Positions 1-64,000 of a DNA stretch of 64,000 nt are shown in pieces; positions within the stretch are counted from its first letter, which is position 1; every line of letters starts with the position of its first letter. A model generated the notes under the pieces. That model ran no database searches and was not told where the DNA came from. It saw nothing but the letters and a program-made list of their open reading frames with translations. Source of the DNA: Halostella pelagica (GTDB lineage: Archaea; Halobacteriota; Halobacteria; Halobacteriales; Natronoarchaeaceae); the NCBI GenBank assembly GCA_005954745.1, contig CP040678.1, positions 992,001-1,056,000 of the forward strand. The letters are read 5' to 3'. The position numbers were made by a program, and so were the translations under genes.

Positions 1-466
1 ACTCTCCCCCCGTCAGTTCGAGGTGTCATTTTCCAGTTAGCTACCGACGACAGCAACCGAACAAATGCCGCGCTACTGTCGATGCGACCGCTGTATTCTG
101 CCAAAACGGGAAGAAATTTACAGCGGAACCACCGATAGTAGTGTATGGATTGGGCCCTCCGATTTCGCAAAGGCGTCTCCTCCAGAGTACAGTTGTTGAT
201 ACTGCTCGCCGCGATCCTGTCTATCGCGACGGCGCAACACTTCGGGATCATCTGACGTCCACGGACGTCCCGAGATCGCGACCCGACGGCCGTACGCAGT
301 ACACCGCAGAATTCGATCTGGCGGAGTCTTCTCTCGCGTGCTGAAGATCAGGCCCGCCTCCGTGGCGATGAGAAGCGGTTTCCGCGACCGAACCACCACG
401 CGGCGGTTCGACCACTTACTCCGAACCGGTTGATCGCGGAGGACACCGTATCAATCCAGAGGGGGC
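1..466. other. Region without a convincing gene
   Basis: No frame here has the acidic, GC3-rich signature of the neighbouring genes. A 36-codon frame on the plus strand (145-255) would encode a short basic N-terminus followed by a hydrophobic stretch, so it could be a tiny membrane peptide or the decayed start of a sensor-type gene. Nothing downstream continues it. I leave the stretch unassigned. Confidence 0.4.
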
Positions 467-772
467 TCAGGGGTCGTACGAACAACTGTCGCCGCACTCG
501 TCAGTGCAACCACACTCTTTCTCACCGCAGTCGTCGCAGCAGTCTCCCCGCTGAGACACGGCGAGAGCGACAGCCACTCCGACAACGCCGAACGCAGTAC
601 CGGGGACAGACCCGACGAGCGGGACGACGACGGCGTCCTCGCCGAGAACGCTGATGCTGTAGCCCGCTAAAACGCCGGCGAGCAGCATCACGAGGGTGCG
701 CACGCTGATCAGTTCGCGGACAAACGAAGCGATCCCGTGTTTCGTCAACGGGCCGTTCGTCTCAGAGGTCAT
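467..772 (-). CDS. Small membrane protein with Cys-rich tail
   Basis: A protein of about 101 aa, not a family I can name. Two hydrophobic segments (about residues 25-45 and 50-75) suggest two membrane helices. The last ~25 residues are very rich in cysteine and acidic residues, with repeated CxxC-like spacing (CCDDC, CGC, CGDSC), so a metal-binding tail is plausible. I chose the ATG at 772 over the in-frame ATG at 790 because a TATA-like ATTATAAC on the minus strand (about 797-804) lies only ~10 nt before 790 but ~28 nt before 772, which fits leaderless haloarchaeal genes. It stands alone. Metal binding is inference from composition. Confidence 0.7.
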   Translation of the reverse strand: MTSETNGPLTKHGIASFVRELISVRTLVMLLAGVLAGYSISVLGEDAVVVPLVGSVPGTAFGVVGVAVALAVSQRGDCCDDCGEKECGCTDECGDSCSYDP

Positions 773-919
773 ATCTGATGGATTTGACATCTAGCGTTAT
801 AATTCTCACGTGATCACAGTAGTCTCGCAACTCACTCAGCGAACGCAACCCACGTCCAGTCTCTGGCCTTACGTCACGGTCGTTCGTTCTTGGCTGTCGG
901 AGCCAGTTGCAGTTACAGT

Positions 920-991
920 AGTCACTGAAAGTCAATGTACACTTGACCGCACGACAGCGAAGCGATCAGCGTGTAAATCGTTTCAGTGACT
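920..991. repeat. 72-bp MITE-like element with 11-bp terminal inverted repeats
   Basis: The ends AGTCACTGAAA (920-930) and TTTCAGTGACT (981-991) are perfect reverse complements enclosing ~50 bp with no coding capacity. That is the layout of a miniature inverted-repeat element, or of a large hairpin. A single further copy of the end sequence (AGTCACTGAA) occurs near 4290 without a partner. The 773-1175 interval around it holds no gene apart from the promoter of the downstream lipoprotein. Confidence 0.5.
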
Positions 992-1175
992 CCTCTAGTT
1001 CGTGGAACGTCCCCGCGACAGTTTTCACCGGCAAGGATCCGAATCCGTGAAAGCGGATACCAGAGATACGGAACGGCAACCGGGTCAGTCCGTCCCCGTC
1101 GAAACTGCGCCGCGAGCCGATCTGTCACTCCTCAGAACGGAACCGGTTAAGTGGCGGTCGGCCGCTACAGTAGCT

Positions 1176-1982
1176 ATGAACGGTCGAACGTCTCGGCGAC
1201 GGCTTCTTGCCGCGTGTACTGCGACAGTGGCGGCGTCTCTGAGCGGGTGTATCGCCATCGGGTTCGAGCGGAGCGCGGAAACCACGGTCGAAGAGACGTA
1301 CGACGCCGGGGACGTGTCAGATCTCGCGGCGTCGACCGAAAGCGGAGACGTCTCTATCGACAGCGCCGACCGGGAGACGGTCGCAGTTCGCGCGAGGAAG
1401 ACGGGCGCGAGCGACGACGACCTAGAGACGGTCCAGTTGGAGGCGTCGAGGGAAAACGGGACGCTTGAACTCGCCGCCGAACGGGACGGGCCGCGGTTCC
1501 GTCTCGGTCCGAAACCGCGGATGCACCTCGACGTAACCGTCCCCGAACAGGTCGGTTCGGTCCGCGTGAATTCACAAAGCGGGGACATCGACGTATCGAG
1601 CGTGGCCGCGGCCGACGCCGACACCGTCAACGGCGACGTAACGCTCGCGAATATCGACGGCGACGTGACCGCGGAGACGACGAACGGCGACGTGAACGTG
1701 ACCAGCGCCGCGGGGAGCGTCCGGGTCGAAACCACGAACGGCGACGTCGACCTCCGAGACGTTCGCGGCGACGTGACCGCAGACACAACCAACGGCGATG
1801 TCGACGTAGCGGTCCCGGCCTCGCCCGGTGCGGCCGTGAAAGCCGACACGGAAAACGGCGGCATCACCGTCGAGGGTGACGAGCGGTCGGGGTCGCCGGT
1901 TACCGCGTCGGTCGGCGACGGCGAGAACCGGGTCGAGATAACGACGACGAACGGGGACATAGACGTCAGGGCGGTCGAGTGA
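1176..1982 (+). CDS. DUF4097-type beta-solenoid lipoprotein
   Basis: A 268-aa putative exported lipoprotein. The N-terminus has a twin-arginine stretch (RTSRRRLL), a hydrophobic segment and a lipobox ending LSGC with the lipidated cysteine at residue 25, the usual Tat-lipoprotein arrangement of haloarchaea. The rest is built of short repeated units of the type 'TTNGDVDV' / 'SGDVSI' (about residues 50-265), characteristic of the DUF4097 family of putative surface adhesins that fold as parallel beta-helices. The ATG at 1176 is preferred over upstream in-frame starts because it begins the signal sequence and lies ~30 nt after a TATA-like GGTTAAG. The anchored outer-surface location is inferred. 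The exact ligand or role is unknown. Confidence 0.85.
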   Translation: MNGRTSRRRLLAACTATVAASLSGCIAIGFERSAETTVEETYDAGDVSDLAASTESGDVSIDSADRETVAVRARKTGASDDDLETVQLEASRENGTLELAAERDGPRFRLGPKPRMHLDVTVPEQVGSVRVNSQSGDIDVSSVAAADADTVNGDVTLANIDGDVTAETTNGDVNVTSAAGSVRVETTNGDVDLRDVRGDVTADTTNGDVDVAVPASPGAAVKADTENGGITVEGDERSGSPVTASVGDGENRVEITTTNGDIDVRAVE

Positions 1983-1994
1983 AGCGCCGCGGCG

Positions 1995-2924
1995 TCAGAA
2001 CAGTTCGAACTCCGGTGGCAGTTCCCGGCCCTCGCGGTACCGTTCGAGATAGTAGACGACCCCTGGCTGATGGGCCGCCCCGACAATGAGATGCACCTCC
2101 TCGGCGTCCTCGTTGTGGTAGACGACGTAGTCGGCCATCCGCTCGTTGCGGGCGTGCGAGACGAGTTCCAGTTTGGGGTCGTGCCGTCGAAGCCACTCGC
2201 GTTCCAGCGGTTGCGGGAGGAACGTCCGGTGGTAGTAGCGCTGGAGTTCGTCGAGTTTCTCCGGGTTCGTGCCGGCCTCTCGGCTCAGTACGTACGATTC
2301 GAAATCGTCGGCGATAGCGAGGTCCCCGTGGTTCATCAGGAACCCTGCGGCGACGTCCCCGAGCGCTCGCTCGAATCGTTCGCCGTACACCTCACTACCG
2401 GACTCGATAAGCGAGAAGACGGCCGCTTGAAACTCCGAGGCGACCGAAGTCACGTCTTCGCGTAGCGATCCGAAGTCCATGCCGGGGATGTCGTCGAGCG
2501 GTGACTCGCCATCGAGTTCGGAACACTCGTTCATCGCCCACCGGTAGTCGTCCATCTCGCAGACGCCGGAGAAATCGCTGAAATACATCTGCCTGATCCC
2601 CTGCTCGCAGTAGACGGTTGCACCCCGTTCGAGAAACCGTGAGACGTGGTCGCGGAGAAACGCTCGCTCCTGCGGTGTCCCGGCGTGTGTGACTCCGTGG
2701 ACGTGGAACTCGGTACCGTCGACGACGACGCACCTTCCTGGGATACCGTCTGACCGACCCTGGGTTGCCTGCTGGCGGCGTTTGGCTGCTTCCCACTCTT
2801 CTTTCGCGCGCAGGTACGCATCGTGGTCAGAGTTCACCCCGATGAGTCCGTGCAGATCGGCGAGGCTATCGGCCTCGCGGATCGCTGCGAGCGTTGTTTC
2901 GTCGCCTGTTCGGTTACCGACCAT
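1995..2924 (-). CDS. TraB/GumN-family protein
   Basis: A 309-aa protein resembling the TraB/GumN superfamily. Seen motifs are HGVTHAG near the N-terminus, a YCEQGIR segment, and a C-terminal RNERMADYV then VGAAHQPGVVYYL block, corresponding to the conserved R/N and GxxHxxG elements of this fold. Members include putative metalloprotease-like or pheromone-shutdown proteins; the biochemical role in archaea is unsettled. Start at 2924: the minus strand has a CTATATG TATA box ~27 nt upstream, and the extra 41 residues of a longer frame (to 3047) are not protein-like. It is convergent with the DUF4097 gene. Confidence 0.75.
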   Translation of the reverse strand: MVGNRTGDETTLAAIREADSLADLHGLIGVNSDHDAYLRAKEEWEAAKRRQQATQGRSDGIPGRCVVVDGTEFHVHGVTHAGTPQERAFLRDHVSRFLERGATVYCEQGIRQMYFSDFSGVCEMDDYRWAMNECSELDGESPLDDIPGMDFGSLREDVTSVASEFQAAVFSLIESGSEVYGERFERALGDVAAGFLMNHGDLAIADDFESYVLSREAGTNPEKLDELQRYYHRTFLPQPLEREWLRRHDPKLELVSHARNERMADYVVYHNEDAEEVHLIVGAAHQPGVVYYLERYREGRELPPEFELF

Positions 2925-3115
2925 CTCGTCTTTACTGCGTGCTGGGTTCACATATAGGTCAGCGATCACCCACCCGTCGTTCCCGCAGTTCCACGTTCGG
3001 GCGCTGGACGACCGAACCAGTGTCAACGCTTTGACGCCGCTCGACACCCCTTTAGTTCTATGCCGGACGTAGTCGCGTCAGAGCGGCACAGAGCCCCCGC
3101 GCGGTGCGTGTCTGT

Positions 3116-4195
3116 TCAGTCGGTCGCCGGGGTGGACTGTTCGGCCGACTCGTCGTCGGACGCCCGCCAGCGGAACGCGACTTCCCGCTTTCGGCCGTCC
3201 CCGTCGTCCAACGACTGCTCGATGACCGTTATATCTGAGTCCGGTCGCGTGTATCGGCGGGCGGTCTCCGGAAACGCTGTGCCCGCGGTCTGGTCGGGAC
3301 CGACGAGTTCGTTCCGCAGGTCTCGGAGGTAGTCGCCGAACTCTTCGCGAGACATCGTCTCCTCTCGGTCCGTCTCGTAATCGGCCGCACCCTGTCCCAC
3401 GCCGCCGGCCTTGCCCGACGAGTGCCCGCCGAGGACAGCGTTGATGACCGCGCCGAGAAGCAACACGAGTCCGGAGAAGTACAGCCACGTGATAATGACG
3501 ATGACGCTGCCGAAAAAGCTCCCCGAACTCCCGCCCGTAATGGACAGATACACCTGGAACAGCGCCTGAAACGCGGCCCACCCGACCGCGGCGAACGCCG
3601 CACCCGGCAGCACGTGGTCCCACTCCACGTCGGTGTCGGGGAAGCGATAGAATATCGGCAGGAACGCGACGACCAACCCGACGACGAGAACGATCGGCGT
3701 CAGGTAACCGACGAACGGGACCACGTCGGAGTACCGCGCGAAGACGGCCGTCACTCCCACCGTCGCCAGTATCGCGACGACCATCGCCACCAGGACGACC
3801 AGACCGTCGATCAGTTTGTCGACGAAGGAGTTCACTGTCTCCGTCTCGTAGATCTCCGAAAACGCGGTGTCGAGCCCCCGAAATATCTTCAGTGTCCCCC
3901 AGATGAGTACGACGAGACCGACGACCGACGCTCCGGAGGCACCCGAGTTATCCCGAAAGATCTGTTCGACGGTGTCGGCTATGGGACCGGGCAGCGAGTC
4001 CTGCGCGAGCGTAACGATCCGCTCCTCGAGACCGCTCCCCGCGACCGAAATGACGAACAGCAGTATGAGCAGCATCGGCGCGAGCGAGACGAACGCGTTG
4101 TATGCGATTCCCGCAGCCATGAACGTCACGTTCTTCTGCGAGAACTCAGAGAACACCTGTTTTCCCGTGCTCACGGCGCTGGACAGGCTACCCAT
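3116..4195 (-). CDS. YihY/BrkB-family inner membrane protein
   Basis: A 359-aa integral membrane protein of the YihY/virulence factor BrkB (UPF0761) family. About six hydrophobic helices span residues ~25-265, with the family signatures 'NVTFMAAGIAYNAFVSLAPM' near the N-terminus, 'WGTLKIFRGLDTAFSEIY' and the late 'YFSGLVLLLGAVINAV' helix. A charged cytoplasmic tail of ~90 residues follows and is typical of haloarchaeal members. Function in the family is not established; the old RNase BN label is considered wrong. The start ATG at 4195 places the first helix at the usual distance. Confidence 0.9.
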   Translation of the reverse strand: MGSLSSAVSTGKQVFSEFSQKNVTFMAAGIAYNAFVSLAPMLLILLFVISVAGSGLEERIVTLAQDSLPGPIADTVEQIFRDNSGASGASVVGLVVLIWGTLKIFRGLDTAFSEIYETETVNSFVDKLIDGLVVLVAMVVAILATVGVTAVFARYSDVVPFVGYLTPIVLVVGLVVAFLPIFYRFPDTDVEWDHVLPGAAFAAVGWAAFQALFQVYLSITGGSSGSFFGSVIVIITWLYFSGLVLLLGAVINAVLGGHSSGKAGGVGQGAADYETDREETMSREEFGDYLRDLRNELVGPDQTAGTAFPETARRYTRPDSDITVIEQSLDDGDGRKREVAFRWRASDDESAEQSTPATD

Positions 4196-4312
4196 GTCTC
4201 GACGTTCGACGGTGATACGGAAAACGGGCAGTGTGGGCGCTCAGACCTGTCCGGATCGCGATGCTGTATGCCGTACCGCGTGATATAGTAGTCACTGAAC
4301 GGTAGCCCAGTG

Positions 4313-5116
4313 TTATCCCCGCCAGGGCGCGCCGTCAAAATCGACCTGGCGGCGAGTCCGGTTGATGGCATCTATCCGTGCTACGTCGGCAGAGTCGAGT
4401 TCGATCCGACGCGCTTCGTGGTTCTCTCGCAGGTGCGACTCGGACGACGACCGCGGGATCACGGCGACGTTCTCTTTGGACAGAAGCCACGCGAGGCTGA
4501 TCTGCGCGGGCGTGGCCCCGTGTTTCTCCGCGATTTCGACGAGTTCGGGGACCTCAGTCACGGCACCTTTCGCCAGTGGAGAGTAGGCGACGAGGTAGTG
4601 ACCGTCTTCGCGTGCGCGTCGCCGCAAGCGGTCCTGTTGGAGAAGCGGATGGCATTCGACCTGGTGTGCAAATAGCGGTGTCTCTAACCGGTCGAGCGCC
4701 TCCGCGAGCAGCGAAGGCGTAAAGTTCGACACTCCGACGGCGTCTATCACGTCCCGGTCGTAGAGTTCGTCGAAGGCGGCGAGCGTTGACTCGGGGTCGT
4801 ACGCGCGTATCGGCCAGTGGACGTACAGTAGGTCCAGGCTCTCGACGCCGAGGCGCTTGCACGACTCCTGTGCGTGGTCGATGACGTCGTCGAACGCCAG
4901 GTTTTTCGAGTGGATCTTCGACGTGAGGAACACGTCCGACCGTTCGACCTCCGCGGTACGGAGGCCGCGTCCGACCGCGGACTCGTTCCCGTACATCTCA
5001 GCGGTATCGACGTGGCGGTATCCGATGTCGAGTGCCGTTTCGACGGCGTCGGCGCAGGTCGACGGTTCCAGGTCATAGGTTCCGACGCCGACCCGGGGCA
5101 TCCCGTCGGCAGTCAT
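4313..5116 (-). CDS. Aldo/keto reductase
   Basis: A 267-aa NAD(P)H-dependent oxidoreductase of the aldo/keto reductase superfamily. The (beta/alpha)8 signature elements are visible: GYRHVDTAEMYGNE (containing catalytic Asp and Tyr), the Lys in 'LTSKIH', the 'DLLYVHWPI' His segment, 'AVGVSNFTPSLL', and the nucleotide-binding 'VIPRSSSESHLREN' near the end. Length is slightly short but complete for prokaryotic members. Likely cytosolic reduction of aldehydes or ketones; the substrate cannot be read from sequence. It begins 5 nt after a small ORF ending at 5121, with which it probably forms an operon. Confidence 0.92.
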   Translation of the reverse strand: MTADGMPRVGVGTYDLEPSTCADAVETALDIGYRHVDTAEMYGNESAVGRGLRTAEVERSDVFLTSKIHSKNLAFDDVIDHAQESCKRLGVESLDLLYVHWPIRAYDPESTLAAFDELYDRDVIDAVGVSNFTPSLLAEALDRLETPLFAHQVECHPLLQQDRLRRRAREDGHYLVAYSPLAKGAVTEVPELVEIAEKHGATPAQISLAWLLSKENVAVIPRSSSESHLRENHEARRIELDSADVARIDAINRTRRQVDFDGAPWRG

Positions 5117-5120
5117 TGCT

Positions 5121-5357
5121 CTACCGCCGTTCGTTCAGTCGGCGGTGTTTCTGGGTGCGCGCCTCCCGACTGACCGGGTACTCCATAACGAACTCCCACC
5201 CGGACTGTCGGATCCAGCCGGCGGTGTGGTTGTTCAGTATTGCCTCCTCGTCCGGAACATCGAGACGACCTATCGAACAGTTTCTCGGCGCTCGTCCGGA
5301 CGTCCGTTCGGTCTGGCTCGGTTCGCATGCCGTGACGAATATCCGAGTAACAGCCAT
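5121..5357 (-). CDS. Small hypothetical protein upstream of aldo/keto reductase
   Basis: A 78-aa protein of unknown function. The C-terminal two thirds (GRLDVPDEEAIL..., WEFVMEYPVSREAR, HRRLNERR) has the acidic/arginine balance and codon use of a real haloarchaeal gene; the first ~30 residues are less convincing. The start at 5357 follows a minus-strand TATA element (CATATAAG, about 5385-5398) by ~30-35 nt. It would be the first gene of a two-gene operon with the reductase. Confidence 0.6.
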   Translation of the reverse strand: MAVTRIFVTACEPSQTERTSGRAPRNCSIGRLDVPDEEAILNNHTAGWIRQSGWEFVMEYPVSREARTQKHRRLNERR

Positions 5358-5437
5358 TAATACCTCCGCCAAAACGGGTTTTTGTTACTTATATGGTATA
5401 TGTGCGGGACTTGAAAGCCGCGTGCGTCCCTGAACTG

Positions 5438-5824
5438 TCACGCGGATTCGACCTCGCTCTCTGGGGGTTGGAGGTGTGTTTTACCCCACTGTTCGAGCGA
5501 GTCGATCACCCGCTCTAGCGACCGGCCGCGTTCGGTCAGAGAGTACTCGACCGCGACGGGTTTTTCGCTCACGATCGTACGGTCAACTAGTTCCTTCTCC
5601 TCTAAGTCGTCCAGACTCTGTGAGAGCATCTTGTTCGTGATTCCGTCGACCTCGTCGCTGAGTTCATTGAACCGTAGTTCATCGCATCTGAGGAGTCGGT
5701 GGATGATCACTGGATGCCACTTCTTTCCGATGACGTCCATTGCGCAGGTGACCGCACACCAGTCGTCGCCCGCACACCACACGGCCAAGCACTCGTCTTC
5801 GGGTACCTCAGTTGTGTCGCTCAT
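5438..5824 (-). CDS. HxlR-family winged-helix regulator (first copy)
   Basis: A 128-aa transcriptional regulator. The HxlR signature runs through 'MDVIGKKWHPVIIHRLL', 'LRFNELSDEVDGITNKMLSQSLDDLEEKELVDR' (recognition helix and wing) and 'VEYSLTERGRSLERVIDSLEQW'. Four cysteines crowd the N-terminus (CLAVWCAGDDWCAVTC), which in HxlR/YodB-type proteins is often where redox or electrophile sensing occurs; that part is inference. The start at 5824 (MSDTTEV) is preferred over the basic 13-residue extension to 5863. It is divergent from the redox/ACR3 operon beginning at 5966, and two palindromes lie between them, so it is the likely controller of that operon and of itself. Confidence 0.88.
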   Translation of the reverse strand: MSDTTEVPEDECLAVWCAGDDWCAVTCAMDVIGKKWHPVIIHRLLRCDELRFNELSDEVDGITNKMLSQSLDDLEEKELVDRTIVSEKPVAVEYSLTERGRSLERVIDSLEQWGKTHLQPPESEVESA

Positions 5825-5881
5825 ACGTCGCCTTCGAAGAGCCGTCAGAAAGTAGTTCCTCATAGATACGTCGTATACAAA

Positions 5882-5922
5882 CGAAACCGCGGTTTCGCAG
5901 GCGAAACCTCGTTTCCTGAAAC
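5882..5922. promoter_or_regulatory. Tandem palindromic operator candidate in divergent HxlR promoter
   Basis: A perfect 16-bp palindrome CGAAACCGCGGTTTCG (5882-5897) is followed by a second imperfect one, GAAAC-ctc-GTTTC (5903-5915), and a further GAAAC half-site (5918-5922). They sit between the divergent HxlR gene and the SelW-like gene, directly upstream of the latter's TATA (TATTTAT, 5931-5937). The position fits an operator for the winged-helix dimer encoded next door. Confidence 0.6.
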
Positions 5923-5965
5923 ATACCTGATATTTATGGACGGGGCGGCCCTCGGTCGAACCGTA

Positions 5966-6211
5966 ATGTCGGAAGTCAACATCGAATACTGTGTCCCGTG
6001 CGGTCTACTCGAACACGCCGTGGAGACGCAGGAAGCGTTGCTCGAAGCGTTCGGAAACGACCTCGACGGCGTCCGGTTGCAGCCCGGCGGTGGGGGAGTC
6101 TTCGAGGTCTCCGTTGACGACGAACTCGTCTGGGACAGAGACGACGGCGATGGAGAGATCGACAGTACTGCAATCACCGAAGCGATCCGCGACCGGGTCG
6201 CTCACGCCTGA
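5966..6211 (+). CDS. SelT/SelW/SelH (Rdx)-family protein
   Basis: An 81-aa thioredoxin-like small protein. It opens 'MSEVNIEYCVPCGLLEHA', giving the CxxC redox motif (C9, C12) immediately after the first strand as in the Rdx family, and has the 'GVFEVSVDDELVW' strand pair that follows in SelW-type proteins. The likely role is thiol-disulfide redox. The start at 5966 is ~28 nt after TATTTAT, a leaderless arrangement. It is first gene of a four-gene operon with a glutaredoxin-like protein, a DoxX protein and an ACR3-like transporter. Confidence 0.85.
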   Translation: MSEVNIEYCVPCGLLEHAVETQEALLEAFGNDLDGVRLQPGGGGVFEVSVDDELVWDRDDGDGEIDSTAITEAIRDRVAHA

Positions 6212-6244
6212 CTCGCCCAGCGACCGACCCCATTCACACGACCA

Positions 6245-6703
6245 ATGTTAGAACTCTACCAGGCAGAGGGATGTGGCTACTCCGCCACCGTGCGGGAGAC
6301 CCTGACCGAACTTGGCCTCTCGTACGTCGTTCACAATCCTCGCTCTGGCGCCGGCGAGACGCGCAACGAACAGACGCGCGACCAACTCCGGACCCTCGGA
6401 GGCGACGCTCAGATCCCGTTCCTCGTCGATCACCAGCGGGGCGTGACGATGTACGAATCCGACGACATCGTCGACTATCTGGAAACACTACACGTGACCG
6501 ACGCCAATTCGGAAGACTGCCCGATCTGTGCCTCGTTGGACAGCGCGAAAGAGCAGTTCGCGACTGTGAAAGTCACAAAGCACATCAAACGGAAAGCACG
6601 GCGCGACGAGACCCATCAGCAGTGGATCGACACGCACACGACGAACGGAACGCTCGCGGAGATCCGCGACGCGCTCGGAGAACACAGCGGGCCGAGACGA
6701 TAG
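6245..6703 (+). CDS. Glutaredoxin/GST N-terminal domain-like protein
   Basis: A 152-aa protein with a thioredoxin-fold N-terminal domain: 'LELYQAEGCGYSATVRETLTELGL' has a single active-site Cys in a CxxS-like context (monothiol type), the cis-Pro appears in 'AQIPFLVD', and 'YESDDIVDYLE' closes the domain. Residues ~95-152 are a charged helical tail with a CPIC motif. It probably handles thiol adducts or metalloid reduction alongside the neighbouring transporter; that is inference from operon context. Confidence 0.8.
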   Translation: MLELYQAEGCGYSATVRETLTELGLSYVVHNPRSGAGETRNEQTRDQLRTLGGDAQIPFLVDHQRGVTMYESDDIVDYLETLHVTDANSEDCPICASLDSAKEQFATVKVTKHIKRKARRDETHQQWIDTHTTNGTLAEIRDALGEHSGPRR

Positions 6704-6706
6704 CGG

Positions 6707-7096
6707 ATGTCTCCGAACAGTGACAGCCCGGCAACGTGGCTCCGCAGACACGGACGTCCGGGACTCCGTATCGGGACAGCCGCACTCCTGTTGGGTCCGG
6801 GCGTGAGGAAATACCTCACGTACGCACAGTCCGTTTACTTCTTCACGTCGCTGGGGCTTCCGATGCCCGAGCTATCCGTGGTCCTCGTCGGCGCTATCGA
6901 GGTCGGGGCTGCACTGTCGCTGTTCCTGAACCGAGTCCCGTGGCTCGGGGCGCTCCTGGCAGTCCCGGTCATGGCTGTCGCAATAGTCACCGCCGGCCCG
7001 TCGTGGCAGAACGTCAGCGTATTACTCGCTGGAACCCTCCTTTTCGGTAGCGACCGCCGCGTACTGGGGGCGATCATGCGACTGTTCCAATCATGA
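6707..7096 (+). CDS. DoxX-like membrane protein
   Basis: A 129-aa protein with four hydrophobic segments (about residues 20-35, 55-75, 78-95, 100-120). The pattern 'GVRKYLTYAQSVYFFTSLGLPMPE' followed by 'VGAIEVGAALSLFL' matches DoxX/DoxD-type small membrane proteins, which in several systems partner with thiol redox proteins. It starts 3 nt after the glutaredoxin-like gene and overlaps the transporter gene by 4 nt (ATGA), so translation is coupled. Confidence 0.75.
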   Translation: MSPNSDSPATWLRRHGRPGLRIGTAALLLGPGVRKYLTYAQSVYFFTSLGLPMPELSVVLVGAIEVGAALSLFLNRVPWLGALLAVPVMAVAIVTAGPSWQNVSVLLAGTLLFGSDRRVLGAIMRLFQS

Positions 7097-8100
7097 CACG
7101 ACTCTCGAAACAGTGGCTCCAGCACAATCAGGTCGGGGTGTACGCTGTCGCTGTTCTCTTCGCGCTCGGGACCGGCCTCGGACGGCCGAGCGCAGGTTCG
7201 ACACTGGAACCACTCATCAATCCCGTTCTGGCGATCCTGTTGTACGTGACGTTCCTGGAGATCCCGTTCGTCCGGATCCGGCGGGCGTTCCGGAACAGAC
7301 GGTTCATGCTGGCTGCCCTGGGGATGAACTTTCTGGTCGTCCCACTGGTCGTATTCGGCCTCACGCGGTTCCTCCCGAAGGAGCCGGTGATCCTCGTCGG
7401 AGCGTTCATGGTGTTGCTGACGCCGTGTATCGACTACGTCATCACGTTCACGGAACTCGCAGGCGGCGACTCCGAGCAGATCACCGCCGCAACGCCGGCG
7501 TTAATGCTCGTCCAGTTGCTGTTGCTCCCGCTGTACCTCTGGCTGTTCATGGGTCAGCGAGTTGCCGAGTTCATCGAGGCCGGGCCGTTCATCGAGGCGT
7601 TCGTCGTGATCATCGCGCTCCCGTTGACGCTCGCGTGGGTCACAGAACTCGGTGCGGAACGGTCCGGCCACGGCGAACGGTGGCAGGACGCGATGGGGTG
7701 GTTTCCCGTTCCGATGATGGGTGTGACGCTGTTCGTAGTCATCGCCTCACAGCTACCGCGCGTTCAGGACTCGATCCATCAGATAGCCGCTGTCGTTCCG
7801 GTGTACGTGGCATTTCTCGTCGTCATGCCGCTGGTCGGTCGTCTGGTGGCAGGCCTACTGGGGATGGGTGTCGGCGAGAGTCGCGCGCTCGTGTTCACGT
7901 CCGTGACGCGGAACTCGCTGGTCGTCCTCCCCCTTGCGCTCGCGTTGCCGTCGGGGTACGCGCTCGCCCCGGCAGTCGTCGTCACCCAGACGCTCGTCGA
8001 ACTGACGGGGATGGTCGTTCTCACGCGAGTCGTCCCGGGCTGGTTAGTACCCGAGACCTCCGATCAGTTCCGCAGTCGCGAGGTCGAACGGAGCGACTGA
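7093..8100 (+). CDS. ACR3-type arsenite permease (bile acid:Na+ symporter superfamily)
   Basis: A 335-aa transporter with about ten membrane helices. The signature 'LTPCIDYVITFTELAGGD' carries the conserved cysteine of ACR3-type arsenite exporters, and 'SVTRNSLVVLPLALALP' near residue 275 is the second family hallmark. It most likely extrudes arsenite or a related metalloid across the cell membrane. It is last in an operon with SelW-like, glutaredoxin-like and DoxX proteins, which would supply reducing power. Substrate assignment follows the family; no ArsR or ArsC neighbour is present, so another oxyanion or thiol-conjugate is possible. Confidence 0.85.
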   Translation: MTRLSKQWLQHNQVGVYAVAVLFALGTGLGRPSAGSTLEPLINPVLAILLYVTFLEIPFVRIRRAFRNRRFMLAALGMNFLVVPLVVFGLTRFLPKEPVILVGAFMVLLTPCIDYVITFTELAGGDSEQITAATPALMLVQLLLLPLYLWLFMGQRVAEFIEAGPFIEAFVVIIALPLTLAWVTELGAERSGHGERWQDAMGWFPVPMMGVTLFVVIASQLPRVQDSIHQIAAVVPVYVAFLVVMPLVGRLVAGLLGMGVGESRALVFTSVTRNSLVVLPLALALPSGYALAPAVVVTQTLVELTGMVVLTRVVPGWLVPETSDQFRSREVERSD

Positions 8101-8199
8101 TCGACGCCAGACTCTGGCCGATAGCGCCTTCGGACGGTTGCGTTCGGTGGTGACGAGATGACGACGAGCGCCGATTACGTACCGGTAGTCCCGATTACG

Positions 8200-8563
8200 T
8201 ACCGACACTCCGGCAGAGTGACTGAAGTATGCCGACTCTTCCTCCAGTCGTTCGACCAGACCTTCCCGGAACATCTCCCTGGTTCCGTCCGGACCTGTGA
8301 CCGTCAAAACCCTCTCTTCGTACGGGAGCGATACGGTGATCGCGTAGTCAGCGAACGAACAGCAACGCAGTCTCGTCCGCCGTGAACTGAGCGACTGCTC
8401 GGAGCGCCTCGTCGGCTCCTTCGAACCGGATCTCTCCGCCGTCCGTCCGCACTTCGGACCTGAGGTAATGGCCGATGAGACGTGTCCGAACCTCCTCTGA
8501 TCGCTCCGGTTTCGTCCTCCGTTAGCGTACATCTGATCTCTCGTCCCGCGTCGCTCTGTTCCA
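8200..8563 (-). pseudogene. Frameshifted small gene with CCSFADY motif
   Basis: Coding character moves across all three minus-strand frames. From ATG 8563 the frame reads MEQSDAGREIR...TEDETG; it then continues one frame over as ERSEEVRTRLIGHYL...FEGADEALRAVAQF, and again in the third as CCSFADYAITVSLPYEER, LTVTGPDGTREMF and LVERLEEE, fading out near 8210. Joined, these give a ~110-residue protein of a type I know only by its 'CC-P/S-F' metal-ligand-like motif, often found beside metalloid or mercury genes. Two indels are needed. Either the gene is decayed or the assembly has errors here. Confidence 0.55.
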
Positions 8564-8594
8564 TGCTACGGCTATACTTTGAACACTGAACTAT

Positions 8595-8607
8595 TTATAC
8601 TGTCAAG
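8595..8607 (+). promoter_or_regulatory. Promoter/operator motif TTATACTGTCAAG of second HxlR gene
   Basis: TTATACTGTCAAG, followed two bases later by CGAA, lies ~37 nt upstream of the HxlR gene at 8644 and includes its TATA box. The same 13-mer with the same CGAA spacing recurs at 10095-10107 in front of the MerB-like gene, read in the other direction. A shared regulator-binding site is the simplest explanation. Confidence 0.6.
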
Positions 8608-8643
8608 GACGAATCATAGTACGAAGTGTGGTGAACGAAAGCT

Positions 8644-9006
8644 ATGTCTGATACTCCTGACTCAGCGGTCGACGGGGCCGGTTCATCGAATACTGACGTA
8701 GACTGCTTCTGTCCACTGGGCGGGGTGATGGATCTCCTGAGCCGTCGCTACGCGATGCAACTCATCTGCGTGGTCGGCGCTATCGGCCCGGCACGATACG
8801 GAGAGATCGAGGAGACGTTCGACGGGGTGAGTAGTTCGACGCTCTCGACGAGGCTCGACGACCTAGTCGAGGCCGAGATCCTCGCTCGCGAACAGTACGC
8901 GGAGATCCCGCCACGAGTCGAATACGAACTCACGGACACCGGTGAAGAACTGTGTCAGCACCTAGATCCCCTTCTCAAGTGGGCAGAAAAAGCACAGGAG
9001 GGATGA
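8644..9006 (+). CDS. HxlR-family winged-helix regulator (second copy)
   Basis: A 120-aa regulator with the HxlR pattern 'GGVMDLLSRRYAMQLICVVG', 'ARYGEIEETFDGVSSSTLSTRLDDLVEAEIL' and 'RVEYELTDTGEELCQHLDPLLKWAE'. The N-terminal DCFCP and a later cysteine could serve as metal or thiol sensors (inference). It is convergent with the DoxX/MerB-like pair at 9043-10067 and shares a promoter motif with that operon, so it probably regulates both. Confidence 0.85.
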   Translation: MSDTPDSAVDGAGSSNTDVDCFCPLGGVMDLLSRRYAMQLICVVGAIGPARYGEIEETFDGVSSSTLSTRLDDLVEAEILAREQYAEIPPRVEYELTDTGEELCQHLDPLLKWAEKAQEG

Positions 9007-9042
9007 TTTACGGGTCAGTTTGTGAGGGCTGACTTCCCGGAT

Positions 9043-9411
9043 CTACACCGGGGACAGAGGGCGAGTCGCAAGTAGGGCCGCCGATAGAAGGAACACGGCC
9101 GCGGGAACGGCGGTCTTCGACGGTGGGTCGTCCATTCGAATGTGAGTAATCACTGCACCGGCCGTGACTCCACTCAGCAAAAGCGCCCCGACCGCCGTTA
9201 GTTCAGGCGTCCAGACGAGTCCCGCGATCAGTCCGATCCCGGCACCGATCTCCGTTAGGCCGGTGCCGATTCGGAACCACTGCGGATATCCGTATCGGCG
9301 GAACTCGTCGACCTGTTCCTCCTGATGGGTGACTTTCGCACCGCCCGCTACTAGTCCGACGAGTCCGAGCACGGTTTGCGTGACGAGCGCTGCGACGCCC
9401 GCGACGCTCAT
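9043..9411 (-). CDS. DoxX-family membrane protein
   Basis: A 122-aa four-helix membrane protein: 'LVGLVAGGAKVTHQEEQVDEFRRYGYPQWFRIGTGLTEIGAGIGLI' is a DoxX-like signature. It overlaps the MerB-like gene by 4 nt (ATGA) and is its downstream operon partner. Its role is unknown; co-occurrence with an organometal lyase suggests membrane support of detoxification. Confidence 0.8.
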   Translation of the reverse strand: MSVAGVAALVTQTVLGLVGLVAGGAKVTHQEEQVDEFRRYGYPQWFRIGTGLTEIGAGIGLIAGLVWTPELTAVGALLLSGVTAGAVITHIRMDDPPSKTAVPAAVFLLSAALLATRPLSPV

Positions 9412-10067
9412 CCCGCGACCTCAGAGGGCGCGCTCGCCGTCAGGGCAGCGGCGATAGGAACTCCGGACTTGAGGGGGATGGCAACGGTCGTCGCAGCCAC
9501 GTCCTCCGCCCAGTTTTCGTAGTCCTCTCGGGTGTGGAACGCCTTTACGTACGGGCAGATTGCCCCGTAAACTTCGTCCGTAGTGGGGATATCGCCGGCA
9601 GGGATATCTCGGTCCGTGGCCACGCCGAAGGACATGACGGCATCCGACGGAGTGACATCGATATCGCTCTCGGGCGACGCCCGCATCTCGATCGGCTCGT
9701 TCGTGGGCGTTTCCGTTCGGATCTCGACCGGTTCGTCGACGAGATGTGCGAGGGCGATTCCGTCGTAGAAGCACCTGAAGTAGTACGTCTCGTCGGCGGT
9801 TTCAGCGGAGTGTGGCGTTTCCCCGTCGACGTGGCAGAGTTCGTCGACGGCGATCCCGTCCCCTTCGGTCACGGTACGGATCGCCGAAATCATATCGTCG
9901 AACGCCTCGATCGACTCACCGAAGAACCGACTCATGTTTCCTGCAACGTCTACCGGTAGCTGTGCGGTCTTTACTGGCCGCTCTTCGACCCAACCGTTCG
10001 AGTTCGGGGTTTGATCAGTCGCCGTATCAACCGTCACATCGGCGCAGTTGCAGTCTTGGTCAGACAT
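9408..10067 (-). CDS. merB-like: MerB-like alkylmercury lyase family protein
   Basis: A 219-aa protein resembling organomercurial lyase, which breaks carbon-mercury bonds. The catalytic C-x-x-D pair is visible in 'RCFYDGIAL', followed by 'VEIRTETPTNEPIEM' and 'VTPSDAVMSFG' strands; 'ICPYVKAFHTREDYENWAED' carries the second catalytic cysteine and the conserved Trp. The N-terminus adds a CNC motif. Start at ATG 10067 (a TTG lies at 10073), ~28 nt after a minus-strand TATA inside the shared motif at 10095-10107. Substrate preference (mercury or another organometal) cannot be decided; no merA is in the window. Confidence 0.75.
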   Translation of the reverse strand: MSDQDCNCADVTVDTATDQTPNSNGWVEERPVKTAQLPVDVAGNMSRFFGESIEAFDDMISAIRTVTEGDGIAVDELCHVDGETPHSAETADETYYFRCFYDGIALAHLVDEPVEIRTETPTNEPIEMRASPESDIDVTPSDAVMSFGVATDRDIPAGDIPTTDEVYGAICPYVKAFHTREDYENWAEDVAATTVAIPLKSGVPIAAALTASAPSEVAG

Positions 10068-10094
10068 ACACAACTACATTGATTCTCGAAGTAG

Positions 10095-10107
10095 TTATAC
10101 TGTCAAG
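10095..10107 (-). promoter_or_regulatory. Promoter/operator motif of MerB-like operon
   Basis: This is the second copy of TTATACTGTCAAG (plus-strand orientation), here upstream of the minus-strand MerB-like gene. Read on the minus strand it gives CTTGACAGTATAA, placing the TATA ~28 nt before the ATG at 10067. It matches the site in front of the HxlR gene at 8595-8607. Confidence 0.6.
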
Positions 10108-10167
10108 TCCGAAGTAATGAACTAACTTCGAGCGGTCGAACTCACGGGCAAACTGCGAACCGAACGG

Positions 10168-10542
10168 CTAGAACTCGTCAGGCGTGCAGATACGCTCTAT
10201 CGCCGACTGGAGTTCTGTGGGGCGTTGCGATCCGATGAACCAGCGTTCCCCGTTCGTCCGTTCCACTTCAACCCCCTGTCCTCCTCGAAGTCGATACACC
10301 GTGTTCCCGTTCGGTGTGCGCCGTACGCCCCAGTGCCATCCGCCGTACGCCGTCCCTGCGTATGAAGTGGCGTTCACGCCCCGAATCTGCGCTGCCGGGA
10401 TCCGACGAAACGAGCGCTGGACCGGATGCAGACGGACGTTCACCCCGTCTTCCCGGACTTCGGTGACAAGCCTCAGGAGCCAGAACCGTTCAGTGGTCTC
10501 TCGGAATATCGTCTCGTCGTCAGTGTTCTCGGCGGAACTCAT
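10168..10542 (-). CDS. DUF6141-like protein lacking the membrane hairpin
   Basis: A 124-aa protein. 'IFRETTERF', 'LVTEVREDGVNVRLHPVQRSFRRIP', 'YGGWHWGVRR' and 'GVEVERTNGERWFIGSQRPTEL' match the soluble PH-like part of haloarchaeal DUF6141 proteins. Those normally carry two membrane helices between the first motif and LVTEVR; here the two are joined with only a few residues, still in frame. Start at 10542 (MSSAENTDD) is chosen because the next 36 upstream codons do not resemble the family. Function unknown. Confidence 0.65.
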   Translation of the reverse strand: MSSAENTDDETIFRETTERFWLLRLVTEVREDGVNVRLHPVQRSFRRIPAAQIRGVNATSYAGTAYGGWHWGVRRTPNGNTVYRLRGGQGVEVERTNGERWFIGSQRPTELQSAIERICTPDEF

Positions 10543-10859
10543 CGCTTCTGCTATTTGCCGTCGGTCGTGTTCAAACGCCGGATCTATTGCGACAAACGCG
10601 TAAGTCTCTCTGAATTCCCTCCGACTTACAGTAGCTGTGTGAACTCGCATTCAATCAGCGTTTGATCGCAGAGGCGTCTTCGAAGCCGCAGACTGCGGAG
10701 CGGGGCGCTGAGTAACGGGACGCACGAGCACGGCCTGAACGACGACTGCCCGGACTGTGACAACCTGCGGTCGATAGATTTCGCTAACGGCACGTATGGG
10801 AGACAGAAAGCACTCCTTCCGGGTGCGAAATCCCTGCAGAGAACCGCCGTTCGGCAGCC

Positions 10860-11276
10860 TCAACGATGATCTGTTTCGGTCGGAGGCCGGGTGTACCAGA
10901 GTGCCCAGAGGATCAACACGCCCTGGAGTGGGAGTCGACCCCAGCGAACGATGTCTGAGGGGTCGCCGCCGCCCGGCATCCCCTCGATGACGACTCCGTG
11001 AGTCGCCATGTAGACGTTTGCCGGAAAGACCGCAACGAGTAACGCGACTGTCGCCCACGCTGCATGCTGTCGAGTTCGGGGAAGCAATAGCCCAACCCCG
11101 ACGGCTATTTCGGCGATACCGGACAGATAGACGAGCGCAAGCGCTGCCGGGAAGAACGGTGGGATAATCTGGACGTACAACTCCGGCACGACGAAATGCA
11201 AAACTCCCGCGACGACGTACGCCGAGCCCATCAGATACAGTAACGGGCGCTTGAAACGGTGCAGAACCTCGTTCAT
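10860..11276 (-). CDS. DoxX-family membrane protein
   Basis: A 138-aa protein with four hydrophobic segments. The pattern 'LMGSAYVVAGVLHFVVPELYVQIIPP' and 'YLSGIAEIAVGVGLLLPRTRQHAAW' is a DoxX-type signature. The start at 11276 lies ~30 nt after a minus-strand TATA (CTATTTCAT), so the 38-residue upstream extension to 11390 is unlikely. It is the third DoxX-type protein within 5 kb. Confidence 0.82.
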   Translation of the reverse strand: MNEVLHRFKRPLLYLMGSAYVVAGVLHFVVPELYVQIIPPFFPAALALVYLSGIAEIAVGVGLLLPRTRQHAAWATVALLVAVFPANVYMATHGVVIEGMPGGGDPSDIVRWGRLPLQGVLILWALWYTRPPTETDHR

Positions 11277-11416
11277 CGTCGGTTGATACTTCTCAAAGCG
11301 ATGAAATAGTTTCGCTCTTCGACGAGCTGCCCGCCCGATGACCGCCCTGGAAGTGTTCTCCTTCGAGACGCTTACTTTGTCACAAGGCATATTTTCCCTC
11401 TTTTTTTATCTGTAGT

Positions 11417-11617
11417 ATGGTTCGAGAACAGTCGTTAGTGGCTATTGCCCTCCTCCTGTCGGCTGTAGCCGTATCCAGCGTCCAGAGTGACCTCATCGTC
11501 TCGGTGGCTCGGACCGGTCCACAGGCGGTTCAGACTGTACAGGCGGCGGCCGGTCTCGGGTTCATTCTCATCTCGATTGTCGGTGCAGTATACATCTACT
11601 ACTACGTCGACTCGTAA
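11417..11617 (+). CDS. Small two-helix membrane protein
   Basis: A 66-aa protein with hydrophobic helices at about residues 5-25 and 42-62 and little else. It is divergent from the DoxX gene. Coding is supported by strong GC bias at third positions and absence of a competing frame. Function unknown. Confidence 0.6.
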   Translation: MVREQSLVAIALLLSAVAVSSVQSDLIVSVARTGPQAVQTVQAAAGLGFILISIVGAVYIYYYVDS

Positions 11618-12167
11618 ACGCCCCTTCCGCTACTGGCGAACGAATAGCTAGACGCCCGCTCAGTACTTCGGTTCCGCACCAGTTATTTCGTAGATAGCGG
11701 CGAGCATATCGTCCTATTGCTTGTCCAACTATTTCTTCGCTACTCCTTGATTAGCAAGAGGGCGAAAGGCCCAATTCTTGATTGACAAGAATCTTGGTCA
11801 GCCAATACAAGATTGTGGGATGTCGCCCTCGGCGAACGATTCATAGATTCCTCCCGGTTTCCAGATCTTCCGTAGTTGTCGTGGTTGGCACTACTCCTTA
11901 CGTACTGTCAAAGGAATATCCGAGGTGATATATCGAGAGCCGTGCCACCTCGGTTAAGAGACTAACATCATCTCACTGCTTGCCGAATAATACCCTGTAT
12001 TCAACACAGCCCTTCTGACAGGCGCAATAAATTACTGTTTTTGGATGTTTGGATATTATTATCCAAGAAGGGCTCTGCTGGCAGAGTGACGCACTGCAGT
12101 GATCCCTCTCGATTGTCCAATGTCTGTTCGCCGAACACTTTTATCATCGTGATGTGGATACCGAATA
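11618..12167. other. Gene-free interval with hairpins and possible gene remnant
   Basis: No intact gene. Three inverted repeats are visible: TTCTTG-attga-CAAGAA near 11775-11791, CTCTGC-tg-GCAGAG (12073-12086) and the palindrome CACTGCAGTG (12092-12101). On the minus strand about 11640-11730 a frame broken by stops reads LDKQ.DDMLAAIYEITGAE, which looks like the tail of a decayed gene. The final part holds the promoter of the channel protein. Confidence 0.35.
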
Positions 12168-14288
12168 ATGACTCAACGCACCCTTGACGAAAGCAGGACT
12201 ATCCTCGAACTGTCCCCGGAAGAGCGCGAGCAGCGCGACGTGACCGCTGCCGAGGTGCGCGACGCCTTCCTTGAGATCATCGAGGGAGGTGACCAGCAGG
12301 CCAAGGTGTTCGAAGGCTGTACGTTTCCGGAACTCGTTCTCGATTATCAGGAAATCGAGAGTGCAACCAAGCGCCCCGTCGTGTTCCGAGACTGTGCGTT
12401 CCCGGGCGGTATTCGCGCAGCCCACGCTGACTTCCGGGTGCCGATTCACTTCGAGGACTGCACCGTCACCGGGTTCGAACTCGAGCGGGCTCGATTCGAG
12501 TACGACCTTGCGATCCACGCGACCGAGATACGCGGCGAGGTCAATGGATTCGAAGCGCGGTTCGACCGCGACATGGACTGCACCGGGGTGACGTTTGCGG
12601 CACCGGTTTCGATGGATGAGGCGACTTTCTCCGACGACACGAGCTTCGACGACGCGACGTTTGAGCAGACAGCGTCGTTCCGAGCCGCGACGTTCGCAGG
12701 GATCTCTAACGAACTGAACGACAACGCCAGTTTCGAACGGGCCTCGTTCGAGGCGACAGCGAACTTCCAGCAGGCTACCTTCGGATTCACCAGCTTTGCG
12801 GGAGTGGCCTTCGGTGGCCTTGTGAGTTTCGAGGAGGCGCAGTTCGACGGCAACGCGACGTTCGCGGACAGCACCTTCACCGGCGAGGTGGACTTCGACG
12901 AGGTGCGGTTCGTCGAGGATGTCTCGTTCTCCGACTGTGTCTTCGAACAGAACGCAGTCTTTCGGGGGACCATGTTCGAAGGCGGTGCCCGCACTCTCAA
13001 GGACGATGCCCGATTCGCGGACGCGACCTTCCACGAGGACGTGAACTTCCGGGCGGCGGAGTTCCGCTCCGTGAACTTCGAACGGGCGGTGTTCGGGAAG
13101 CGCGCGCTGTTCGAGGAGGTTCGATTCGACGCCGATGCCGACTTCATCGGAGCCACGTTCACCGGTGAGGCGGATTTCGACGAGGCACGCTTTGACGGCG
13201 ACGCAGACTTCTCCACGGCCAGTTTCGATCGGCAGGCGGTGTTTCGTGGGGCCACGTTCGAGGGCGAGACTCAACACCTAGAGCAAAACGCCGTCTTCGA
13301 TGAGGTCCATTTCGCCAACGACGTGGATTTCGATAATGTGACGTTCACCTCGGTGGGCTTTTGCGGGACGGAGTTCGGTGGTGTGATTGACTTCACCGGG
13401 GCCGAGTTCACCGACGAGTTTGAATTCATAGCCGAGGCAGTCGACGACGACAATTACGTTAACTTCACCGACGCCGTCCTCAAAGAGGGAGTCATCACTC
13501 AGCCGGCGGACCACTGGGTCCGGTACGACTTCACGCAGGCCAGTCTCGGAGACATTACGCTGAAGGCCGAGCGAAAAGGTGGCCATCGCGAGATACTCGA
13601 TTACTTTCGCTTCTGTAACACAGAGTTCAACGAGTTCGACGGCTACGAGTTCGATTTCTCGGCGCACACGTACTACCTCGACCGCAACGACTGGAACCTC
13701 CACGCGTTCGACGAGGCCGCTGGCTCCGACTACGAGTACGCGTTGGAGATGACTCCGGAGAACATCGAGACGACCTACCTGAAAGCCAAGAAGGCAGCCT
13801 CGGCTGGCGGCTACGTGAAGGCAGCGGGAGAGTTCCGAGTGCAGCGCCAGCGCTACGCCCGACGGAAACACATCGCTATTGTCCGGGACAAAGCGGCGGG
13901 CACTCGTGCCCGCCTATCGAACGCTAGCCGAGCGGTTGAGAACTACTTCCTCGACGTATCCTGTGGGTACGGAATGCGTCTCGGGCGTATCCTGGCGGTG
14001 TTTCTCGTCACGCCGCTAATTCCCGCAGTACTCTACGCGTTCGGCGGCCAACCGTTCCGGACGGACGCTGGCCAACTCTCGTCAATTTGGGAGGTTACAA
14101 CCCCCGCAGGCCAGGCCATCTTGTTCAAGAACCTCCACTTCAGCTACATCACGTTTCTGACAATCGGCTACGGAAACATCGGCCCGAAGGGGGCGCTCGC
14201 TCGCGTGTTTGCCGGGCTGGAGGTGTATTTGAGCGTCATCCTCGGTGGACTGGTGTTGTACGCCCTCATCAAACGGTCCGAACTGTAG
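12168..14288 (+). CDS. Pentapeptide-repeat protein fused to a two-helix ion channel
   Basis: A 706-aa protein. Residues ~45-440 consist of long runs of A(D/N)LXX-like pentapeptides (units such as ATFSD, ARFDG, ATFTG), expected to form a right-handed quadrilateral beta-helix. Residues ~600-706 contain two membrane helices flanking a pore loop with the potassium-channel filter TIGYGN at about 664-669, the Ion_trans_2 layout. It therefore looks like a K+ channel with a large cytoplasmic pentapeptide domain. What gates it is unknown. The gene is monocistronic. Confidence 0.85.
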   Translation: MTQRTLDESRTILELSPEEREQRDVTAAEVRDAFLEIIEGGDQQAKVFEGCTFPELVLDYQEIESATKRPVVFRDCAFPGGIRAAHADFRVPIHFEDCTVTGFELERARFEYDLAIHATEIRGEVNGFEARFDRDMDCTGVTFAAPVSMDEATFSDDTSFDDATFEQTASFRAATFAGISNELNDNASFERASFEATANFQQATFGFTSFAGVAFGGLVSFEEAQFDGNATFADSTFTGEVDFDEVRFVEDVSFSDCVFEQNAVFRGTMFEGGARTLKDDARFADATFHEDVNFRAAEFRSVNFERAVFGKRALFEEVRFDADADFIGATFTGEADFDEARFDGDADFSTASFDRQAVFRGATFEGETQHLEQNAVFDEVHFANDVDFDNVTFTSVGFCGTEFGGVIDFTGAEFTDEFEFIAEAVDDDNYVNFTDAVLKEGVITQPADHWVRYDFTQASLGDITLKAERKGGHREILDYFRFCNTEFNEFDGYEFDFSAHTYYLDRNDWNLHAFDEAAGSDYEYALEMTPENIETTYLKAKKAASAGGYVKAAGEFRVQRQRYARRKHIAIVRDKAAGTRARLSNASRAVENYFLDVSCGYGMRLGRILAVFLVTPLIPAVLYAFGGQPFRTDAGQLSSIWEVTTPAGQAILFKNLHFSYITFLTIGYGNIGPKGALARVFAGLEVYLSVILGGLVLYALIKRSEL

Positions 14289-14443
14289 CCCCGATTCCAC
14301 CACCGACGGATCACCTTGCTTGTCGTTCAGTATCTCACAGGCGAGTCTCGGTACGATTCTTCACTGTGTCGGGGCGGTGAACAACCATACTCTCTCTCGA
14401 ATCGGTATGGAGTCGAGAAGGGGGCTACAGACGTCGCGGCCGC

Positions 14444-15175
14444 TCAGAGCTGTCGGTCGATGAGGTCGGTGAGTTGTTGCTTGATATGCTCGGTGTCCGT
14501 GGTGTCGATGGTGATGCGGTGGTGACTCTCGTCGGTTCCGAACAGCGACCCGCCGCGCTTGTCCACTTCGACGACGACCTCAAGCCGCTCCCCCTGTCGG
14601 ACCGGGAACAGCTCGATTTCGTCGAGTCGACTGCTGTAGGGGCCGCTGTGTGGTTTGTATTCGAACTCCTGTGCGAACTTTCCGGGCCCGAACGACCGTG
14701 ATTTGACGTTGTCGGCGGAACTGCGACGGAATCCGAGGTTCTCCACAGCCTCCAGCAACGCCTCCATGTACGGCCCCGGCAGTACCTCCAAGTAGTCTTT
14801 GTCCTTCGGATCGACCGATAAATTGATGTCGAGACCGGTGTACACCCAGACCTGCGTTTTGCCGATGGTTGGCGGCGTCGACTCGGGGATTTGTATCGAC
14901 CCGGGGTCGATCGTGCGTTCTTCGCCAGCGTTGATAGTGAACCCGTCTGTCAGCTCCGTTTCCGTAATCTTCCCCGTCGAGTAGCTACTCCCCTCGTCGG
15001 TCTCGACCTCGTAGCGAGTCATGATGGCGAGGTCGATCTCGTCGACCTCCTGGTCGTCGGAGCCGCCCTCGATTTCTATGCGGGCCGTAATGCTATCGCC
15101 GGGCTGTACCGTCTCCGTTTCGAGTATCGTGTCGATCTCAGCTGAACCGATGCCGATGCGGTTGAGGAGTCCCAT
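14444..15175 (-). CDS. Spo0M/SpoOM-like arrestin-fold protein
   Basis: A 243-aa cytosolic protein of the sporulation-control Spo0M family: 'MGLLNRIGIGSAEIDTILETETVQPGD' then 'GKTQVWVYTGLDINLSVDPKDKDYLEV' and 'FEYKPHSGPYSSRLDEIELF' are family hallmarks. Bacterial Spo0M affects sporulation and cell physiology; in non-sporulating archaea the role is unknown. A minus-strand TATA (ATTATATATG) lies ~30 nt before the ATG at 15175. Confidence 0.9.
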   Translation of the reverse strand: MGLLNRIGIGSAEIDTILETETVQPGDSITARIEIEGGSDDQEVDEIDLAIMTRYEVETDEGSSYSTGKITETELTDGFTINAGEERTIDPGSIQIPESTPPTIGKTQVWVYTGLDINLSVDPKDKDYLEVLPGPYMEALLEAVENLGFRRSSADNVKSRSFGPGKFAQEFEYKPHSGPYSSRLDEIELFPVRQGERLEVVVEVDKRGGSLFGTDESHHRITIDTTDTEHIKQQLTDLIDRQL

Positions 15176-15487
15176 TGCAGATTACTATAATCCTCTGTCA
15201 TATATAATATTAAGGTCAGTTCCCGACACGGGAAGAGCGAACCGCCGCTACCCTCATCAACTCGGCATAGCGAGTACAAATACAGGTGTACAACGTCGAA
15301 ACAGGCCCGGGATCAGTACTTCCCGGCTGAGGGATCTCAGCGCCATCTGAGCTGCCAACGCGCTGTAGAACTCACGCTCTGTATACAATCTGGTCCTTCT
15401 GGGTCTGAAACACTCTACACCACAGATACCTCTCCAACGCACGTGATAGCTGTTCGTCAACCGCTAATTGATTTGCTCGAACGGACC

Positions 15488-15640
15488 TGATTGACTACGC
15501 GGATTTCCGCTCTCTCGTCCGTGCGACTATCGAACGAAAGCAATATCGCGGTCGTTCAATCAAAAATAGCCGAGCTGAGTGGCGATTATTACCGTGCGGT
15601 TGTATGGGCGCTGCAGGTCCCGGTTCGTCTATCGAACGAA
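15488..15640 (+). repeat. Orphan copy (A) of recombinase-associated module
   Basis: It contains CTATCGAACGAA (15527-15538) followed by GCAATATC, then, 76 bp from the ATCG to the TGGG, TGGGCGCTGCAGG (15605-15617). The same two elements at the same 76-bp spacing stand before the recombinase at 22215 and, at 86 bp, before the one at 43653. Here no recombinase follows. A second CTATCGAACGAA (15629-15640) within the 17-mer TTCGTCTATCGAACGAA (15624-15640) makes a 12-bp direct repeat around the module. The whole 15176-15711 interval is otherwise gene-free. Confidence 0.7.
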
Positions 15641-15711
15641 TCGGCCTGTCAGGCGTGAGGCCGCCGAATTCGGCCGGGTTAAAATGGCATTTCTGACAGC
15701 GCTGGAGCGGT

Positions 15712-17892
15712 TCACCCGCGATAGCCGAGCAACCGAAGGCCGTTCAGCGAGACGAGGACCGTCGAGCCCTCGTGACCGACCACGGCGAGTGGGAGCGGGA
15801 TACCTCGGAGAAGGATCGTACCGACCATGAGTGCGATTGCACCGAACGCGATGGCGAGGTTGATGGTAAGCGTCCGTCGGGTCTTGCGTCCGAGGCCGAG
15901 AACGTAGGGGATCTTACTGAGGTCGTCACCCATCAACACGACGTCGGCGGTGTCGAGCGCGACGTCGGTCCCTGCACCGCCCATCGCCACGCCGAGTGTC
16001 GCTGTGGCGAGCGCCGGCGCGTCGTTGACGCCGTCGCCGACCATCGCTACGTTCTCGTATCGCTCGACCAGGTCTTCGATGGTCGCCACTTTCTCCTCCG
16101 GCAGCAGTTCGGCCTGAACCTCGTCGATGCCGACCTCGTCGGCGATCCGCTGTGCGACGCGCTCGTTGTCGCCAGTCAGCATGATGATGTGCTCCACACC
16201 GAGCGAGCGGATGTCGGCGATCATCTCGGCAGCGTCAGGCCGGACCGTATCGGTGAAGGCGAGCCACCCCAACACTGTGACCTGGCCGCCGCACTCTCGG
16301 GCGACGAGGACGCTCGTTTTCCCTTCCGCCTCTAACGTTTCGAGCCGATCGAGGCCGGGTTCGAGACCATCGATTGACGCGTGTCCGAGAACGGTTTCGA
16401 AGTAACTGCGATTCCCGATGTGCGTCGTCCTACCTTCGACCGCTGCTCTGACTCCTTTCCCGGCAGCCGACTGAAATCGCTCCGCGTCAGGGACGTTGAG
16501 TGACCGATCGTCCGCCGCGGTCACGGTCGCCCGAGCGAGGTGATGCTCCGAGCGGGCCTGCACCGCGGCCGCGATGGAGAGCAGCCCGTCCTCGGTCAGT
16601 GTCTGATCCGCCGTCCCGTCGCGGACGAACACGTCGGTCAACTGCGTATCGCCTTGCGTGAGTGTGCCCGTCTTGTCGAACGCAACCGCATCGATGCGCG
16701 CGGCAGTCTCGACGTGTTCGCCGCCTTTGAACAGGACGCCCTGCCTGCCCCCGGAGGCGATCGCCGAGAGGACCGCCGCGGGTGTCGAGATAATGACCGC
16801 ACACGGCGAGGCGGCGACCATGAGCGTCATCGCGCGGTAAAACGTGCTCGTGAACTCGCTGCCGAACGCGAGCGGAATTCCGATCGCCGCGATCGTGAGC
16901 CCGAATACGGCGAGGACGTAGGGTTGCTCCAGGCGGTCGATGAGCCGCTGTGTCGGGGCCTTTTCGCTTTGGGCCTCTTCGACCATAGTGATGAGGCGGC
17001 TGATCGCCGATTCGTGGGCCTGCCGCGTGACCTCGATTTCGAGGCTCCCGCTCTCGTTGATCGTCCCACCGAACACCTCGTCGCCAGTTTCCTTCGGTAC
17101 GGGGACTGACTCGCCGGTGAGCGAGGCCTGATCGACCGTTCCCTCGCCCGACGTGACCACGCCGTCGAGCGGGATTTTGTCGCCGGGACGGACGACGAAT
17201 ACGTCACCGACGGCGACCTCGTCGATGGGAACCGTGACCTCCTCACCGTCACGCAAGATCTGCGCTTCGTCCGGCCGCATCTCAACGAGCGATTTGATCG
17301 CCCGGCGCGACCGTCCAATGGCGTAATGCTGCAGCGTGTTCGACAGCGAGAACAGGAAGAGGAGCATCGCGCCTTCGAACGGAGCCCCTATGGAAAGCGC
17401 ACCGAGTGCGGCGACGATCATCAGAAGGTCGATATCCACTGCGCGGTGGCGGAGCGTCTCGATAGCTCCTTTCAGTCCGTACCACCCGCCGAAGACGTAC
17501 GCGACGCCGTAGCCGGCCCACATGAGCAGTAGCGGGCCGTCGAGCCACCCTGTCGCCAGGCCGGTGACCATGCCGACCAGCGTCAGCCCGACGAACACTG
17601 CTTCCCGTCTGAGTTCCGAGCGAGAGGTCACCTCGTCGGGTGCCGTGTCAGACTCGTCCTGGATTGAGACGTCACGGTCGCGGACCGCTTCCCTAAGCTG
17701 TTCTTCGGAGGTGACGGTCTCATCGTAGGTGATCCGAGCACTCCCCGTTCGGAACGAGACATCGACGTCGTGGACACCGGGCCTGTCCCTGAGGTGTCGT
17801 TCAAGTGCTCGCGCCCCCGCTTCGCCACGACCACCCCGTCGTTCGATCTGGACAGTACACGTCGATAGTGGGGGTGATTCAGTAACGGTCAT
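15712..17892 (-). CDS. Heavy-metal P1B-type ATPase (SPC type)
   Basis: A 726-aa ATP-driven cation exporter. Seen motifs: actuator TGES (259-262), phosphorylation site DKTGT (406-410), MVGDGVNDAPAL near residue 650, transmembrane SPC (362-364) in place of CPC, and HEGST (707-711) in the last helix. SPC plus HEGxT places it with P1B-4 ATPases, linked to Co2+, Zn2+ or Fe2+ rather than copper. The N-terminal ~75 residues have the HMA fold pattern but lack CxxC. It is monocistronic, convergent with the ABC gene pair's direction of origin, and carries no obvious linked metal sensor. Confidence 0.9.
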   Translation of the reverse strand: MTVTESPPLSTCTVQIERRGGRGEAGARALERHLRDRPGVHDVDVSFRTGSARITYDETVTSEEQLREAVRDRDVSIQDESDTAPDEVTSRSELRREAVFVGLTLVGMVTGLATGWLDGPLLLMWAGYGVAYVFGGWYGLKGAIETLRHRAVDIDLLMIVAALGALSIGAPFEGAMLLFLFSLSNTLQHYAIGRSRRAIKSLVEMRPDEAQILRDGEEVTVPIDEVAVGDVFVVRPGDKIPLDGVVTSGEGTVDQASLTGESVPVPKETGDEVFGGTINESGSLEIEVTRQAHESAISRLITMVEEAQSEKAPTQRLIDRLEQPYVLAVFGLTIAAIGIPLAFGSEFTSTFYRAMTLMVAASPCAVIISTPAAVLSAIASGGRQGVLFKGGEHVETAARIDAVAFDKTGTLTQGDTQLTDVFVRDGTADQTLTEDGLLSIAAAVQARSEHHLARATVTAADDRSLNVPDAERFQSAAGKGVRAAVEGRTTHIGNRSYFETVLGHASIDGLEPGLDRLETLEAEGKTSVLVARECGGQVTVLGWLAFTDTVRPDAAEMIADIRSLGVEHIIMLTGDNERVAQRIADEVGIDEVQAELLPEEKVATIEDLVERYENVAMVGDGVNDAPALATATLGVAMGGAGTDVALDTADVVLMGDDLSKIPYVLGLGRKTRRTLTINLAIAFGAIALMVGTILLRGIPLPLAVVGHEGSTVLVSLNGLRLLGYRG

Positions 17893-18007
17893 GCTGACTC
17901 CCTATACCGTGTGTCGGTTTTGCATTATCGGTCTGTCAATTGGAACCACGTTAAGAGAGTGGCTGAAAGAGCACACAATTTTCTTCAGAATAAGATCGAG
18001 GGTCTAC

Positions 18008-18793
18008 CTAGATATCTCGCCGTTGGAACAGAACCTGACTCAGTATGAGCAGTCCCAAAAATCCAGCAAGGAGGATTCCAGAGTCCAGTAGGTCATACGT
18101 TCCGTCGATTAGAACCGGTGTCGGTGAGTAGTAATGGGTTGGGCTAATGTATTGAATCCACGAGAACTCCTCCGCCGCGCCAACTGCGGACTCAACGAGC
18201 CAGAGAACGAACATCAGCCCGATGGCAGCCCGCTCTGCAACCGTCGCCCGATTCACGAGTACCGAGAGAACTGTTCCAATCGCAGCGCAGACAAGGAGAT
18301 ACGGAATCGAGAGGAGATGCGCCAACACGAGATGCATCGGATCAATCGTTTCGCCGATCGCCACCACAAGACCGTACGTGACGCCGCCCACAACTACGTT
18401 CAACAGGATAAGTGGAAGCACCATCGATGCGAATTTTTCGAGAAGTAATTGGCTCCGAGAGACCGGGAATGAGAGCAGTAGATCCATTCGATCATTCTCG
18501 ATGTCACTTGCGATCTTCCCCGCCGCTGAGTATGCAAAGTAGATTCCGAGCCCCACCAACCAGACGAATGTGTAAATCTGCCCTCCTAGCCATCCTTCAA
18601 TCGTTCCAATCGTTTGAATGCCGAACGCTTCCCTCATCGCAGGCGGCACTGACTCCGCGATCTGCGCGTAGGCGGATGCATCAACGAGAGAGAAATACCA
18701 GACGATAAAAGCTACGTAGAGGCTCACACCAATCGTCAGGATCACAGTTCCTCGAAGACGGCGGCTCGTCTCATATCGCGTGGTTTCAAGCAT
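18008..18793 (-). CDS. ABC-2 type transporter permease
   Basis: A 261-aa membrane protein with six hydrophobic segments. 'AAGKIASDIENDRMDLLLSFPVSRSQLLLEKF' is the typical ABC-2 coupling region. The start at 18793 overlaps the upstream ATPase gene by 8 nt, which indicates a two-gene operon. The exported substrate is unknown. Confidence 0.88.
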   Translation of the reverse strand: MLETTRYETSRRLRGTVILTIGVSLYVAFIVWYFSLVDASAYAQIAESVPPAMREAFGIQTIGTIEGWLGGQIYTFVWLVGLGIYFAYSAAGKIASDIENDRMDLLLSFPVSRSQLLLEKFASMVLPLILLNVVVGGVTYGLVVAIGETIDPMHLVLAHLLSIPYLLVCAAIGTVLSVLVNRATVAERAAIGLMFVLWLVESAVGAAEEFSWIQYISPTHYYSPTPVLIDGTYDLLDSGILLAGFLGLLILSQVLFQRRDI

Positions 18794-19703
18794 CCGATTG
18801 CACCTCCTGGTTGGATTCTCCTTCTCCGTCTGCCCCGTAGTAGTGCATGAAGATGTCTTCGAGCGGTGGTTCACTGATGTCGATTTCACGCACGTCATGT
18901 GTCGCAAGTTCGCGGAGGAGCGTGTTGGACTCGCCAGTGTAAATGAATTGGATTCCATTAGCGAACGTCTGCACATAATTGACCCCATCGAGTGCTGTGA
19001 GTTCAGTTCTGGCCTCGTCAGTCGTTCGGAGACGGACACGCTTTCCACCTTGTTCCATCAACGTCTCGATATCCTCTAGTCCGACGAGTTTTCCGTCACG
19101 GAGTATCCCAACCCGATCACAGATGCGCCGGACTTCGCTCAGCACGTGAGACGAGAAGAATAGCGTCTTTCCTCGCTCGCATTCGTTCCTGGCGAACTCG
19201 TTAAACTCCTCTTGCTTGAGAGGGTCGAGACCGGATGTCGGTTCGTCCATTATTACGAGCTCGGGGTCGTGCATGAAGGCTTGGATGATGCCGAGCATGC
19301 GTTTGTTTCCGGACGAATATTCGCGGATGGGACGTTCCACCGGGGGTGTGAATATTTCGAGGAGTTCGTCTCGCCGGTCACCACCCTTGACGGACGCGTG
19401 ATAGTCCAAGACGTCTGCGCCCGTCACTTCCTCGTTGAATCCGAGATGCGCCGGCAAATACCCGATTCGCTGCTTGGCGTCGATGAGTGCGTCCTCATCG
19501 TGAACATCTGCACCGAGGACAGTTGCTGTACCAGATGTCGGTTCGAGTAATCCCAGTAATGTTCGAATCGTCGTCGTCTTCCCTGCACCATTTGGCCCGA
19601 GGTAGCCGAAGATCTCGCCAGTTTCGACGGTGAACGAGACGTCGTCGTTGGCGAGAACGTCCCCGTAATCCTTTGTCAACCCGTCAAGTTCGATTACCCC
19701 CAT
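18786..19703 (-). CDS. ABC transporter ATP-binding protein
   Basis: A 305-aa ATPase of a DrrA/CcmA-like ABC-2 exporter. Walker A 'GPNGAGKTTTIRTLLG', signature 'REYSSGNKRMLGIIQAF' (with SSGN in place of LSGGQ), Walker B 'LVIMDEPTSGLD' and the switch His in 'LFFSSHVLSEV' are present, followed by a ~90-residue C-terminal regulatory domain. The ATG at 19703 (MGVIELDGLT) is the canonical domain start. Partner of the permease at 18008-18793. Confidence 0.92.
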   Translation of the reverse strand: MGVIELDGLTKDYGDVLANDDVSFTVETGEIFGYLGPNGAGKTTTIRTLLGLLEPTSGTATVLGADVHDEDALIDAKQRIGYLPAHLGFNEEVTGADVLDYHASVKGGDRRDELLEIFTPPVERPIREYSSGNKRMLGIIQAFMHDPELVIMDEPTSGLDPLKQEEFNEFARNECERGKTLFFSSHVLSEVRRICDRVGILRDGKLVGLEDIETLMEQGGKRVRLRTTDEARTELTALDGVNYVQTFANGIQFIYTGESNTLLRELATHDVREIDISEPPLEDIFMHYYGADGEGESNQEVQSDA

Positions 19704-19886
19704 AGCCCCATCCTTTGCATGCACTGCATTTTGTTGTATCGGAGATTATATTCGACGTACATAGGAGGAAACGTCACGGGACGGTTGGTCTGACTACTGG
19801 GCTGGGACTGTAGCCAATCACGGGACGAAGAAAGTGGACTCAACAGAGACCTACTGTTATTGTCTCCCCCCGACGTACTGTCAGTT

Positions 19887-20282
19887 ATGGCCAGAGTGGG
19901 TTTCATCCTCGTGGGACTCGTTATGACCTTGGTTCCAGCACGAGTCCGGGAATCGTTCGAGAAATTCGCCCTCAAAAAGTCTGATGAAGTGAGCCCCAGC
20001 CCCTCGTTTACGCCAGCGATTAGAGCGGAAGGCGTGATTTTCGTGGTCGTGAGTGTACTGGGCGGGACGGTGTATCGTGTGTCGATGTACGTCCTTGGAC
20101 TGGCTGGTGCTATTGCACTCTTCGTTCCGAAGCGGGCACTCCGGTTCAGTATGAACATCTCGTACGAAAACCCAGAGACAGTCGAATGGAAGGGCGGACT
20201 CGTTCCCGTGATCCGCGGGTTCGGCGTGCTGTATTTACTCATTGCGTTGAACGAGGTCAAAAACCGGAACCAGGGGACGTGA
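19887..20282 (+). CDS. Small hypothetical membrane protein
   Basis: A 131-aa protein with hydrophobic segments at about residues 3-20, 48-65, 70-85 and 108-122. No family recognised. The ATG at 19887 follows a TATA-like GTTATT by ~30 nt. It is divergent from the ABC operon and convergent with the SdpI-like gene. Confidence 0.65.
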   Translation: MARVGFILVGLVMTLVPARVRESFEKFALKKSDEVSPSPSFTPAIRAEGVIFVVVSVLGGTVYRVSMYVLGLAGAIALFVPKRALRFSMNISYENPETVEWKGGLVPVIRGFGVLYLLIALNEVKNRNQGT

Positions 20283-20312
20283 CGGTAGTTTCATGTCAGA
20301 TAATTATATATC

Positions 20313-20975
20313 CTACCCCGAGTGTGAATCCGATCCGGGCTCAATTTGCGCGTACAGGTAGTACGAGTACACGGCAGTAATCCCGGCTGTCAGGAGCGCT
20401 GGAATGAGAAGGAAGTAGATTGTATAGTCGCCGAAGAAGAGACCGACAAGCGTGAGAACAGCGGTGAGTTTGAACAGCCGGCCGCCAAGCGCGTGGGTCC
20501 GGGCCCAAACCTCGTCGCTGCTGAGCGTCCACGGCGTCCGAATACCAGCGAACCAGTTCCGCTCGGCGTGTGGGAGGAAGACGCCGACGTAGTAGAACAG
20601 GCCAGCCGCGCCAAACAGAATCAGGGCCGTGAAGTCGAATTCGTACCCGAGGTTGAACGCGATGATCCCGACGTGGACGAGAAACATATACCCCATGAAG
20701 ACGACGACGAACCAGTCGTAGTAGGCTCGGAACTCGGCGATGTTCTCTCGGAGTGGATCAATCCGGGGAATCGCGGCGAACATGGCGAGTAGTCCCGCCG
20801 TCAGAACAGGGAATAGCCAGAGTGCCACTTGCTTCGACATGGTGCCGTCCGGTTCTCCGGCAGCGTTCCAGTGCATGACGAGCTCGGCAGGGAGCGACGG
20901 AGCTGCGAGCAGGCTCACGATGCCCGAGAATACCACGGCGCCACCCGCCAACCCGAACCGGTGAATTGTCTTCAT
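20313..20975 (-). CDS. SdpI-family membrane protein (DUF1648 type)
   Basis: A 220-aa membrane protein with six hydrophobic segments. The DUF1648 block 'LPAELVMHWNAAGEPDGTMSK' and the SdpI block 'RNWFAGIRTPWTLSSDEVWARTHALGGRLF' are both clear. In Bacillus, SdpI gives immunity to the SdpC toxin and acts in signalling; in archaea the role is unknown. Complete length for the family. Confidence 0.92.
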   Translation of the reverse strand: MKTIHRFGLAGGAVVFSGIVSLLAAPSLPAELVMHWNAAGEPDGTMSKQVALWLFPVLTAGLLAMFAAIPRIDPLRENIAEFRAYYDWFVVVFMGYMFLVHVGIIAFNLGYEFDFTALILFGAAGLFYYVGVFLPHAERNWFAGIRTPWTLSSDEVWARTHALGGRLFKLTAVLTLVGLFFGDYTIYFLLIPALLTAGITAVYSYYLYAQIEPGSDSHSG

Positions 20976-21291
20976 ACACGACGATACGGTCTGTTCCCTG
21001 ATGAATCAGTAGGAAAGCGCCGGTGAACTGATTGCGGACGATACTGACGACTATATTGAGCACTCGGTGAGGACTACTTCTGGAGAATCCCTATGCAAAA
21101 TATACGTCCTTTACTGACCGCAACCAGACCAGAGTATCCAATCTGTGGAGGAGTTTAACAGAGCTAAGGAGGGGGCTTTTGAGACTAACTTCCAGGACGC
21201 TGAGTCATCCGGAAAGCAACTCATCCGAATCGTAGCGGCAACTCATTCTTTATGCCCGGGTGCTCAACAACCGATAGCACCAGTCCCAGAC
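20976..21291. other. Intergenic interval, no feature recognised
   Basis: It separates the SdpI-like gene from the membrane protein at 21292. Apart from a TATA-like ATTCTTTATG (about 21245-21254) I see neither a coding signature nor repeats. Confidence 0.4.
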
Positions 21292-21897
21292 ATGCGAGGA
21301 GAGATCAGCGTCTTCCGACCGGTCGAAGCGTACGCAGAGACCGGCTCTTCCAGAGCTCATGGTGTCGTCGCAATCATCTCGTCCTGTGTGTTCGTCGGAA
21401 CGATCGTCTTTGGCTTTGTCCCGGTCACGAGGGAGATCGAGACCTCCGGTTATTCGACCGCAGATCTACAGGAGGCAACAACTCGGACTGAAGTAGACAT
21501 CATCCTACAGGCCTTCGAACCGGTCATGGATTCGGTTGTACTCCTTTCTGTGCTGGATTACCTCTTCATCGTCGCTGGGTTCTTCCTCTTTTTCTCGCTT
21601 CACTCCATAGTGATGAAGCGACTGTCGTTCGACGATCGCCTAGTTCTGGTTCCGAAGTTCGGGATGATGCTGACCGTCTGTTCACGGCTTCTCGATTCGC
21701 TGGAAAATCTCTGGGTTATCCTGATTTACTCAAACCCCGATAGCTATTCCACCACTCTCATCAGTTTGATGAACACCACGCAATCAGCGAAATGGCTGGT
21801 GGTCGTGGTCGAATATCCTGCCCTCGGACTGGCGATCGTCCTAGTTCTTCTGGCCCAATTCACACCTCTTTTCGACGTTAAGACGTCCCGGATGTAA
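21292..21897 (+). CDS. Hypothetical four-helix membrane protein
   Basis: A 201-aa protein with four hydrophobic segments (about residues 22-40, 78-105, 115-145, 170-195). 'RLLDSLENLWVILIYSNPDSY' and the overall layout suggest a small integral membrane protein of unknown family. The upstream 49 codons in frame are rejected because they lack a plausible signal or helix. It is the last gene before the recombinase module at 21968. Confidence 0.6.
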   Translation: MRGEISVFRPVEAYAETGSSRAHGVVAIISSCVFVGTIVFGFVPVTREIETSGYSTADLQEATTRTEVDIILQAFEPVMDSVVLLSVLDYLFIVAGFFLFFSLHSIVMKRLSFDDRLVLVPKFGMMLTVCSRLLDSLENLWVILIYSNPDSYSTTLISLMNTTQSAKWLVVVVEYPALGLAIVLVLLAQFTPLFDVKTSRM

Positions 21898-21967
21898 TCT
21901 CAGGCCCGGTCTGACCGAGTACGAGACTGCTGTGTCAATCGGCGATTGGTTTTCTCTCTGGTGGCGA

Positions 21968-22103
21968 GTTTGGCTGTACGCGAATCCCAGTGGAAACCAC
22001 TCCCTCCTTCGTCCATCGAACGAAAGCAAAATCAGGCCCGTTCGACAGATGATCACCACGCCGTCCGGTGATTATCTCACACCAAATGTATGGGCGCTGC
22101 AGG
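21968..22103 (+). repeat. Copy B of recombinase-associated module
   Basis: Elements in order: GTTTGGCTGTACGCGAA (21968-21984), the imperfect palindrome TTCGTCCATCGAACGAA (22008-22024), AGCAAAATC, and TGGGCGCTGCAGG (22091-22103). The recombinase ATG lies 112 bp further on. The palindrome has arms TTCGT/ACGAA around a 7-bp spacer, the geometry of a tyrosine-recombinase core site, but it could instead be an operator. The remaining leader to 22214 shows weaker similarity to copy C (GATTTCGnnnGCGTT). Confidence 0.75.
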
Positions 22104-22214
22104 CTCAAAGCCAATAAACAGCCCGTAGAAACCCTCTCGTTCGGGTTTCCGAACACGGGGATTTCGCCGCGTTCAGAATCGGCGTCGACGCAGCATCGGT
22201 TCGCGACTGCAACC

Positions 22215-23228
22215 ATGAGTCTCGAACCACTCGACCCGGAGACCGGCCTCGAGATGTATCTCCGGGACAAGGAGGCCGAGCTCGCAGCGAGTTCGGTCAA
22301 GTCGCACAGGTACCGACTCAAGCACTTCCTGCGCTGGTGTGACAAGGAGGACATCGACAACCTCAATGACCTCACCGGCCGCAAGATACAGCAGTACCGC
22401 CTCTGGCGGCGCGACGACGGCGACCTCTCCATCGCCAGCGAAAAGACCCAGATGGACACGCTGCGCGTGTTCATCCGCTGGGCAGAGTCCGTCGACGCGG
22501 TCGAGCAGGACCTCTCGACGAAGGTCCGCTCGCCCTCGATGACCCCTGAGCAGAACACCCGCGACGAGATGCTCGACACTGAGGAAGCCGAAGATGTCCT
22601 CGAGTATCTCATCAAATACCAGTACGCCTCCTGCCGGCATGTCACGGTCGCGCTGATGTGGCACACGATGATGCGAGTGAGCAGCGTCCACGCGCTCGAC
22701 GTCGACGACTACCATCGTGACGAGCAGTACATCGAGGTACGACACCGTCCTCAGACGGACACCCCGATCAAGAACAAGAAGGACGGTGAGCGTCTAGTGG
22801 CGCTTTCGGACGACATCTGCATGCTGCTTGACGACTGGCTCGAAGACCAGCGACCGAACGTCACCGATGACTACGGGCGTGAGCCCCTCGTCGCGACAAC
22901 TCAGGGACGAGCGAACAAGACTACGCTTCGGAAGTACGTCTATCAGGCAACGCGGCCGTGCTTCCGCGGTGCCGACTGCCCTGAAGAGCGTGACCCAGAA
23001 GAGTGCGACGCCGCCATCAAGGATCAGCAAGCGTTCAGGTGTCCCGCAAACGTCAGCCCGCACGCCATCCGTCGAGGCAGCATCACGCACTCGCTCAACA
23101 GCGACCTCCCGGACAACGTCGTGAGTGACCGGGCGAACGTGAGCCCCGCGGTCATCGAACAGCACTACGACCGGCGCACCGAGAAAGAGAAGATGGAACA
23201 GCGCCGCGACTACCTGGATCGGCTCTAA
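22215..23228 (+). CDS. Tyrosine recombinase/integrase with Cys-rich insert
   Basis: A 337-aa site-specific recombinase. An N-terminal SAM-like core-binding domain (residues ~10-105, 'SVKSHRYRLKHFLRWC') precedes the catalytic domain: first Arg R154 (MMRVSSVHAL), HxxR at H283/R286 and nucleophile Y318 in EQHYDRRT. Four cysteines, C249, C255, C264 and C276, lie in an insert just before HxxR and look like a zinc site. About two thirds identical by eye to the recombinase at 43653. Start at MSLEPLD, shared by both. It presumably integrates or excises the element that begins at the module just upstream. Confidence 0.92.
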   Translation: MSLEPLDPETGLEMYLRDKEAELAASSVKSHRYRLKHFLRWCDKEDIDNLNDLTGRKIQQYRLWRRDDGDLSIASEKTQMDTLRVFIRWAESVDAVEQDLSTKVRSPSMTPEQNTRDEMLDTEEAEDVLEYLIKYQYASCRHVTVALMWHTMMRVSSVHALDVDDYHRDEQYIEVRHRPQTDTPIKNKKDGERLVALSDDICMLLDDWLEDQRPNVTDDYGREPLVATTQGRANKTTLRKYVYQATRPCFRGADCPEERDPEECDAAIKDQQAFRCPANVSPHAIRRGSITHSLNSDLPDNVVSDRANVSPAVIEQHYDRRTEKEKMEQRRDYLDRL

Positions 23229-23365
23229 ACCTCTTGCTAGGCCCCGTCTTGATTAGGGGCCACACCCCTCCTTTTTGAATAGGATTCGTAGTCAGTGCCC
23301 TGCTGAGGCGCTGGTAGGTCTCATCTAGAGGTAGAGATATTGTACCCGAGTTATGATGGATTATC

Positions 23366-23859
23366 ATGGCTGGCGATGCGCCAGGGTCTGAAACATGGAT
23401 GGAACAATCAAGCGCGTTTGACAGAGTAAGGTCGGTTGCAGGTGCGGTCCCTGAACCCAGATCAGTACGTACATTGCGGAAGAAGCAAACGTCGCGGAGA
23501 GCACAGCACGAGGACATCTTGAGCGACTCGTTGAGATGGGTGTTCTCCTCAAAAGCAATACCGGACGACAAACCCTGTACTCGCCAGACCCCCTTCACAC
23601 GCGGAAACAGGCTGTTCGTGAACTCCTCGATGACAACGACCACGAGGCTCTTGTTCGATACAAGTCTGAGTTAGAAGGTAGGATTGAGTGGTGGCAGGAT
23701 GAACATGAGGTCGACTCCCTCGATGAACTACGCGAACAGGCTGCCATAACAGACACTGCTACTGAGACGCGTAATCTCCTAGAGACTGTGACGGATTGGG
23801 AACTTGTTGCCTACCGGCTCGGCCTTGTTGAAGAAGCTATAGAGTTCCAGAACTGCTGA
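23366..23859 (+). pseudogene. Frameshifted DUF7342-like winged-helix regulator
   Basis: The first frame reads MAGDAPGSETWMEQ..FDRVRSVAG..PEPRS; from about 23460 the coding sense moves to another frame, reading STYIAEEANVAESTARGHLERLVEMGVLL, then YSPDPLHTRKQAVRELL and TDWELVAYRLGLVEEAI. Together this is a complete ~165-residue haloarchaeal DUF7342-type HTH protein broken by a single indel at the sequence CCCAGATCAGTACG. A free start (23536, MGVLL) could still express the C-terminal part without the recognition helix. Confidence 0.75.
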
Positions 23860-23960
23860 TTCATCAGGCCCTCTGCGACAAATAGGGTGAAGTCGTAGGC
23901 CTTCAAAATACAGTCTCGTTACTACCGATACCTCTCAGTATCTTGGGATCGATTCACCTA

Positions 23961-25277
23961 CTACGCAGGAGTGCTGTCTCCAAGAGCCAGTTCTCGCCGG
24001 TCGACACTGATGTTCCCATTGGATCCGATTCGCACTCGATTGTACCCTGGCAAGTGATTATCGAAATACATACTAATCGGAATCGTCGGTCCAGCACATG
24101 CGACCGTCACTCCATCAACAGACGTCTGCCACTTACCATCGAACGGGGGCCTGTGTTCGTGGCCGAGGAGTATGAGATCGAGCGACTGTCCCTGTTGTTC
24201 GGCGACTTTGACGATTGCCGAAATTGGCAAGTCTCGAATGGGCTCATGCAGACACAAAATATTTGTTCCACGGGTCTGGCCCACGTCGAACTTGAGGTCA
24301 CTAGGTGACCATCCATCCAGTGTATACCCTTCTTGAATCTCCACGAAGCCGATGTCGGCCGCGTCAACGCCGAACAGCGTGACTATACTCTCGTTTAGAT
24401 GGGCAGGAGACGTCGCAGAATGATTGACCGCTCCCGACTCGGTCAATGACTTCAGAGCACCTACTGCATCGACCGCGAAGGGGATTTCTCCGCCATTTGC
24501 AAGTCGATCGTGATCGCCGAGTATGAAGTGGAATGGAATCCCACTTTCAGCGAGAGAATCAATTGCTGAGAGTGATTTCCCAAGTATATCTTGTTTGACA
24601 TCATGATCGAAGAGGTCACCAGTATGTACTACAGCATCAACATTTTCATCGACAGCCTGCTGCAATACTGTCCGAAACGCGCGAAGGCTATCGGCCCTAT
24701 CGACCCATTTGGTATTCCCACCACCGCCTGGCTTCTTCCGGTTTTGATAGCCTAAATGAGTATCACTGATGTGAAAGAGTGTTAGCGATTGTTGAGGCAG
24801 GGTGAACTCTTGCAGCCGGTCGTAATCGGGATTGAGCCCACCACTTATTGGCCAAATATGGACGCGCTCGTCGGTATCCGGGTGGCAAGGTAGTCGGAAA
24901 GCTTCGTCGCGCTCAATAATTCCAAGCGCCTCGAGCGGTTTTCGTTCAGAAGGTGTGAGTCCCTCAGTAGCGATGGTGGGTAACCCATCACCGAATGCCT
25001 TCCTGTATTCCTCCATCGTGAATGAGTTTCGGGCGGACGTTGCCTTCCCGAATTCGGCACGTTTGTCACCGATTAGGTCCCTAAAAATGTGAAGTATTGA
25101 CTCTGTTTCTCCGGTGATCGCTTCATTTGCTTCAGCCAATCGCGAAACAAGCAAATGATACTCTGTGAGTGCTTGGTATGTATCTGCGATTTTATTGGGT
25201 TTGATCGGCTGGCCGTCTGTCACTATCCACTCATTAATAGTGCGGTACTTAACAACACCGAACAGCACGACGAACAA
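23961..25277 (-). CDS. Mre11/SbcD-like metallophosphoesterase with helical N-domain
   Basis: A 438-aa protein. The calcineurin-like phosphoesterase domain starts at ~165: HISDTHLG (D172, H174), VVHTGDLFD (D221), ILGDHDR (254-257, GDHD where GNHD is usual), CLHEP and LLGHEHRP. The ~160-residue N-terminus is helical/charged and matches no domain I know. Mre11/SbcD enzymes are Mn2+-dependent DNA nucleases; a DNA substrate is suggested by neighbours. The start is doubtful: the first codon used is TTG, and a good TATA box (TTATTTATAATAA, ~25325-25337) lies 50 nt upstream, so the true N-terminus may be longer or damaged by a frameshift. Confidence 0.8.
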   Translation of the reverse strand: MFVVLFGVVKYRTINEWIVTDGQPIKPNKIADTYQALTEYHLLVSRLAEANEAITGETESILHIFRDLIGDKRAEFGKATSARNSFTMEEYRKAFGDGLPTIATEGLTPSERKPLEALGIIERDEAFRLPCHPDTDERVHIWPISGGLNPDYDRLQEFTLPQQSLTLFHISDTHLGYQNRKKPGGGGNTKWVDRADSLRAFRTVLQQAVDENVDAVVHTGDLFDHDVKQDILGKSLSAIDSLAESGIPFHFILGDHDRLANGGEIPFAVDAVGALKSLTESGAVNHSATSPAHLNESIVTLFGVDAADIGFVEIQEGYTLDGWSPSDLKFDVGQTRGTNILCLHEPIRDLPISAIVKVAEQQGQSLDLILLGHEHRPPFDGKWQTSVDGVTVACAGPTIPISMYFDNHLPGYNRVRIGSNGNISVDRRELALGDSTPA

Positions 25278-25491
25278 TCTCGCAATTGAAGTTGAGTCAT
25301 GTGGTCATGGTCTACTATCTCCATTTATTATAAATAACAATCCTACCTCGAACCGCTGCACCCACTCGATGATGAGCGCGTGAAGGTCTCATCATCCAAG
25401 AAAGTATGAAATAAGACTAGTGAGGAATTACTCGCTCAAGCTTGCTGACGACACGGGACCTGAAAACTCGCCAACTTCAATTGAAGGAGGA

Positions 25492-26415
25492 TTATTGCTC
25501 TTCTTGGTTTTTAGAGTGCATGAGCATCTCACTAAGCATTGACTCTGTTCGCTGATTGCCATCAAGATGGTCAAATACCTCTTCAAGGGCTACGAAATTG
25601 ATGGCGTCTGGTACAGAGTCAGGTTGGCTATCACTCGGAGCAAAAAGGTAGAGGTGATCTGAACGATCTTGATACTTGGTCAGACGCTCAATCCGATCCT
25701 TGACGTTGGAGCTTCCACCCCCGGTCATTTCGGCTATGAGAACCGGTCCATGGTTTGGACCGATATGGCCAATGACATCCACGTCCTTCTGCTCCCCTCC
25801 TAGGGTTGATGTCCGACGGAACGAGGGGAACATCGATCGGAGATACTCTTCTGCGCAGACCTCAACCTGAGTGGGCGTCAAACTGGAGGCAACGTAGGGA
25901 ATAGGCTCGCCACGATATGCTGCTTCAACGATCTCTTCATCAATTTGATTCCAATTGCAAGCCGACCAATGCGGTGGGTGTAAGTCGGTATCAAACAACG
26001 GTGGGGCATCGGTTGGAGACACCTCAATAGTCGTAGTCTCATCGAATTTCACCCCTTTGAATATCCACTTGTATTCATCCGCATCGATGTCAGCTGTCCC
26101 GTACGGTTTGATCTCAATATAATCCTGAAGCGCAGAGTCCGTCGCTGGTATAATACAGACGCTTTCGGCTTTGCCAATGGTGATTCGACTGAGCGGATTG
26201 TAAAAGGTGACCGTGAACTGGTCGTTTTCAACTATCTCGCTGAGCTTTCTGATTTCTCTTTGAGCTTTTGACGTCTTGTCGTCATAGTCGGTAGGATCGG
26301 CTGACGCGATATTCTCCCAGTGCAGCATCCCGTAGCCCCGGTCGATTGCCTGTTCATTGTAGTGCTTTCTGGAGACTGGACCACTTGCATGGTTAATCCA
26401 TGCTGGCTTGCTCAT
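25492..26415 (-). CDS. Restriction-endonuclease-like protein (PD-(D/E)XK type)
   Basis: A 307-aa protein of unknown family. The C-terminal third contains 'LTPTQVEVCAEEYLRSMFP' followed by 'KDVDVIGHIGPNHGPVLIAEMTGGGSS', a helix-then-D..(E)xT arrangement typical of PD-(D/E)XK nucleases, here with Thr where Lys is usual. The N-terminal ~190 residues are unassigned. Start at 26415 (MSKPAWINH). It is transcribed towards the Mre11-like gene and divergently from the AddB-like gene, whose promoter adjoins. Confidence 0.6.
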   Translation of the reverse strand: MSKPAWINHASGPVSRKHYNEQAIDRGYGMLHWENIASADPTDYDDKTSKAQREIRKLSEIVENDQFTVTFYNPLSRITIGKAESVCIIPATDSALQDYIEIKPYGTADIDADEYKWIFKGVKFDETTTIEVSPTDAPPLFDTDLHPPHWSACNWNQIDEEIVEAAYRGEPIPYVASSLTPTQVEVCAEEYLRSMFPSFRRTSTLGGEQKDVDVIGHIGPNHGPVLIAEMTGGGSSNVKDRIERLTKYQDRSDHLYLFAPSDSQPDSVPDAINFVALEEVFDHLDGNQRTESMLSEMLMHSKNQEEQ

Positions 26416-26563
26416 GGGACTCTTGACAGATAGACAGACAATAAGCATTGTGAGTGTCACATGAACGACTCCTATCAGAATAATTTTACATCTTCGAATA
26501 TCTCAGCAGAGTCGATGTCTCTACCACTGAACCTTTATTAGTCGACGGTTACCTTTTCCTGTC

Positions 26564-29149
26564 GTGTCATTTCCCCGGGCCAAACCGATCGATGACCTCT
26601 ACGAGGAGGTCGCCGGATACGATCTCGCCGTGGTGCCCGACGCGCCGCTGGCCAGCGCATTGAACCGCCGTATCGACAGGCCACATCTCGGCTCGTTCGC
26701 GATCACGCCGCGCCGTCTTGCTGCGGGCCGCCGGGAAGAAGCCGAGGACCGTATCGCCTTCCTCGAACTCGTCGAGCAGACCGACTTGGACTGGAAGCGC
26801 GGCGCTTACGCAATCGGGAACATCCTCCAGTGCTGGGAACACCACGGCCGTCTCGAAGCTATTCTCGACTACGACGCCTACGTCGACGACACCACACGCC
26901 AAGCTGTCGAGTACATCGCCGACCTCGAGACGACATCGCGGCGACTCACTGAGTATCGCATCGAAGACGATCAGGACGTCGCAGTCGTCGGCGTCGACCA
27001 ACTGACCCAGCTGGAGCGCTCGATCCTCCCCGACGACTACGATACGTACGACACGTTCGACGACCGGGGGTTCGACCGACCCCCGTTCCACATCTTCGAC
27101 TCCTCGACAGCGATCGTCGACACCGTCGTCGACGCCGTTACCGAGGAGAACGCCGACGACGTTGCTGTCGTACTCGACCAGGGGAGTGAATTCTCTGCAC
27201 TCATCGAGTCTGCCTTCGAGGCTGACGACATCCCGTTCTACGGTGGACCCGGGTTCATCGACCATCCCGACCACCGCACGTTCGTCCAGTTGCTTCGTGC
27301 AGCATACGGCGGCACCGATACTTGCGTCGGCGAGATTCGGCCACTCCTCTCCCGACTCGGCGTCTCGCTGGACGTTGAACACGACGAGAAACGGCTGTAC
27401 GAACTCGACGACCAGGAACTGGACTGGGTCGTCGACTTCTGTGACCGCATCGAGAACCGGACCTTCGCCGAGGCACTCGACAGATTCGAGGACAGGGCGG
27501 ACCGCCGGCTCGATACGTTCCGTGAGGAGCTGGAGACGCTCGGCATCGCCGACACACGCGCGAGCGAGCGTGCCGTAGACCAGCTCGTGTTCTACCTCCA
27601 GAGCTACGAGGTCCCCGTCGACCGTGAGAACGAAGGGGTGTTGCTCGCCGACGCGAAGTCGGCCGCCTACGTCGACCGCCCGGTCGTCTTCTACCTAGGG
27701 CTCGACGAGGACTGGACGCACTCGGCGCCGAGGCGCCCGTGGGTCGATCAGGACGCCCAGTACACACGCAACATCCAGCAGTTCCAGCTCCTCCTCCAGA
27801 GCGGGGCGACCCAATACTACCTCGTCCAGGACGCGAAGGGCGGCTCGCCGGTGACACCGTGTCTCTACTTCGAAGAACTGCTCGACGAGGCGTTCGAACG
27901 ATTCAGCGACCTCGAATCGGAAACGCATACGCGACGGTCCGATCGTTCCGGTGACGGGTTCGCGAAGGAACCGGTCGATGCCACCCCCACCCAGGTATCG
28001 ACCATCAGCCAATCGAGTCTCGGCACATACGTCAACTCGCCCCGCGACCACTTCTTCGGCAGGCTCGTCGATGGTCCCGATAAGGACTACTTCAAGGAGG
28101 GGAACCTCTTCCACGACTTCGCCGAGTTCTACATCCACCACCCGGACTTCGTCGACGAGGACGTCCTCGACGACGTCGTGGAATACATCCTCGAAGAGAC
28201 GCGACCGTTCGTCCGCTCGGTCGACGAGGCGACCCGACGGACCAAGTACCGCGCTGGACTGGAGACCATCGTCGCGTTCTTCAATAAGAACAGGCCGGTC
28301 GACAGCGAGTTCCTCACCACCACGATCGACTGGGGTACGAACGTCTTCGCCGAGCGCTTCGACAAGCCCGTCGACTCCCCCATCACCGAACGGTGGTTCG
28401 AGAACGATGACCTGGGACTGAAGGGCAAGATCGACCTGATTCACTCCCGGTCGCGGCTGGTCGACCACAAGAGTGGCCGGTACAAGAGCGCTGGCCAAGT
28501 CGTCAAGAGTTCGGCGCTCGACCCGACGAGCGATTCGCCGAATTTCCAGGCACTGCTGTACCTCACCCACTGGCGCTCGCAGTACCCCGACCAGGAACTC
28601 GAGTTCACGTTCTTCCACTTCCTCGAGACGCTCGACGACGTCGTCGCCGGCGAGGTCGACCTTGATGACACGCTAACGGCGGTCTCGTACTACCCGATGC
28701 CGTTCGACGAGTACGCCCGCTCCAAGTCCTTTTTCAACGAGTTAGTCGAGGTCGGCTCGAACAACTGTCAGAAGACGCTCTCCCAAGTGGACTACGAGGA
28801 CTACGCTGCGGTCTTCGATGAGACGGCCATCCCGGACACAACTGACAGTGACGAACTCATCGACTCGGCGTTCGGCGAGACACTGACTGCTCAAATGAAA
28901 GACTGTGTTGGCGACTACAAGTACGTCGAGTCGGGCTGTAAGCAGGCGATGCGCCAGCTGACACGTGTTCGGGGGCAAGCCTACTTCGAGGATGACCTCG
29001 ACGCGTTCGAGGCATTCGTCGACGAGCGCCTCGAGGAGTTGAATCGGCGGCGCGCTGGGGAAGAGCGCTTCCCGGTTGACGGACTCGGCGGCGAGCCGAA
29101 CTACCGCTACGTGGACAACCGCGATCTCCTTCTGGAGGGTGACCGATGA
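26564..29149 (+). CDS. AddB-like PD-(D/E)XK nuclease/inactive helicase subunit
   Basis: An 861-aa protein. The C-terminal region carries a RecB-family nuclease: His in 'GNLFHDFAEFYI' (~517), Asp in 'LKGKIDLIHS' (~624) and 'LVDHKSG' (D634, K636). The N-terminal ~450 residues have helicase-like blocks without a Walker A ('VVLDQGSEFSALIESAFEADDIPFYGG', 'RPVVFYLGLDEDWTH'), as in AddB-type partners. The start is GTG 26564, ~30 nt after TTTATTAG. The stop overlaps the next gene by 4 nt. Together they would make an AddAB/RecBCD-like end-processing complex; a repair or anti-phage role follows from context only. Confidence 0.8.
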   Translation: MSFPRAKPIDDLYEEVAGYDLAVVPDAPLASALNRRIDRPHLGSFAITPRRLAAGRREEAEDRIAFLELVEQTDLDWKRGAYAIGNILQCWEHHGRLEAILDYDAYVDDTTRQAVEYIADLETTSRRLTEYRIEDDQDVAVVGVDQLTQLERSILPDDYDTYDTFDDRGFDRPPFHIFDSSTAIVDTVVDAVTEENADDVAVVLDQGSEFSALIESAFEADDIPFYGGPGFIDHPDHRTFVQLLRAAYGGTDTCVGEIRPLLSRLGVSLDVEHDEKRLYELDDQELDWVVDFCDRIENRTFAEALDRFEDRADRRLDTFREELETLGIADTRASERAVDQLVFYLQSYEVPVDRENEGVLLADAKSAAYVDRPVVFYLGLDEDWTHSAPRRPWVDQDAQYTRNIQQFQLLLQSGATQYYLVQDAKGGSPVTPCLYFEELLDEAFERFSDLESETHTRRSDRSGDGFAKEPVDATPTQVSTISQSSLGTYVNSPRDHFFGRLVDGPDKDYFKEGNLFHDFAEFYIHHPDFVDEDVLDDVVEYILEETRPFVRSVDEATRRTKYRAGLETIVAFFNKNRPVDSEFLTTTIDWGTNVFAERFDKPVDSPITERWFENDDLGLKGKIDLIHSRSRLVDHKSGRYKSAGQVVKSSALDPTSDSPNFQALLYLTHWRSQYPDQELEFTFFHFLETLDDVVAGEVDLDDTLTAVSYYPMPFDEYARSKSFFNELVEVGSNNCQKTLSQVDYEDYAAVFDETAIPDTTDSDELIDSAFGETLTAQMKDCVGDYKYVESGCKQAMRQLTRVRGQAYFEDDLDAFEAFVDERLEELNRRRAGEERFPVDGLGGEPNYRYVDNRDLLLEGDR

Positions 29150-32025
29150 CCGACCTCGAACCGAACGACCAGCAACAGGACCTCATCGACAGCACGGACG
29201 GCCTCTACCTCGTCGACGCCGGCGCCGGAACGGGCAAGACGTTCACCGTTACTCGCCGCTACGCGAACATTGTCTCACAAGCCGACGTCGACCCAGAGGA
29301 CGTCCTGCTCGTGACGTTCACGAACAACGCGGCCGCCGAGATGAAAGAGCGCATCGTCGGGAACTGCCACTACGGGATGCGTGAACTCGTGGACGCCCCC
29401 ATCCAGACGTTCCACTCGCTGTGCCACGATGTCCTCGAAGAGCACGGTCACGCCGCGCCAACCTATCTTGGCATCGACGACCGCATCACCGGATCGACGC
29501 GCATCATCGAGGACGACCTCGTCGAACAAGCGCTGTTCGGCGAGTTCATCGACCGATTCAGCGACGATCACCCCGAGTACGACGACGTCTTCCGCGCGCT
29601 CTCGAACCCCGACGAACTGCTCGACCTCATCAATCAGCTCGCAGCTAAAGGTGTGTTCCCCGATGCTGAGGGATGGTACAGGGACGGCGAGCAGCACCTC
29701 GACGGCGACTTCGCCGCGTTCAAACGGCAGTTCGACGACCTGAACGAACCGCGGAACGGCGGGAGCAAGCAGTCGCTGCTCCGGTCGAAGCTCGGCCGGT
29801 ACGGCCGGAACAAGACCTACCTACCTGCTGCGCCCGAGAAAGCGGAAATTCGCGGCAGCGGCAAGCAGGTTCCTGACGACCTCGCACGGCGAGTCTTCGA
29901 AGAAGAACGGGAGGAACTGAAGCAGTTCGTCCAGGACGTCTACCACGAGTACCTGCGGTTTGCGCTGCGGCGGAACTACCTGAACTTCGGGATGCTCCAG
30001 TTGTTCGCGTTCGTCCTCCTCTGCGAGAACCACGACCTGCGCGACGACGTCGCGTTCGAGTACGTGATGATCGACGAGTTCCAGGACTCCAGCGAGATCC
30101 AATTCAAACTCGCACTCCTACTCGCGGGCACGAACAACATCTGCGTCGTCGGCGACTGGAAACAGAGCATCTACAGCTTCCAATACGCCGACGTCGACAA
30201 CATCGTCGAGTTCGAAGACCGCCTCGATCGGTTCGTCGACCAGCTGAACAGCGACCACGAACGCATCTCGTTCCCGACGAGGCCCGTCACCACCATCGAA
30301 CTCGTCGAGAACTACCGCTCCACCCAGGAGATTCTCGACTTCTCGGAATACGGCCTGCGAGTCCCTGCGGCGAATCGAGACGACGTCGACGTCGAGGCGG
30401 TCGACGACCGCATCGTCTCGCTGGAGTCGAACGCGGACCACGAGCACACCACCATCGAGGCCATCCAGAGCGACGAAGAGCAGGAAGCGGTGCTGGCGAA
30501 GATCCAAGAGATCGTCGGCAACGAGGACTACCGCGTCGAGGACGAAGACGGTGCCCTCCGGGCGCCGGAGTACGGTGACATCGCTGTGCTAACGCGCACT
30601 CGTGACTTCGGGCGCGAGTTGCTGGGGACCGCCGAGGAGTACGGTTTGCCGATGGCGTACGAGGGTGGTATCGAGCTCTTCCGAACTGATCAGGCGAAGC
30701 TCTTGCTCGCCTGGCTGCGCATCCTCGAAGACGACATCGATCGCGGCTGGGCGGTCGTGCTTGAGCGAGCGGGCTATACGCTCGACGAGATCGACGAAAC
30801 CCTCGAGCGTGAGGCGTATCCCGAGCACATGGCGACGTTCCGCGAGGAACTGCGGTCGATGGAGACGCTCGGTGGCGTCGCACGGCGCGTGTTCGCCCGC
30901 TACGGCTACGACGGGCCGACCGCCGACGTGGTCCTCCACACGCTCCAGTCAGTCCACAACGCGACCACACAGACGCGCGGCGACCTCATCCGGTTCATCG
31001 AACGTGCCATCGAGGCCGGGAGTACCCACGAGGTGCACGCCGGTGCCGGCACGAACTCAGTGACGGTCCAGACGATTCACGCCACGAAGGGTCTCGAGTA
31101 CCCTATCGTCATCCTCGCGAACATGAACAGCGGCCGGTTCCCGCCAGGCGGTGGTGGTGGTGGAGTCATTAGCTACGACGACCCTGTCGGCTTGCGTCAA
31201 CGCAAGTTGTACTCGGAGGAAGCGCACGGGATGTCACACGTCTACGACAACTGGCAGGCCGACGTCCTCCAGAAGTGCCTGCCTCGCAACTACGACGAGG
31301 AACGCCGCCTCCTCTACGTCGCCATCACGCGCGCCGAGAGCCACGTCGTCTTCACCGCCGGCGAGGACCCGAACACCTTCATCGGCGAACTCCCGGTCGA
31401 GGTTCAGGCAGTCACTCCCAACGTCGCAGAGAGCACGCAAGAGGAGTCGGAACAGACTGCCCTCCAGGTGGAGATGCCGGTTCCAGAGGGCCCACGAGGT
31501 CGCACTCCGCATACGCTCATGCGCGACAACGTCTTCGAGGACGTCGAGGGCGGTAGGGGAACCGAATTCGGAACGCAGGTCCACGACTTCGCCGAGGCGT
31601 ACGCACTCGATGAGGGTGTCGAACCGCGGAATACTGACGAAGAGCACGTCAAGGAGTTCCTCAAAGAGCTTGACGGCGAGTTGTTAGTCGAAGAAGATGC
31701 GTACCTGCCGCTCACGGTTGATGGAGAACGTGTGACTATCTCGGGAGTCGTCGACCTAGTTCACTTGACGCCGGACCGTGTCGACATTGTCGACTACAAG
31801 ACCGACCGTGGCCGGCACGGTGAAGAAGAGTACCGCAAACAACTGAGCGTCTACTACCACGTCGCCAACGAAGTCTACCCGGCTCGAGAAATCACCACCA
31901 GCATCCTGTACACTGAGACGGGTGACCGTCGGAAAATCTCCCTACTCACGTTTGCCGAAATTCAGAATCTGGTCAGAGAAGCTAACATACCCATGAATAA
32001 CGCCAACGAGAGCGAAATCAAGTAG
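29146..32025 (+). CDS. AddA-like UvrD/Rep helicase-nuclease
   Basis: A 959-aa SF1 DNA helicase fused to a nuclease. Walker A is 'DAGAGTGKT' (24-32), motif Ia 'LVTFTNNAAAEMKER', Walker B 'VMIDEFQDSS', motif IV 'FRTDQAKLLLAWLR', motif V 'VQTIHATKGLEYPIVIL', motif VI 'RRLLYVAITRAESHVVF'. The C-terminus is a RecB-type nuclease: 'GTEFGTQVHDFAEAYA', 'ISGVVDLVHL' and 'VDIVDYKTDRG' (D883, K885). Translationally coupled (ATGA) to the AddB-like gene. It would unwind and degrade double-stranded DNA ends. Confidence 0.9.
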   Translation: MTDLEPNDQQQDLIDSTDGLYLVDAGAGTGKTFTVTRRYANIVSQADVDPEDVLLVTFTNNAAAEMKERIVGNCHYGMRELVDAPIQTFHSLCHDVLEEHGHAAPTYLGIDDRITGSTRIIEDDLVEQALFGEFIDRFSDDHPEYDDVFRALSNPDELLDLINQLAAKGVFPDAEGWYRDGEQHLDGDFAAFKRQFDDLNEPRNGGSKQSLLRSKLGRYGRNKTYLPAAPEKAEIRGSGKQVPDDLARRVFEEEREELKQFVQDVYHEYLRFALRRNYLNFGMLQLFAFVLLCENHDLRDDVAFEYVMIDEFQDSSEIQFKLALLLAGTNNICVVGDWKQSIYSFQYADVDNIVEFEDRLDRFVDQLNSDHERISFPTRPVTTIELVENYRSTQEILDFSEYGLRVPAANRDDVDVEAVDDRIVSLESNADHEHTTIEAIQSDEEQEAVLAKIQEIVGNEDYRVEDEDGALRAPEYGDIAVLTRTRDFGRELLGTAEEYGLPMAYEGGIELFRTDQAKLLLAWLRILEDDIDRGWAVVLERAGYTLDEIDETLEREAYPEHMATFREELRSMETLGGVARRVFARYGYDGPTADVVLHTLQSVHNATTQTRGDLIRFIERAIEAGSTHEVHAGAGTNSVTVQTIHATKGLEYPIVILANMNSGRFPPGGGGGGVISYDDPVGLRQRKLYSEEAHGMSHVYDNWQADVLQKCLPRNYDEERRLLYVAITRAESHVVFTAGEDPNTFIGELPVEVQAVTPNVAESTQEESEQTALQVEMPVPEGPRGRTPHTLMRDNVFEDVEGGRGTEFGTQVHDFAEAYALDEGVEPRNTDEEHVKEFLKELDGELLVEEDAYLPLTVDGERVTISGVVDLVHLTPDRVDIVDYKTDRGRHGEEEYRKQLSVYYHVANEVYPAREITTSILYTETGDRRKISLLTFAEIQNLVREANIPMNNANESEIK

Positions 32026-32195
32026 TCTTCCGGACAAAATGGATCGTGTTCTTGACCGAATTGCGGGGGTCTCACCATACGGATCGAAATCTCCTTCAAC
32101 TTCTTGACCGTGACCTGCTGAAGACACAGCCATTGAACCGATCGGGGCTCTTTTCCAAAATCGCGTGCGTACCGATTGGTGGTCACGATTGGACG

Positions 32196-33278
32196 CTATT
32201 CTTTGGGCTGGAGTGGGCCTGGGAATTCGCCCGTTGGCTCTGTTTCGAAGACCGTCTGGTAGGTTTGTTCGAATACCTCGTTCAGGACGGTCAGAAGTTC
32301 GGGATTGTCGACGCAAAACTCTCGGACGGCGGCGTCTAGTTGCCCAAGATACGACCCGGCAAGGTTCTGCGGATCGAGTGGGTATTCCTTCGAACAGAGT
32401 GCGGAAGCACTGCTCAGGCGCGTCTTATCGACGCCGATCGGCTTGAGCGCGTCGTCGAGTCGGCCTGCATACTCAGTAGACGCCAAGGAAGTGAACTCAT
32501 CGTTGAATGACTGGCAGTCACCCTGAGGGGTCGTGTGGACGTGTCGCTGTGGAGGGAGACGCAGTCTGAACGTGAGGGTGCGATTTCGGAGGGAGTCAGT
32601 CGTCGGCGAGTGGCGGAAGTAGAGTCGAATCGTACTGTCACTATCGAGTGGATCCTGGTCCCAATATTCCGGAAGCAGAGCCTGCCACTTTGGTTTGCTG
32701 GAGGGGGAGGCGAGCCAGCGAGACTTCTCGAAGTCATAAGAGTCACCGAGTCTGGCCTCCCAATTGGACCGAAGGTACTTGCTGAGGTCCTCGAAATCGC
32801 TCTCGAACTGGCTGTTTGCCTTCTCAACTTGCTCGATGAGATCGCTGTACTCGAAATAGAGGTTGAGACGTTCGCTCAGCTGGGATTCGTCGAATGGTGA
32901 GTCCATGTTTTCGGTCTCCTTGAGTGATTGTATGAAATCGGTGAGTTGCACGACGCTCCGATGCGGATAGTCGAATAACGAGCCCTGAAGCTGGCGGTCA
33001 AACTCGTCGACGATGTCTTTCCAGAGCAACGATTGGAAGCTATCGTCGGTTGCGTCGTCAGCGCTATCGCGCTTGAGGTATGCGTAGTCGGTGTCAGTCA
33101 GACGATCGACGACTACCTCATCAGAGTCGAACCAACTGAAGTTCCACCGGTCGGCCTCGGCGTAGGCAGGTGTCTGACCTACACCTTCTGTGGCACCGAC
33201 CTTCAGTTCGAGAAAGACTGCCCATCGTGGGTGGTCGCTAAGTGCGCTACCCCCACAGATGACCAGGTCGATAGCCAC
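32196..33278 (-). CDS. PD-(D/E)XK nuclease-superfamily protein, probably N-terminally truncated
   Basis: A 360-aa protein beginning at a GTG. It opens directly with 'AIDLVI' and 'RWAVFLELKVGATEGVGQTPAYAE', the D...ExK core and the Q-rich helix of the PDDEXK superfamily. Homologous proteins usually have ~50-100 residues before this core, including a helix with a conserved Glu; those are absent. The rest (residues ~95-360) is unassigned and charged. Its first 76 nt overlap the zinc-ribbon ORF at 33203-33472, unusually long for this genome. Confidence 0.65.
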   Translation of the reverse strand: MAIDLVICGGSALSDHPRWAVFLELKVGATEGVGQTPAYAEADRWNFSWFDSDEVVVDRLTDTDYAYLKRDSADDATDDSFQSLLWKDIVDEFDRQLQGSLFDYPHRSVVQLTDFIQSLKETENMDSPFDESQLSERLNLYFEYSDLIEQVEKANSQFESDFEDLSKYLRSNWEARLGDSYDFEKSRWLASPSSKPKWQALLPEYWDQDPLDSDSTIRLYFRHSPTTDSLRNRTLTFRLRLPPQRHVHTTPQGDCQSFNDEFTSLASTEYAGRLDDALKPIGVDKTRLSSASALCSKEYPLDPQNLAGSYLGQLDAAVREFCVDNPELLTVLNEVFEQTYQTVFETEPTGEFPGPLQPKE

Positions 33279-33472
33279 TCCTCCTCCATCTCCTCCGGCT
33301 TTCTGAATGTTTGTTCACCGATTTCCCAGTCTAATGAGACAGAATTCCTATCCTCACGAATTACGAAACCACAGCTCTCACACACGCCTTCGAACGCTTC
33401 AATTGACTCGTCAACATCTTCGGTGTCACATACCGGGCAAGACTTGGCCTGCCCCTGTTCTGACTGCGTCAT
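33203..33472 (-). CDS. Zinc-ribbon small protein (TFIIB-like N-domain)
   Basis: An 89-aa protein. Two CxxC pairs, 'SCPVCDTEDVDE' and 'GVCESCGFVI', followed by an acidic 'REDRNSVSLDWE' segment, look like the N-terminal zinc ribbon of TFIIB-type proteins. The rest is short and ends abruptly. The ATG overlaps the stop of the Cas4-like gene (ATGA, 33469-33472). It may be a nucleic-acid-binding partner, or the truncated start of a longer TFB-like regulator. Confidence 0.55.
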   Translation of the reverse strand: MTQSEQGQAKSCPVCDTEDVDESIEAFEGVCESCGFVIREDRNSVSLDWEIGEQTFRKPEEMEEEWLSTWSSVGVAHLATTHDGQSFSN

Positions 33473-34560
33473 AGCTCCTCCCTTGCGAGTGATAAGCTGG
33501 AGATCTCGTCTCGGTCAGCACAGCGAGGACAAATCGGACTGCCCTCAGGTTCTGCCTCATCCCACCCGATATCCGACGAACAGCACTGGCAATACCAGTT
33601 GACCACACCGTATTCCTCAGCAAGCTCGGGGAATTTCTTTGCAAGAGTCGGTGTTAGCGATTCATTCGTGTTCCCTTCGAGGTATTCAACGACAGCGTCT
33701 CGGGGATATCCGCCATACCCCGCAAGCAATCCACTAGGTTCCATGTCACGATGGTTCGCATCGCCCTTCCCGCACCTCGTCCTGTATGAGCAGAACCGGC
33801 ACTCCCAGTCGTATTCGGGGTCTGCAGGTGGCAGTTCACCGTCGGCACGGTACTGAGTATGTTGTCCGGCCCAGTCCACTACTACTTCGTCCCAGAATTC
33901 GGCATCGAACTCAACGTGGAACGTTTTCAGCTCTAGGGATTCCCGGCCACCGTATACCAATACAGCATCGGTGAAGTCTCGATCAAATTTCTCCGACAAT
34001 CCCACGAGATAGGCATGTACCTGCGCGCGGTGGTGTCGGTTTGGTTCACTGATGTTGTCTACCGACGATTTTGTCTTCACCTCAGTTGGGAGAATTGGTG
34101 TTGCGGCAGAATCGACGATTACCGGGTCGGTCGCCCCCTTGATCCGCAACTCTCCTTCGTCGGACTGTACCGTGAAATCGATCCAAATCGAGTTCTGAAC
34201 GTACATGTCACTTTCTGTAACAGCACGATTCAGAAACGGGAACAGCAAGTCCTCCTCAAACCTCGTACCAAACCAGAAAATCCCACGAGGATCCGGCTGT
34301 TCTGCTGGGGCATTCTCCTGTCGGTACACGAGCTTTCGGTGGCACTGGAGGAGTTGGCTTGGACTATGACGTTCAGGAGCTGGGACGCTCCCGGGCCCGT
34401 TGAAATACGCTTGCCCTTCTTCAATGTTCTTCCGCCACTTCCGGTTCTGATACCACTCTCGAAACTGGTGTGGGGATAACCGGTCCACTAACTCTACGAT
34501 GCCACACGAGGATTGCTGGCCCTTTGGGGAAGTACCATCCGAAGTGGTATCGACCATCAC
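33469..34560 (-). CDS. Cas4-like Fe-S PD-(D/E)XK nuclease with C-terminal zinc ribbon
   Basis: A 363-aa protein. It has Cas4/AddB-type features: 'HSPSQLLQCHRKLVY' with C73, 'GTRFEEDLL' (E103), 'IKGATDPVIVD' (D145), 'LPTEVKTKSS' (E160, K162), QVHAYLVGL, and a cysteine triad 'ECRFCSYRTRC' (C254, C257, C263) that with C73 could hold a 4Fe-4S cluster. A separate C-terminal zinc ribbon (C324/C327, C344/C347) is extra. Cas4 proteins are 5'-3' exonucleases in CRISPR adaptation; solo forms occur in archaea and viruses. No cas1/cas2 is nearby, so CRISPR adaptation is not indicated. Confidence 0.82.
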   Translation of the reverse strand: MMVDTTSDGTSPKGQQSSCGIVELVDRLSPHQFREWYQNRKWRKNIEEGQAYFNGPGSVPAPERHSPSQLLQCHRKLVYRQENAPAEQPDPRGIFWFGTRFEEDLLFPFLNRAVTESDMYVQNSIWIDFTVQSDEGELRIKGATDPVIVDSAATPILPTEVKTKSSVDNISEPNRHHRAQVHAYLVGLSEKFDRDFTDAVLVYGGRESLELKTFHVEFDAEFWDEVVVDWAGQHTQYRADGELPPADPEYDWECRFCSYRTRCGKGDANHRDMEPSGLLAGYGGYPRDAVVEYLEGNTNESLTPTLAKKFPELAEEYGVVNWYCQCCSSDIGWDEAEPEGSPICPRCADRDEISSLSLAREEL

Positions 34561-34590
34561 GATATCTAGTGTTTGCAGGCAAGTATTTGC

Positions 34591-35001
34591 TCAATCGCCG
34601 ATTGAGGTACTGTCAAAATCGACTGGCTCAGGAAGCGAATCACCCCGTAATGTCTGGTAAGTAGCCTGGTTGAGAACGATCAAAAGCGCAGCAATATCGA
34701 GATTCGGGCCAGCAACGACTGTCTGCCGATTGGAGTCATAGATTATAATATCCGCGTCAGATAGTGTGGAGAGATGCGTCTGAGAAAGAGCATTGTACAC
34801 ATTCCGGTAGGGCTCTCCGGTCGCTTTCTCCGGTTCGACTTCTTCTTCGATGGCCGCAATTTCTCTGGCCAAGTCCCGAACAGAAAGTGTTCCATCTTCG
34901 CTTCTTGCGAGCAACTGGATCACGTGGCACCGCCGCGAGGCGCTAAGCGCGTGATACACTCCCGACAAGACATCGGAGAGGTTCTCATTTCCGCTCATCA
35001 T
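34591..35001 (-). CDS. DUF7344-like winged-helix regulator
   Basis: A 136-aa probable DNA-binding protein. 'LSDVLSGVYHALSASRRCHVIQLLA' is the typical opening of haloarchaeal DUF7344 regulators, followed by 'TLSVRDLAREIAAIEE', a '..YRNVYNALSQTHLSTLSDADIIIYD' recognition region and wing. It is upstream of, and probably co-transcribed with, the Cas4-like gene 30 nt further on. Divergent from the HTH gene at 35170. Confidence 0.8.
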   Translation of the reverse strand: MMSGNENLSDVLSGVYHALSASRRCHVIQLLARSEDGTLSVRDLAREIAAIEEEVEPEKATGEPYRNVYNALSQTHLSTLSDADIIIYDSNRQTVVAGPNLDIAALLIVLNQATYQTLRGDSLPEPVDFDSTSIGD

Positions 35002-35099
35002 TCATTGTGGCTGCGTCGTGGGTCAGTTGACCGAGGCCATTCACGGGGGGAAGGTCCGAACCCATGGAGCCCAATACGTAACCCAGCCAATTAGTTCTT

Positions 35100-35127
35100 T
35101 TGAGAGAAGTAATTATAGTTCTCTCAA
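35100..35127 (+). promoter_or_regulatory. Operator candidate upstream of 81-aa HTH gene
   Basis: A perfect 9-bp inverted repeat, TTGAGAGAA (35100-35108) and TTCTCTCAA (35119-35127), has its half-sites about two helical turns apart. It lies immediately before a TATA-like GAATAAAC (35129-35136) that is ~34 nt from the ATG at 35170. A dimeric winged-helix protein, most simply the one encoded downstream, could bind here and block transcription factor access. Confidence 0.6.
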
Positions 35128-35169
35128 GAGAATAAACTCCTAACACGAGACGTGACCCGGAATTAGATA

Positions 35170-35415
35170 ATGAGTGACGGTCCTGGACGGCGTCCGGAGT
35201 TTACAGACGATGAGATTCTAGCCGTATTTCGGTCTTCTTTAGACCCTGTTCTCACTACAAGTGAAGTCGCCTCTCAGTTTGATGTCACCCACAGAGCCGT
35301 GCGCGACAGGTTAGAAAAACTGGAGGAAGCAGGAAGACTCCAGTCGAAAAAGGTTGGAGCCCGGGCCAAGGTTTGGTGGGATCCAGAATACGTTACAGTC
35401 TCAGAATCGGAGTAG
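35170..35415 (+). CDS. Small winged-helix DNA-binding protein
   Basis: An 81-aa protein that is essentially one winged helix: 'FTDDEILAVFRSSLDPVLTTSEVASQFDVTHRAVRDRLEKLEEAGRLQSKKVGARAKVWW'. The recognition helix is at about residues 40-55. Likely a local repressor acting on its own promoter (palindrome at 35100-35127) and possibly on the divergent DUF7344 gene. Confidence 0.8.
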   Translation: MSDGPGRRPEFTDDEILAVFRSSLDPVLTTSEVASQFDVTHRAVRDRLEKLEEAGRLQSKKVGARAKVWWDPEYVTVSESE

Positions 35416-35538
35416 CGAAATTCAGACCCGGTACGTTGACGATAGAAACGGTATCCTAGTCACTGATGTAAGACCATCTTCCCGGTTGCAAGCTGAGTTT
35501 TGACTAGAATTTATGGGATGATCGAAGTAACACTGGGT

Positions 35539-36639
35539 ATGCCGATTGATTTGGGCCTCTGGCGGGTTGATGACGATGGCACCTTCCGACGTGTCTCTTC
35601 TACGAATTTGGAGCGTGAAGAGCGTCTGGAAGAGTTCCTACTTCAAGACCCCAACGTCCTGGGACAGCCCCTGTTAGTTATCGACCGGCAGATAACCACT
35701 CAGAGTGGGCAGCGATTAGACATTCTGGCGATTGATGAGGAGGGAGACCTGCATGTGGTCGAACTGAAGCGAGATAGATCACCTCGGGATGTCACCGCAC
35801 AGATCATTGATTATGCATCTTGGGTGCGAAACCTAGAGTACCAGGATGTGAAGGAGCTGTATGAGGCCTCTGACGAGCATGATGAAACGTTCGAGTCGGG
35901 GTTCGATTCCAAGTTCTATCCTGCTCAAGACGCCTCACCTGCGGGTCCTGAGGAGGTCAACAGCCAGCACAGGCTGACAATAGTCTCCTCGGAGTTGGAC
36001 AGCTCAACAGAGCGAATCATAGAGTACCTGTCTGACGAGTTTGAGGTTCCGATCAACGCGATTCGGTTCAATTACTACAAGGAGAACGGACGGGAGTATA
36101 TCGCTCGTACTTGGCTGAAGGACCCCTACGAAAAGGAAGAAAGCGAGGAAGATGACGCGCGGGAACCCTGGAATGGTTACGACTTCTACGCGAATTTCGG
36201 CGAGAATGAATACCGTAAATGGGAGGATGGACAGGAATACGGCTTTATCACCGGCGGACACGGTGAGTGGTATCACCGAACCATGGGAAAAGCGACAGAG
36301 GGCAAACGAATTTTCGTTAATTGCCCTGGAGAGGGTTACATCGGAGTGGGGACCGTCACCCAAGAGAAGACGCCAGCTCCCGAATTCATGGTTGAGGTTG
36401 AAGGAGAAGAAGAGGAAATCCCAATCACGGAAGCCCCGCTTGAAGGCGACCTAAGCCGTGATGCCGAAGATCCCGACCTTCGGGAGTACCTTATCGGTGT
36501 TGACTGGATTGAGACACGGGACATCGACAATGCGTTCTGGGAGAAGGGGTTGTACGCAAACCAGAATACAGTTACTCGGTTACGAGACCAACAAACGCTC
36601 GACCGACTCTACGAAGTCTTCGGCGTTTCACCCCCGTAG
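35539..36639 (+). CDS. NucS/DUF91-like endonuclease
   Basis: A 366-aa protein. The N-terminal ~100 residues match the NucS/DUF91 PD-(D/E)XK fold: 'LGLWRVDDDGTFRRV', 'REERLEEFLLQDPNVL', 'GQRLDILAIDEEGDLHVVELKRDRSPRDVTAQIIDYASWV' with D61, E75 and K77. The C-terminal ~230 residues are unassigned and very acidic, so this is longer than classical NucS (~230-250 aa) and may be a defence nuclease rather than mismatch repair. The ATG at 35539 is ~27 nt after AATTTATGG and gives the family-typical start MPIDLGLW. Confidence 0.8.
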   Translation: MPIDLGLWRVDDDGTFRRVSSTNLEREERLEEFLLQDPNVLGQPLLVIDRQITTQSGQRLDILAIDEEGDLHVVELKRDRSPRDVTAQIIDYASWVRNLEYQDVKELYEASDEHDETFESGFDSKFYPAQDASPAGPEEVNSQHRLTIVSSELDSSTERIIEYLSDEFEVPINAIRFNYYKENGREYIARTWLKDPYEKEESEEDDAREPWNGYDFYANFGENEYRKWEDGQEYGFITGGHGEWYHRTMGKATEGKRIFVNCPGEGYIGVGTVTQEKTPAPEFMVEVEGEEEEIPITEAPLEGDLSRDAEDPDLREYLIGVDWIETRDIDNAFWEKGLYANQNTVTRLRDQQTLDRLYEVFGVSPP

Positions 36640-36677
36640 CGTGCAGTTCCTACTGAATACTAGAAGACCGGTATAGG

Positions 36678-39644
36678 TCAGCTGTCTGCTGGTTGACTAG
36701 CTTGGTAGACCTCACGCCGAAGGTGCTTCGTGATCGCCTTCTGGACTTCTTCGTTATCCATGAACTTGGCGAAAAGATCCTGATTCTGGTCCATCCGGTC
36801 GATGAACATCTCCGTGAGGGTGTCGTCGAACTCAAGCGCGAAGTTTTCCTTGCTGTTCACCTGTGCGGATCGGCGGAGATGGTCGTCTTCCAGTGCATCC
36901 TCCTTGATTTGGTCAAGGAAGAGTTGATCAGCCTCTGTGAAATCGGTACCCAGCTCTTTGTTGATTTTATCAACAATAGTTGAGAGTTCGACTTCTTCGT
37001 CCTCCTGGCTCCCGGTACCTGTCTCCGTGGGCGACGACACTCCGCCTCCTCCTGACCCAAGTTCGATACTACCCTCGTCCGATTTCTCTAACCGGTAGTA
37101 CTGGAGAGCGAGTTCATCGCTGAACTCAACCCGCGACTCTCTGGAATCCCGAGGCAATTCTTTGTATAGAAACCGCCCAAAGGTGTACAGTTTCTCCAGC
37201 GTGGTGTCCGCGTAGCTCACCACCTGTGACTGGAACTTGTACAGCCGGAGGAACGAACGGAGCTTGGAGCGGAACTGGTCTTGCGTCTCCTCATCAGCGA
37301 CCATAAACCGGTCGCGTGCCGGCTGAATGAAGCTATTCAGCTTCGCGTGTGCCTGCTCCGTGCCCTTGTTCTCCGGGCTGAAGAACGCCTCCGCAAACTG
37401 ATCCACCTCTTGCTGGGTGTGAATCTGGAAGGCGTTCAGTTCGGACTCCAGCTGGTAGATGTGCTGTGGGTCGGTAGTCTCCTCGATAGTCGTTTTTTCG
37501 TAGTACGGCTGGAACGCATCGTAGATGTCCTCTCGGTCATTCTCGAAATCAAGGACGAACGTGTCTTCTTTCCCAGGATGAGTACGATTCAAACGCGATA
37601 GCGTCTGCACTGCCTGAATCCCGGAGAGGTTCTTGTCCACGTACATCGTGTGGAGAAGCGGTTGGTCGAATCCGGTCTGGTACTTGTCGGCGACAACGAG
37701 AACCTGGTACTCCGGAGTATCGAACTTACTGGGGAGTTCGGACTCCTTGATCCCGTCGTTCATTCCCTGTTCGGTGTACTCGAACCCGTCGTCCTCTACG
37801 GTGCCGCTGAACGCCACGAGAGCACTCAAATCGTAATCGTTCGTTTCGATGTAGTCGTCAATCGCCTTCTTGTACCGGACGGCGTGCACCCGTGATGACG
37901 TAACGATCATCGCCTTCGCCTTCCCGCCGATCTTGTGCTGCGCGTGTTCGCGGAAGTGCTCAACGATGATCTCAACCTTCTGTGAGATATTATGAGGGTG
38001 TAGCTTCAGGAACTTCGAGACGGCCTTAACGGCCTTCTTTTGCGGAACTTGTGGGTCCTCTTCGATTGCTTTCGCAATCCCATAGAAGGTCTCGTAGGTC
38101 GTGTAGTTCTGCAAGACGTCAAGGATGAACCCCTCCTCGATAGCTTGGCGCATCGAGTAGACGTGGAACGGTTCCGGTTTGTCGCCGTCTTCAGGTACGG
38201 TTCCGAACGCCTCCAACGTCTTGCCTTTTGGTGTCGCTGTGAACGCAAAGAAGCTGAGGTTCTCTTGGTTGCCCCGCGTCTCTGCGCTCTTCACGATGAG
38301 GTCCTCGGCGTCATCGTCCTCATCGATATCCACGCCGGAGAGAATCTGCTTCATCTCGTGTGCCATCTCTCCAGATTGGCTACTGTGAGCCTCGTCAACG
38401 ACGACGGCGTAGTCCCGCTCAGGAAGTCGTTTCGCGTGTTCGATGACGTGCGGGAACGTCTGAAGCGTGGTGATGATAACCGGCTTGCCGGCATCAATAG
38501 CCTCCGCGAGCTCTTGGGACTTCGATCCCTGCTCGCCCTTGATTGCAGTGACGACACCCGTCTTGTGGTCGAGTTCGTATATCGTGTTTCGCAGCTGCTC
38601 GTCAAGGACTGTACGGTCAGTGACAACCACGACACCGTCGAAGACTGCTTCATCGGCGTCGTTATGCAGAGAGACGAGACGGTGGACGAGCCACGCGATA
38701 GACTTGCTTTTCCCACTCCCGGTTGAGTGCTGAACTAAGTAGTCCTCACCAGCACCGTGTTCTTGGGCCGAATCCACGAGTTCTCGGACGCACTCCAACT
38801 GGTGGTAGCGCGGGAAAATGATGGTCTCTTTTTCGTCCACCTTCACACCGTCTTTCCGGATCTCTTCAGTGTCGATGTGAATGAATCGCTGGAGGATTTC
38901 CATCCAGCTCTCCTTCTCCCAAACCTCCTCCCACAGGTAGGCGGTTCGATGGCTGTCCTCTCGTGGGGGATTCCCGGCTCCGCCATCGTGGCCCTTGTTG
39001 AACGGCAGGAAGTGAGTATCGTCGCCATCCAACTCGGTCGTGTACTCGACTTCGTCTTGATCAACGGCAAAGTGGACTAGAGCACCCCGTTTGAATTTCA
39101 GGGCAGGTTCGCCAGGATCTCGATCTGACTTGTACTGTTCCTTAGCATCGATGATGCTCTGGTCGGTGAACTTGTTCTTCAGCTCAGCGGTTGCCACAGG
39201 GATGCCGTTGACGCTGAGTGCAAGGTCGATGCTCTTCTTCGGGTCAGTCGTTGAGTAGTAGAACTGCTGAGTGACTCCCAGACGGTTTGCTTTGTATCGT
39301 TCTTGGACTTCTGGGTTCAGTCCGGTGTTCGGTTTGAACGCCGCGAGGTTAATCGTCGTCCCCGTTGTCCGCAGGCCGTGGCGAAGAACCTCCAGTGAAC
39401 CACGTCCCTCCATTGCACTCGTGAGGTCCTGCAGGAAGCGCTTCCGCGCATTACCCTTGTAGGCGGTTTCCAGCTTCTCCCACTTCTCCGGCTGCGTTTC
39501 TTTGACGAAGGACACGACGACGTCGGGAAAGATACCACGTTCCCGGTCGAACTCTTCGGACGGCAGGTCCTCGTATCCATCGTGATTCACAAGATGTGAC
39601 GCGATGAAGTCCTCAAAGCTCTCTTCGTCGTGAATCTTACTCAT
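36678..39644 (-). CDS. hsdR: Type I restriction enzyme R subunit
   Basis: A 988-aa motor/endonuclease subunit. N-terminal nuclease: 'VNGIPVATAELKNKFT' (ELKN). Helicase: Walker A 'QHSTGSGKSKSIAWL', DEAH box 'VVVDEAHSSQSG', 'FFAFTATPKGKTLE' and 'VQTLSRLNRTHPGKEDTFVLDF'. It translocates DNA and cuts unmethylated targets with HsdM/HsdS. The start overlaps the hsdS stop by 4 nt. Complete length. Confidence 0.95.
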   Translation of the reverse strand: MSKIHDEESFEDFIASHLVNHDGYEDLPSEEFDRERGIFPDVVVSFVKETQPEKWEKLETAYKGNARKRFLQDLTSAMEGRGSLEVLRHGLRTTGTTINLAAFKPNTGLNPEVQERYKANRLGVTQQFYYSTTDPKKSIDLALSVNGIPVATAELKNKFTDQSIIDAKEQYKSDRDPGEPALKFKRGALVHFAVDQDEVEYTTELDGDDTHFLPFNKGHDGGAGNPPREDSHRTAYLWEEVWEKESWMEILQRFIHIDTEEIRKDGVKVDEKETIIFPRYHQLECVRELVDSAQEHGAGEDYLVQHSTGSGKSKSIAWLVHRLVSLHNDADEAVFDGVVVVTDRTVLDEQLRNTIYELDHKTGVVTAIKGEQGSKSQELAEAIDAGKPVIITTLQTFPHVIEHAKRLPERDYAVVVDEAHSSQSGEMAHEMKQILSGVDIDEDDDAEDLIVKSAETRGNQENLSFFAFTATPKGKTLEAFGTVPEDGDKPEPFHVYSMRQAIEEGFILDVLQNYTTYETFYGIAKAIEEDPQVPQKKAVKAVSKFLKLHPHNISQKVEIIVEHFREHAQHKIGGKAKAMIVTSSRVHAVRYKKAIDDYIETNDYDLSALVAFSGTVEDDGFEYTEQGMNDGIKESELPSKFDTPEYQVLVVADKYQTGFDQPLLHTMYVDKNLSGIQAVQTLSRLNRTHPGKEDTFVLDFENDREDIYDAFQPYYEKTTIEETTDPQHIYQLESELNAFQIHTQQEVDQFAEAFFSPENKGTEQAHAKLNSFIQPARDRFMVADEETQDQFRSKLRSFLRLYKFQSQVVSYADTTLEKLYTFGRFLYKELPRDSRESRVEFSDELALQYYRLEKSDEGSIELGSGGGGVSSPTETGTGSQEDEEVELSTIVDKINKELGTDFTEADQLFLDQIKEDALEDDHLRRSAQVNSKENFALEFDDTLTEMFIDRMDQNQDLFAKFMDNEEVQKAITKHLRREVYQASQPADS

Positions 39645-41011
39645 GCTATACTATACCGGGGCTTGTCGATATTTTGAACACCCTCAACATCAATCTCACC
39701 CGTGACAACCGCTCTTGTCAAGGTTTGTTGTTCTTCTTCAAGACGATCGACACTCCGCTTAACCTCGTCCTTAACCTCACTAATCTTCTCATTGATTTCG
39801 GAGAGGTAGCTAGCTATCTCTTCTTGTTCATCTTCCGGCGGAACTGGAAGGAGCCCCCTTCGGAGGTCAAACAGGTTGACACCCTCAACCGTTGCACCAC
39901 GTCTGTTAACTTCCATTTGCTTGAAAAATGGTTCCGAACGTAGAGCGTACAATAACCACTCCGTGTTAATGTCCTCACGTGGGGAGATTCTGGCTGTATC
40001 TTGAGTTAGGTTTGCCCCTTCCAACTCCGAGGGTACCTGAACCACCCGACCTACACTCCCCCTGATCTCATAAACTAGTTCTCCTTCACGAAGCCTTGAC
40101 CTCTCGTATTTTTGGGCAATCTCTGGGGTCGTCTTAGAGAGAAGTTCGGGATCTAACTTCTCTGGTTCACACTGCCCTCCTTTGATGTATGGAACCCCCT
40201 CATCCTGATCAGGCCCTGGTTGAACGATTCCATAGACAATGGGGACGTGCTTTTTTCGCAACCTCTTAAGCCGCATAATATCCCAATGCTCTGGCACTTC
40301 GCTAAACCAGTCATGTCCGGTACTAACCGTTTTGGTGTCAGATTGGATTCCCCTTGTGACGGCAGCGGTTATTTCTGCTTGTAGCTTTTCGTCTAATCTG
40401 TCAACAAGAGTTTTCTTATCATCAAGGATTATTTCCGTTTCAGATAGATGTTTATTCAGGTACCCCACAATTCTCTCCTGCTCAGGAACTGGTGGTAACG
40501 GCATCTCAAGAGAACGAATGTCAGGCATATAGATTGTTTGGTGAGTAGACCCTTGCATTAGCCTTGAGAATTCTTGCTCCATTGAACGAAAGACGTAGAC
40601 CAAGTATTCTGGAAGAACATCATCTCCGCATACCCAGTTTGCAAAGTCCTGGGACGTAGCCATCTCTTGTCCCATGATCCCAGCAAAGCCAACAGAAGCT
40701 GTTCGGGATAAAAAGACAGTCCCCTCAGGAAGTAGACGAGCACCGGAATTTGCCAGTCCTAATTCACTGATCTCATTCTCAGTATTATTGAGGTAGAGTT
40801 TATGACTATCTCTGAAATTCTTTATATCTGATGTAGTGACCCAAGGAATATTGCAATCTTCCCAGTACTCTTCCTCAGAGCGGCTAGGTGTATGACCTGA
40901 TTCAAGTCTTGCTACGAATCTGATCTTCACAGTATTCCAATGTGATGGGATTTGGCCAATCCAGTCTACCCCAGACTCAACCAAATCTTCACTCTTGTTG
41001 TATTCCATCAT
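39641..41011 (-). CDS. hsdS: Type I restriction-modification specificity subunit S
   Basis: A 456-aa DNA-recognition subunit with two target-recognition domains. Each half opens with the classic pattern, 'VDWIGQIPSHWNTVKIRFVARLE' and 'HDWFSEVPEHWDIMRLKRLRKKH', and closes with 'PPVPEQERIVGYLNKHLSETE' and 'VPPEDEQEEIASYLSEINEKI' plus helical connector repeats. It overlaps hsdM by 4 nt. GC is visibly lower here than in hsdM, as often seen for exchanged specificity genes. Confidence 0.95.
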   Translation of the reverse strand: MMEYNKSEDLVESGVDWIGQIPSHWNTVKIRFVARLESGHTPSRSEEEYWEDCNIPWVTTSDIKNFRDSHKLYLNNTENEISELGLANSGARLLPEGTVFLSRTASVGFAGIMGQEMATSQDFANWVCGDDVLPEYLVYVFRSMEQEFSRLMQGSTHQTIYMPDIRSLEMPLPPVPEQERIVGYLNKHLSETEIILDDKKTLVDRLDEKLQAEITAAVTRGIQSDTKTVSTGHDWFSEVPEHWDIMRLKRLRKKHVPIVYGIVQPGPDQDEGVPYIKGGQCEPEKLDPELLSKTTPEIAQKYERSRLREGELVYEIRGSVGRVVQVPSELEGANLTQDTARISPREDINTEWLLYALRSEPFFKQMEVNRRGATVEGVNLFDLRRGLLPVPPEDEQEEIASYLSEINEKISEVKDEVKRSVDRLEEEQQTLTRAVVTGEIDVEGVQNIDKPRYSIA

Positions 41012-42996
41012 AGTACATCCTCAATATTCCCAGAAATCCGATTTTCTAGCTCTCGGATCTCCTGATCAATAGTGTCTACTGACCGTGGTGGTGTATATTC
41101 GTAGAAGTAACGGTCAAAGTTTATTTCGTATCCGACAACACCGAGTTCCCCGTCCTGATCATCGTGGTACTTGCTGCTCTCATTTATCCACGCGTTTTCC
41201 AGATACGGTGCAACCTCCTCCTCAAAGTAGTCATGCGGGTCCGTTCCTAATGGAATGCGTTCCCGTTCACGTAGGTCGCTATCGTGTTCAGGATCTCCGT
41301 TTCCATTCCGACAAATCTCTGCATCCGGGTCTTGCTCGCCCATGACGCGCTCAATAGCGTTGTACACGCTATCCCGGACATCGAGACCTACCATGTTCAA
41401 CTGGAGTTCGACATCGTTCAGGAACGGCTCCCGGTCCATCCAGACCTTCTCTTTGTCCATCTCCGACAGCGCTTCCTTGATACGTTCCTGGAGGTCTTCG
41501 TCACGATTCGTGAATGCCCGTTCATCATCGAGATCCGCGATCCGTTCTTCACTGACTTGGAATCGGAGTCGAAGCGGCTGGTCGATGACAATGCGTCGGT
41601 AGCCGAATTCCTCGGAGTCCACGACTTTCGACCGGCCATTGGCTTCCAAGTCACCGAAGATGCGGGTTATCTCCTCAATGTGTTCTTCAGTGAGCCTGTG
41701 ACGCTTGTCCCCCAGACTTTCGTCCATCTCCTCGTACAGGTCCTGTGCATCGATGAGCTGGACTTTGCCTTCACGGTGTTCCGGCTTGTTATTCGAGAGA
41801 ACCCAGATGTACGTCCGGATCCCGGTGTTGTAGAATAGGTTCTCCGGTAGCCCGACGATTCCCTCTAACCAATCGTTCTCGATAATCCAGCGCCGGATGG
41901 CGGATTCACCGCTGTTCGGACCGCCATTGAACAGCGGTGACCCGTTGAAGACGATTGCAATCCGCGAACCCCCTTCTTCCGGGGGCTTCATCTTGCTGAT
42001 CATGTGCTGGAGAAAGAGGAATGCACCGTCGTTGACGCGGGGTGTACCCGCTCCGAAGCGACCAGCAAAGCCCTGCTCTTCATGCTCCTTCTCAATCTGA
42101 TCCTTGACCTTCTTCCAGGAGACACCGAAAGGCGGATTCGACAACATATAGTCGAATTGCCTGTCAGAGAATCCGTCGTTGGTGAAAGAGTTACCGTACG
42201 CGATGTTATCGGGCTCTTGGCCCTTGATCAGCATGTCAGAGTTGCAGATCGCGTAACTCTCCGGGTTGAGTTCTTGCCCGTAGACGTGGAGATTCGCTTC
42301 TTCGTTGAAACTGCGAACATGGTCCTCGGCGACACTCAGCATACCGCCAGTCCCACAGGCAGGGTCGTAGACAGTACGGACGGCACCCCCCTGTGTCAGC
42401 ACCTCATCGTCCTCATCAAAGATGAGATTCACCATCAACTCAATAACTTCACGCGGGGTGAAGTGCTCCCCAGCAGTCTCGTTGCTGAGTTCGTTGAACT
42501 TCCGGATTAGCTCCTCGTAGATGTATCCCATCTCCTCGTTGGGGACTTCATCTGGGTGGAGATCGATTTCAGCGAACTCGTGGACGATCTGGTAGAGTAT
42601 GTCGGCTTCATCTAGACGCTGGATCTGATGTCCGAAGTCAAACTTCTCGAAAACCTCCTTCGTCTCTTCATCAAACGAGTTGATGTAGTACTGGAGATTG
42701 CTCGCAATCTGGTCCGGGTCATCACACAGTGACTCGAAGGTGTACTCACTCGTGTTGTACACCTTCTCTCCTGACGCCTTCTTCAGCGCTGGTGCGACGT
42801 TCTCGATACCCTTGTCCTGCAACTGCTCGTACCGCTCAAGGACGTTCTCCTTGTTCGGCTTCGTCACGCAATCGAGGCGTCGGAGGACGGTCATCGGGAG
42901 GATGACCTTCTGGTACTCGGACTGCTTGTAGTCCCCGCGGAGAAGGTCTGCAATAGACCAAATGAAATCCGCCTTCTCGTTAAAGTTCTCGACCAT
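41008..42996 (-). CDS. hsdM: Type I restriction-modification methyltransferase subunit M
   Basis: A 662-aa N6-adenine DNA methyltransferase subunit. The N-terminal HsdM domain 'ADFIWSIADLLRGDYKQSEYQKVILPMTVLRRLD' precedes the SAM-binding 'YDPACGTGGML' and catalytic 'SNPPFGVSW' (NPPF) motifs. The C-terminal ~200 residues are an extension common in archaeal/Gram-positive-type M subunits. It protects host DNA and forms the M2S core. First gene of hsdM-hsdS-hsdR. Confidence 0.95.
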   Translation of the reverse strand: MVENFNEKADFIWSIADLLRGDYKQSEYQKVILPMTVLRRLDCVTKPNKENVLERYEQLQDKGIENVAPALKKASGEKVYNTSEYTFESLCDDPDQIASNLQYYINSFDEETKEVFEKFDFGHQIQRLDEADILYQIVHEFAEIDLHPDEVPNEEMGYIYEELIRKFNELSNETAGEHFTPREVIELMVNLIFDEDDEVLTQGGAVRTVYDPACGTGGMLSVAEDHVRSFNEEANLHVYGQELNPESYAICNSDMLIKGQEPDNIAYGNSFTNDGFSDRQFDYMLSNPPFGVSWKKVKDQIEKEHEEQGFAGRFGAGTPRVNDGAFLFLQHMISKMKPPEEGGSRIAIVFNGSPLFNGGPNSGESAIRRWIIENDWLEGIVGLPENLFYNTGIRTYIWVLSNNKPEHREGKVQLIDAQDLYEEMDESLGDKRHRLTEEHIEEITRIFGDLEANGRSKVVDSEEFGYRRIVIDQPLRLRFQVSEERIADLDDERAFTNRDEDLQERIKEALSEMDKEKVWMDREPFLNDVELQLNMVGLDVRDSVYNAIERVMGEQDPDAEICRNGNGDPEHDSDLRERERIPLGTDPHDYFEEEVAPYLENAWINESSKYHDDQDGELGVVGYEINFDRYFYEYTPPRSVDTIDQEIRELENRISGNIEDVL

Positions 42997-43064
42997 CTAA
43001 GCGTGAAGTCGTTAGCGTAGATTCTTAAGTGGTGTGGACAGACCGTCGTACAGCCACCACCGAG

Positions 43065-43295
43065 TTAGTGCCCGGGTGCGGGGCGAATGTCGCGCCAGCG
43101 AAGGTGAACCACGTCGTCCCCGTCCGTCTCCACTATGAAAATGTGGGAGTCTCTTTGGTCGCCAGTCTCCTGGCCAGCGTCGTCCTCAATAATCTGGACC
43201 ACCGTTCCCTGCACTCCGTGTAGTCGCTCATGATCCGGATCAGACTGGTCGGGGATGTCAACGCGCACGCGATCGCCCTCCTCGAATCGTCGCAT
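43065..43295 (-). CDS. Small SH3-like acidic protein
   Basis: A 76-aa protein, 'MRRFEEGDRVRVDIPDQSDPDHERLHGVQGTVVQII...', with the look of a small SH3/KOW-like barrel seen in haloarchaeal genomes. No function is known. It lies 68 nt upstream of hsdM on the same strand and may be co-transcribed. Confidence 0.65.
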   Translation of the reverse strand: MRRFEEGDRVRVDIPDQSDPDHERLHGVQGTVVQIIEDDAGQETGDQRDSHIFIVETDGDDVVHLRWRDIRPAPGH

Positions 43296-43380
43296 AATCA
43301 GTGCTGTGCGCGCGAGGTGCCTGATCGTTTCGGTCGTCCGTCACATCCAATGACCCAATGATTAACCACCTTCCACCCGG

Positions 43381-43535
43381 GTTTAGATGTACGCGAACCG
43401 CCGGACGGAACCGGCCTCATTCGGAATCGTTCGACCATCGAACGAAATCAAATTCGGCAGCCAAAGTCACTTTATAAGTGACCCACCGCCGTCTGTCGGA
43501 TTTGGATCGTTCGGAAAACGAGTGGGCGCTGCAGG
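43381..43535 (+). repeat. Copy C of recombinase-associated module
   Basis: Elements in order: GTTTAGATGTACGCGAA (43381-43397; 15 of 17 bases as in copy B), TTCGACCATCGAACGAA (43430-43446; here extended to a perfect CGTTCGA-cca-TCGAACG palindrome), ATCAAATTC, and TGGGCGCTGCAGG (43523-43535). Distance from ATCG to TGGG is 86 bp, one helical turn more than in copies A and B. The recombinase ATG follows 118 bp later. The 43296-43652 interval contains no gene. Confidence 0.75.
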
Positions 43536-43652
43536 CCTTGGTCACGCGGCGTGACAACCCTTCCTTTTAGCGATTTCGGGCGTTGTAGCCGTTGGTTTGG
43601 AATGGGTAGTAACCGGGACTCGTGGGGTTCGCTTGACCAGAGAAAACCAACT

Positions 43653-44663
43653 ATGAGTCTCGAACCAATCGACGCAGAAACCGCACTCGAACTGTACCTC
43701 GCAGACAAGGAGAACGAACTCTCGGAGGCCTCGCTCAAGGGCCACAAATACCGACTCGGTCACTTCGTTCGCTGGTGTGATGAGAAGGAGATTGAGAACC
43801 TCAACACGCTCACCGGTCGCCAGCTCCACCGGTATCGGCTCTGGCGGCGCGAAGACGGCGATCTGAATAAGGTCAGCGAGAAAACTCAGATGGACACGCT
43901 TCGCGTGTTCATCCGATGGCTGGAATCCATCGACGGCGTAGAACAAGACCTGAGTCAGAAGGTTCTGTCTCCGTCGATCACCCCTGACGAGAACTCCCGA
44001 GACGTGATGCTGGACAGCGACAACGCCTCAAAAGTACTCGCCCATCTGGAGAAGTACGAATACGCGAGTATCCAGCACGTCGCAATCGCACTAATGTGGC
44101 ACACAATGATGCGTGTCGGTGGCGTACATGCGCTGGACGTCGACGACTATGATCCAGACGACCAGTGTGTGAAGGTTCGTCATCGTCCGGAATCGGGGAC
44201 GCCGATTAAGAATCAGGGGAAGGGCGAACGGATGGTTGCGCTTTCAGATCAACTCTGCGACGTACTCGACGACTGGCTAGCCGAGAAGCGACCATCAGTC
44301 ACTGACGAGCACGGACGAGAGCCGCTACTCGCGTCGCGTGAGGGGCGTACGAACAAGACAACGCTTCGAGCGTACGTCTACCGGTGGACCCGGCCCTGCA
44401 CCTACAGCCCCGAATGCCCGCACGACCGAGACCTCGGTGAGTGTTCGGCATTAGAACGCGACACCGCCTACCGCTGCCCCTCAAGCGTGAGCCCACACGC
44501 AATCCGGCGAGGGAGCATCACACATAGCCTGAACAGCGACATGCCGGACAAGGTAGTCAGCGACCGCGCAAACGTCAGCCAACGAGTGATCGAACAGCAC
44601 TACGACCGGCGCACCGAGAGAGAAAAGATGGAGCAACGAAGGGACTATTTGGATAACCTATAG
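43653..44663 (+). CDS. Tyrosine recombinase/integrase with Cys-rich insert (paralog)
   Basis: A 336-aa recombinase clearly paralogous to the one at 22215. Catalytic residues are R154, H282/R285 and Y317 (EQHYDRRT). The cysteine insert is conserved (C249, C255, C264, C275). Identical landmarks include 'EKTQMDTLRVFIRW', 'VALSD', 'NKTTLR' and 'SPHAIRRGSITHSLNSD'. It sits just inside module copy C and reads into the following cluster, as its paralog does after copy B. Confidence 0.92.
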   Translation: MSLEPIDAETALELYLADKENELSEASLKGHKYRLGHFVRWCDEKEIENLNTLTGRQLHRYRLWRREDGDLNKVSEKTQMDTLRVFIRWLESIDGVEQDLSQKVLSPSITPDENSRDVMLDSDNASKVLAHLEKYEYASIQHVAIALMWHTMMRVGGVHALDVDDYDPDDQCVKVRHRPESGTPIKNQGKGERMVALSDQLCDVLDDWLAEKRPSVTDEHGREPLLASREGRTNKTTLRAYVYRWTRPCTYSPECPHDRDLGECSALERDTAYRCPSSVSPHAIRRGSITHSLNSDMPDKVVSDRANVSQRVIEQHYDRRTEREKMEQRRDYLDNL

Positions 44664-44719
44664 TTCTACTCCCAGACCGGAATTCATTATTCACGTGGAA
44701 GGTAAAGAGCGCACGAATC

Positions 44720-45556
44720 ATGCCGCCTCAACGAGGCTATCAAATCGACTTAACGTATTTAATTACTACACCAGTCCAAATCAACGGACCAGATAGCGGT
44801 GGCACTGGGTTCTTTTTCCATCTCGATACGAATTCGTATCTCATTACCGCAGGGCACGTACTGGCAAATGAAGAAAGAGAGGGATATGACGAAGAGTTAA
44901 AATCTGAAATACAGCAGGACCCCCCTGAGTTGTCCTATTACCTCCGAGATATCGATGAGATAACGAACGTCTCCAGATTCACCGTTGATTTGTCGGCCGA
45001 TCATCGCATTTGGGGATTCGACCCTAATGGTGCGGATGTAGCAGCCATTCAAATAGATGAAAATCTATCTCCTTTGACTGACTTCATCGATAGCGACGAG
45101 GACGATCATGCTCACCAGTATGGGTCATTTTCCTTGATGGATCGTGAATTCATTGGGAATAAACGACTGAGAACAGATCGTGTATTTACGGTAGGGTATC
45201 CTGGCCGGTTATATGATGTACAAACAAAGTTCCCGGTTAAGAGGAACGCGTTGATTGCAACACCACCCCACTTTGATTTCGAAGGGGAGGAGAGGTTCCT
45301 TACGGATGCACGGATGGATCCGGGGACCAGTGGAAGTCCAGTTTTAATCGAGGCATCCCAGGTTCTACATCCGTGGGGAGAACATCTATCGCAGGAAACG
45401 CCGATCCTGTTGGGTATTCACTCAGGGAACTTTCCTCATGTCGAAAGTCCCGAATCGCAGGGAGAGCGCTTGAGAAACACACGATACTCTGATCTAAATG
45501 AGACCTGGCGACCTGAGGCAATTCTTCGCACAATCCAAGATGCAGTCACCAACTAG
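44720..45556 (+). CDS. Trypsin-like serine protease domain protein
   Basis: A 278-aa protein with the chymotrypsin-fold triad in order: His46 in ITAGHV, Asp106 in GADVAAIQI, Ser204 in DPGTSGSP. No signal peptide is visible, so it probably acts in the cytosol. Solitary cytosolic trypsin-like proteins recur in prokaryotic defence islands as effectors or sensors; that role here is inference from neighbourhood. A TATA-like TTATTCAC lies ~32 nt before the ATG. Confidence 0.82.
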   Translation: MPPQRGYQIDLTYLITTPVQINGPDSGGTGFFFHLDTNSYLITAGHVLANEEREGYDEELKSEIQQDPPELSYYLRDIDEITNVSRFTVDLSADHRIWGFDPNGADVAAIQIDENLSPLTDFIDSDEDDHAHQYGSFSLMDREFIGNKRLRTDRVFTVGYPGRLYDVQTKFPVKRNALIATPPHFDFEGEERFLTDARMDPGTSGSPVLIEASQVLHPWGEHLSQETPILLGIHSGNFPHVESPESQGERLRNTRYSDLNETWRPEAILRTIQDAVTN

Positions 45557-45661
45557 CCACATTTCCACCTTTCATAGACGATACGATAAGGTTCTACAGC
45601 GAATGCGACCTAATACTGGATGTCGATTAGTCGAAAACTGAGATAGACAAAAGCAGTTCCT

Positions 45662-46513
45662 TCAGTAGTGGTGCCACCGCCAAAGTGCTTCCAGATTCAG
45701 ATCCAGAAATACTTGCTCCCGGATTTCGCGTGGAATCGGACTCAATATACCACGGTATGCTTGTTTGTCTATCGTTGCTGCGTTCTGTGAATTGGGGTGT
45801 TGTGTACCGTTAGAAAGGTAGCTCGTGATTTGGATGTTCGATTCGTCCATTAGTTTCAAGACTATCTCTCCCTCTTCTCCTTGGTCAACATGGCATAGCA
45901 TCCGGCCTTTCCGATCTGACCGGAATTTCTCGTTGTCGGGAAGGGATTCGTGCCAGTCAATTAGTTTGTCGAAGTTGATATCAACGAATGCTTCTTCACG
46001 GACTGAGCGGTCGATACCTTTGAACAACTCCTCAAACTCAGATTCGTTCAACGTCGGCGTATTCGGTGACTTGTGGGCTATGGTTTCATTTTGTCGCAGA
46101 TACCAGCCGAATCGGAAATTCAGAGTTTCATCCGTGTCTTTCGACATCTCAATTGTCTTGATATGTGTTCCCGGGTCGTAAACAGATACGAATTCATTCG
46201 GTTTACTTGGGCCGTTAGGGGTGGAGATTTTCTCTCCAATCTCCAAAGTGGGAAGGACGTTTACTGGCAGGTTGTCATACCAGCAGAGGATGAGGTCGCA
46301 GTTATCGATATCGTGCCCATGGTCAATGAAGTCACGGGCGTATACCTCTGCTTCTGCCAGTATTTCTTGTCCGGCTTCATTTTCGAGTTTGTAGTCGGGG
46401 AACTTGTCTCGGGATCTTTTGATTGTGAACCCGATTTCTTCCGCATGGAGGCTGAAGGCTTCACGGACGTTAATTTCTGAGTTGATTCCGAAGCTTACTC
46501 CCAGTTGATCCAT
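45662..46513 (-). CDS. Predicted PD-(D/E)XK-type protein
   Basis: A 283-aa protein. The N-terminal region reads 'FPDYKLE..' then 'EILAEAEVYARDFIDHGHDIDNCDLILCWYDN', a PD-x(n)-ExE core followed by a HxxD-N-CDLI segment, common in nuclease-like hypothetical proteins of mobile elements. The C-terminal part is unassigned. The start follows a minus-strand TATA (TTTAATTATTCG) by ~27-30 nt. GC content is lower than average for the window. Confidence 0.6.
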   Translation of the reverse strand: MDQLGVSFGINSEINVREAFSLHAEEIGFTIKRSRDKFPDYKLENEAGQEILAEAEVYARDFIDHGHDIDNCDLILCWYDNLPVNVLPTLEIGEKISTPNGPSKPNEFVSVYDPGTHIKTIEMSKDTDETLNFRFGWYLRQNETIAHKSPNTPTLNESEFEELFKGIDRSVREEAFVDINFDKLIDWHESLPDNEKFRSDRKGRMLCHVDQGEEGEIVLKLMDESNIQITSYLSNGTQHPNSQNAATIDKQAYRGILSPIPREIREQVFLDLNLEALWRWHHY

Positions 46514-46655
46514 GGCACGGTATTGAATACATCGAATAATTAAACCTACCTGATTTCGTTACCTCACTTCTCATCCACAAGCAGCAAACAATTCAGCTGC
46601 TCCTCTAACCACGACCTGTTTTAGAAAGCCGAGGAGGGTTCTTTACTGGAGCCAC

Positions 46656-47840
46656 TCATTGGTCGTGATTGAACCCTGAGTTAGGGTCGTCGTCGGCATT
46701 CCGGAACTCCTCTTCAAACCGCTCGCGTTCTTCAGTGTCATCAGGGAGATCGTAGTGTAAATCCTGAACGCGTGGCGAGACGTCACAGCGTTGTTGAACC
46801 CCGTCTGCTGAGACACCTCGGTTCTTCTGGTCTGTAATGTACCCCGTTCGGATGTGATGAGGAGCTCGACTACTCGGGCACTTGTAAGCGGAATTGTTCT
46901 TTTGCGCCGCTTCGCAGTCGTCAGGGTCACGATCGTGAGGGCAGCCCAAACCCACCTCGCACGGACGAGTCCACATGTAGGCGATCTTCTGTAACATTGA
47001 CGCGCTTATTCTTCCATCACCTTTGGTGAGCAACGGTTCCCTTCCTTCGTCGTCAGTCTCTGCCGGTCGCTGATTTTTGAGATAATCTTGAATAATCTCA
47101 GGGGTTTCCCCGTAGAGAGAGATTTCCCGTTCGTTCCCTTCGTCATTTTTCAGCGGTGTTGTTTCTTGAGTCTCGTACTGGAGAATCCGCTCCTCGTAGT
47201 CGAAATCAGGCACATCACGCCCGATCAGCCCACCTTTTCGCGGCCCAGACTGGCACATCAACTCCATCGAAACGTGCTCGACACCGGCATACTCGTATTT
47301 CCGAAGGTATTCCAGCGCTGCTTTCGCTATCTCTGGATCGAGTTTCTTCTTATCAACGCCCTCTCCACTCTCGTAATCTATTTCGGGGATTTCAATCCGC
47401 TTTTCGAACCGAGCTGGAGCCATCCGGTGTTCGATCATGTATTGGATGAACTCACGGAAGAGATACATATCGTCCCTGAGCGTAGTGCGCGCTAGCGGTT
47501 CGTCGCGGGATAGGGACTCATACTTCCGCCACTTCTTGTATCCCTCAACGTCTTCGCTTGTCAGATCATCGCTCGTTTCGACACACGCCTCATCTTCCAA
47601 GTATGTCCGGAGGTAGTTCAATTTCCGTTTGTACTGTCCCGTCGAATCCACTTCTTCCAGTTTATCATCCCCAAAGTCTTCCAGGACCTCGTCCATTGGG
47701 CGCGATTTCAGCGACAGCTCGGGGAATGAGTCTGCCATACGGTCCACGACAGTGGACGCGATTTGTTCGAGTAATTCCTCTGATGGATCACCCGAGAGGT
47801 GTTGTTTGAGGAACTCTACGTCATCGAGGTTGTCGGGCAT
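46656..47840 (-). CDS. Tyrosine recombinase, divergent Cys-rich type
   Basis: A 394-aa protein related to the two module-linked recombinases: the Cys insert ('WTRPCEVGLGCPHDRDPDDCEAA..YKCPSS') and the following 'PHHIRTGYITD' align with theirs. First Arg is in SGPRKGGLIG, and the presumed nucleophile is in 'DLHYDLPDD'. An acidic ~60-residue N-terminal extension precedes the core-binding domain. Start at 47840 (MPDNLDDVEF), 37 nt after the stop of another recombinase gene on the same strand, so the two form a tandem pair. Confidence 0.82.
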   Translation of the reverse strand: MPDNLDDVEFLKQHLSGDPSEELLEQIASTVVDRMADSFPELSLKSRPMDEVLEDFGDDKLEEVDSTGQYKRKLNYLRTYLEDEACVETSDDLTSEDVEGYKKWRKYESLSRDEPLARTTLRDDMYLFREFIQYMIEHRMAPARFEKRIEIPEIDYESGEGVDKKKLDPEIAKAALEYLRKYEYAGVEHVSMELMCQSGPRKGGLIGRDVPDFDYEERILQYETQETTPLKNDEGNEREISLYGETPEIIQDYLKNQRPAETDDEGREPLLTKGDGRISASMLQKIAYMWTRPCEVGLGCPHDRDPDDCEAAQKNNSAYKCPSSRAPHHIRTGYITDQKNRGVSADGVQQRCDVSPRVQDLHYDLPDDTEERERFEEEFRNADDDPNSGFNHDQ

Positions 47841-47877
47841 TGGTCTTTGTTGTTGATTATTGTTTTGTGACGCAGTC

Positions 47878-49182
47878 TCACTCGAAATCGTCAAATGAGC
47901 TGTCGAGGTTGGTGCGGGTGCTGTACTCTGTGTGGGCGTCGTCTGGCAGGATTCGACGGATGCGCTGTCGGAAGAAGATGCGCCTGTACCGTCTCCGTTT
48001 TTCTGGGGTGAGGTAGAAGTCTCGGACGGCTTTGGCATCGTTAGCACCCTGTTCTCCGGCGATTTCACCTGCGGTTTCCAGTAGGTCTGACTCCGCATCT
48101 GCCAGGATGTTGTAGTAGAATGCCCGGCCGTGCTTTGGAGTGCCCACGTCGCCGTCGACGTCCACGCCTGCTTTCCGGCACAAGTCTTTGAACCGCCGCC
48201 GCATCTGTCTGGGACTCAGGAACGACCGATTCGCTGCGTCAGTCGGGAAGAGATACCCATCCCAGTTTGGTTGTTGTGCACGCTCGTCGAGCAAGTTAGC
48301 GAGTGCATCGAGGCCGAACATAAGGGAGACTTGCCCCTGTCCGTTCTTTCGGTCGGGTTCCTCGAATTCGATGTACGAATCGTGGATGTCGAGGGTGATC
48401 TGGTCTACGTGTACTGCAGGTAGTTCTTTGGTGCGAACGCCCCAGATGCAGTACCCAATCACCAGCATTCGCTCTGCGTCTGTTCCGGCGATGGTCCACA
48501 GTCTCCGAACCTGATCCGGTGTCAGGGGCGTCGAGTCGGAGCGCCACTCCCACCGGAACTCGTTTTCGATGCTTTCCATCGGATCGTAGGCGATGCGGTT
48601 GGATCGGTCGAGCCACTCGAAGAGGCGATGTGTCGCACGCACGTGGTGATGAGTTGAGTCGTCCGAGGTCAGTTCTTCACGGAGGTTTTTGATGACCTCT
48701 TTAAATGTCTCGTAGACTTCGGTCTCGAGTTCGGGGTCGTTCGCTATGGCGAGAATTCTGTCATCGCCGTACTCATCACTGAACCGCCGGAGAACTTCGT
48801 TAATCCGTGCGCGTTGTGTTCGTGTTGTGGACGCTTTCCACCCTCGACACTCGACGCGATCATCGAGATATGCGTTGGCCCGTTCGATTGTGGCGACGTC
48901 GTCGATGCTCCATTCGTACTCTTCCGATCCGCCCGCGGAAGTGAGTAGAATAAAGAATTCGGGTGTCCCCATGTCGTGTTTCTCTCGAAGGATCCAGCGA
49001 AGGTGCGAGTAGCCGTTCTCGGTTAGCCATCGCGCCGCTGGGTAATCCCGGGGTGATTGCGAGTGTTCCGTCTTCCATTCTTTGAGGAGTTCCTCTCCGA
49101 TTTCCTGAAGGGCGGCCAGATCATGGCTCCAGTTGCGATACCCTTCGGGTTTGTTTGAGTCGTCTTCTGGGCTGTTCGTCAT
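47878..49182 (-). CDS. Tyrosine recombinase/phage integrase family
   Basis: A 434-aa protein. The core-binding domain ('HHHVRATHRLFEWLDRSNRI') is followed by catalytic Arg in 'GYCIWGVRTKELPAV', 'TPKHGRAFYYN' (HxxR) and 'VRDFYLTPEKRRR' (Tyr). The N-terminal ~170 residues are long and helical. It lacks the cysteine insert of its neighbour. Start at 49182 (MTNSPEDD); a longer frame to 49635 overlaps the divergent gene and is not protein-like. First gene of a two-recombinase operon. Confidence 0.85.
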   Translation of the reverse strand: MTNSPEDDSNKPEGYRNWSHDLAALQEIGEELLKEWKTEHSQSPRDYPAARWLTENGYSHLRWILREKHDMGTPEFFILLTSAGGSEEYEWSIDDVATIERANAYLDDRVECRGWKASTTRTQRARINEVLRRFSDEYGDDRILAIANDPELETEVYETFKEVIKNLREELTSDDSTHHHVRATHRLFEWLDRSNRIAYDPMESIENEFRWEWRSDSTPLTPDQVRRLWTIAGTDAERMLVIGYCIWGVRTKELPAVHVDQITLDIHDSYIEFEEPDRKNGQGQVSLMFGLDALANLLDERAQQPNWDGYLFPTDAANRSFLSPRQMRRRFKDLCRKAGVDVDGDVGTPKHGRAFYYNILADAESDLLETAGEIAGEQGANDAKAVRDFYLTPEKRRRYRRIFFRQRIRRILPDDAHTEYSTRTNLDSSFDDFE

Positions 49183-49473
49183 ATCTCTGCATAACGGGGG
49201 GATTAAAATAGAACTTACCAGAATACAGATATGTTTGTGGCGAGGACTTGTACGTGATGAAAATATGTATCGCCGATAAGTTTTTACGTCCTGATAGAGC
49301 GCCCTCTGGCCAGACGCCATTCTCAATAAAATAGCCGCTACGTGGGACTGCGAACGAATCGTCTCTTTAGCCGTGAGACGGCTGATTTCTGGCAGCTCAG
49401 GATGAGAATTTGACTGGGCCCTAAATCGCCCAATACAAAGCAACCAGCGGAAGAACGGATACGGTAGAGCCCG

Positions 49474-50055
49474 ATGGTAACGTACGACCTGTCGAGAATG
49501 GACGTAGGGTTGATTGCGGAGATGATTGCAGGGCGATACAGTGGTTTTCCGGAGCCGCTTGAGGAGGCAATTACGGCACACGCGACAAGCCGGTCTGGGG
49601 GTGAGGAGTATAGCGAAGATGACATCCGAATTCATTCAAAGAGTCGTAATCTGACGGAAGAAGTCCACTTAGGGTTATTAGAGGAAGTTACGCTGCCGGA
49701 AGACGGTGATTGGGGGTATTCGCAAGGTTGGATACCTGACGACATCCTTGTAGTGGAGGCACTGACACCAGTGGAGGGCACGCCGAGTCCGAGGGGTTCG
49801 AAAGAGGATTTAGACCCGACGACAGACCTGTTGGCGTACTATGCGGTGGAGGTGAAGGCAGTATCGAGTGGGGATCGAGTTCGGTTGACAGAGAATCAAC
49901 AGGAGATGTTGGCGACCGTGAGCGATGAGGTGGAACGAGTCCATCCAGTTCTCGTAATGGTGGACGTGGGTGGATTGCCGGAGTCGGCCGAGGTGGTAGT
50001 TGACATTTATGAGGAGTCGGTTTGGGCAGACGGTCAGATGTCGAAAACCGTCTGA
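49474..50055 (+). CDS. NO VEIN/DUF3883-like nuclease domain protein
   Basis: A 193-aa protein. 'YYAVEVKAVSSGDRVRLTENQQEMLATV' resembles the C-terminal NO VEIN (DUF3883) core, a PD-(D/E)XK-like fold with ExK. The preceding acidic stretch (DPTTDLLA) supplies candidate Asp residues. It is divergent from the recombinase pair. An 8-bp inverted repeat (CAGACGGT 50027-50034 / ACCGTCTG 50047-50054) spans its stop codon and could form an RNA hairpin. Confidence 0.6.
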   Translation: MVTYDLSRMDVGLIAEMIAGRYSGFPEPLEEAITAHATSRSGGEEYSEDDIRIHSKSRNLTEEVHLGLLEEVTLPEDGDWGYSQGWIPDDILVVEALTPVEGTPSPRGSKEDLDPTTDLLAYYAVEVKAVSSGDRVRLTENQQEMLATVSDEVERVHPVLVMVDVGGLPESAEVVVDIYEESVWADGQMSKTV

Positions 50056-50553
50056 CGCCAGTTTCAAAGTAGCTTATTTACGTAGATTTCCGGACGGGAT
50101 AGGCGGTGAGTACAGAGGCTGTATCGCTCCCAACAGGGCCTGGATATATCTCCTATTGAGGGATTCAACAAAGCTATTTTATCCATAACTGCAGCGACTC
50201 ACTTTCGCATTCAGAATCGTTCAGTCACTCCCATCATCGTCTCGAACGATACTGTTCGAATACCGTCATAATTACTCACGGTCGTGTTGAAATGTATGTC
50301 AAACCCATTCTTCGCTCTGCATCCCACCTCCGTCCCGTCGCTCGATTTCAGCAACACTCGAAACAGCCGTGCGTAATCTATTGTGTGTAACCCTCCGCAG
50401 TACAGCGTTTTCTAAATCAATCATATCAAGAAATAGTATGCTATGAATTCAGACAGGTTGGCCGGTAACGGAGTTTCACGTAGCGGTGAGACATCAATCC
50501 GATACTACTCTCACGAACAGATGATTCGGGAGCAAAGCAATCTGTATGTGATT
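50056..50553. other. Gene-free interval with TCGAAC/GTTCGA palindrome
   Basis: No gene is supported. A perfect 6-bp inverted repeat TCGAAC-gatact-GTTCGA (50242-50259) resembles half-sites of the recombinase modules (ATCGAACGAA) but lacks their second element. An open plus-strand frame starting at 50443 runs antisense into the next gene and has poor composition. Confidence 0.35.
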
Positions 50554-51114
50554 TCAGACAGAGTTGGCGTGGTCGTTGTACGTTCCGACTACGTCCGAAG
50601 TGTCGTTCGAGTTTGCCTCGTCACCATCATCTGGGATTCGGTGGTGACTCACATTTGGGAGTGCTCCACGATCGTACTCTCCACCAGGGTAGACGGAGAC
50701 GCAAGTACTCTCCAGCTGGGGGTGCTGAGCGGTGTACAAGGGCTTCAGTACGAGCCTGTCCTGTGTGAGCCTCTCGTAGAGGGAGTCGGGCAGGTCTTTT
50801 ATTATAGTCACCCGCGCACCGCTTACATCACCTGAGTCCAAATCCTCGTTACTGACTCCGGAGAGTGCAGAAGCTCCCATCAATTCCAGTGATGGTCTGC
50901 TTATCGCGTTGTTTGCGAGGACTGCCTTTTGATCTTCCTCGTGGTAGTACCACGCGACCTTCGCACTTTGAACAGTATCCCATCGAGGGCTCCTGAATCC
51001 GACTTCACGCACGAGTCGCGCTGGAAGCTGAAGTTGGTTACCACCGATCACCGGACACCGAACTTCAGACGGGAATACTTCGCTAGTCGATCCGTTTTTG
51101 CTTGTCTTTGCCAT
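50554..51114 (-). CDS. Hypothetical protein, possibly AbrB-like N-terminus
   Basis: A 186-aa protein not assigned to a family. The N-terminal block 'CPVIGGNQLQLPARLVREVGF' followed by 'AKVAWYYHEEDQKAVLAN' has the rhythm of a swapped-hairpin (AbrB/SpoVT) DNA-binding domain, but I am not certain. The C-terminal half is acidic and low in complexity. Start at 51114 (MAKTSKNG) is preferred; a minus-strand CTTATTC lies ~34 nt upstream. Confidence 0.5.
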   Translation of the reverse strand: MAKTSKNGSTSEVFPSEVRCPVIGGNQLQLPARLVREVGFRSPRWDTVQSAKVAWYYHEEDQKAVLANNAISRPSLELMGASALSGVSNEDLDSGDVSGARVTIIKDLPDSLYERLTQDRLVLKPLYTAQHPQLESTCVSVYPGGEYDRGALPNVSHHRIPDDGDEANSNDTSDVVGTYNDHANSV

Positions 51115-51352
51115 CGGTCTAAACCCGTTAAATGGAACTTGTGAATAAGAACCCTTGCCACTCACGAGAATCCCAGTATCGGGTCCTGAGACCGTATACA
51201 CGAAGAATTTCATCGTCAGCGCTAATAACGACGGATTCGGTGACAGTATTGAGAGGTGCTGTTCTCGGAATGGAGGCGAACCCAGCCTCAATGGAATCTT
51301 TGTAACCGATGGACCGCGAGGTCACGCCGTCTCTGCGATACCATTAGGGTAG

Positions 51353-51745
51353 TCAGTCCTGTGGTTCTGTCTCCCAGGCAGCGAGTTCCGGAAGGCAGAC
51401 TTCACAGAACTCGACGACGTGCCAGCGTTCTATGACCTCGGCAATTGATTGTCGCTCCGAATCCCGTTCTTCCTGACGCTCATCGTCGTCATTGTCTAAC
51501 AGCCCAAGCCCTACCTCGGGGTCGTACCCACACGGCAGGTTTTCCGCGCGGTGTACTTGTGAAGCACGTGTCTCTCCCGTATCCGTGGAGCGGTGTTCGT
51601 GTTCGACGAGGGTTGAAAGGGGTTCGTCGCCGGGGTGTTCCCTGACTTCGGGCAGCTCCTCCGGTTGAATTGTCCTGAGATCGGAGACGTGCGCCATCGA
51701 AGGATCAACGGTAGCAGCTTCTTGGTACGACGAGTACTCGCTCAT
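51353..51745 (-). CDS. Acidic hypothetical protein in small-ORF operon
   Basis: A 130-aa very acidic protein with no recognised domain; near the C-terminus 'VVEFCEVCLPELAAWE' contains a CxxC. The ATG overlaps the stop of a 46-codon ORF (ATGA at 51742-51745). Third and largest gene of a three-ORF operon starting at 51979. Confidence 0.6.
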   Translation of the reverse strand: MSEYSSYQEAATVDPSMAHVSDLRTIQPEELPEVREHPGDEPLSTLVEHEHRSTDTGETRASQVHRAENLPCGYDPEVGLGLLDNDDDERQEERDSERQSIAEVIERWHVVEFCEVCLPELAAWETEPQD

Positions 51746-51882
51746 GTGAATCGGTCGTAACGAGTACCGAAGTCGTCTCCCAATGGATCCTGCGTGGTTT
51801 CGAATTGCATCTGCTCGATAGAGGAGCGGCGTGTACGAATCATGGAACCTGTGATGAGTGTCGAGTTCCAGCTACCCGTCAT
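51742..51882 (-). CDS. Small ORF (46 aa), middle gene of coupled operon
   Basis: It reads MTGSWNSTLITGSMIRTRR..., ending QDPLGDDFGTRYDRFT. It overlaps the 35-aa ORF before it by 11 nt and the next gene by 4 nt. The alternative frame through this stretch also lacks stops but has poorer third-position GC. The acidic/arginine C-terminus fits haloarchaeal coding. Function unknown. Confidence 0.5.
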   Translation of the reverse strand: MTGSWNSTLITGSMIRTRRSSIEQMQFETTQDPLGDDFGTRYDRFT

Positions 51883-51979
51883 CTTTGAACCTGTCCCACC
51901 ACTCCACAGCAATGGGTGCATCAAGCGATGATGTCTCCTCATTCAACGTCGGAGGATCAATAGCTTCGTCGACAGTCAT
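51872..51979 (-). CDS. Small ORF (35 aa), first gene of coupled operon
   Basis: A 35-aa acidic peptide (MTVDEAIDPPTLNEETSS..., ending VEWWDRFKDDG). A minus-strand TATA box (GACTTATATT, 52001-52010) stands 25-28 nt before the ATG at 51979, the leaderless pattern used across this window, which supports real expression. Because it is followed by two overlapping ORFs it may be an antitoxin-like or leader peptide; that is speculation. Confidence 0.5.
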   Translation of the reverse strand: MTVDEAIDPPTLNEETSSLDAPIAVEWWDRFKDDG

Positions 51980-52061
51980 GTATCGACAAAAGCAGTGAGG
52001 AATATAAGTCGACGGTGCGGTTTGCTTCTGTTCGCTCTCGATTGAGAGAACTGGTTGGTTG

Positions 52062-52430
52062 TTACCGTGACCGGTTCAACCGTCTTTCAGCCCGAGACCT
52101 AAGCACTTGTTTCGCATAGAAGGCGTCATCTCGGTCGCTGTTAGCCACCTCTTCGAATGTTCTGCGAGAGATCTGCTCCGTCAATAGCTCCCCGTCTTCA
52201 ACCTTCCAGATGAACGGTTCTCCGGGGTCGAGTTCTTGATCTCGCAACATTCTATCATCCACCCGAAGCGACATCACCAGTTCGTCACCGTATTCGATTG
52301 CTTGGCCACGACTCAAGACCAAATTGTCAAGGTATTCGTCACCAGTCGGTGAGGCTGTCGCCCACTCCACTGTCCACCCGGATTCGATATCGTGTGAAGA
52401 CACACTCGTCAGTAGGTTGTTGAATGACAA
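52062..52430 (-). CDS. Hypothetical protein divergent from CARF-like gene
   Basis: A 122-aa protein with no recognised family. It alternates strands and acidic loops ('GWTVEWATASPTGDEYLD', 'GEPFIWKVEDGELLTEQIS') and ends in a basic helix ('RRTFEEVANSDRDDAFYAKQVLRSRAERRLNRSR'). It is divergent from the CARF-like/PIN-like operon across a ~100-bp promoter region and so could be part of that system. Confidence 0.6.
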   Translation of the reverse strand: MSFNNLLTSVSSHDIESGWTVEWATASPTGDEYLDNLVLSRGQAIEYGDELVMSLRVDDRMLRDQELDPGEPFIWKVEDGELLTEQISRRTFEEVANSDRDDAFYAKQVLRSRAERRLNRSR

Positions 52431-52529
52431 AAGCCGTTGAGAGACGGTGCTGGAAAGAGGAACCCACGATCAATAGCATTCTCTCAGGCGGGAGAACACT
52501 ATTGAAACCGGAGTGGCTCTCGTAGGCTA

Positions 52530-53000
52530 ATGGGTAACATCTGGATGACCAACGGCACCCCTACGATGCCAGGGATTCTGAATCCGTTGACGGCTGCCTG
52601 TGATCAGGGATACGTGCCGGACGAGGTCTGGGTTCTATCGAATCCCGGGGTCGCTGATTACGTCGCCGAGGCCACTGATCGGTTCGAGGTAATCATCGAT
52701 GCGTATGGCGGAGACGCTACTGTCGCAGTGCACGATTTAGAGCACGAGACTGACTTCCGCGGCATTATCGATTTCTACCGGTCTACTATCGAAGCTGCCC
52801 AGGATCAGGGAGACACGATTGCTGTGGACGTAACTCCCGGTCGAAAATTCATGTCCGCGATAGCGTTCCAAGCAGGATTCAAGTTCGACGCTGACCACGT
52901 CTTCTACTTCCACCGGAAAGCAGGGGGGTATTACGGGCAGTACTACGCCGAAATCCCACGAACAGCGACTGATTTAATCGATTTCAAGGAGGTCCTGTGA
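52530..53000 (+). CDS. CARF-like ligand-sensor domain protein
   Basis: A 156-aa protein that is essentially one CARF-type Rossmann domain. The N-terminal strand-loop 'IWMTNGTPTMPGILNPLTAA' is followed by 'VPDEVWVLSNPG', and the second signature 'IAVDVTPGRKFMSAIAFQAG' (98-116) parallels the T-G-x-K-x-M loop with which CARF domains bind cyclic oligoadenylates, here TPGRKFM; 'ADHVFYFH' follows. No effector domain is fused. The stop overlaps the PIN-like gene by 4 nt (ATGA). By analogy it would sense a nucleotide second messenger and control its partner; ligand and source enzyme are unknown. Confidence 0.75.
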   Translation: MGNIWMTNGTPTMPGILNPLTAACDQGYVPDEVWVLSNPGVADYVAEATDRFEVIIDAYGGDATVAVHDLEHETDFRGIIDFYRSTIEAAQDQGDTIAVDVTPGRKFMSAIAFQAGFKFDADHVFYFHRKAGGYYGQYYAEIPRTATDLIDFKEVL

Positions 53001-54037
53001 TGGAGATTGAACGTCGGCGATTAGTGGTGCTGTTGAACGCGCTATACGACCAGGGCGTCGAATCAATCGCGGTGAAACATCCATGTACAGATATCGGTGA
53101 GTTAGTGCAGATCAGGTTAGAAGATGATGGCCGGGCGACGGTCCGGTTCACACAGGGGTCGATGACGTATCAGGACAACCGTGACTCGATACTGGCCAAG
53201 TACGGTGAACCAGCATTCGATGACCTACCAGACGCAGAGACGTTCACGCGTGCGATGGTTGCCAGCGGTCACGTTGATCTCGCCAATCACGACGATGTCC
53301 AAGACTTCATTCACCGGTACGGGTATGCAGACCTCGAAGCCGGCAACGACCCGGTCATCGTTGGAATGGATGCCAATATCATGCCGTGGCGGCTACCAGA
53401 AGTACTGGGAATCGATAGTGAGACGGGTGACACTGACGACCGAGATCGACGACCAACGAACGGGTACGCACTCGCAACGGGCGTCAAAGAAGAACTGGAT
53501 TGGCATTACAAGCAGTACAACACGCACGAATTGACCGAAGCGTTCGGCGAGGAATTCACTCGCCTAGATAACCAGCCAGCCGGTTCCAATCGGGAAGGTC
53601 TCCTCGGGCTCTACGAGTACCGTCGCCTACGAACCGACCGGACAGTCGATATCATCGAATGTGACACCGGTGATGAAGCGATTATCTCCGCGTACCAAGA
53701 ATTCAATCAGAACAGTCGGAAGCAAGCCGTACTATTCAGCAATGATTACGGATTCATCGACAGTAGCATCGATGCCGGCGTACCGGCACACCACGTCAAG
53801 TACCCTGTCGATATTCCGCGAAAATCCACGGGCTCGTGGACGCAAGCAGCCGAACTACTCTACTACCTCGCAATCCTGTTCGGAGTGATTCAACTCCCGA
53901 AGGTCACCATCTACGGTGTTTGGAACGGGAAAGACGGACGTCACTGGCAACACGAACAGCTCGATATCGACTGTCGAAGCCCGAAAATCGAGCCGCAGCT
54001 GGAACGCGACCTTATCATCCTGAGCGCAACCGACTGA
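52997..54037 (+). CDS. PIN-like ribonuclease, partner of CARF-like protein
   Basis: A 346-aa protein. The C-terminal part has the PIN acidic set in order: D125 in 'VIVGMDANIMPWRL', E165/E166 in 'GVKEELDWHY', D250 and D255 in 'VLFSNDYGFIDSSIDAGVP'. Such residues bind Mg2+/Mn2+ for RNA cleavage. The first ~115 residues form an unassigned N-terminal domain (strand-rich then helical), possibly the contact for the CARF-like protein. Translationally coupled to it. Probable signal-activated RNase effector; its target is unknown. Confidence 0.72.
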   Translation: MMEIERRRLVVLLNALYDQGVESIAVKHPCTDIGELVQIRLEDDGRATVRFTQGSMTYQDNRDSILAKYGEPAFDDLPDAETFTRAMVASGHVDLANHDDVQDFIHRYGYADLEAGNDPVIVGMDANIMPWRLPEVLGIDSETGDTDDRDRRPTNGYALATGVKEELDWHYKQYNTHELTEAFGEEFTRLDNQPAGSNREGLLGLYEYRRLRTDRTVDIIECDTGDEAIISAYQEFNQNSRKQAVLFSNDYGFIDSSIDAGVPAHHVKYPVDIPRKSTGSWTQAAELLYYLAILFGVIQLPKVTIYGVWNGKDGRHWQHEQLDIDCRSPKIEPQLERDLIILSATD

Positions 54038-54122
54038 CAACACGTTCCGACTCGAACGGCTGGCGAAGATCCTTTCGCTGAAGCCTTCTCATATCGGATA
54101 GAGGTAACTGGAGGTGCCAATA

Positions 54123-54227
54123 ATGACGTTTCAAGAACGCCTCCGCTCAATCGAAGAGCGGTATGACATAAACGAGAGTGAACACGCCCGGGAACTCGGT
54201 CGAATCGTCGCCCACCTTCAGGATTAG
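54123..54227 (+). CDS. 34-aa helical ORF with strong Shine-Dalgarno
   Basis: It reads MTFQERLRSIEERYDINESE..., ending LGRIVAHLQD: charged and fully helical, coiled-coil-like. GGAGGTG (54110-54116) sits 6 nt before the ATG, an unusually good ribosome-binding site for this window. It lies 85 nt after the PIN-like gene on the same strand and may be the third gene of that operon, perhaps an inhibitor or adaptor; this is inference. Confidence 0.55.
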   Translation: MTFQERLRSIEERYDINESEHARELGRIVAHLQD

Positions 54228-54232
54228 CGTTG

Positions 54233-55030
54233 CTACTGGTCTATTAGCGAATCAACGTAGTCTTCGAGTGTGTCATATACTGGGCCGAATTCGGGGAGGT
54301 CTGCAACCAAATCGGGAAGTGTATTCTGCCAGCCGTCACGGATCTCATTCTGTTTCTCTTCGGGCAGCCCGTCCCGCAGGTCGATGTCCAGTCCGTCGTG
54401 TTCACACTTCCGCATGAATGCTAGGAGGATAACCGAATTGTCGATGTCGGCTTCCGTAATCATTCGATAGAGGTCGTAGTAGTCACGAGCCTGTGACCGC
54501 TGATAGAGTGCTCGCAACTTCTCCGCGAATATTTCCTCCAAGCTGTACGCGGTCAACTCGAATTCTGGGACATCCTCGTAGCTGTGGTGATGATGGACCG
54601 AGTCGAACGCCACGTATTCATCGATCATCACGTCCAGACTCGTCGTGTTCTTGTGACCGAGCACAGCGTCATACTGGATATCGATATCAACGTAGTGCGT
54701 CGGATACGCTTCTTTCTGCAGTTCACGGTGTTTGGTCACCTCGAAGTCGATACCGGAGGCTATAGTCGCGTCGTCCAATGTGCTTTGCAACTCCGCTTCG
54801 CTCCCGTGATACCCTCCCTCGACACCGAAATCAAGGTCTTCCGAGTACCGCCACGTCTCCGGGAAGTACAACTTGCTGAGTGCAGTGCCGCCCTTGAACA
54901 GCAGGTTGTCACCGTAGGGACTCGTGTAGATCGCCCACAGAATCCACGAATTAACGTAGTTCTTCTCCGCGTAGCCAAGTCGAACATCCAGCTCTCTGGC
55001 CAGCCGTCGGAGTTGCGCTTCGGAAATCAT
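54233..55030 (-). CDS. abiEii: AbiEii/AbiGii-family nucleotidyltransferase toxin
   Basis: A 265-aa toxin of a type IV AbiE system. The nucleotidyltransferase core is visible: 'NLLFKGGTALSKLYF' (GGTAL, 47-51), 'RYSEDLDFGV' with D65/D67, followed by 'LAYVDIDIQYD'-type strand (here 'HYVDIDIQYD') and 'YSLEEIFAEKLRALYQRSQARDYYDLYRM'. Family members transfer nucleotides to tRNA or other acceptors and stop growth during phage infection. It overlaps the antitoxin gene by 4 nt. Confidence 0.92.
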   Translation of the reverse strand: MISEAQLRRLARELDVRLGYAEKNYVNSWILWAIYTSPYGDNLLFKGGTALSKLYFPETWRYSEDLDFGVEGGYHGSEAELQSTLDDATIASGIDFEVTKHRELQKEAYPTHYVDIDIQYDAVLGHKNTTSLDVMIDEYVAFDSVHHHHSYEDVPEFELTAYSLEEIFAEKLRALYQRSQARDYYDLYRMITEADIDNSVILLAFMRKCEHDGLDIDLRDGLPEEKQNEIRDGWQNTLPDLVADLPEFGPVYDTLEDYVDSLIDQ

Positions 55031-55860
55031 GAGAAGTCACCAGGGAGGAACGACTCCGGGCCAACATTTAGGCGGAGTTGGTACTTGCTGTCCCGGGTTC
55101 CCGTCGCTTCTCTCGTCGGGTCGAGCAGTGGGTACCCAGTCGTGAAGTTCTCGACGAGGTCCCGGTACTCCGGAAGATCGATGTTCAACTGATCGGCGAG
55201 ATACACGAGTCGTTTCGTTGCGGCACCGTTTCCAACCCGCCGCAGGTACTCGACGACGCGTTCCCACGAACAGCGCATGTCGGCGGCGTTCTGCATTGCC
55301 TTCGCAAGCTCGCTGATACCCCCGCAGAACTCCGGATGGTCGGCGCAATCGACCAGCGTCTTTTCGATACTCGACATATTCGCCTGGTTCGACCCGACTG
55401 CAGTCGGTTGATACCCGAAGAACTTCTGCTCAGTGACCGTCACCGGTCGATACGTGACCCCGTGGATTTCACGTTCCTGGGCGCGTTCTGTCGTCACGAC
55501 GTACACCGTGCGGGACATCTGCTCTGTCAGCCCATGATGGTTCAGCGCACTCCAGTACCCGATGTACATCGGCTCTACGAGTGCTGACGCGATCACGAAC
55601 TCGTGTTCGGTATACACGGCGCTCTCGCCCGCAGCGAGCGGCAGGATAAGGTATTTCCCGTGCGCGATCCGCTCAAGCCACCCTTTCTCCTTAAGCGCAT
55701 ACGCCATGTCCTTCGCCGACTTCCGCTGGGTGTCGAGGACGTCCGCGATGTCACTAATACTGATGACCTGCCGGTTCTCGCTTGCGAGTCGTGACAGTGC
55801 TTGCGACTCGCGCGTCGACAGGCTCTTCCGTTGAATATCTTCGTCGTTTGTTGACTCCAT
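55027..55860 (-). CDS. abiEi: AbiEi-family antitoxin/transcriptional regulator
   Basis: A 277-aa antitoxin. The N-terminal winged helix 'VISISDIADVLDTQRKSAKDMAYALKEKGWLERIAHGKYLILPL' is followed by the AbiEi body ('YIGYWSALNHHGLTEQMSRTVYVVTTERA', 'IEKTLVDCADHPEFCGGISELAKAM'). AbiEi proteins repress their own promoter through repeats upstream; a pair of 18-bp direct repeats at 55863 and 55946 fits. First gene of the antitoxin-toxin operon. Confidence 0.9.
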   Translation of the reverse strand: MESTNDEDIQRKSLSTRESQALSRLASENRQVISISDIADVLDTQRKSAKDMAYALKEKGWLERIAHGKYLILPLAAGESAVYTEHEFVIASALVEPMYIGYWSALNHHGLTEQMSRTVYVVTTERAQEREIHGVTYRPVTVTEQKFFGYQPTAVGSNQANMSSIEKTLVDCADHPEFCGGISELAKAMQNAADMRCSWERVVEYLRRVGNGAATKRLVYLADQLNIDLPEYRDLVENFTTGYPLLDPTREATGTRDSKYQLRLNVGPESFLPGDFS

Positions 55861-55862
55861 AG

Positions 55863-55963
55863 CCGCTCAGCGTACATAGACTCTAAATTCCGAGGTGGAT
55901 AAAGGTATTCGTTGAGAGTTAGTTCGGTAACAGTTGTTCTTGTAACCGCTCAGCGTACATAGA
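55863..55963 (-). promoter_or_regulatory. Direct-repeat operator candidate of AbiE operon
   Basis: CCGCTCAGCGTACATAGA occurs exactly at 55863-55880 and 55946-55963, 83 bp apart, with further matching bases on both sides (CTAAA downstream of each). The first copy abuts the abiEi start codon; the second lies towards the divergent DUF429 gene. Autoregulation by AbiEi binding to both copies, possibly by looping, is likely. Confidence 0.65.
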
Positions 55964-56023
55964 ACCTAAACAAGGTCCCATTGAGTAACTGGAAACTAAG
56001 TGTGACCGTTAGTTCTCTCCTCT

Positions 56024-56734
56024 ATGGAATTCCACGTCGGCGTGGACTGGGCAAGCGGATCATGGGTCGTCGTCGAAGCAACCACAGAAACTACCAACAT
56101 TAGCACAGAACCCTCGTTGCTGAACGTCTGGCACGAGTATGGGGATCGGGCAAGCGAGATCCTCGTGGACATCCCAGTTAACCTAGAAGTTGAGGGAGAT
56201 AGAGAGTGTGATCAGGAAGCCAAGGACTTCCTCGGTTCTCGTGGCAGTACTGTCTTCTGGACACCGAACAGTGAGGCGGTGACAGCTGGGGACTACGAGG
56301 AGGCCGTTACGAGCAATACTCGGGGGCTGGGAAGCCACAGCTGGGGCCTCATTCCACGTATCCAGGAAGTAAACGCACTGCTGGACGAAGTCGAGGCTGC
56401 ACATGAGACAGTCTACGAGAGCCATCCAGAGGTGTGTTTCAAAGCGTACCACGGCGACGATCTCCCGTCGAAGAAGAGCGATTCCGGTTTCGAAGCCCGG
56501 AAAGAGTGTCTCATCAAGCACGGCGGCGAATCCTTCCAACCAGTAATCGACCTCGTTGACGGGCGACAAGCAAACAGCCAATGGCACCACCGAATCCAGT
56601 CAGGCCGCGTCGACGACGTCCTCGACGCTGCCGTCCTCGCTCTGACAGCACGGGAATCTGCCGGCTCCTACTCAACCCTCCCAAAAGATGCTGACCCCGT
56701 CTGTGACCCTTCCATTGTCTATCCAGGGAACTAA
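56024..56734 (+). CDS. DUF429 RNase H-like protein
   Basis: A 236-aa protein of the DUF429 family of predicted RNase H-fold nucleases. Signatures: 'GVDWASGSWVVVEA' (first Asp), 'ILVDIPVNL', 'CDQEAKDFLGSRGSTVFWTPN', 'YESHPEVCFKAY' and a C-terminal 'DDVLDAAVLALTA' with a second acidic pair. Substrate unknown. Divergent from the AbiE operon. Confidence 0.85.
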   Translation: MEFHVGVDWASGSWVVVEATTETTNISTEPSLLNVWHEYGDRASEILVDIPVNLEVEGDRECDQEAKDFLGSRGSTVFWTPNSEAVTAGDYEEAVTSNTRGLGSHSWGLIPRIQEVNALLDEVEAAHETVYESHPEVCFKAYHGDDLPSKKSDSGFEARKECLIKHGGESFQPVIDLVDGRQANSQWHHRIQSGRVDDVLDAAVLALTARESAGSYSTLPKDADPVCDPSIVYPGN

Positions 56735-56841
56735 CCCATTACCGGTGGAACACGCCGTTCTCTAAGCAACTCGTATCATACCCCGGCGGAGGGCTTATCA
56801 GTCTCAGCATCGAATTTCTTTAACACACGAGGTCGCATTAC

Positions 56842-57408
56842 ATGGCCGTTGAACCACCATATTCGCACGATGCAGGGCCCGCAGCAGTCTCCCCCACCGC
56901 ACTCCGCATCGTCAGCGGACACATCGAACTCCATCACCGTATGGAGGGCACCAATCCCGAACGTTCCGAGGATGACGAGGACTTCTGGATACTCGGAATG
57001 GCCAACGAAGACGTGCCTCCCATTTACAAGCTCCCCAAGTCCTATGCCGTCTACGTCATCGAGTGTGAACACATCAAGAATGTCGAACTCCAGCGTCGTC
57101 TCGACGACGATGACAACGCCCACAATGTCTCCTCTGAGTTCCAGACTGCCTACGCGATGAACAACGCCCCCGTGGTCTACGTCGGCTACACTAAGAATCC
57201 ATATCGGCGCATCGACGAACACCTCGACCCGTTCACGACCGGCGCGAAGTTCACTGACATCTTCCGACCAGTTGATGTCCACAACATCGACTGGTACGAC
57301 ACCGAAGACGAGGCAAAACAGGCCGAACTCGCCACCGCGGACCGTCTCTACCGCAAACAAGGCTACTTCCTCAATCCCAGCGTCCATCCCGACTACCGCG
57401 GCGACTGA
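56842..57408 (+). CDS. GIY-YIG-like nuclease
   Basis: A 188-aa protein. 'YAVYVIECEH' followed ~45 residues later by 'VVYVGYTKNPYRRIDEHLDP' is the GIY-YIG core (Y..Y, then R and H/E), with 'GAKFTDIFRP' and 'AKQAELATADRLYRKQGYF' matching the rest of the domain including a candidate catalytic Glu. A ~65-residue N-terminal segment is unassigned. The gap between the two core strands is longer than usual. Confidence 0.72.
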   Translation: MAVEPPYSHDAGPAAVSPTALRIVSGHIELHHRMEGTNPERSEDDEDFWILGMANEDVPPIYKLPKSYAVYVIECEHIKNVELQRRLDDDDNAHNVSSEFQTAYAMNNAPVVYVGYTKNPYRRIDEHLDPFTTGAKFTDIFRPVDVHNIDWYDTEDEAKQAELATADRLYRKQGYFLNPSVHPDYRGD

Positions 57409-57602
57409 CCTCCGCAAAACCGACCGAGAACCCTCACGCGAGTACCCTTGACGCCCGCTCCCCCCGACTCCGAGAACCGCCCACTCGGCGACCCCACTAT
57501 GACGAATTCAAGGGCCACCAACCAAATAACTCGCAACCATCACTCTACAATTGGCCTCTCGTGGGAAAACAATATCACGTAGAGAACCATTGACCCGGTA
57601 AT

Positions 57603-58613
57603 ATGGTCAATATACAATCAGTCGCCGTTTTTAGCTGCGAAAAAGGAGAAGAGATCGAAGACCCTTCTCCAGTTTCTGTCGGGATGCTAGCTTCAGATGA
57701 TCTCGATACGGAGGGAGGAAGAGAAGTTGAACGAATCTGCACCGCTATGGTTGGAGAGGCACTTGGGCGGAATTACGATAGCTCGGAGACAAAAAACGCT
57801 CGAACACACGAGTTTACAGACGGTGCCACAGAAGTATCCGCTCCAGTTGATGGGGTTGAACAGTCTATCCGTGACGTGCTTGATGCGATCAGAAACGAAG
57901 ACGACATCGAGGAAAACGCACGGACTCTCTCACAACTGTACTTAGACGAGATCCAATCCCGGGCAGACCTTCTCATCACGGTTCACTACAAAAAGTACGA
58001 TGAGGACTTCGCGGCGATTCTGAAGACACCGTATCTCGAAGGAGCACACGAGATCGATCTTTCTGACTCTGATACTACAGAAGTCTTCATCGAAAACGAA
58101 CGGGTCATACAGGAGGAAACTGACAAGAGTGTCCTGTATCCCCAGTATGACGTCTATGAAGAGGAGATGGATGAGTCCCAGGCACAGTTATTCCAGGCCA
58201 ATGGAGCGTCTCATTACTCCTCCTATTGGTATGGCTTTCTCAAACTCGCAGAAAAGAAGCATCCGGACGAACTGGTTGAGCGCGGGCTCAAAGAACAGGC
58301 CCGTGAATCAGATACAGGAGCTGCGTTCGGATCCTATCGTGAATTCATCGAAAACGGCTCTATCGAAACAGACGCCGACTCAGCATCATCACTTGAGAGC
58401 GGGGATGTCACCGTTCGTATCGCAGGGCGCTCATTACGGGTTTCCTTAGAAGAACTCCGCGAAAGCCGTAATGTCCAGCTCGCCAGAGACGGCGACCAAT
58501 TTTACCTTGTACTCTCAGACATCGAACCAGAGATTACAGTGGGTAGTGGTCAAGGTCGAAAGTCCGTTTTCGCTGACCTTGACGGAATCCCCGATATAGA
58601 AGATGTCTTCTAA
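57603..58613 (+). CDS. Unrecognised soluble protein, first gene of two-gene system
   Basis: A 336-aa acidic protein of no family I recognise. The N-terminal half reads as alpha/beta ('IQSVAVFSCEKGEEI', 'ADLLITVHYKKYDEDFAAILKTPYLEGAHEIDL'), with a long helical centre and a C-terminal ~80-residue strand-rich module ('DVTVRIAGRSLRVSLEELRESRNVQLARDGDQFYLVLSD'). The next gene begins 2 nt after its stop codon, so the two are an operon. Predicted cytosolic. Confidence 0.7.
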   Translation: MVNIQSVAVFSCEKGEEIEDPSPVSVGMLASDDLDTEGGREVERICTAMVGEALGRNYDSSETKNARTHEFTDGATEVSAPVDGVEQSIRDVLDAIRNEDDIEENARTLSQLYLDEIQSRADLLITVHYKKYDEDFAAILKTPYLEGAHEIDLSDSDTTEVFIENERVIQEETDKSVLYPQYDVYEEEMDESQAQLFQANGASHYSSYWYGFLKLAEKKHPDELVERGLKEQARESDTGAAFGSYREFIENGSIETDADSASSLESGDVTVRIAGRSLRVSLEELRESRNVQLARDGDQFYLVLSDIEPEITVGSGQGRKSVFADLDGIPDIEDVF

Positions 58614-58615
58614 CC

Positions 58616-60478
58616 ATGTCTTCAACCGAGGTTCTACAGGTTTTTCGAGATATCTGTACTGCCGAAAACATTAGTGACGCATCTGTTACCAACCTCAACT
58701 TCAAGGTAGACTTGACATCGTGTACAACAGATGAACTAAGCGACATTCTCAGAGTCCACAGAGATTCTCCGGATCATTTTGGAGCACTTCAAATCCGCGT
58801 ACTATCGGGAGAGGTACTCTTCGAACGTAGGGGTGGGAGGATTGTAGTAGCAGACACCGGATTCGAGACGCTCTCTGAGGCAGATCTCGACGTAGACTTA
58901 GATCACTACCGTGGTGGATTTGACCGCTACCGTGACGAAGACCTCGGACGAGCCTCCGAATTCGTGCACGATTTAGCGGCTGAACTGTCTGATTCTGGGG
59001 AAACTGTAGAGCTTCAAGGTCTGCTAAATAAGACCGCCATCGCCGAAGGGTTGTTAGAAGATCAATTCTCGGAGCGCATTATCGAACGCGTTAATCCACA
59101 TCTTTGGTGGTCTCCGACAACGTTCTCAAACTGGCTGGAGCAGGAAGAAATCAGCAATGCGACACAGACTCTGTATACCTATGAGCGAAGTTTACTCCTC
59201 CTGTTCATTGATGACGCTCCGGAACAGTCCGATGTATGTACAATCTGGAGTGCGACCGGTCTGGATCGGTTAAACGGGCGTACGATTGACGACACGTCCG
59301 AAGTGTACCGAGATCGAATCGAACACGCACGAAGCACCACCAGTTGGGAAGGGGAACTGATGCCGCTACATCCAGATCAGGTGTTAGGTCTCAGAGCGGT
59401 TTTTGGAGAGGCACTCAATTCGATTACGATACATTCGTTGTTAGCAGCCTTCTCGAAGTCAGTAGAGCTCGTCGACCAGGGCGTCAAGTATACAATATCG
59501 TATGAACCAGAATTCCATTCAACTCAACAGCCTGCTGAACTACAATCGCCATGGGGAAACGAGGGGATAGAAGCTGTCGAGCAACTCTACTCGAAATTCA
59601 AGAAGCATGAGGAGAAAGACGCCTTTCGAGATCTCTGGCAGCTTGCGATTACTGAACAATGCCTTGACGACGATGTAGGCCTTGAGTCACTTCCAGAACT
59701 TGCCCCAGCGATCCAATCGGCAAATGAAGACTTGCAGGTTTCCGCCATCGAAGAGAACTTCGATGAATTGAGCGACGTTCTCGAAGATACTCAGACGCTG
59801 ATGGCTGACTTGACAAACCGGCTTTCGGATGCCGCTGCTGAAACCTCTCGTGACATCCAGCGGCTGACGTTCACATTGCTCGGAGCCATCGTAGCAAACA
59901 TATTCCTCGTGTTGCGTTGGAGCGACAGAACGCTCGTCCCGTCATTCTCGATCTTCGTCATTGTCCTTCTCGTTGGCTTCTACCTGCCACTTATTCAGGG
60001 CCGAATTACCGATCTCGGTGAGACGATAACTCAAGTCGAAGCTGACTACGACTTCTACGAAAAACGAATTCGGCGATTCAACAAGGATTTATTCAATCTC
60101 ACAGGACTTTCAGATCGGAAAGATGGGTACGTCCAGATGGCAAAGGACCAACGTGACCGGGGTCAGAATCAACTGGAAGTTGTCTACAGCTCCCTCTTAC
60201 TTGTCTGGACAGTCCTGTGTGCATGGTCAGCCATCAGATTCCAGTTTGGTGGCTTGAAAACGGCTTCCTTGATCACGTCCGCTCTCATTCTCGGAGTGAT
60301 TTCACTCACCAACGAGGACCGGTATTGGAGTCACCGAAACCACGAATACTTCCACCGTGAATGGGCACTAATCGTCCTCGGCTTAATCCTGATACTCATC
60401 GCGCTTCAATGGGGAATCGGTGAGTTTGACCTCCTTTCAGGCCTATTACCGGACTCACTTCCACGGTTCACCAGCTAA
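58616..60478 (+). CDS. Large protein with C-terminal four-helix membrane domain
   Basis: A 620-aa protein. Residues ~1-410 are soluble and acidic, with coiled-coil propensity near 380-415 ('NFDELSDVLEDTQTLMADLTNRLSDAAAETS'). Hydrophobic helices lie at about 425-440, 443-460, 530-545, 555-568 and 585-600, separated by a charged loop ('QVEADYDFYEKRIRRFNKDLF'). The architecture - cytosolic sensor or effector part plus membrane anchor, paired with a soluble partner - is typical of membrane-damaging anti-phage systems, but no family match is claimed. Confidence 0.7.
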   Translation: MSSTEVLQVFRDICTAENISDASVTNLNFKVDLTSCTTDELSDILRVHRDSPDHFGALQIRVLSGEVLFERRGGRIVVADTGFETLSEADLDVDLDHYRGGFDRYRDEDLGRASEFVHDLAAELSDSGETVELQGLLNKTAIAEGLLEDQFSERIIERVNPHLWWSPTTFSNWLEQEEISNATQTLYTYERSLLLLFIDDAPEQSDVCTIWSATGLDRLNGRTIDDTSEVYRDRIEHARSTTSWEGELMPLHPDQVLGLRAVFGEALNSITIHSLLAAFSKSVELVDQGVKYTISYEPEFHSTQQPAELQSPWGNEGIEAVEQLYSKFKKHEEKDAFRDLWQLAITEQCLDDDVGLESLPELAPAIQSANEDLQVSAIEENFDELSDVLEDTQTLMADLTNRLSDAAAETSRDIQRLTFTLLGAIVANIFLVLRWSDRTLVPSFSIFVIVLLVGFYLPLIQGRITDLGETITQVEADYDFYEKRIRRFNKDLFNLTGLSDRKDGYVQMAKDQRDRGQNQLEVVYSSLLLVWTVLCAWSAIRFQFGGLKTASLITSALILGVISLTNEDRYWSHRNHEYFHREWALIVLGLILILIALQWGIGEFDLLSGLLPDSLPRFTS

Positions 60479-60592
60479 ACCAGAACGAACAGCGCTAATC
60501 TGCGGTCAGTAAAAACATCGTCCACAAGTCGATCTCAATCAATACGTCACGACAAGAATCGCTATTGAAATTGGATCTACCGGTTGTTACAG

Positions 60593-61663
60593 TTAAAGCC
60601 CTTGCTCTACCTCTTGTAGCGCATCAATTGCATGCTGTAGATGCGCGCGCACTTCGTCATCTGCACCGTTCTCACTCACCGCTTGATCAGTATCCTCTAC
60701 GCTCTCATTCGAGGCCTGCGTTTCGGGGGTGGTCTCAGTCTCCCCCCACGTTTCTGTCCGGCCCAGTGAGTCGGGGTCCTGGTCGGGCACTGCGTCAAGC
60801 CGCTGCTGTTCATCACTGTCGTCCTCTACTGTGTCGGTCGTGGCGGGACTGCGTTCCGACCGGTCGCTGTCGGTTGGCCGCCCCCCGCGGTTGAACGCGG
60901 ACAACGGGAAGTCGTACGCACAGGCGCGCTTCTGCTTGTTGAACGTCGTGCGCCGCGAGACATCGAACACGCTGATGATGTCTTTGCGAGCACACCCGCG
61001 GTCGAGTGCCTGTCGGACTTTCTCGTCCTCCATGCGTTGCAGCAACAACTGCGGTTCATCCGGGATGTGCCCGCGAGCTGAATTCTCGATCTGCTCGATG
61101 AGACCCCACTCCCCAGTCTCGACGTCCTTATCGACGATCTGCCGGTCGCGGACTTCGACCAAGTTGTCGAGTCCCATCAGCACCCACAACCGCTCACGAA
61201 CCGCTGACACCGTCAAGTCAGTCGGCACCCCGGACGCAATATCACCCGTTCGCGCCGGACCCGCATCTGCTAAGAACCGCAGGATCTCGATGTCCTGCGG
61301 AAGCAACACGCTCTGATCTTCCTCAGTGATCTCAACGGGCGCGTCGTCAGGCGTGCTCTGTTGATGGAACCAGCTGTGGCACGACCGGCACAGCAACGTC
61401 AGGTTCTCCATATCGTGCTCGCCCATCCCGTCCGGATTCCGCTCGATGTGGTGGACATGCAGCGTCGCCAACCCGCCCTTTTCTGGGCCGCGTCGCCCGC
61501 AGACCTGGCAGCGATGGGAGTACTCGTCAAGCACCGCTTCCCGCGTCTCCGGGTCAACTGTCTCGTGGCATTCCTCAGGCGTTAATCGCTCCGCCGGTTC
61601 ACTGCTCGATTCGCTCGTCTCCGTTCTCGTCGTGTCGTGCTCGTGTGACTGTGTTTCTGTCAT
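60593..61663 (-). CDS. HNH endonuclease with winged-helix domain
   Basis: A 356-aa protein. The HNH domain (residues ~35-105) shows 'RCQVCGRRG', 'LHVHHIERNPDGMGEHDMENLTLLCRSCHSWFH': two CxxC zinc pairs, HH and the Asn/His set. A winged-helix region follows ('QDIEILRFLADAGPARTGDIASGVPTDLTVSAVRERL'), then an acidic disordered tail. It probably nicks or cuts DNA at sites chosen by the HTH part. Last gene of the operon running from 63641; its ATG overlaps a short upstream frame (ATGA at 61660-61663). Confidence 0.85.
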   Translation of the reverse strand: MTETQSHEHDTTRTETSESSSEPAERLTPEECHETVDPETREAVLDEYSHRCQVCGRRGPEKGGLATLHVHHIERNPDGMGEHDMENLTLLCRSCHSWFHQQSTPDDAPVEITEEDQSVLLPQDIEILRFLADAGPARTGDIASGVPTDLTVSAVRERLWVLMGLDNLVEVRDRQIVDKDVETGEWGLIEQIENSARGHIPDEPQLLLQRMEDEKVRQALDRGCARKDIISVFDVSRRTTFNKQKRACAYDFPLSAFNRGGRPTDSDRSERSPATTDTVEDDSDEQQRLDAVPDQDPDSLGRTETWGETETTPETQASNESVEDTDQAVSENGADDEVRAHLQHAIDALQEVEQGL

Positions 61664-61803
61664 TCGTTGATTTCCAGTAGTTGGTTCTGCAGCTGTTCAC
61701 ACCGCGCGGACGGGAGGTCGTGGAGTATCGCTTCAATCCGCAGCCCGTCGTATCCGCGTCGCCGCCGCGTACCGCTTACAGTGAATCCGGCGGCACCACC
61801 CAG
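61660..61803 (-). CDS. Short coupled frame without visible ATG
   Basis: A 47-codon open frame ends GLRIEAILHDLPSARCEQLQ, NQLLEINE and overlaps the HNH start by ATGA. The C-terminal ~30 residues look genuinely coding, but the frame opens after a TGA with no ATG/GTG, so it either uses an unusual start or is a truncated remnant. The interval 61664-61848 otherwise holds nothing. Confidence 0.35.
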   Translation of the reverse strand: MGGAAGFTVSGTRRRRGYDGLRIEAILHDLPSARCEQLQNQLLEINE

Positions 61804-61848
61804 TCACGAGTACTGCGAACCCCGCGTAGAACTCGGTCCACATGCATC

Positions 61849-62517
61849 TCACATCGACCTCGTCGGCGTCAGCGACTTCACCTTGAACTCGGATTTCGAA
61901 CAGTACCGTTCTGCGACGCGACCGAGCGCCCGTGTTCGCAGTACATCGGCCACGTTATGCAGCACAAGCTCCGCGAACCGCCCGTCCTCGAACGCCGTCA
62001 CAGCCTCTTTGCTGTCCGCGAACGGGTCAATCTCACCGTGCGAGCCGTCGCACAGCACGTCGTACGCCGTCACGAGATCACTGTTCTCGTCACCATCTAC
62101 TGTCGTGTTGAACCGGTCCGTGACGAGCGGCATCACATCAGCGTACGGCACGTCCACGAACGGCCACGCCAACTCACGCTTCGCGTGCCGCGTCCGAAGG
62201 AACGGCAAGTCGAATCCACCGTTCCATCGCTCGCCATTGTACGCCACGAGCAGCACGTCACCATCACGAAACCGCTCCGCAACGAACTCCGACACCGCGA
62301 CCAGCAACTCCTGTTCAGACCCGTGTGTAGACACTCGGACGAGCGTCTCCGACACTGCTGACTCAACAGCCGACTCAATACCTGACACGTCCCGTCCGCC
62401 AGTCTGCACCAACACGCGGACACCCATCGGCACCGCAAACCCGACCGCCGTCACCTCGTCATCAACGTCGAATCCGGTTGACTCGATATCGAACGCCACT
62501 TGCTCCAACACCATCAC
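61849..62517 (-). CDS. DEDD-type (RNase H-fold) 3'-5' exonuclease
   Basis: A 222-aa protein with the DEDD set: 'VAFDIESTGFD' (D..E, motif I), 'LVAYNGERWNGGFDLPFL' (motif II Asp) and 'FAELVLHNVADVLRT' (motif III Asp). Intervening 'ADVMPLVTDRF' resembles the region after ExoII in archaeal exonuclease-like proteins. It would remove nucleotides from DNA or RNA 3' ends. The start overlaps the preceding gene by 4 nt. Confidence 0.8.
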   Translation of the reverse strand: MMVLEQVAFDIESTGFDVDDEVTAVGFAVPMGVRVLVQTGGRDVSGIESAVESAVSETLVRVSTHGSEQELLVAVSEFVAERFRDGDVLLVAYNGERWNGGFDLPFLRTRHAKRELAWPFVDVPYADVMPLVTDRFNTTVDGDENSDLVTAYDVLCDGSHGEIDPFADSKEAVTAFEDGRFAELVLHNVADVLRTRALGRVAERYCSKSEFKVKSLTPTRSM

Positions 62518-62735
62518 ACACCACCTCCGTCCGACGCCGCGGCCGCACGCTCCGGAACCCGGTCCGCGCCACTCGGCCGCAGACGAAACTCTCCGAACCC
62601 GAACTTCGAGTGTGTTCCGACCCGCGTCAGACCGTTCTTCGCTGTCCGAACCCCATCATGACGGTACGCCGATACCAACGGGTCCACCGCATCGGCGTCA
62701 ACTTCCACCTCTGCATCGATGACCGCATCACGCAT
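62514..62735 (-). CDS. Small hypothetical protein in exonuclease/HNH operon
   Basis: A 73-aa protein opening MRDAVIDAEVEVDADAVDPL and ending in an alanine/glycine-rich tail. The ATG at 62735 overlaps the stop of the preceding gene by 8 nt, and its stop overlaps the exonuclease gene by 4 nt, so coupling decides this start over longer alternatives. Function unknown. Confidence 0.6.
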   Translation of the reverse strand: MRDAVIDAEVEVDADAVDPLVSAYRHDGVRTAKNGLTRVGTHSKFGFGEFRLRPSGADRVPERAAAASDGGGV

Positions 62736-63060
62736 CCCGACCACCCGCCCGACCAGCGTCATCATCATCGCCAGTCGATGCATCCGCCTCTTGTTCCTGG
62801 GCTGTGCGGAGCCCCGTCGACGGCTCCATCAACTCATCGAGACAGTCAGTATCAGAATCAGCAGTCGCTGAGGACCCGTCACTCGCGGCACTCGCCTCTC
62901 CACCGCCAGCCGCAACAATCGACTCCTTCGATGCCTCTCGTTCTTGAGCGGTCCGCAGACCAGTCGCAGGCTCCGCTAGTTTGTCCAGTTCCGCACCGTC
63001 CTGATCCACATTCTCCGGTTCATCGTCGCCCGAATCCCAATCGTCACGTCCACCAGTCAT
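62728..63060 (-). CDS. Acidic protein with two copies of an EPxTGLRTAQE motif
   Basis: A 110-aa disordered-looking protein. Two near-identical 18-residue units occur, 'LDKLAEPATGLRTAQERE' and 'LDELMEPSTGLRTAQEQE', separated by a ~35-residue Ala/Ser/Gly/Asp linker. Repeated short linear motifs in a disordered chain suggest a two-site adaptor. It overlaps the genes on either side by 4 and 8 nt. Confidence 0.65.
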   Translation of the reverse strand: MTGGRDDWDSGDDEPENVDQDGAELDKLAEPATGLRTAQEREASKESIVAAGGGEASAASDGSSATADSDTDCLDELMEPSTGLRTAQEQEADASTGDDDDAGRAGGRDA

Positions 63061-63641
63061 ACCGAACCACCCGCTACCCCGTCATCATCACCAGGGACGG
63101 GCACATCACCATCACGCTGCGCAGCCCGCGCCTGCAACGCCCTGACGAACTCCGGCCGGCACTCCGACCGCCACAACTCGTCCTTCTCCTCCATCGATGA
63201 CTCCGCGGACTCTCGCTCCACACCACCGGAAGCAACGTTCGACCCCTTGCTCCCTCCATCCGGGATCAGGCGTAGTGACTTCGTCGCCGCCACGCTCACC
63301 CCGACCACTTCAGGCGCAAGCAACACCGGCCACGACGACTGCGTCGCCCCATCAGAGCACAATCCGATGCGACCCTCAACGAGCAACTCGCGCACACCAA
63401 GCGTGAACACCTCGGGACGCTTGTGCCGCCGGCCACCACACACGACATATCCGACCTGGAACATCACCTCCCCAGCCGATCGGAACGCATACACAACAAC
63501 TGCATCACCCTCCTGAAGAGGAGAGCCGCACACTTGACACGTCGCGGCCCCTTCCCCGAGCGAAATATAATTTATTTGATATATGTCTTCAATTAGCGAA
63601 CTGTCGTCGCCTTCTTGTGTTTCTGGATTTGATTTGTTCAT
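63057..63641 (-). CDS. Zinc-binding hypothetical protein, first gene of exonuclease/HNH operon
   Basis: A 194-aa protein. 'ATCQVCGSPLQEGDAVVVYAFRSAG' and the later 'YVVCGGRRHKRPEVF' and 'GLC' cysteines suggest a treble-clef-like zinc site of the HNH-like or DUF type, though no catalytic His pair is evident. The C-terminal half is acidic. Start at 63641 (MNKSNPET); the 15 upstream codons lack coding character. It overlaps the repeat-motif gene by 4 nt. Confidence 0.65.
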   Translation of the reverse strand: MNKSNPETQEGDDSSLIEDIYQINYISLGEGAATCQVCGSPLQEGDAVVVYAFRSAGEVMFQVGYVVCGGRRHKRPEVFTLGVRELLVEGRIGLCSDGATQSSWPVLLAPEVVGVSVAATKSLRLIPDGGSKGSNVASGGVERESAESSMEEKDELWRSECRPEFVRALQARAAQRDGDVPVPGDDDGVAGGSV

Positions 63642-63729
63642 GGGTTCTCGGACGGTATTCGGAACCCAGCCTGGGTGCTGCAACACCCGGGCACTTCTGT
63701 CGATCAGTGCCCAACGGCTGAGTTCACAC

Positions 63730-63779
63730 CCATTAGTCGCGCGTCTAATGGCATAAACCTTTGGACACTCGACTAATGG
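63730..63779. promoter_or_regulatory. Inverted-repeat operator candidate between divergent genes
   Basis: CCATTAG (63730-63736) and CTAATGG (63745-63751) form a perfect inverted repeat with an 8-bp spacer, and a third CTAATGG stands at 63773-63779. The cluster lies in the 184-bp region between the exonuclease/HNH operon and the HTH gene at 63826, where a local repressor would bind. Confidence 0.55.
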
Positions 63780-63825
63780 AGAATCATCCAGCAGTCATAT
63801 GTGAAATGGCACTCACACCAGTACC

Positions 63826-64000
63826 ATGGGCGACCGGGATCGGGACGAAAAAAGTGGGAAGTTTACTGAGGAATATCCTCGCCAGGATTTTCTGGAAGCC
63901 TTAGCAGAACTCGGACCAAGTGGCACTACAGATATTTCGGATTATGTTGGCTGTGATCGCCGAACCGCTTATCTGAAATTAAAATCGATCGAAGAGGATG
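63826..64000 (+). CDS. Winged-helix DNA-binding protein (partial, cut by window end)
   Basis: The first 58 codons are present: MGDRDRDEKSGKFTEEYP then a helix-turn-helix, 'FLEALAELGPSGTTDISDYVGCDRRTAYLKLKSIEED'. This looks like a small archaeal winged-helix regulator. It is divergent from the operon at 60593-63641 and next to the CTAATGG repeats, so it probably controls them. The C-terminus lies outside the window. Confidence 0.7.
   Translation, partial: MGDRDRDEKSGKFTEEYPRQDFLEALAELGPSGTTDISDYVGCDRRTAYLKLKSIEED

What the first reader, a model, noticed from the sequence alone, without database searches (positions are those of the whole stretch)
23961..32025. Mre11-like phosphoesterase, REase-like protein and AddB-like/AddA-like pair as a compact DNA-end-processing locus on a mobile element
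Haloarchaea normally use Mre11-Rad50/HerA-NurA; an AddAB-like helicase-nuclease pair next to a Mre11/SbcD-like enzyme with a new helical N-domain and a PD-(D/E)XK protein is unusual. All are directly behind a recombinase, two convergent and two coupled, which suggests a horizontally moving anti-phage or plasmid-degradation system. Domain calls rest on visible motifs; defence function is inference.
Basis: partly seen in the sequence, partly recalled or inferred. Interest (0 to 1): 0.64.

Follow-up and report, generated by a model that had tools for sequence, protein, structure and literature searches.

The report
Mobile AddAB-like DNA-end shredder in haloarchaea
Two overlapping genes that build a DNA-end unwinding-and-cutting machine, resembling one that bacteria use for repair, jump as a pair between salt-loving archaea and probably help destroy foreign DNA; the two other enzymes next to them belong to a different story.

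Summary
All four genes exist, but they do not form one system. The AddB-like gene (26564-29149) and AddA-like gene (29146-32025) are a self-contained, uncharacterised AddAB-type helicase-nuclease. AddA has intact helicase and nuclease motifs. AddB has a dead helicase core plus a nuclease, and its predicted fold matches Bacillus AddB chains first. The pair is adjacent in 55/55 sampled loci and 79/80 named loci (the exception is a contig end). It occurs in 162/392 genomes and on at least 33 haloarchaeal plasmids. It moves horizontally: AddB is 84-92% identical to copies in other families but 52-64% within the genus, whereas RadA is about 79% and 92%. DNA homology starts at the addB promoter and stops at the addA end, so the moving unit is about 5.4 kb. 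The Mre11-like and REase-like genes accompany it in none of these loci. The Mre11-like protein is a distant relative of a phosphoesterase family encoded divergently from BREX in 15 of 18 cases. The REase-like protein is an independently distributed defence-island gene whose catalytic lysine is replaced. Best reading: a mobile AddAB-like module that degrades free DNA ends (viral or restricted DNA). Mobility is shown; defence is inferred. Chief rival: an accessory repair/recombination module.

The parts
26528..26563 (+). core promoter of addB-addA (BRE/TATA-like gaacctttattag about 27 nt before the GTG start; probably leaderless); left edge of the mobile unit
   Evidence: DNA homology with seven or more loci from other families begins at 26527-26530
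26564..29149 (+). addB-like: degenerate UvrD-like helicase core without Walker A, plus C-terminal RecB-family PD-(D/E)XK nuclease (861 aa)
   Evidence: PDDEXK_1 E=1.9e-11; alignment of 21 members; AlphaFold2 model pLDDT 78.6 whose five best PDB matches are AddB chains of B. subtilis AddAB, best E=1.6e-12
28433..28561 (+). AddB nuclease motifs D624...D634-x-K636...Q662-x3-Y666
   Evidence: invariant in 21 of 21 and in 46 of 46 members
29146..32025 (+). addA-like: active SF1A (UvrD/Rep) helicase plus C-terminal RecB-family nuclease (959 aa), overlapping addB by 4 nt
   Evidence: UvrD-helicase E=1.5e-53, UvrD_C 3.6e-30, PDDEXK_1 1.1e-8; NCBIfam AddA models hit but below cut-off; PDB profile match to AddA 3u44_A E=3.4e-35
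29218..29241 (+). AddA Walker A motif (AGAGTGKT)
   Evidence: invariant over 21 members except one nearly invariant position
31753..31854 (+). AddA nuclease motifs D870...D883-x-K885...Q899-x3-Y903
   Evidence: D870, D883, Q899, Y903 invariant, K885 at least 90%
23961..25223 (-). Mre11-like phosphoesterase with helical N-domain; NOT part of the AddAB module; distant relative of a BREX-adjacent family
   Evidence: Metallophos E=5.2e-15; one close relative in 391 other genomes; 27-29% identity over most of the length to the 438-aa BREX-adjacent family
25492..26415 (-). REase-like (PD-(D/E)XK superfamily-like) protein with E-M-T in place of E-x-K; NOT part of the AddAB module
   Evidence: 26/392 genomes, never beside AddAB elsewhere; alignment
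32196..33278 (-). N-terminally truncated PDC-S26-like PD-(D/E)XK gene (lacks about 90 residues of 459), probably decayed; downstream neighbour, not part of the module
   Evidence: tblastn with the intact homologue starts at its residue 91; PADLOC PDC-S26 hit of a homologue
22215..23228 (+). tyrosine recombinase (XerC/D-like), copy 1, left edge of the defence island
   Evidence: Phage_integrase E=1.5e-8; 75% nt repeat of the copy at 43653-44663

Best explanation
The functional unit is the two-gene, promoter-addB-addA module (26528-32025). It encodes an AddAB-type heterodimer: AddA is the ATP-driven 3'-5' motor that also cuts one strand with its C-terminal nuclease; AddB is a motor-dead UvrD-like scaffold that holds or scans the DNA and cuts the other strand with its own nuclease. 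It would load on free double-strand ends (linear viral genomes, plasmids, or DNA cut by neighbouring restriction systems) and unwind and degrade them; any braking signal (a Chi-like host sequence) is unknown. The pair spreads by horizontal transfer as a stand-alone module, often through plasmids and defence islands, beside the nearly universal haloarchaeal Mre11-type proteins, so it is most likely an accessory DNA-degradation (defence) module. Shown: gene pair, intact active sites, fold of AddB, patchiness, horizontal transfer, sharp unit edges, plasmid carriage. Inferred: dimer, biochemical activity, substrate, defence role. The Mre11-like and REase-like neighbours are separate island genes.
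For: AddB-AddA adjacent, same strand and mostly overlapping by 4 or 8 nt in 55/55 loci, AddA present in 79/80 named loci; AddA and AddB identity matrices correlate r=0.96. AddB fold matches AddB chains first although its sequence profile finds nothing in the PDB. Catalytic residues invariant. Patchy: 162/392 genomes, 56/86 genera; at least ten genomes carry two full-length copies; remnants in G006 and G039. Transfer: AddB 84-92% to other families versus 52-64% in genus while RadA is about 79% and 92%; AddB versus RadA correlation 0.04, nearest neighbour in the same family 13/40 versus 38/40. Block edges 26528 and 31915-31975. 34 plasmid records, all listed organisms haloarchaeal, no phages, no viral contigs. 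Neighbours hit 216 PADLOC models against 14 in a control of arbitrary stretches from the same kind of genomes. Precedent: deleting addAB in Thermus thermophilus raises plasmid transformation about 100-fold (PMC9751324).
Against: Bacterial AddAB is a repair/recombination enzyme, so mobility alone does not prove defence. Neighbours also include metabolic and regulatory genes, and the PADLOC contrast counts redundant models, not genes. No neighbour family recurs in more than 6 of 55 loci. PADLOC has no model for the pair. No experiment exists.
Confidence: 0.55

Rival explanations
1. The pair is a mobile accessory DNA-repair/recombination module (AddAB in its bacterial role): it resects breaks for RadA and helps plasmids or the host, without a dedicated anti-virus role.
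For: Architecture equals bacterial repair AddAB; frequent plasmid carriage could serve plasmid upkeep; many neighbours are not defence genes.
Against: Absent from 59% of haloarchaeal genomes and from some same-genus species although nearly all carry Mre11-domain proteins; recent transfers between families; remnants and duplicate divergent copies are typical of defence genes.
Confidence: 0.33
2. One reading: Mre11-like, REase-like and AddAB form one four-gene end-processing defence system.
For: They are contiguous in this window, and REase-like/addB share a divergent intergenic region.
Against: 0 of 55 and 0 of 79 AddAB loci carry the REase-like gene or a close Mre11-like relative; REase-like copies in genomes that also have AddAB (G019, G031) are on other contigs; DNA homology of the mobile block stops at the addB promoter.
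Confidence: 0.03
3. Other grouping: pd1-like, REase-like and Mre11-like minus-strand genes are remnants of one older module (the order pd1-REase-Mre11 is also seen in G046, L118) into which AddAB was inserted here.
For: Same order and strand in L118 and in the window.
Against: The REase and Mre11 members in L118 belong to different subfamilies (about 28% and 35% identity in the best segments); only one such locus seen; in other genomes each gene occurs without the others.
Confidence: 0.15

Closest known systems
Bacterial AddAB (B. subtilis, PDB 3u44/4cej)
   Same: Two adjacent genes; AddA = SF1A helicase + RecB-family nuclease; AddB = inactive helicase core + RecB-family nuclease; five best structural matches
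   Different: Sequence-divergent (AddA below NCBIfam cut-off, AddB no PDB profile hit); AddB 861 aa versus about 1150; no iron-sulphur cysteine set; addB-addA as a horizontally mobile module; haloarchaea only in the searches made
RecBCD
   Same: DNA-end processing helicase-nuclease; RecC is a next-best structural match to AddB
   Different: Two nucleases and one motor here; RecC has no active nuclease (general knowledge); no RecD gene next to the pair
UvrD-Cas4 fusion proteins (PMC5704561)
   Same: UvrD helicase fused to a pfam12705 nuclease, in bacteria and mesophilic archaea, in defence contexts
   Different: No AddB partner is described there; whether this AddA belongs to that branch was not tested
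Gabija (GajA-GajB)
   Same: UvrD-type helicase + nuclease pair; PADLOC GajB models hit the AddA motor
   Different: Partner is an AddB-type PD-(D/E)XK protein, not an OLD/TOPRIM nuclease; AddA carries its own nuclease
SbcCD / Mre11-Rad50
   Same: The Mre11-like protein has the phosphoesterase core
   Different: No Rad50 partner beside it, helical N-domain added, GNH motif reads GDH; below all Mre11 equivalog cut-offs

Membership tests
AddAB | two subunits encoded side by side and co-inherited | tested here: met
   55/55 loci and 79/80 named loci; AddA/AddB identity correlation 0.96
AddAB | AddA: complete SF1A helicase motifs plus C-terminal RecB-family nuclease | tested here: met
AddAB | AddB: helicase-like core without motor role plus C-terminal RecB-family nuclease, AddB fold | tested here: met
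   model best matches AddB chains; catalytic residues invariant
AddAB | AddB iron-sulphur cluster (four cysteines around the nuclease; general knowledge) | tested here: not met
   no conserved four-cysteine set; the position before PRD is S or C
AddAB | score above curated AddA/AddB family cut-offs | tested here: not met
   AddA 173.8 versus 707.65 bits; AddB no AddB model hit
AddAB | stable heterodimer with ATP-dependent dsDNA exonuclease, Chi regulation | not testable with these tools
   needs biochemistry
Gabija | GajA (OLD/TOPRIM ATPase-nuclease) next to GajB | tested here: not met
   AddA has GajB-like motor hits but AddB and the other neighbours have no GajA hit
Mre11-Rad50/SbcCD (for the Mre11-like gene) | Rad50/SbcC-type SMC ATPase partner | tested here: not met
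   no Rad50-type ATPase among the neighbours scanned
BREX accessory phosphoesterase family (for the Mre11-like gene) | encoded divergently from brxA-brxB-brxC | tested here: not met
   true for 14 of 17 retrieved 438-aa relatives plus G000's own copy, but not for the window copy or its close relative in G155 (L070)
Known PADLOC defence system (AddAB pair) | specific PADLOC model for both genes | tested here: not met
   AddB only a weak Cas4d hit; AddA generic GajB/RTasHel motor hits

The most novel reading that the evidence does not exclude
A dedicated, horizontally mobile archaeal AddAB that works as a stand-alone innate immune nuclease: it destroys free ends of viral/plasmid DNA unless braked by a haloarchaeal Chi-like sequence, an archaeal counterpart of RecBCD self/non-self discrimination that has become a defence cassette.
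Probability: 0.35. Interest if true: 0.72.

Novelty: new variant of a known kind. Interest (0 to 1): 0.52.

Why it matters
AddAB/RecBCD machines are usually treated as bacterial core repair enzymes; archaea are assigned Mre11-Rad50/HerA-NurA. Here an AddAB-type machine is carried by about 40% of sampled haloarchaeal species as a 5.4-kb mobile unit, often on plasmids and in defence islands, annotated only as 'PD-(D/E)XK nuclease family protein' and 'ATP-dependent DNA helicase'. If it is defensive, it is a widespread archaeal system missing from the PADLOC release used here, testable in genetically tractable Haloferax and Natrinema; it also gives a clean case for asking whether AddAB-type enzymes need Chi to spare the host.

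Tried and rejected
Four-gene synteny: tested and rejected. AddAB as a core repair locus: rejected by distribution and RadA comparison. Association of AddAB with one fixed neighbour: none found (165 families among 218 neighbours). Pfam tally of neighbours gave only a weak signal, so PADLOC with a control of arbitrary stretches was used. Viral origin: no relative in IMG/VR or phage records for AddB, nor in IMG/VR for Mre11-like and REase-like. Literature searches found no description of AddAB in haloarchaea (one apparent hit was a surname). The AddB/RadA comparison sampled many loci chosen by similarity to this AddB, which biases it towards incongruence; the same-genus contrast from the relatives search does not have that bias.
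Full report
What is there. The window is part of a haloarchaeal chromosome (G000:C1:992001-1056000). The four ORFs are real: Mre11-like 23961-25277(-), REase-like 25492-26460(-), AddB-like 26564-29149(+), AddA-like 29146-32025(+). The first two are in tandem and divergent from the second two; 'convergent' in the finding is wrong. A DUF7342 gene separates them from recombinase 1. The cluster goes on with a truncated PD-(D/E)XK gene, a Cas4-like gene, a NucS-like gene and hsdR/S/M up to recombinase 2; the two recombinases are 75% identical repeats.

AddAB identity. AddA carries a UvrD helicase and a C-terminal RecB-family nuclease with conserved Walker A, DE box and nuclease residues over 21 relatives. 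AddB has invariant nuclease residues D624, D634, K636, Q662, Y666 but no Walker A and no conserved four-cysteine set. Its sequence profile finds nothing in the PDB, yet an AlphaFold2 model from 46 sequences (pLDDT 78.6, pTM 0.48) matches the five AddB chains of B. subtilis AddAB first (best E=1.6e-12, alignments of more than 1000 columns), then RecC, AdnA and UvrD. TM-scores are low (0.35-0.37), as expected if domain placement in the model is uncertain, so this supports the domain order rather than the exact quaternary shape. AddA matches AddA 3u44 (E=3.4e-35), but PcrA/UvrD score better, and NCBIfam AddA cut-offs are not reached. I therefore call it AddAB-like in mechanism and do not file it as an AddAB equivalog.

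The unit. AddB and AddA are neighbours on the same strand in all 55 loci examined, mostly overlapping by 4 or 8 nt; of 80 named loci only one, cut by a contig end, lacks AddA. Their identity matrices correlate at 0.96. DNA alignments to the closest relatives, which are in other families (82-87% identity), start at 26527-26530 and end at 31915-31975 (one at 32279). The left edge is a TATA-like promoter (gaacctttattag) directly in front of the GTG start. Nothing else is shared, so the moving unit is promoter-addB-addA, about 5.4 kb.

Distribution and transfer. AddB is found in 162 of 392 haloarchaeal-class genomes and 56 of 86 genera, with about ten genomes holding two full-length copies; deleted remnants occur in G006 and G039. 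The closest relatives are in other families (Haloplanus ruber 92%, XH8 89%, Halomicrobium katesii 86%, Halopenitus persicus 86%), whereas same-genus AddBs are 52-64%. RadA shows the opposite: 92% within the genus, about 79% outside. Over 40 genomes the AddB-RadA correlation is 0.04, and the nearest neighbour lies in the same family for 13 (AddB) versus 38 (RadA); part of this sample was chosen by AddB similarity, which favours incongruence. Thirty-four plasmid records carry it, all listed ones haloarchaeal; no phage record and no viral contig does. Records annotate the genes only as PD-(D/E)XK nuclease family protein and ATP-dependent DNA helicase; neighbours on plasmids include N-6 methylases, a cytosine methyltransferase, integrases and IS elements.

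Context. Neighbours are very varied (165 families among 218 genes). Scanned against PADLOC at E<=1e-8, 141 neighbours hit 216 models, including BrxH, DrmA, DrmD, DpdE, PbeA, ZorD and HmaA, against 14 models (mostly generic ATPases) for 141 control genes. Pfam shows transposases and ResIII helicases but also metabolic genes. This is a moderate pull towards defence islands, not exclusive residence.

The other two genes. The Mre11-like protein has a phosphoesterase core (Metallophos E=5.2e-15; Mre11 PDB hits limited to residues 161-270), an extra N-domain and a GDH in place of GNH. One close relative exists among 391 other genomes (G155, 57%), also near a recombinase of this kind. Next come 17 retrieved copies of a family of about 438 aa, alignable over most of its length at 27-29% to the window protein and its G155 relative. 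Fourteen of these, and the copy in this same genome about 16 kb beyond the window, are divergent from an unknown gene of about 215 aa followed by brxA (where fetched in full: brxA-brxB-brxC-pglX). So its kin are BREX-associated, not AddAB-associated. The REase-like protein belongs to a family in 26 of 392 genomes; many members have E-V-K, this branch E/Q-x-T, so catalysis is doubtful. It too is never beside AddAB elsewhere.

Mechanism and verdict. By architecture the pair should load on DNA ends, unwind with AddA, cut one strand with each nuclease, and use AddB as scaffold or scanner. Loss of addAB in Thermus raises transformation about 100-fold (PMC9751324), showing that such an enzyme can act as a barrier to incoming DNA. 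Given the mobility, patchiness and duplicated copies, I favour an accessory DNA-degradation (defence) role (0.55), with a mobile repair module as the main rival (0.33). I found no earlier description of this haloarchaeal pair in the papers searched; the nearest is the UvrD-Cas4 fusion class (PMC5704561).

Noticed in passing
L071:15616-16848 (G000:C1, beyond window end) and L042-L058: A Mre11-like phosphoesterase family of about 438 aa with helical N-domain is encoded divergently from an unknown gene of about 215 aa plus brxA-brxB-brxC-pglX in 15 of 18 copies: a candidate haloarchaeal BREX accessory component.
   Followed up: partly
L075:8978-9625: Conserved protein of about 215 aa immediately before brxA in these BREX loci; no PADLOC hit.
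   Followed up: no
window 32196-33580: PDC-S26-like PD-(D/E)XK gene lacks its first 90 residues; directly upstream is a short ORF fragment resembling the zinc-ribbon start of a TFB, suggesting a recombination junction. A C-terminal remnant of the same gene follows addA in Halomicrobium katesii.
   Followed up: partly
window 22005-23228 and 43427-44663: Two paralogous tyrosine recombinases (75% nt identity), each with a similar 29-bp element (86%) about 200 bp upstream, flank a 21-kb defence island.
   Followed up: partly
window 33469-34560: Solo Cas4-like nuclease in the island (PADLOC Cas4 E=2.5e-13).
   Followed up: no
window 36678-42996: Complete type I restriction-modification operon hsdM-hsdS-hsdR.
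   Followed up: no
window 54233-55860: AbiEi/AbiEii-type toxin-antitoxin pair.
   Followed up: no
L117, L118, L123-L126: REase-like family members, several with canonical E-V-K, sit in haloarchaeal defence islands, once beside BREX; the window member has no Pfam/NCBIfam/PADLOC match.
   Followed up: partly
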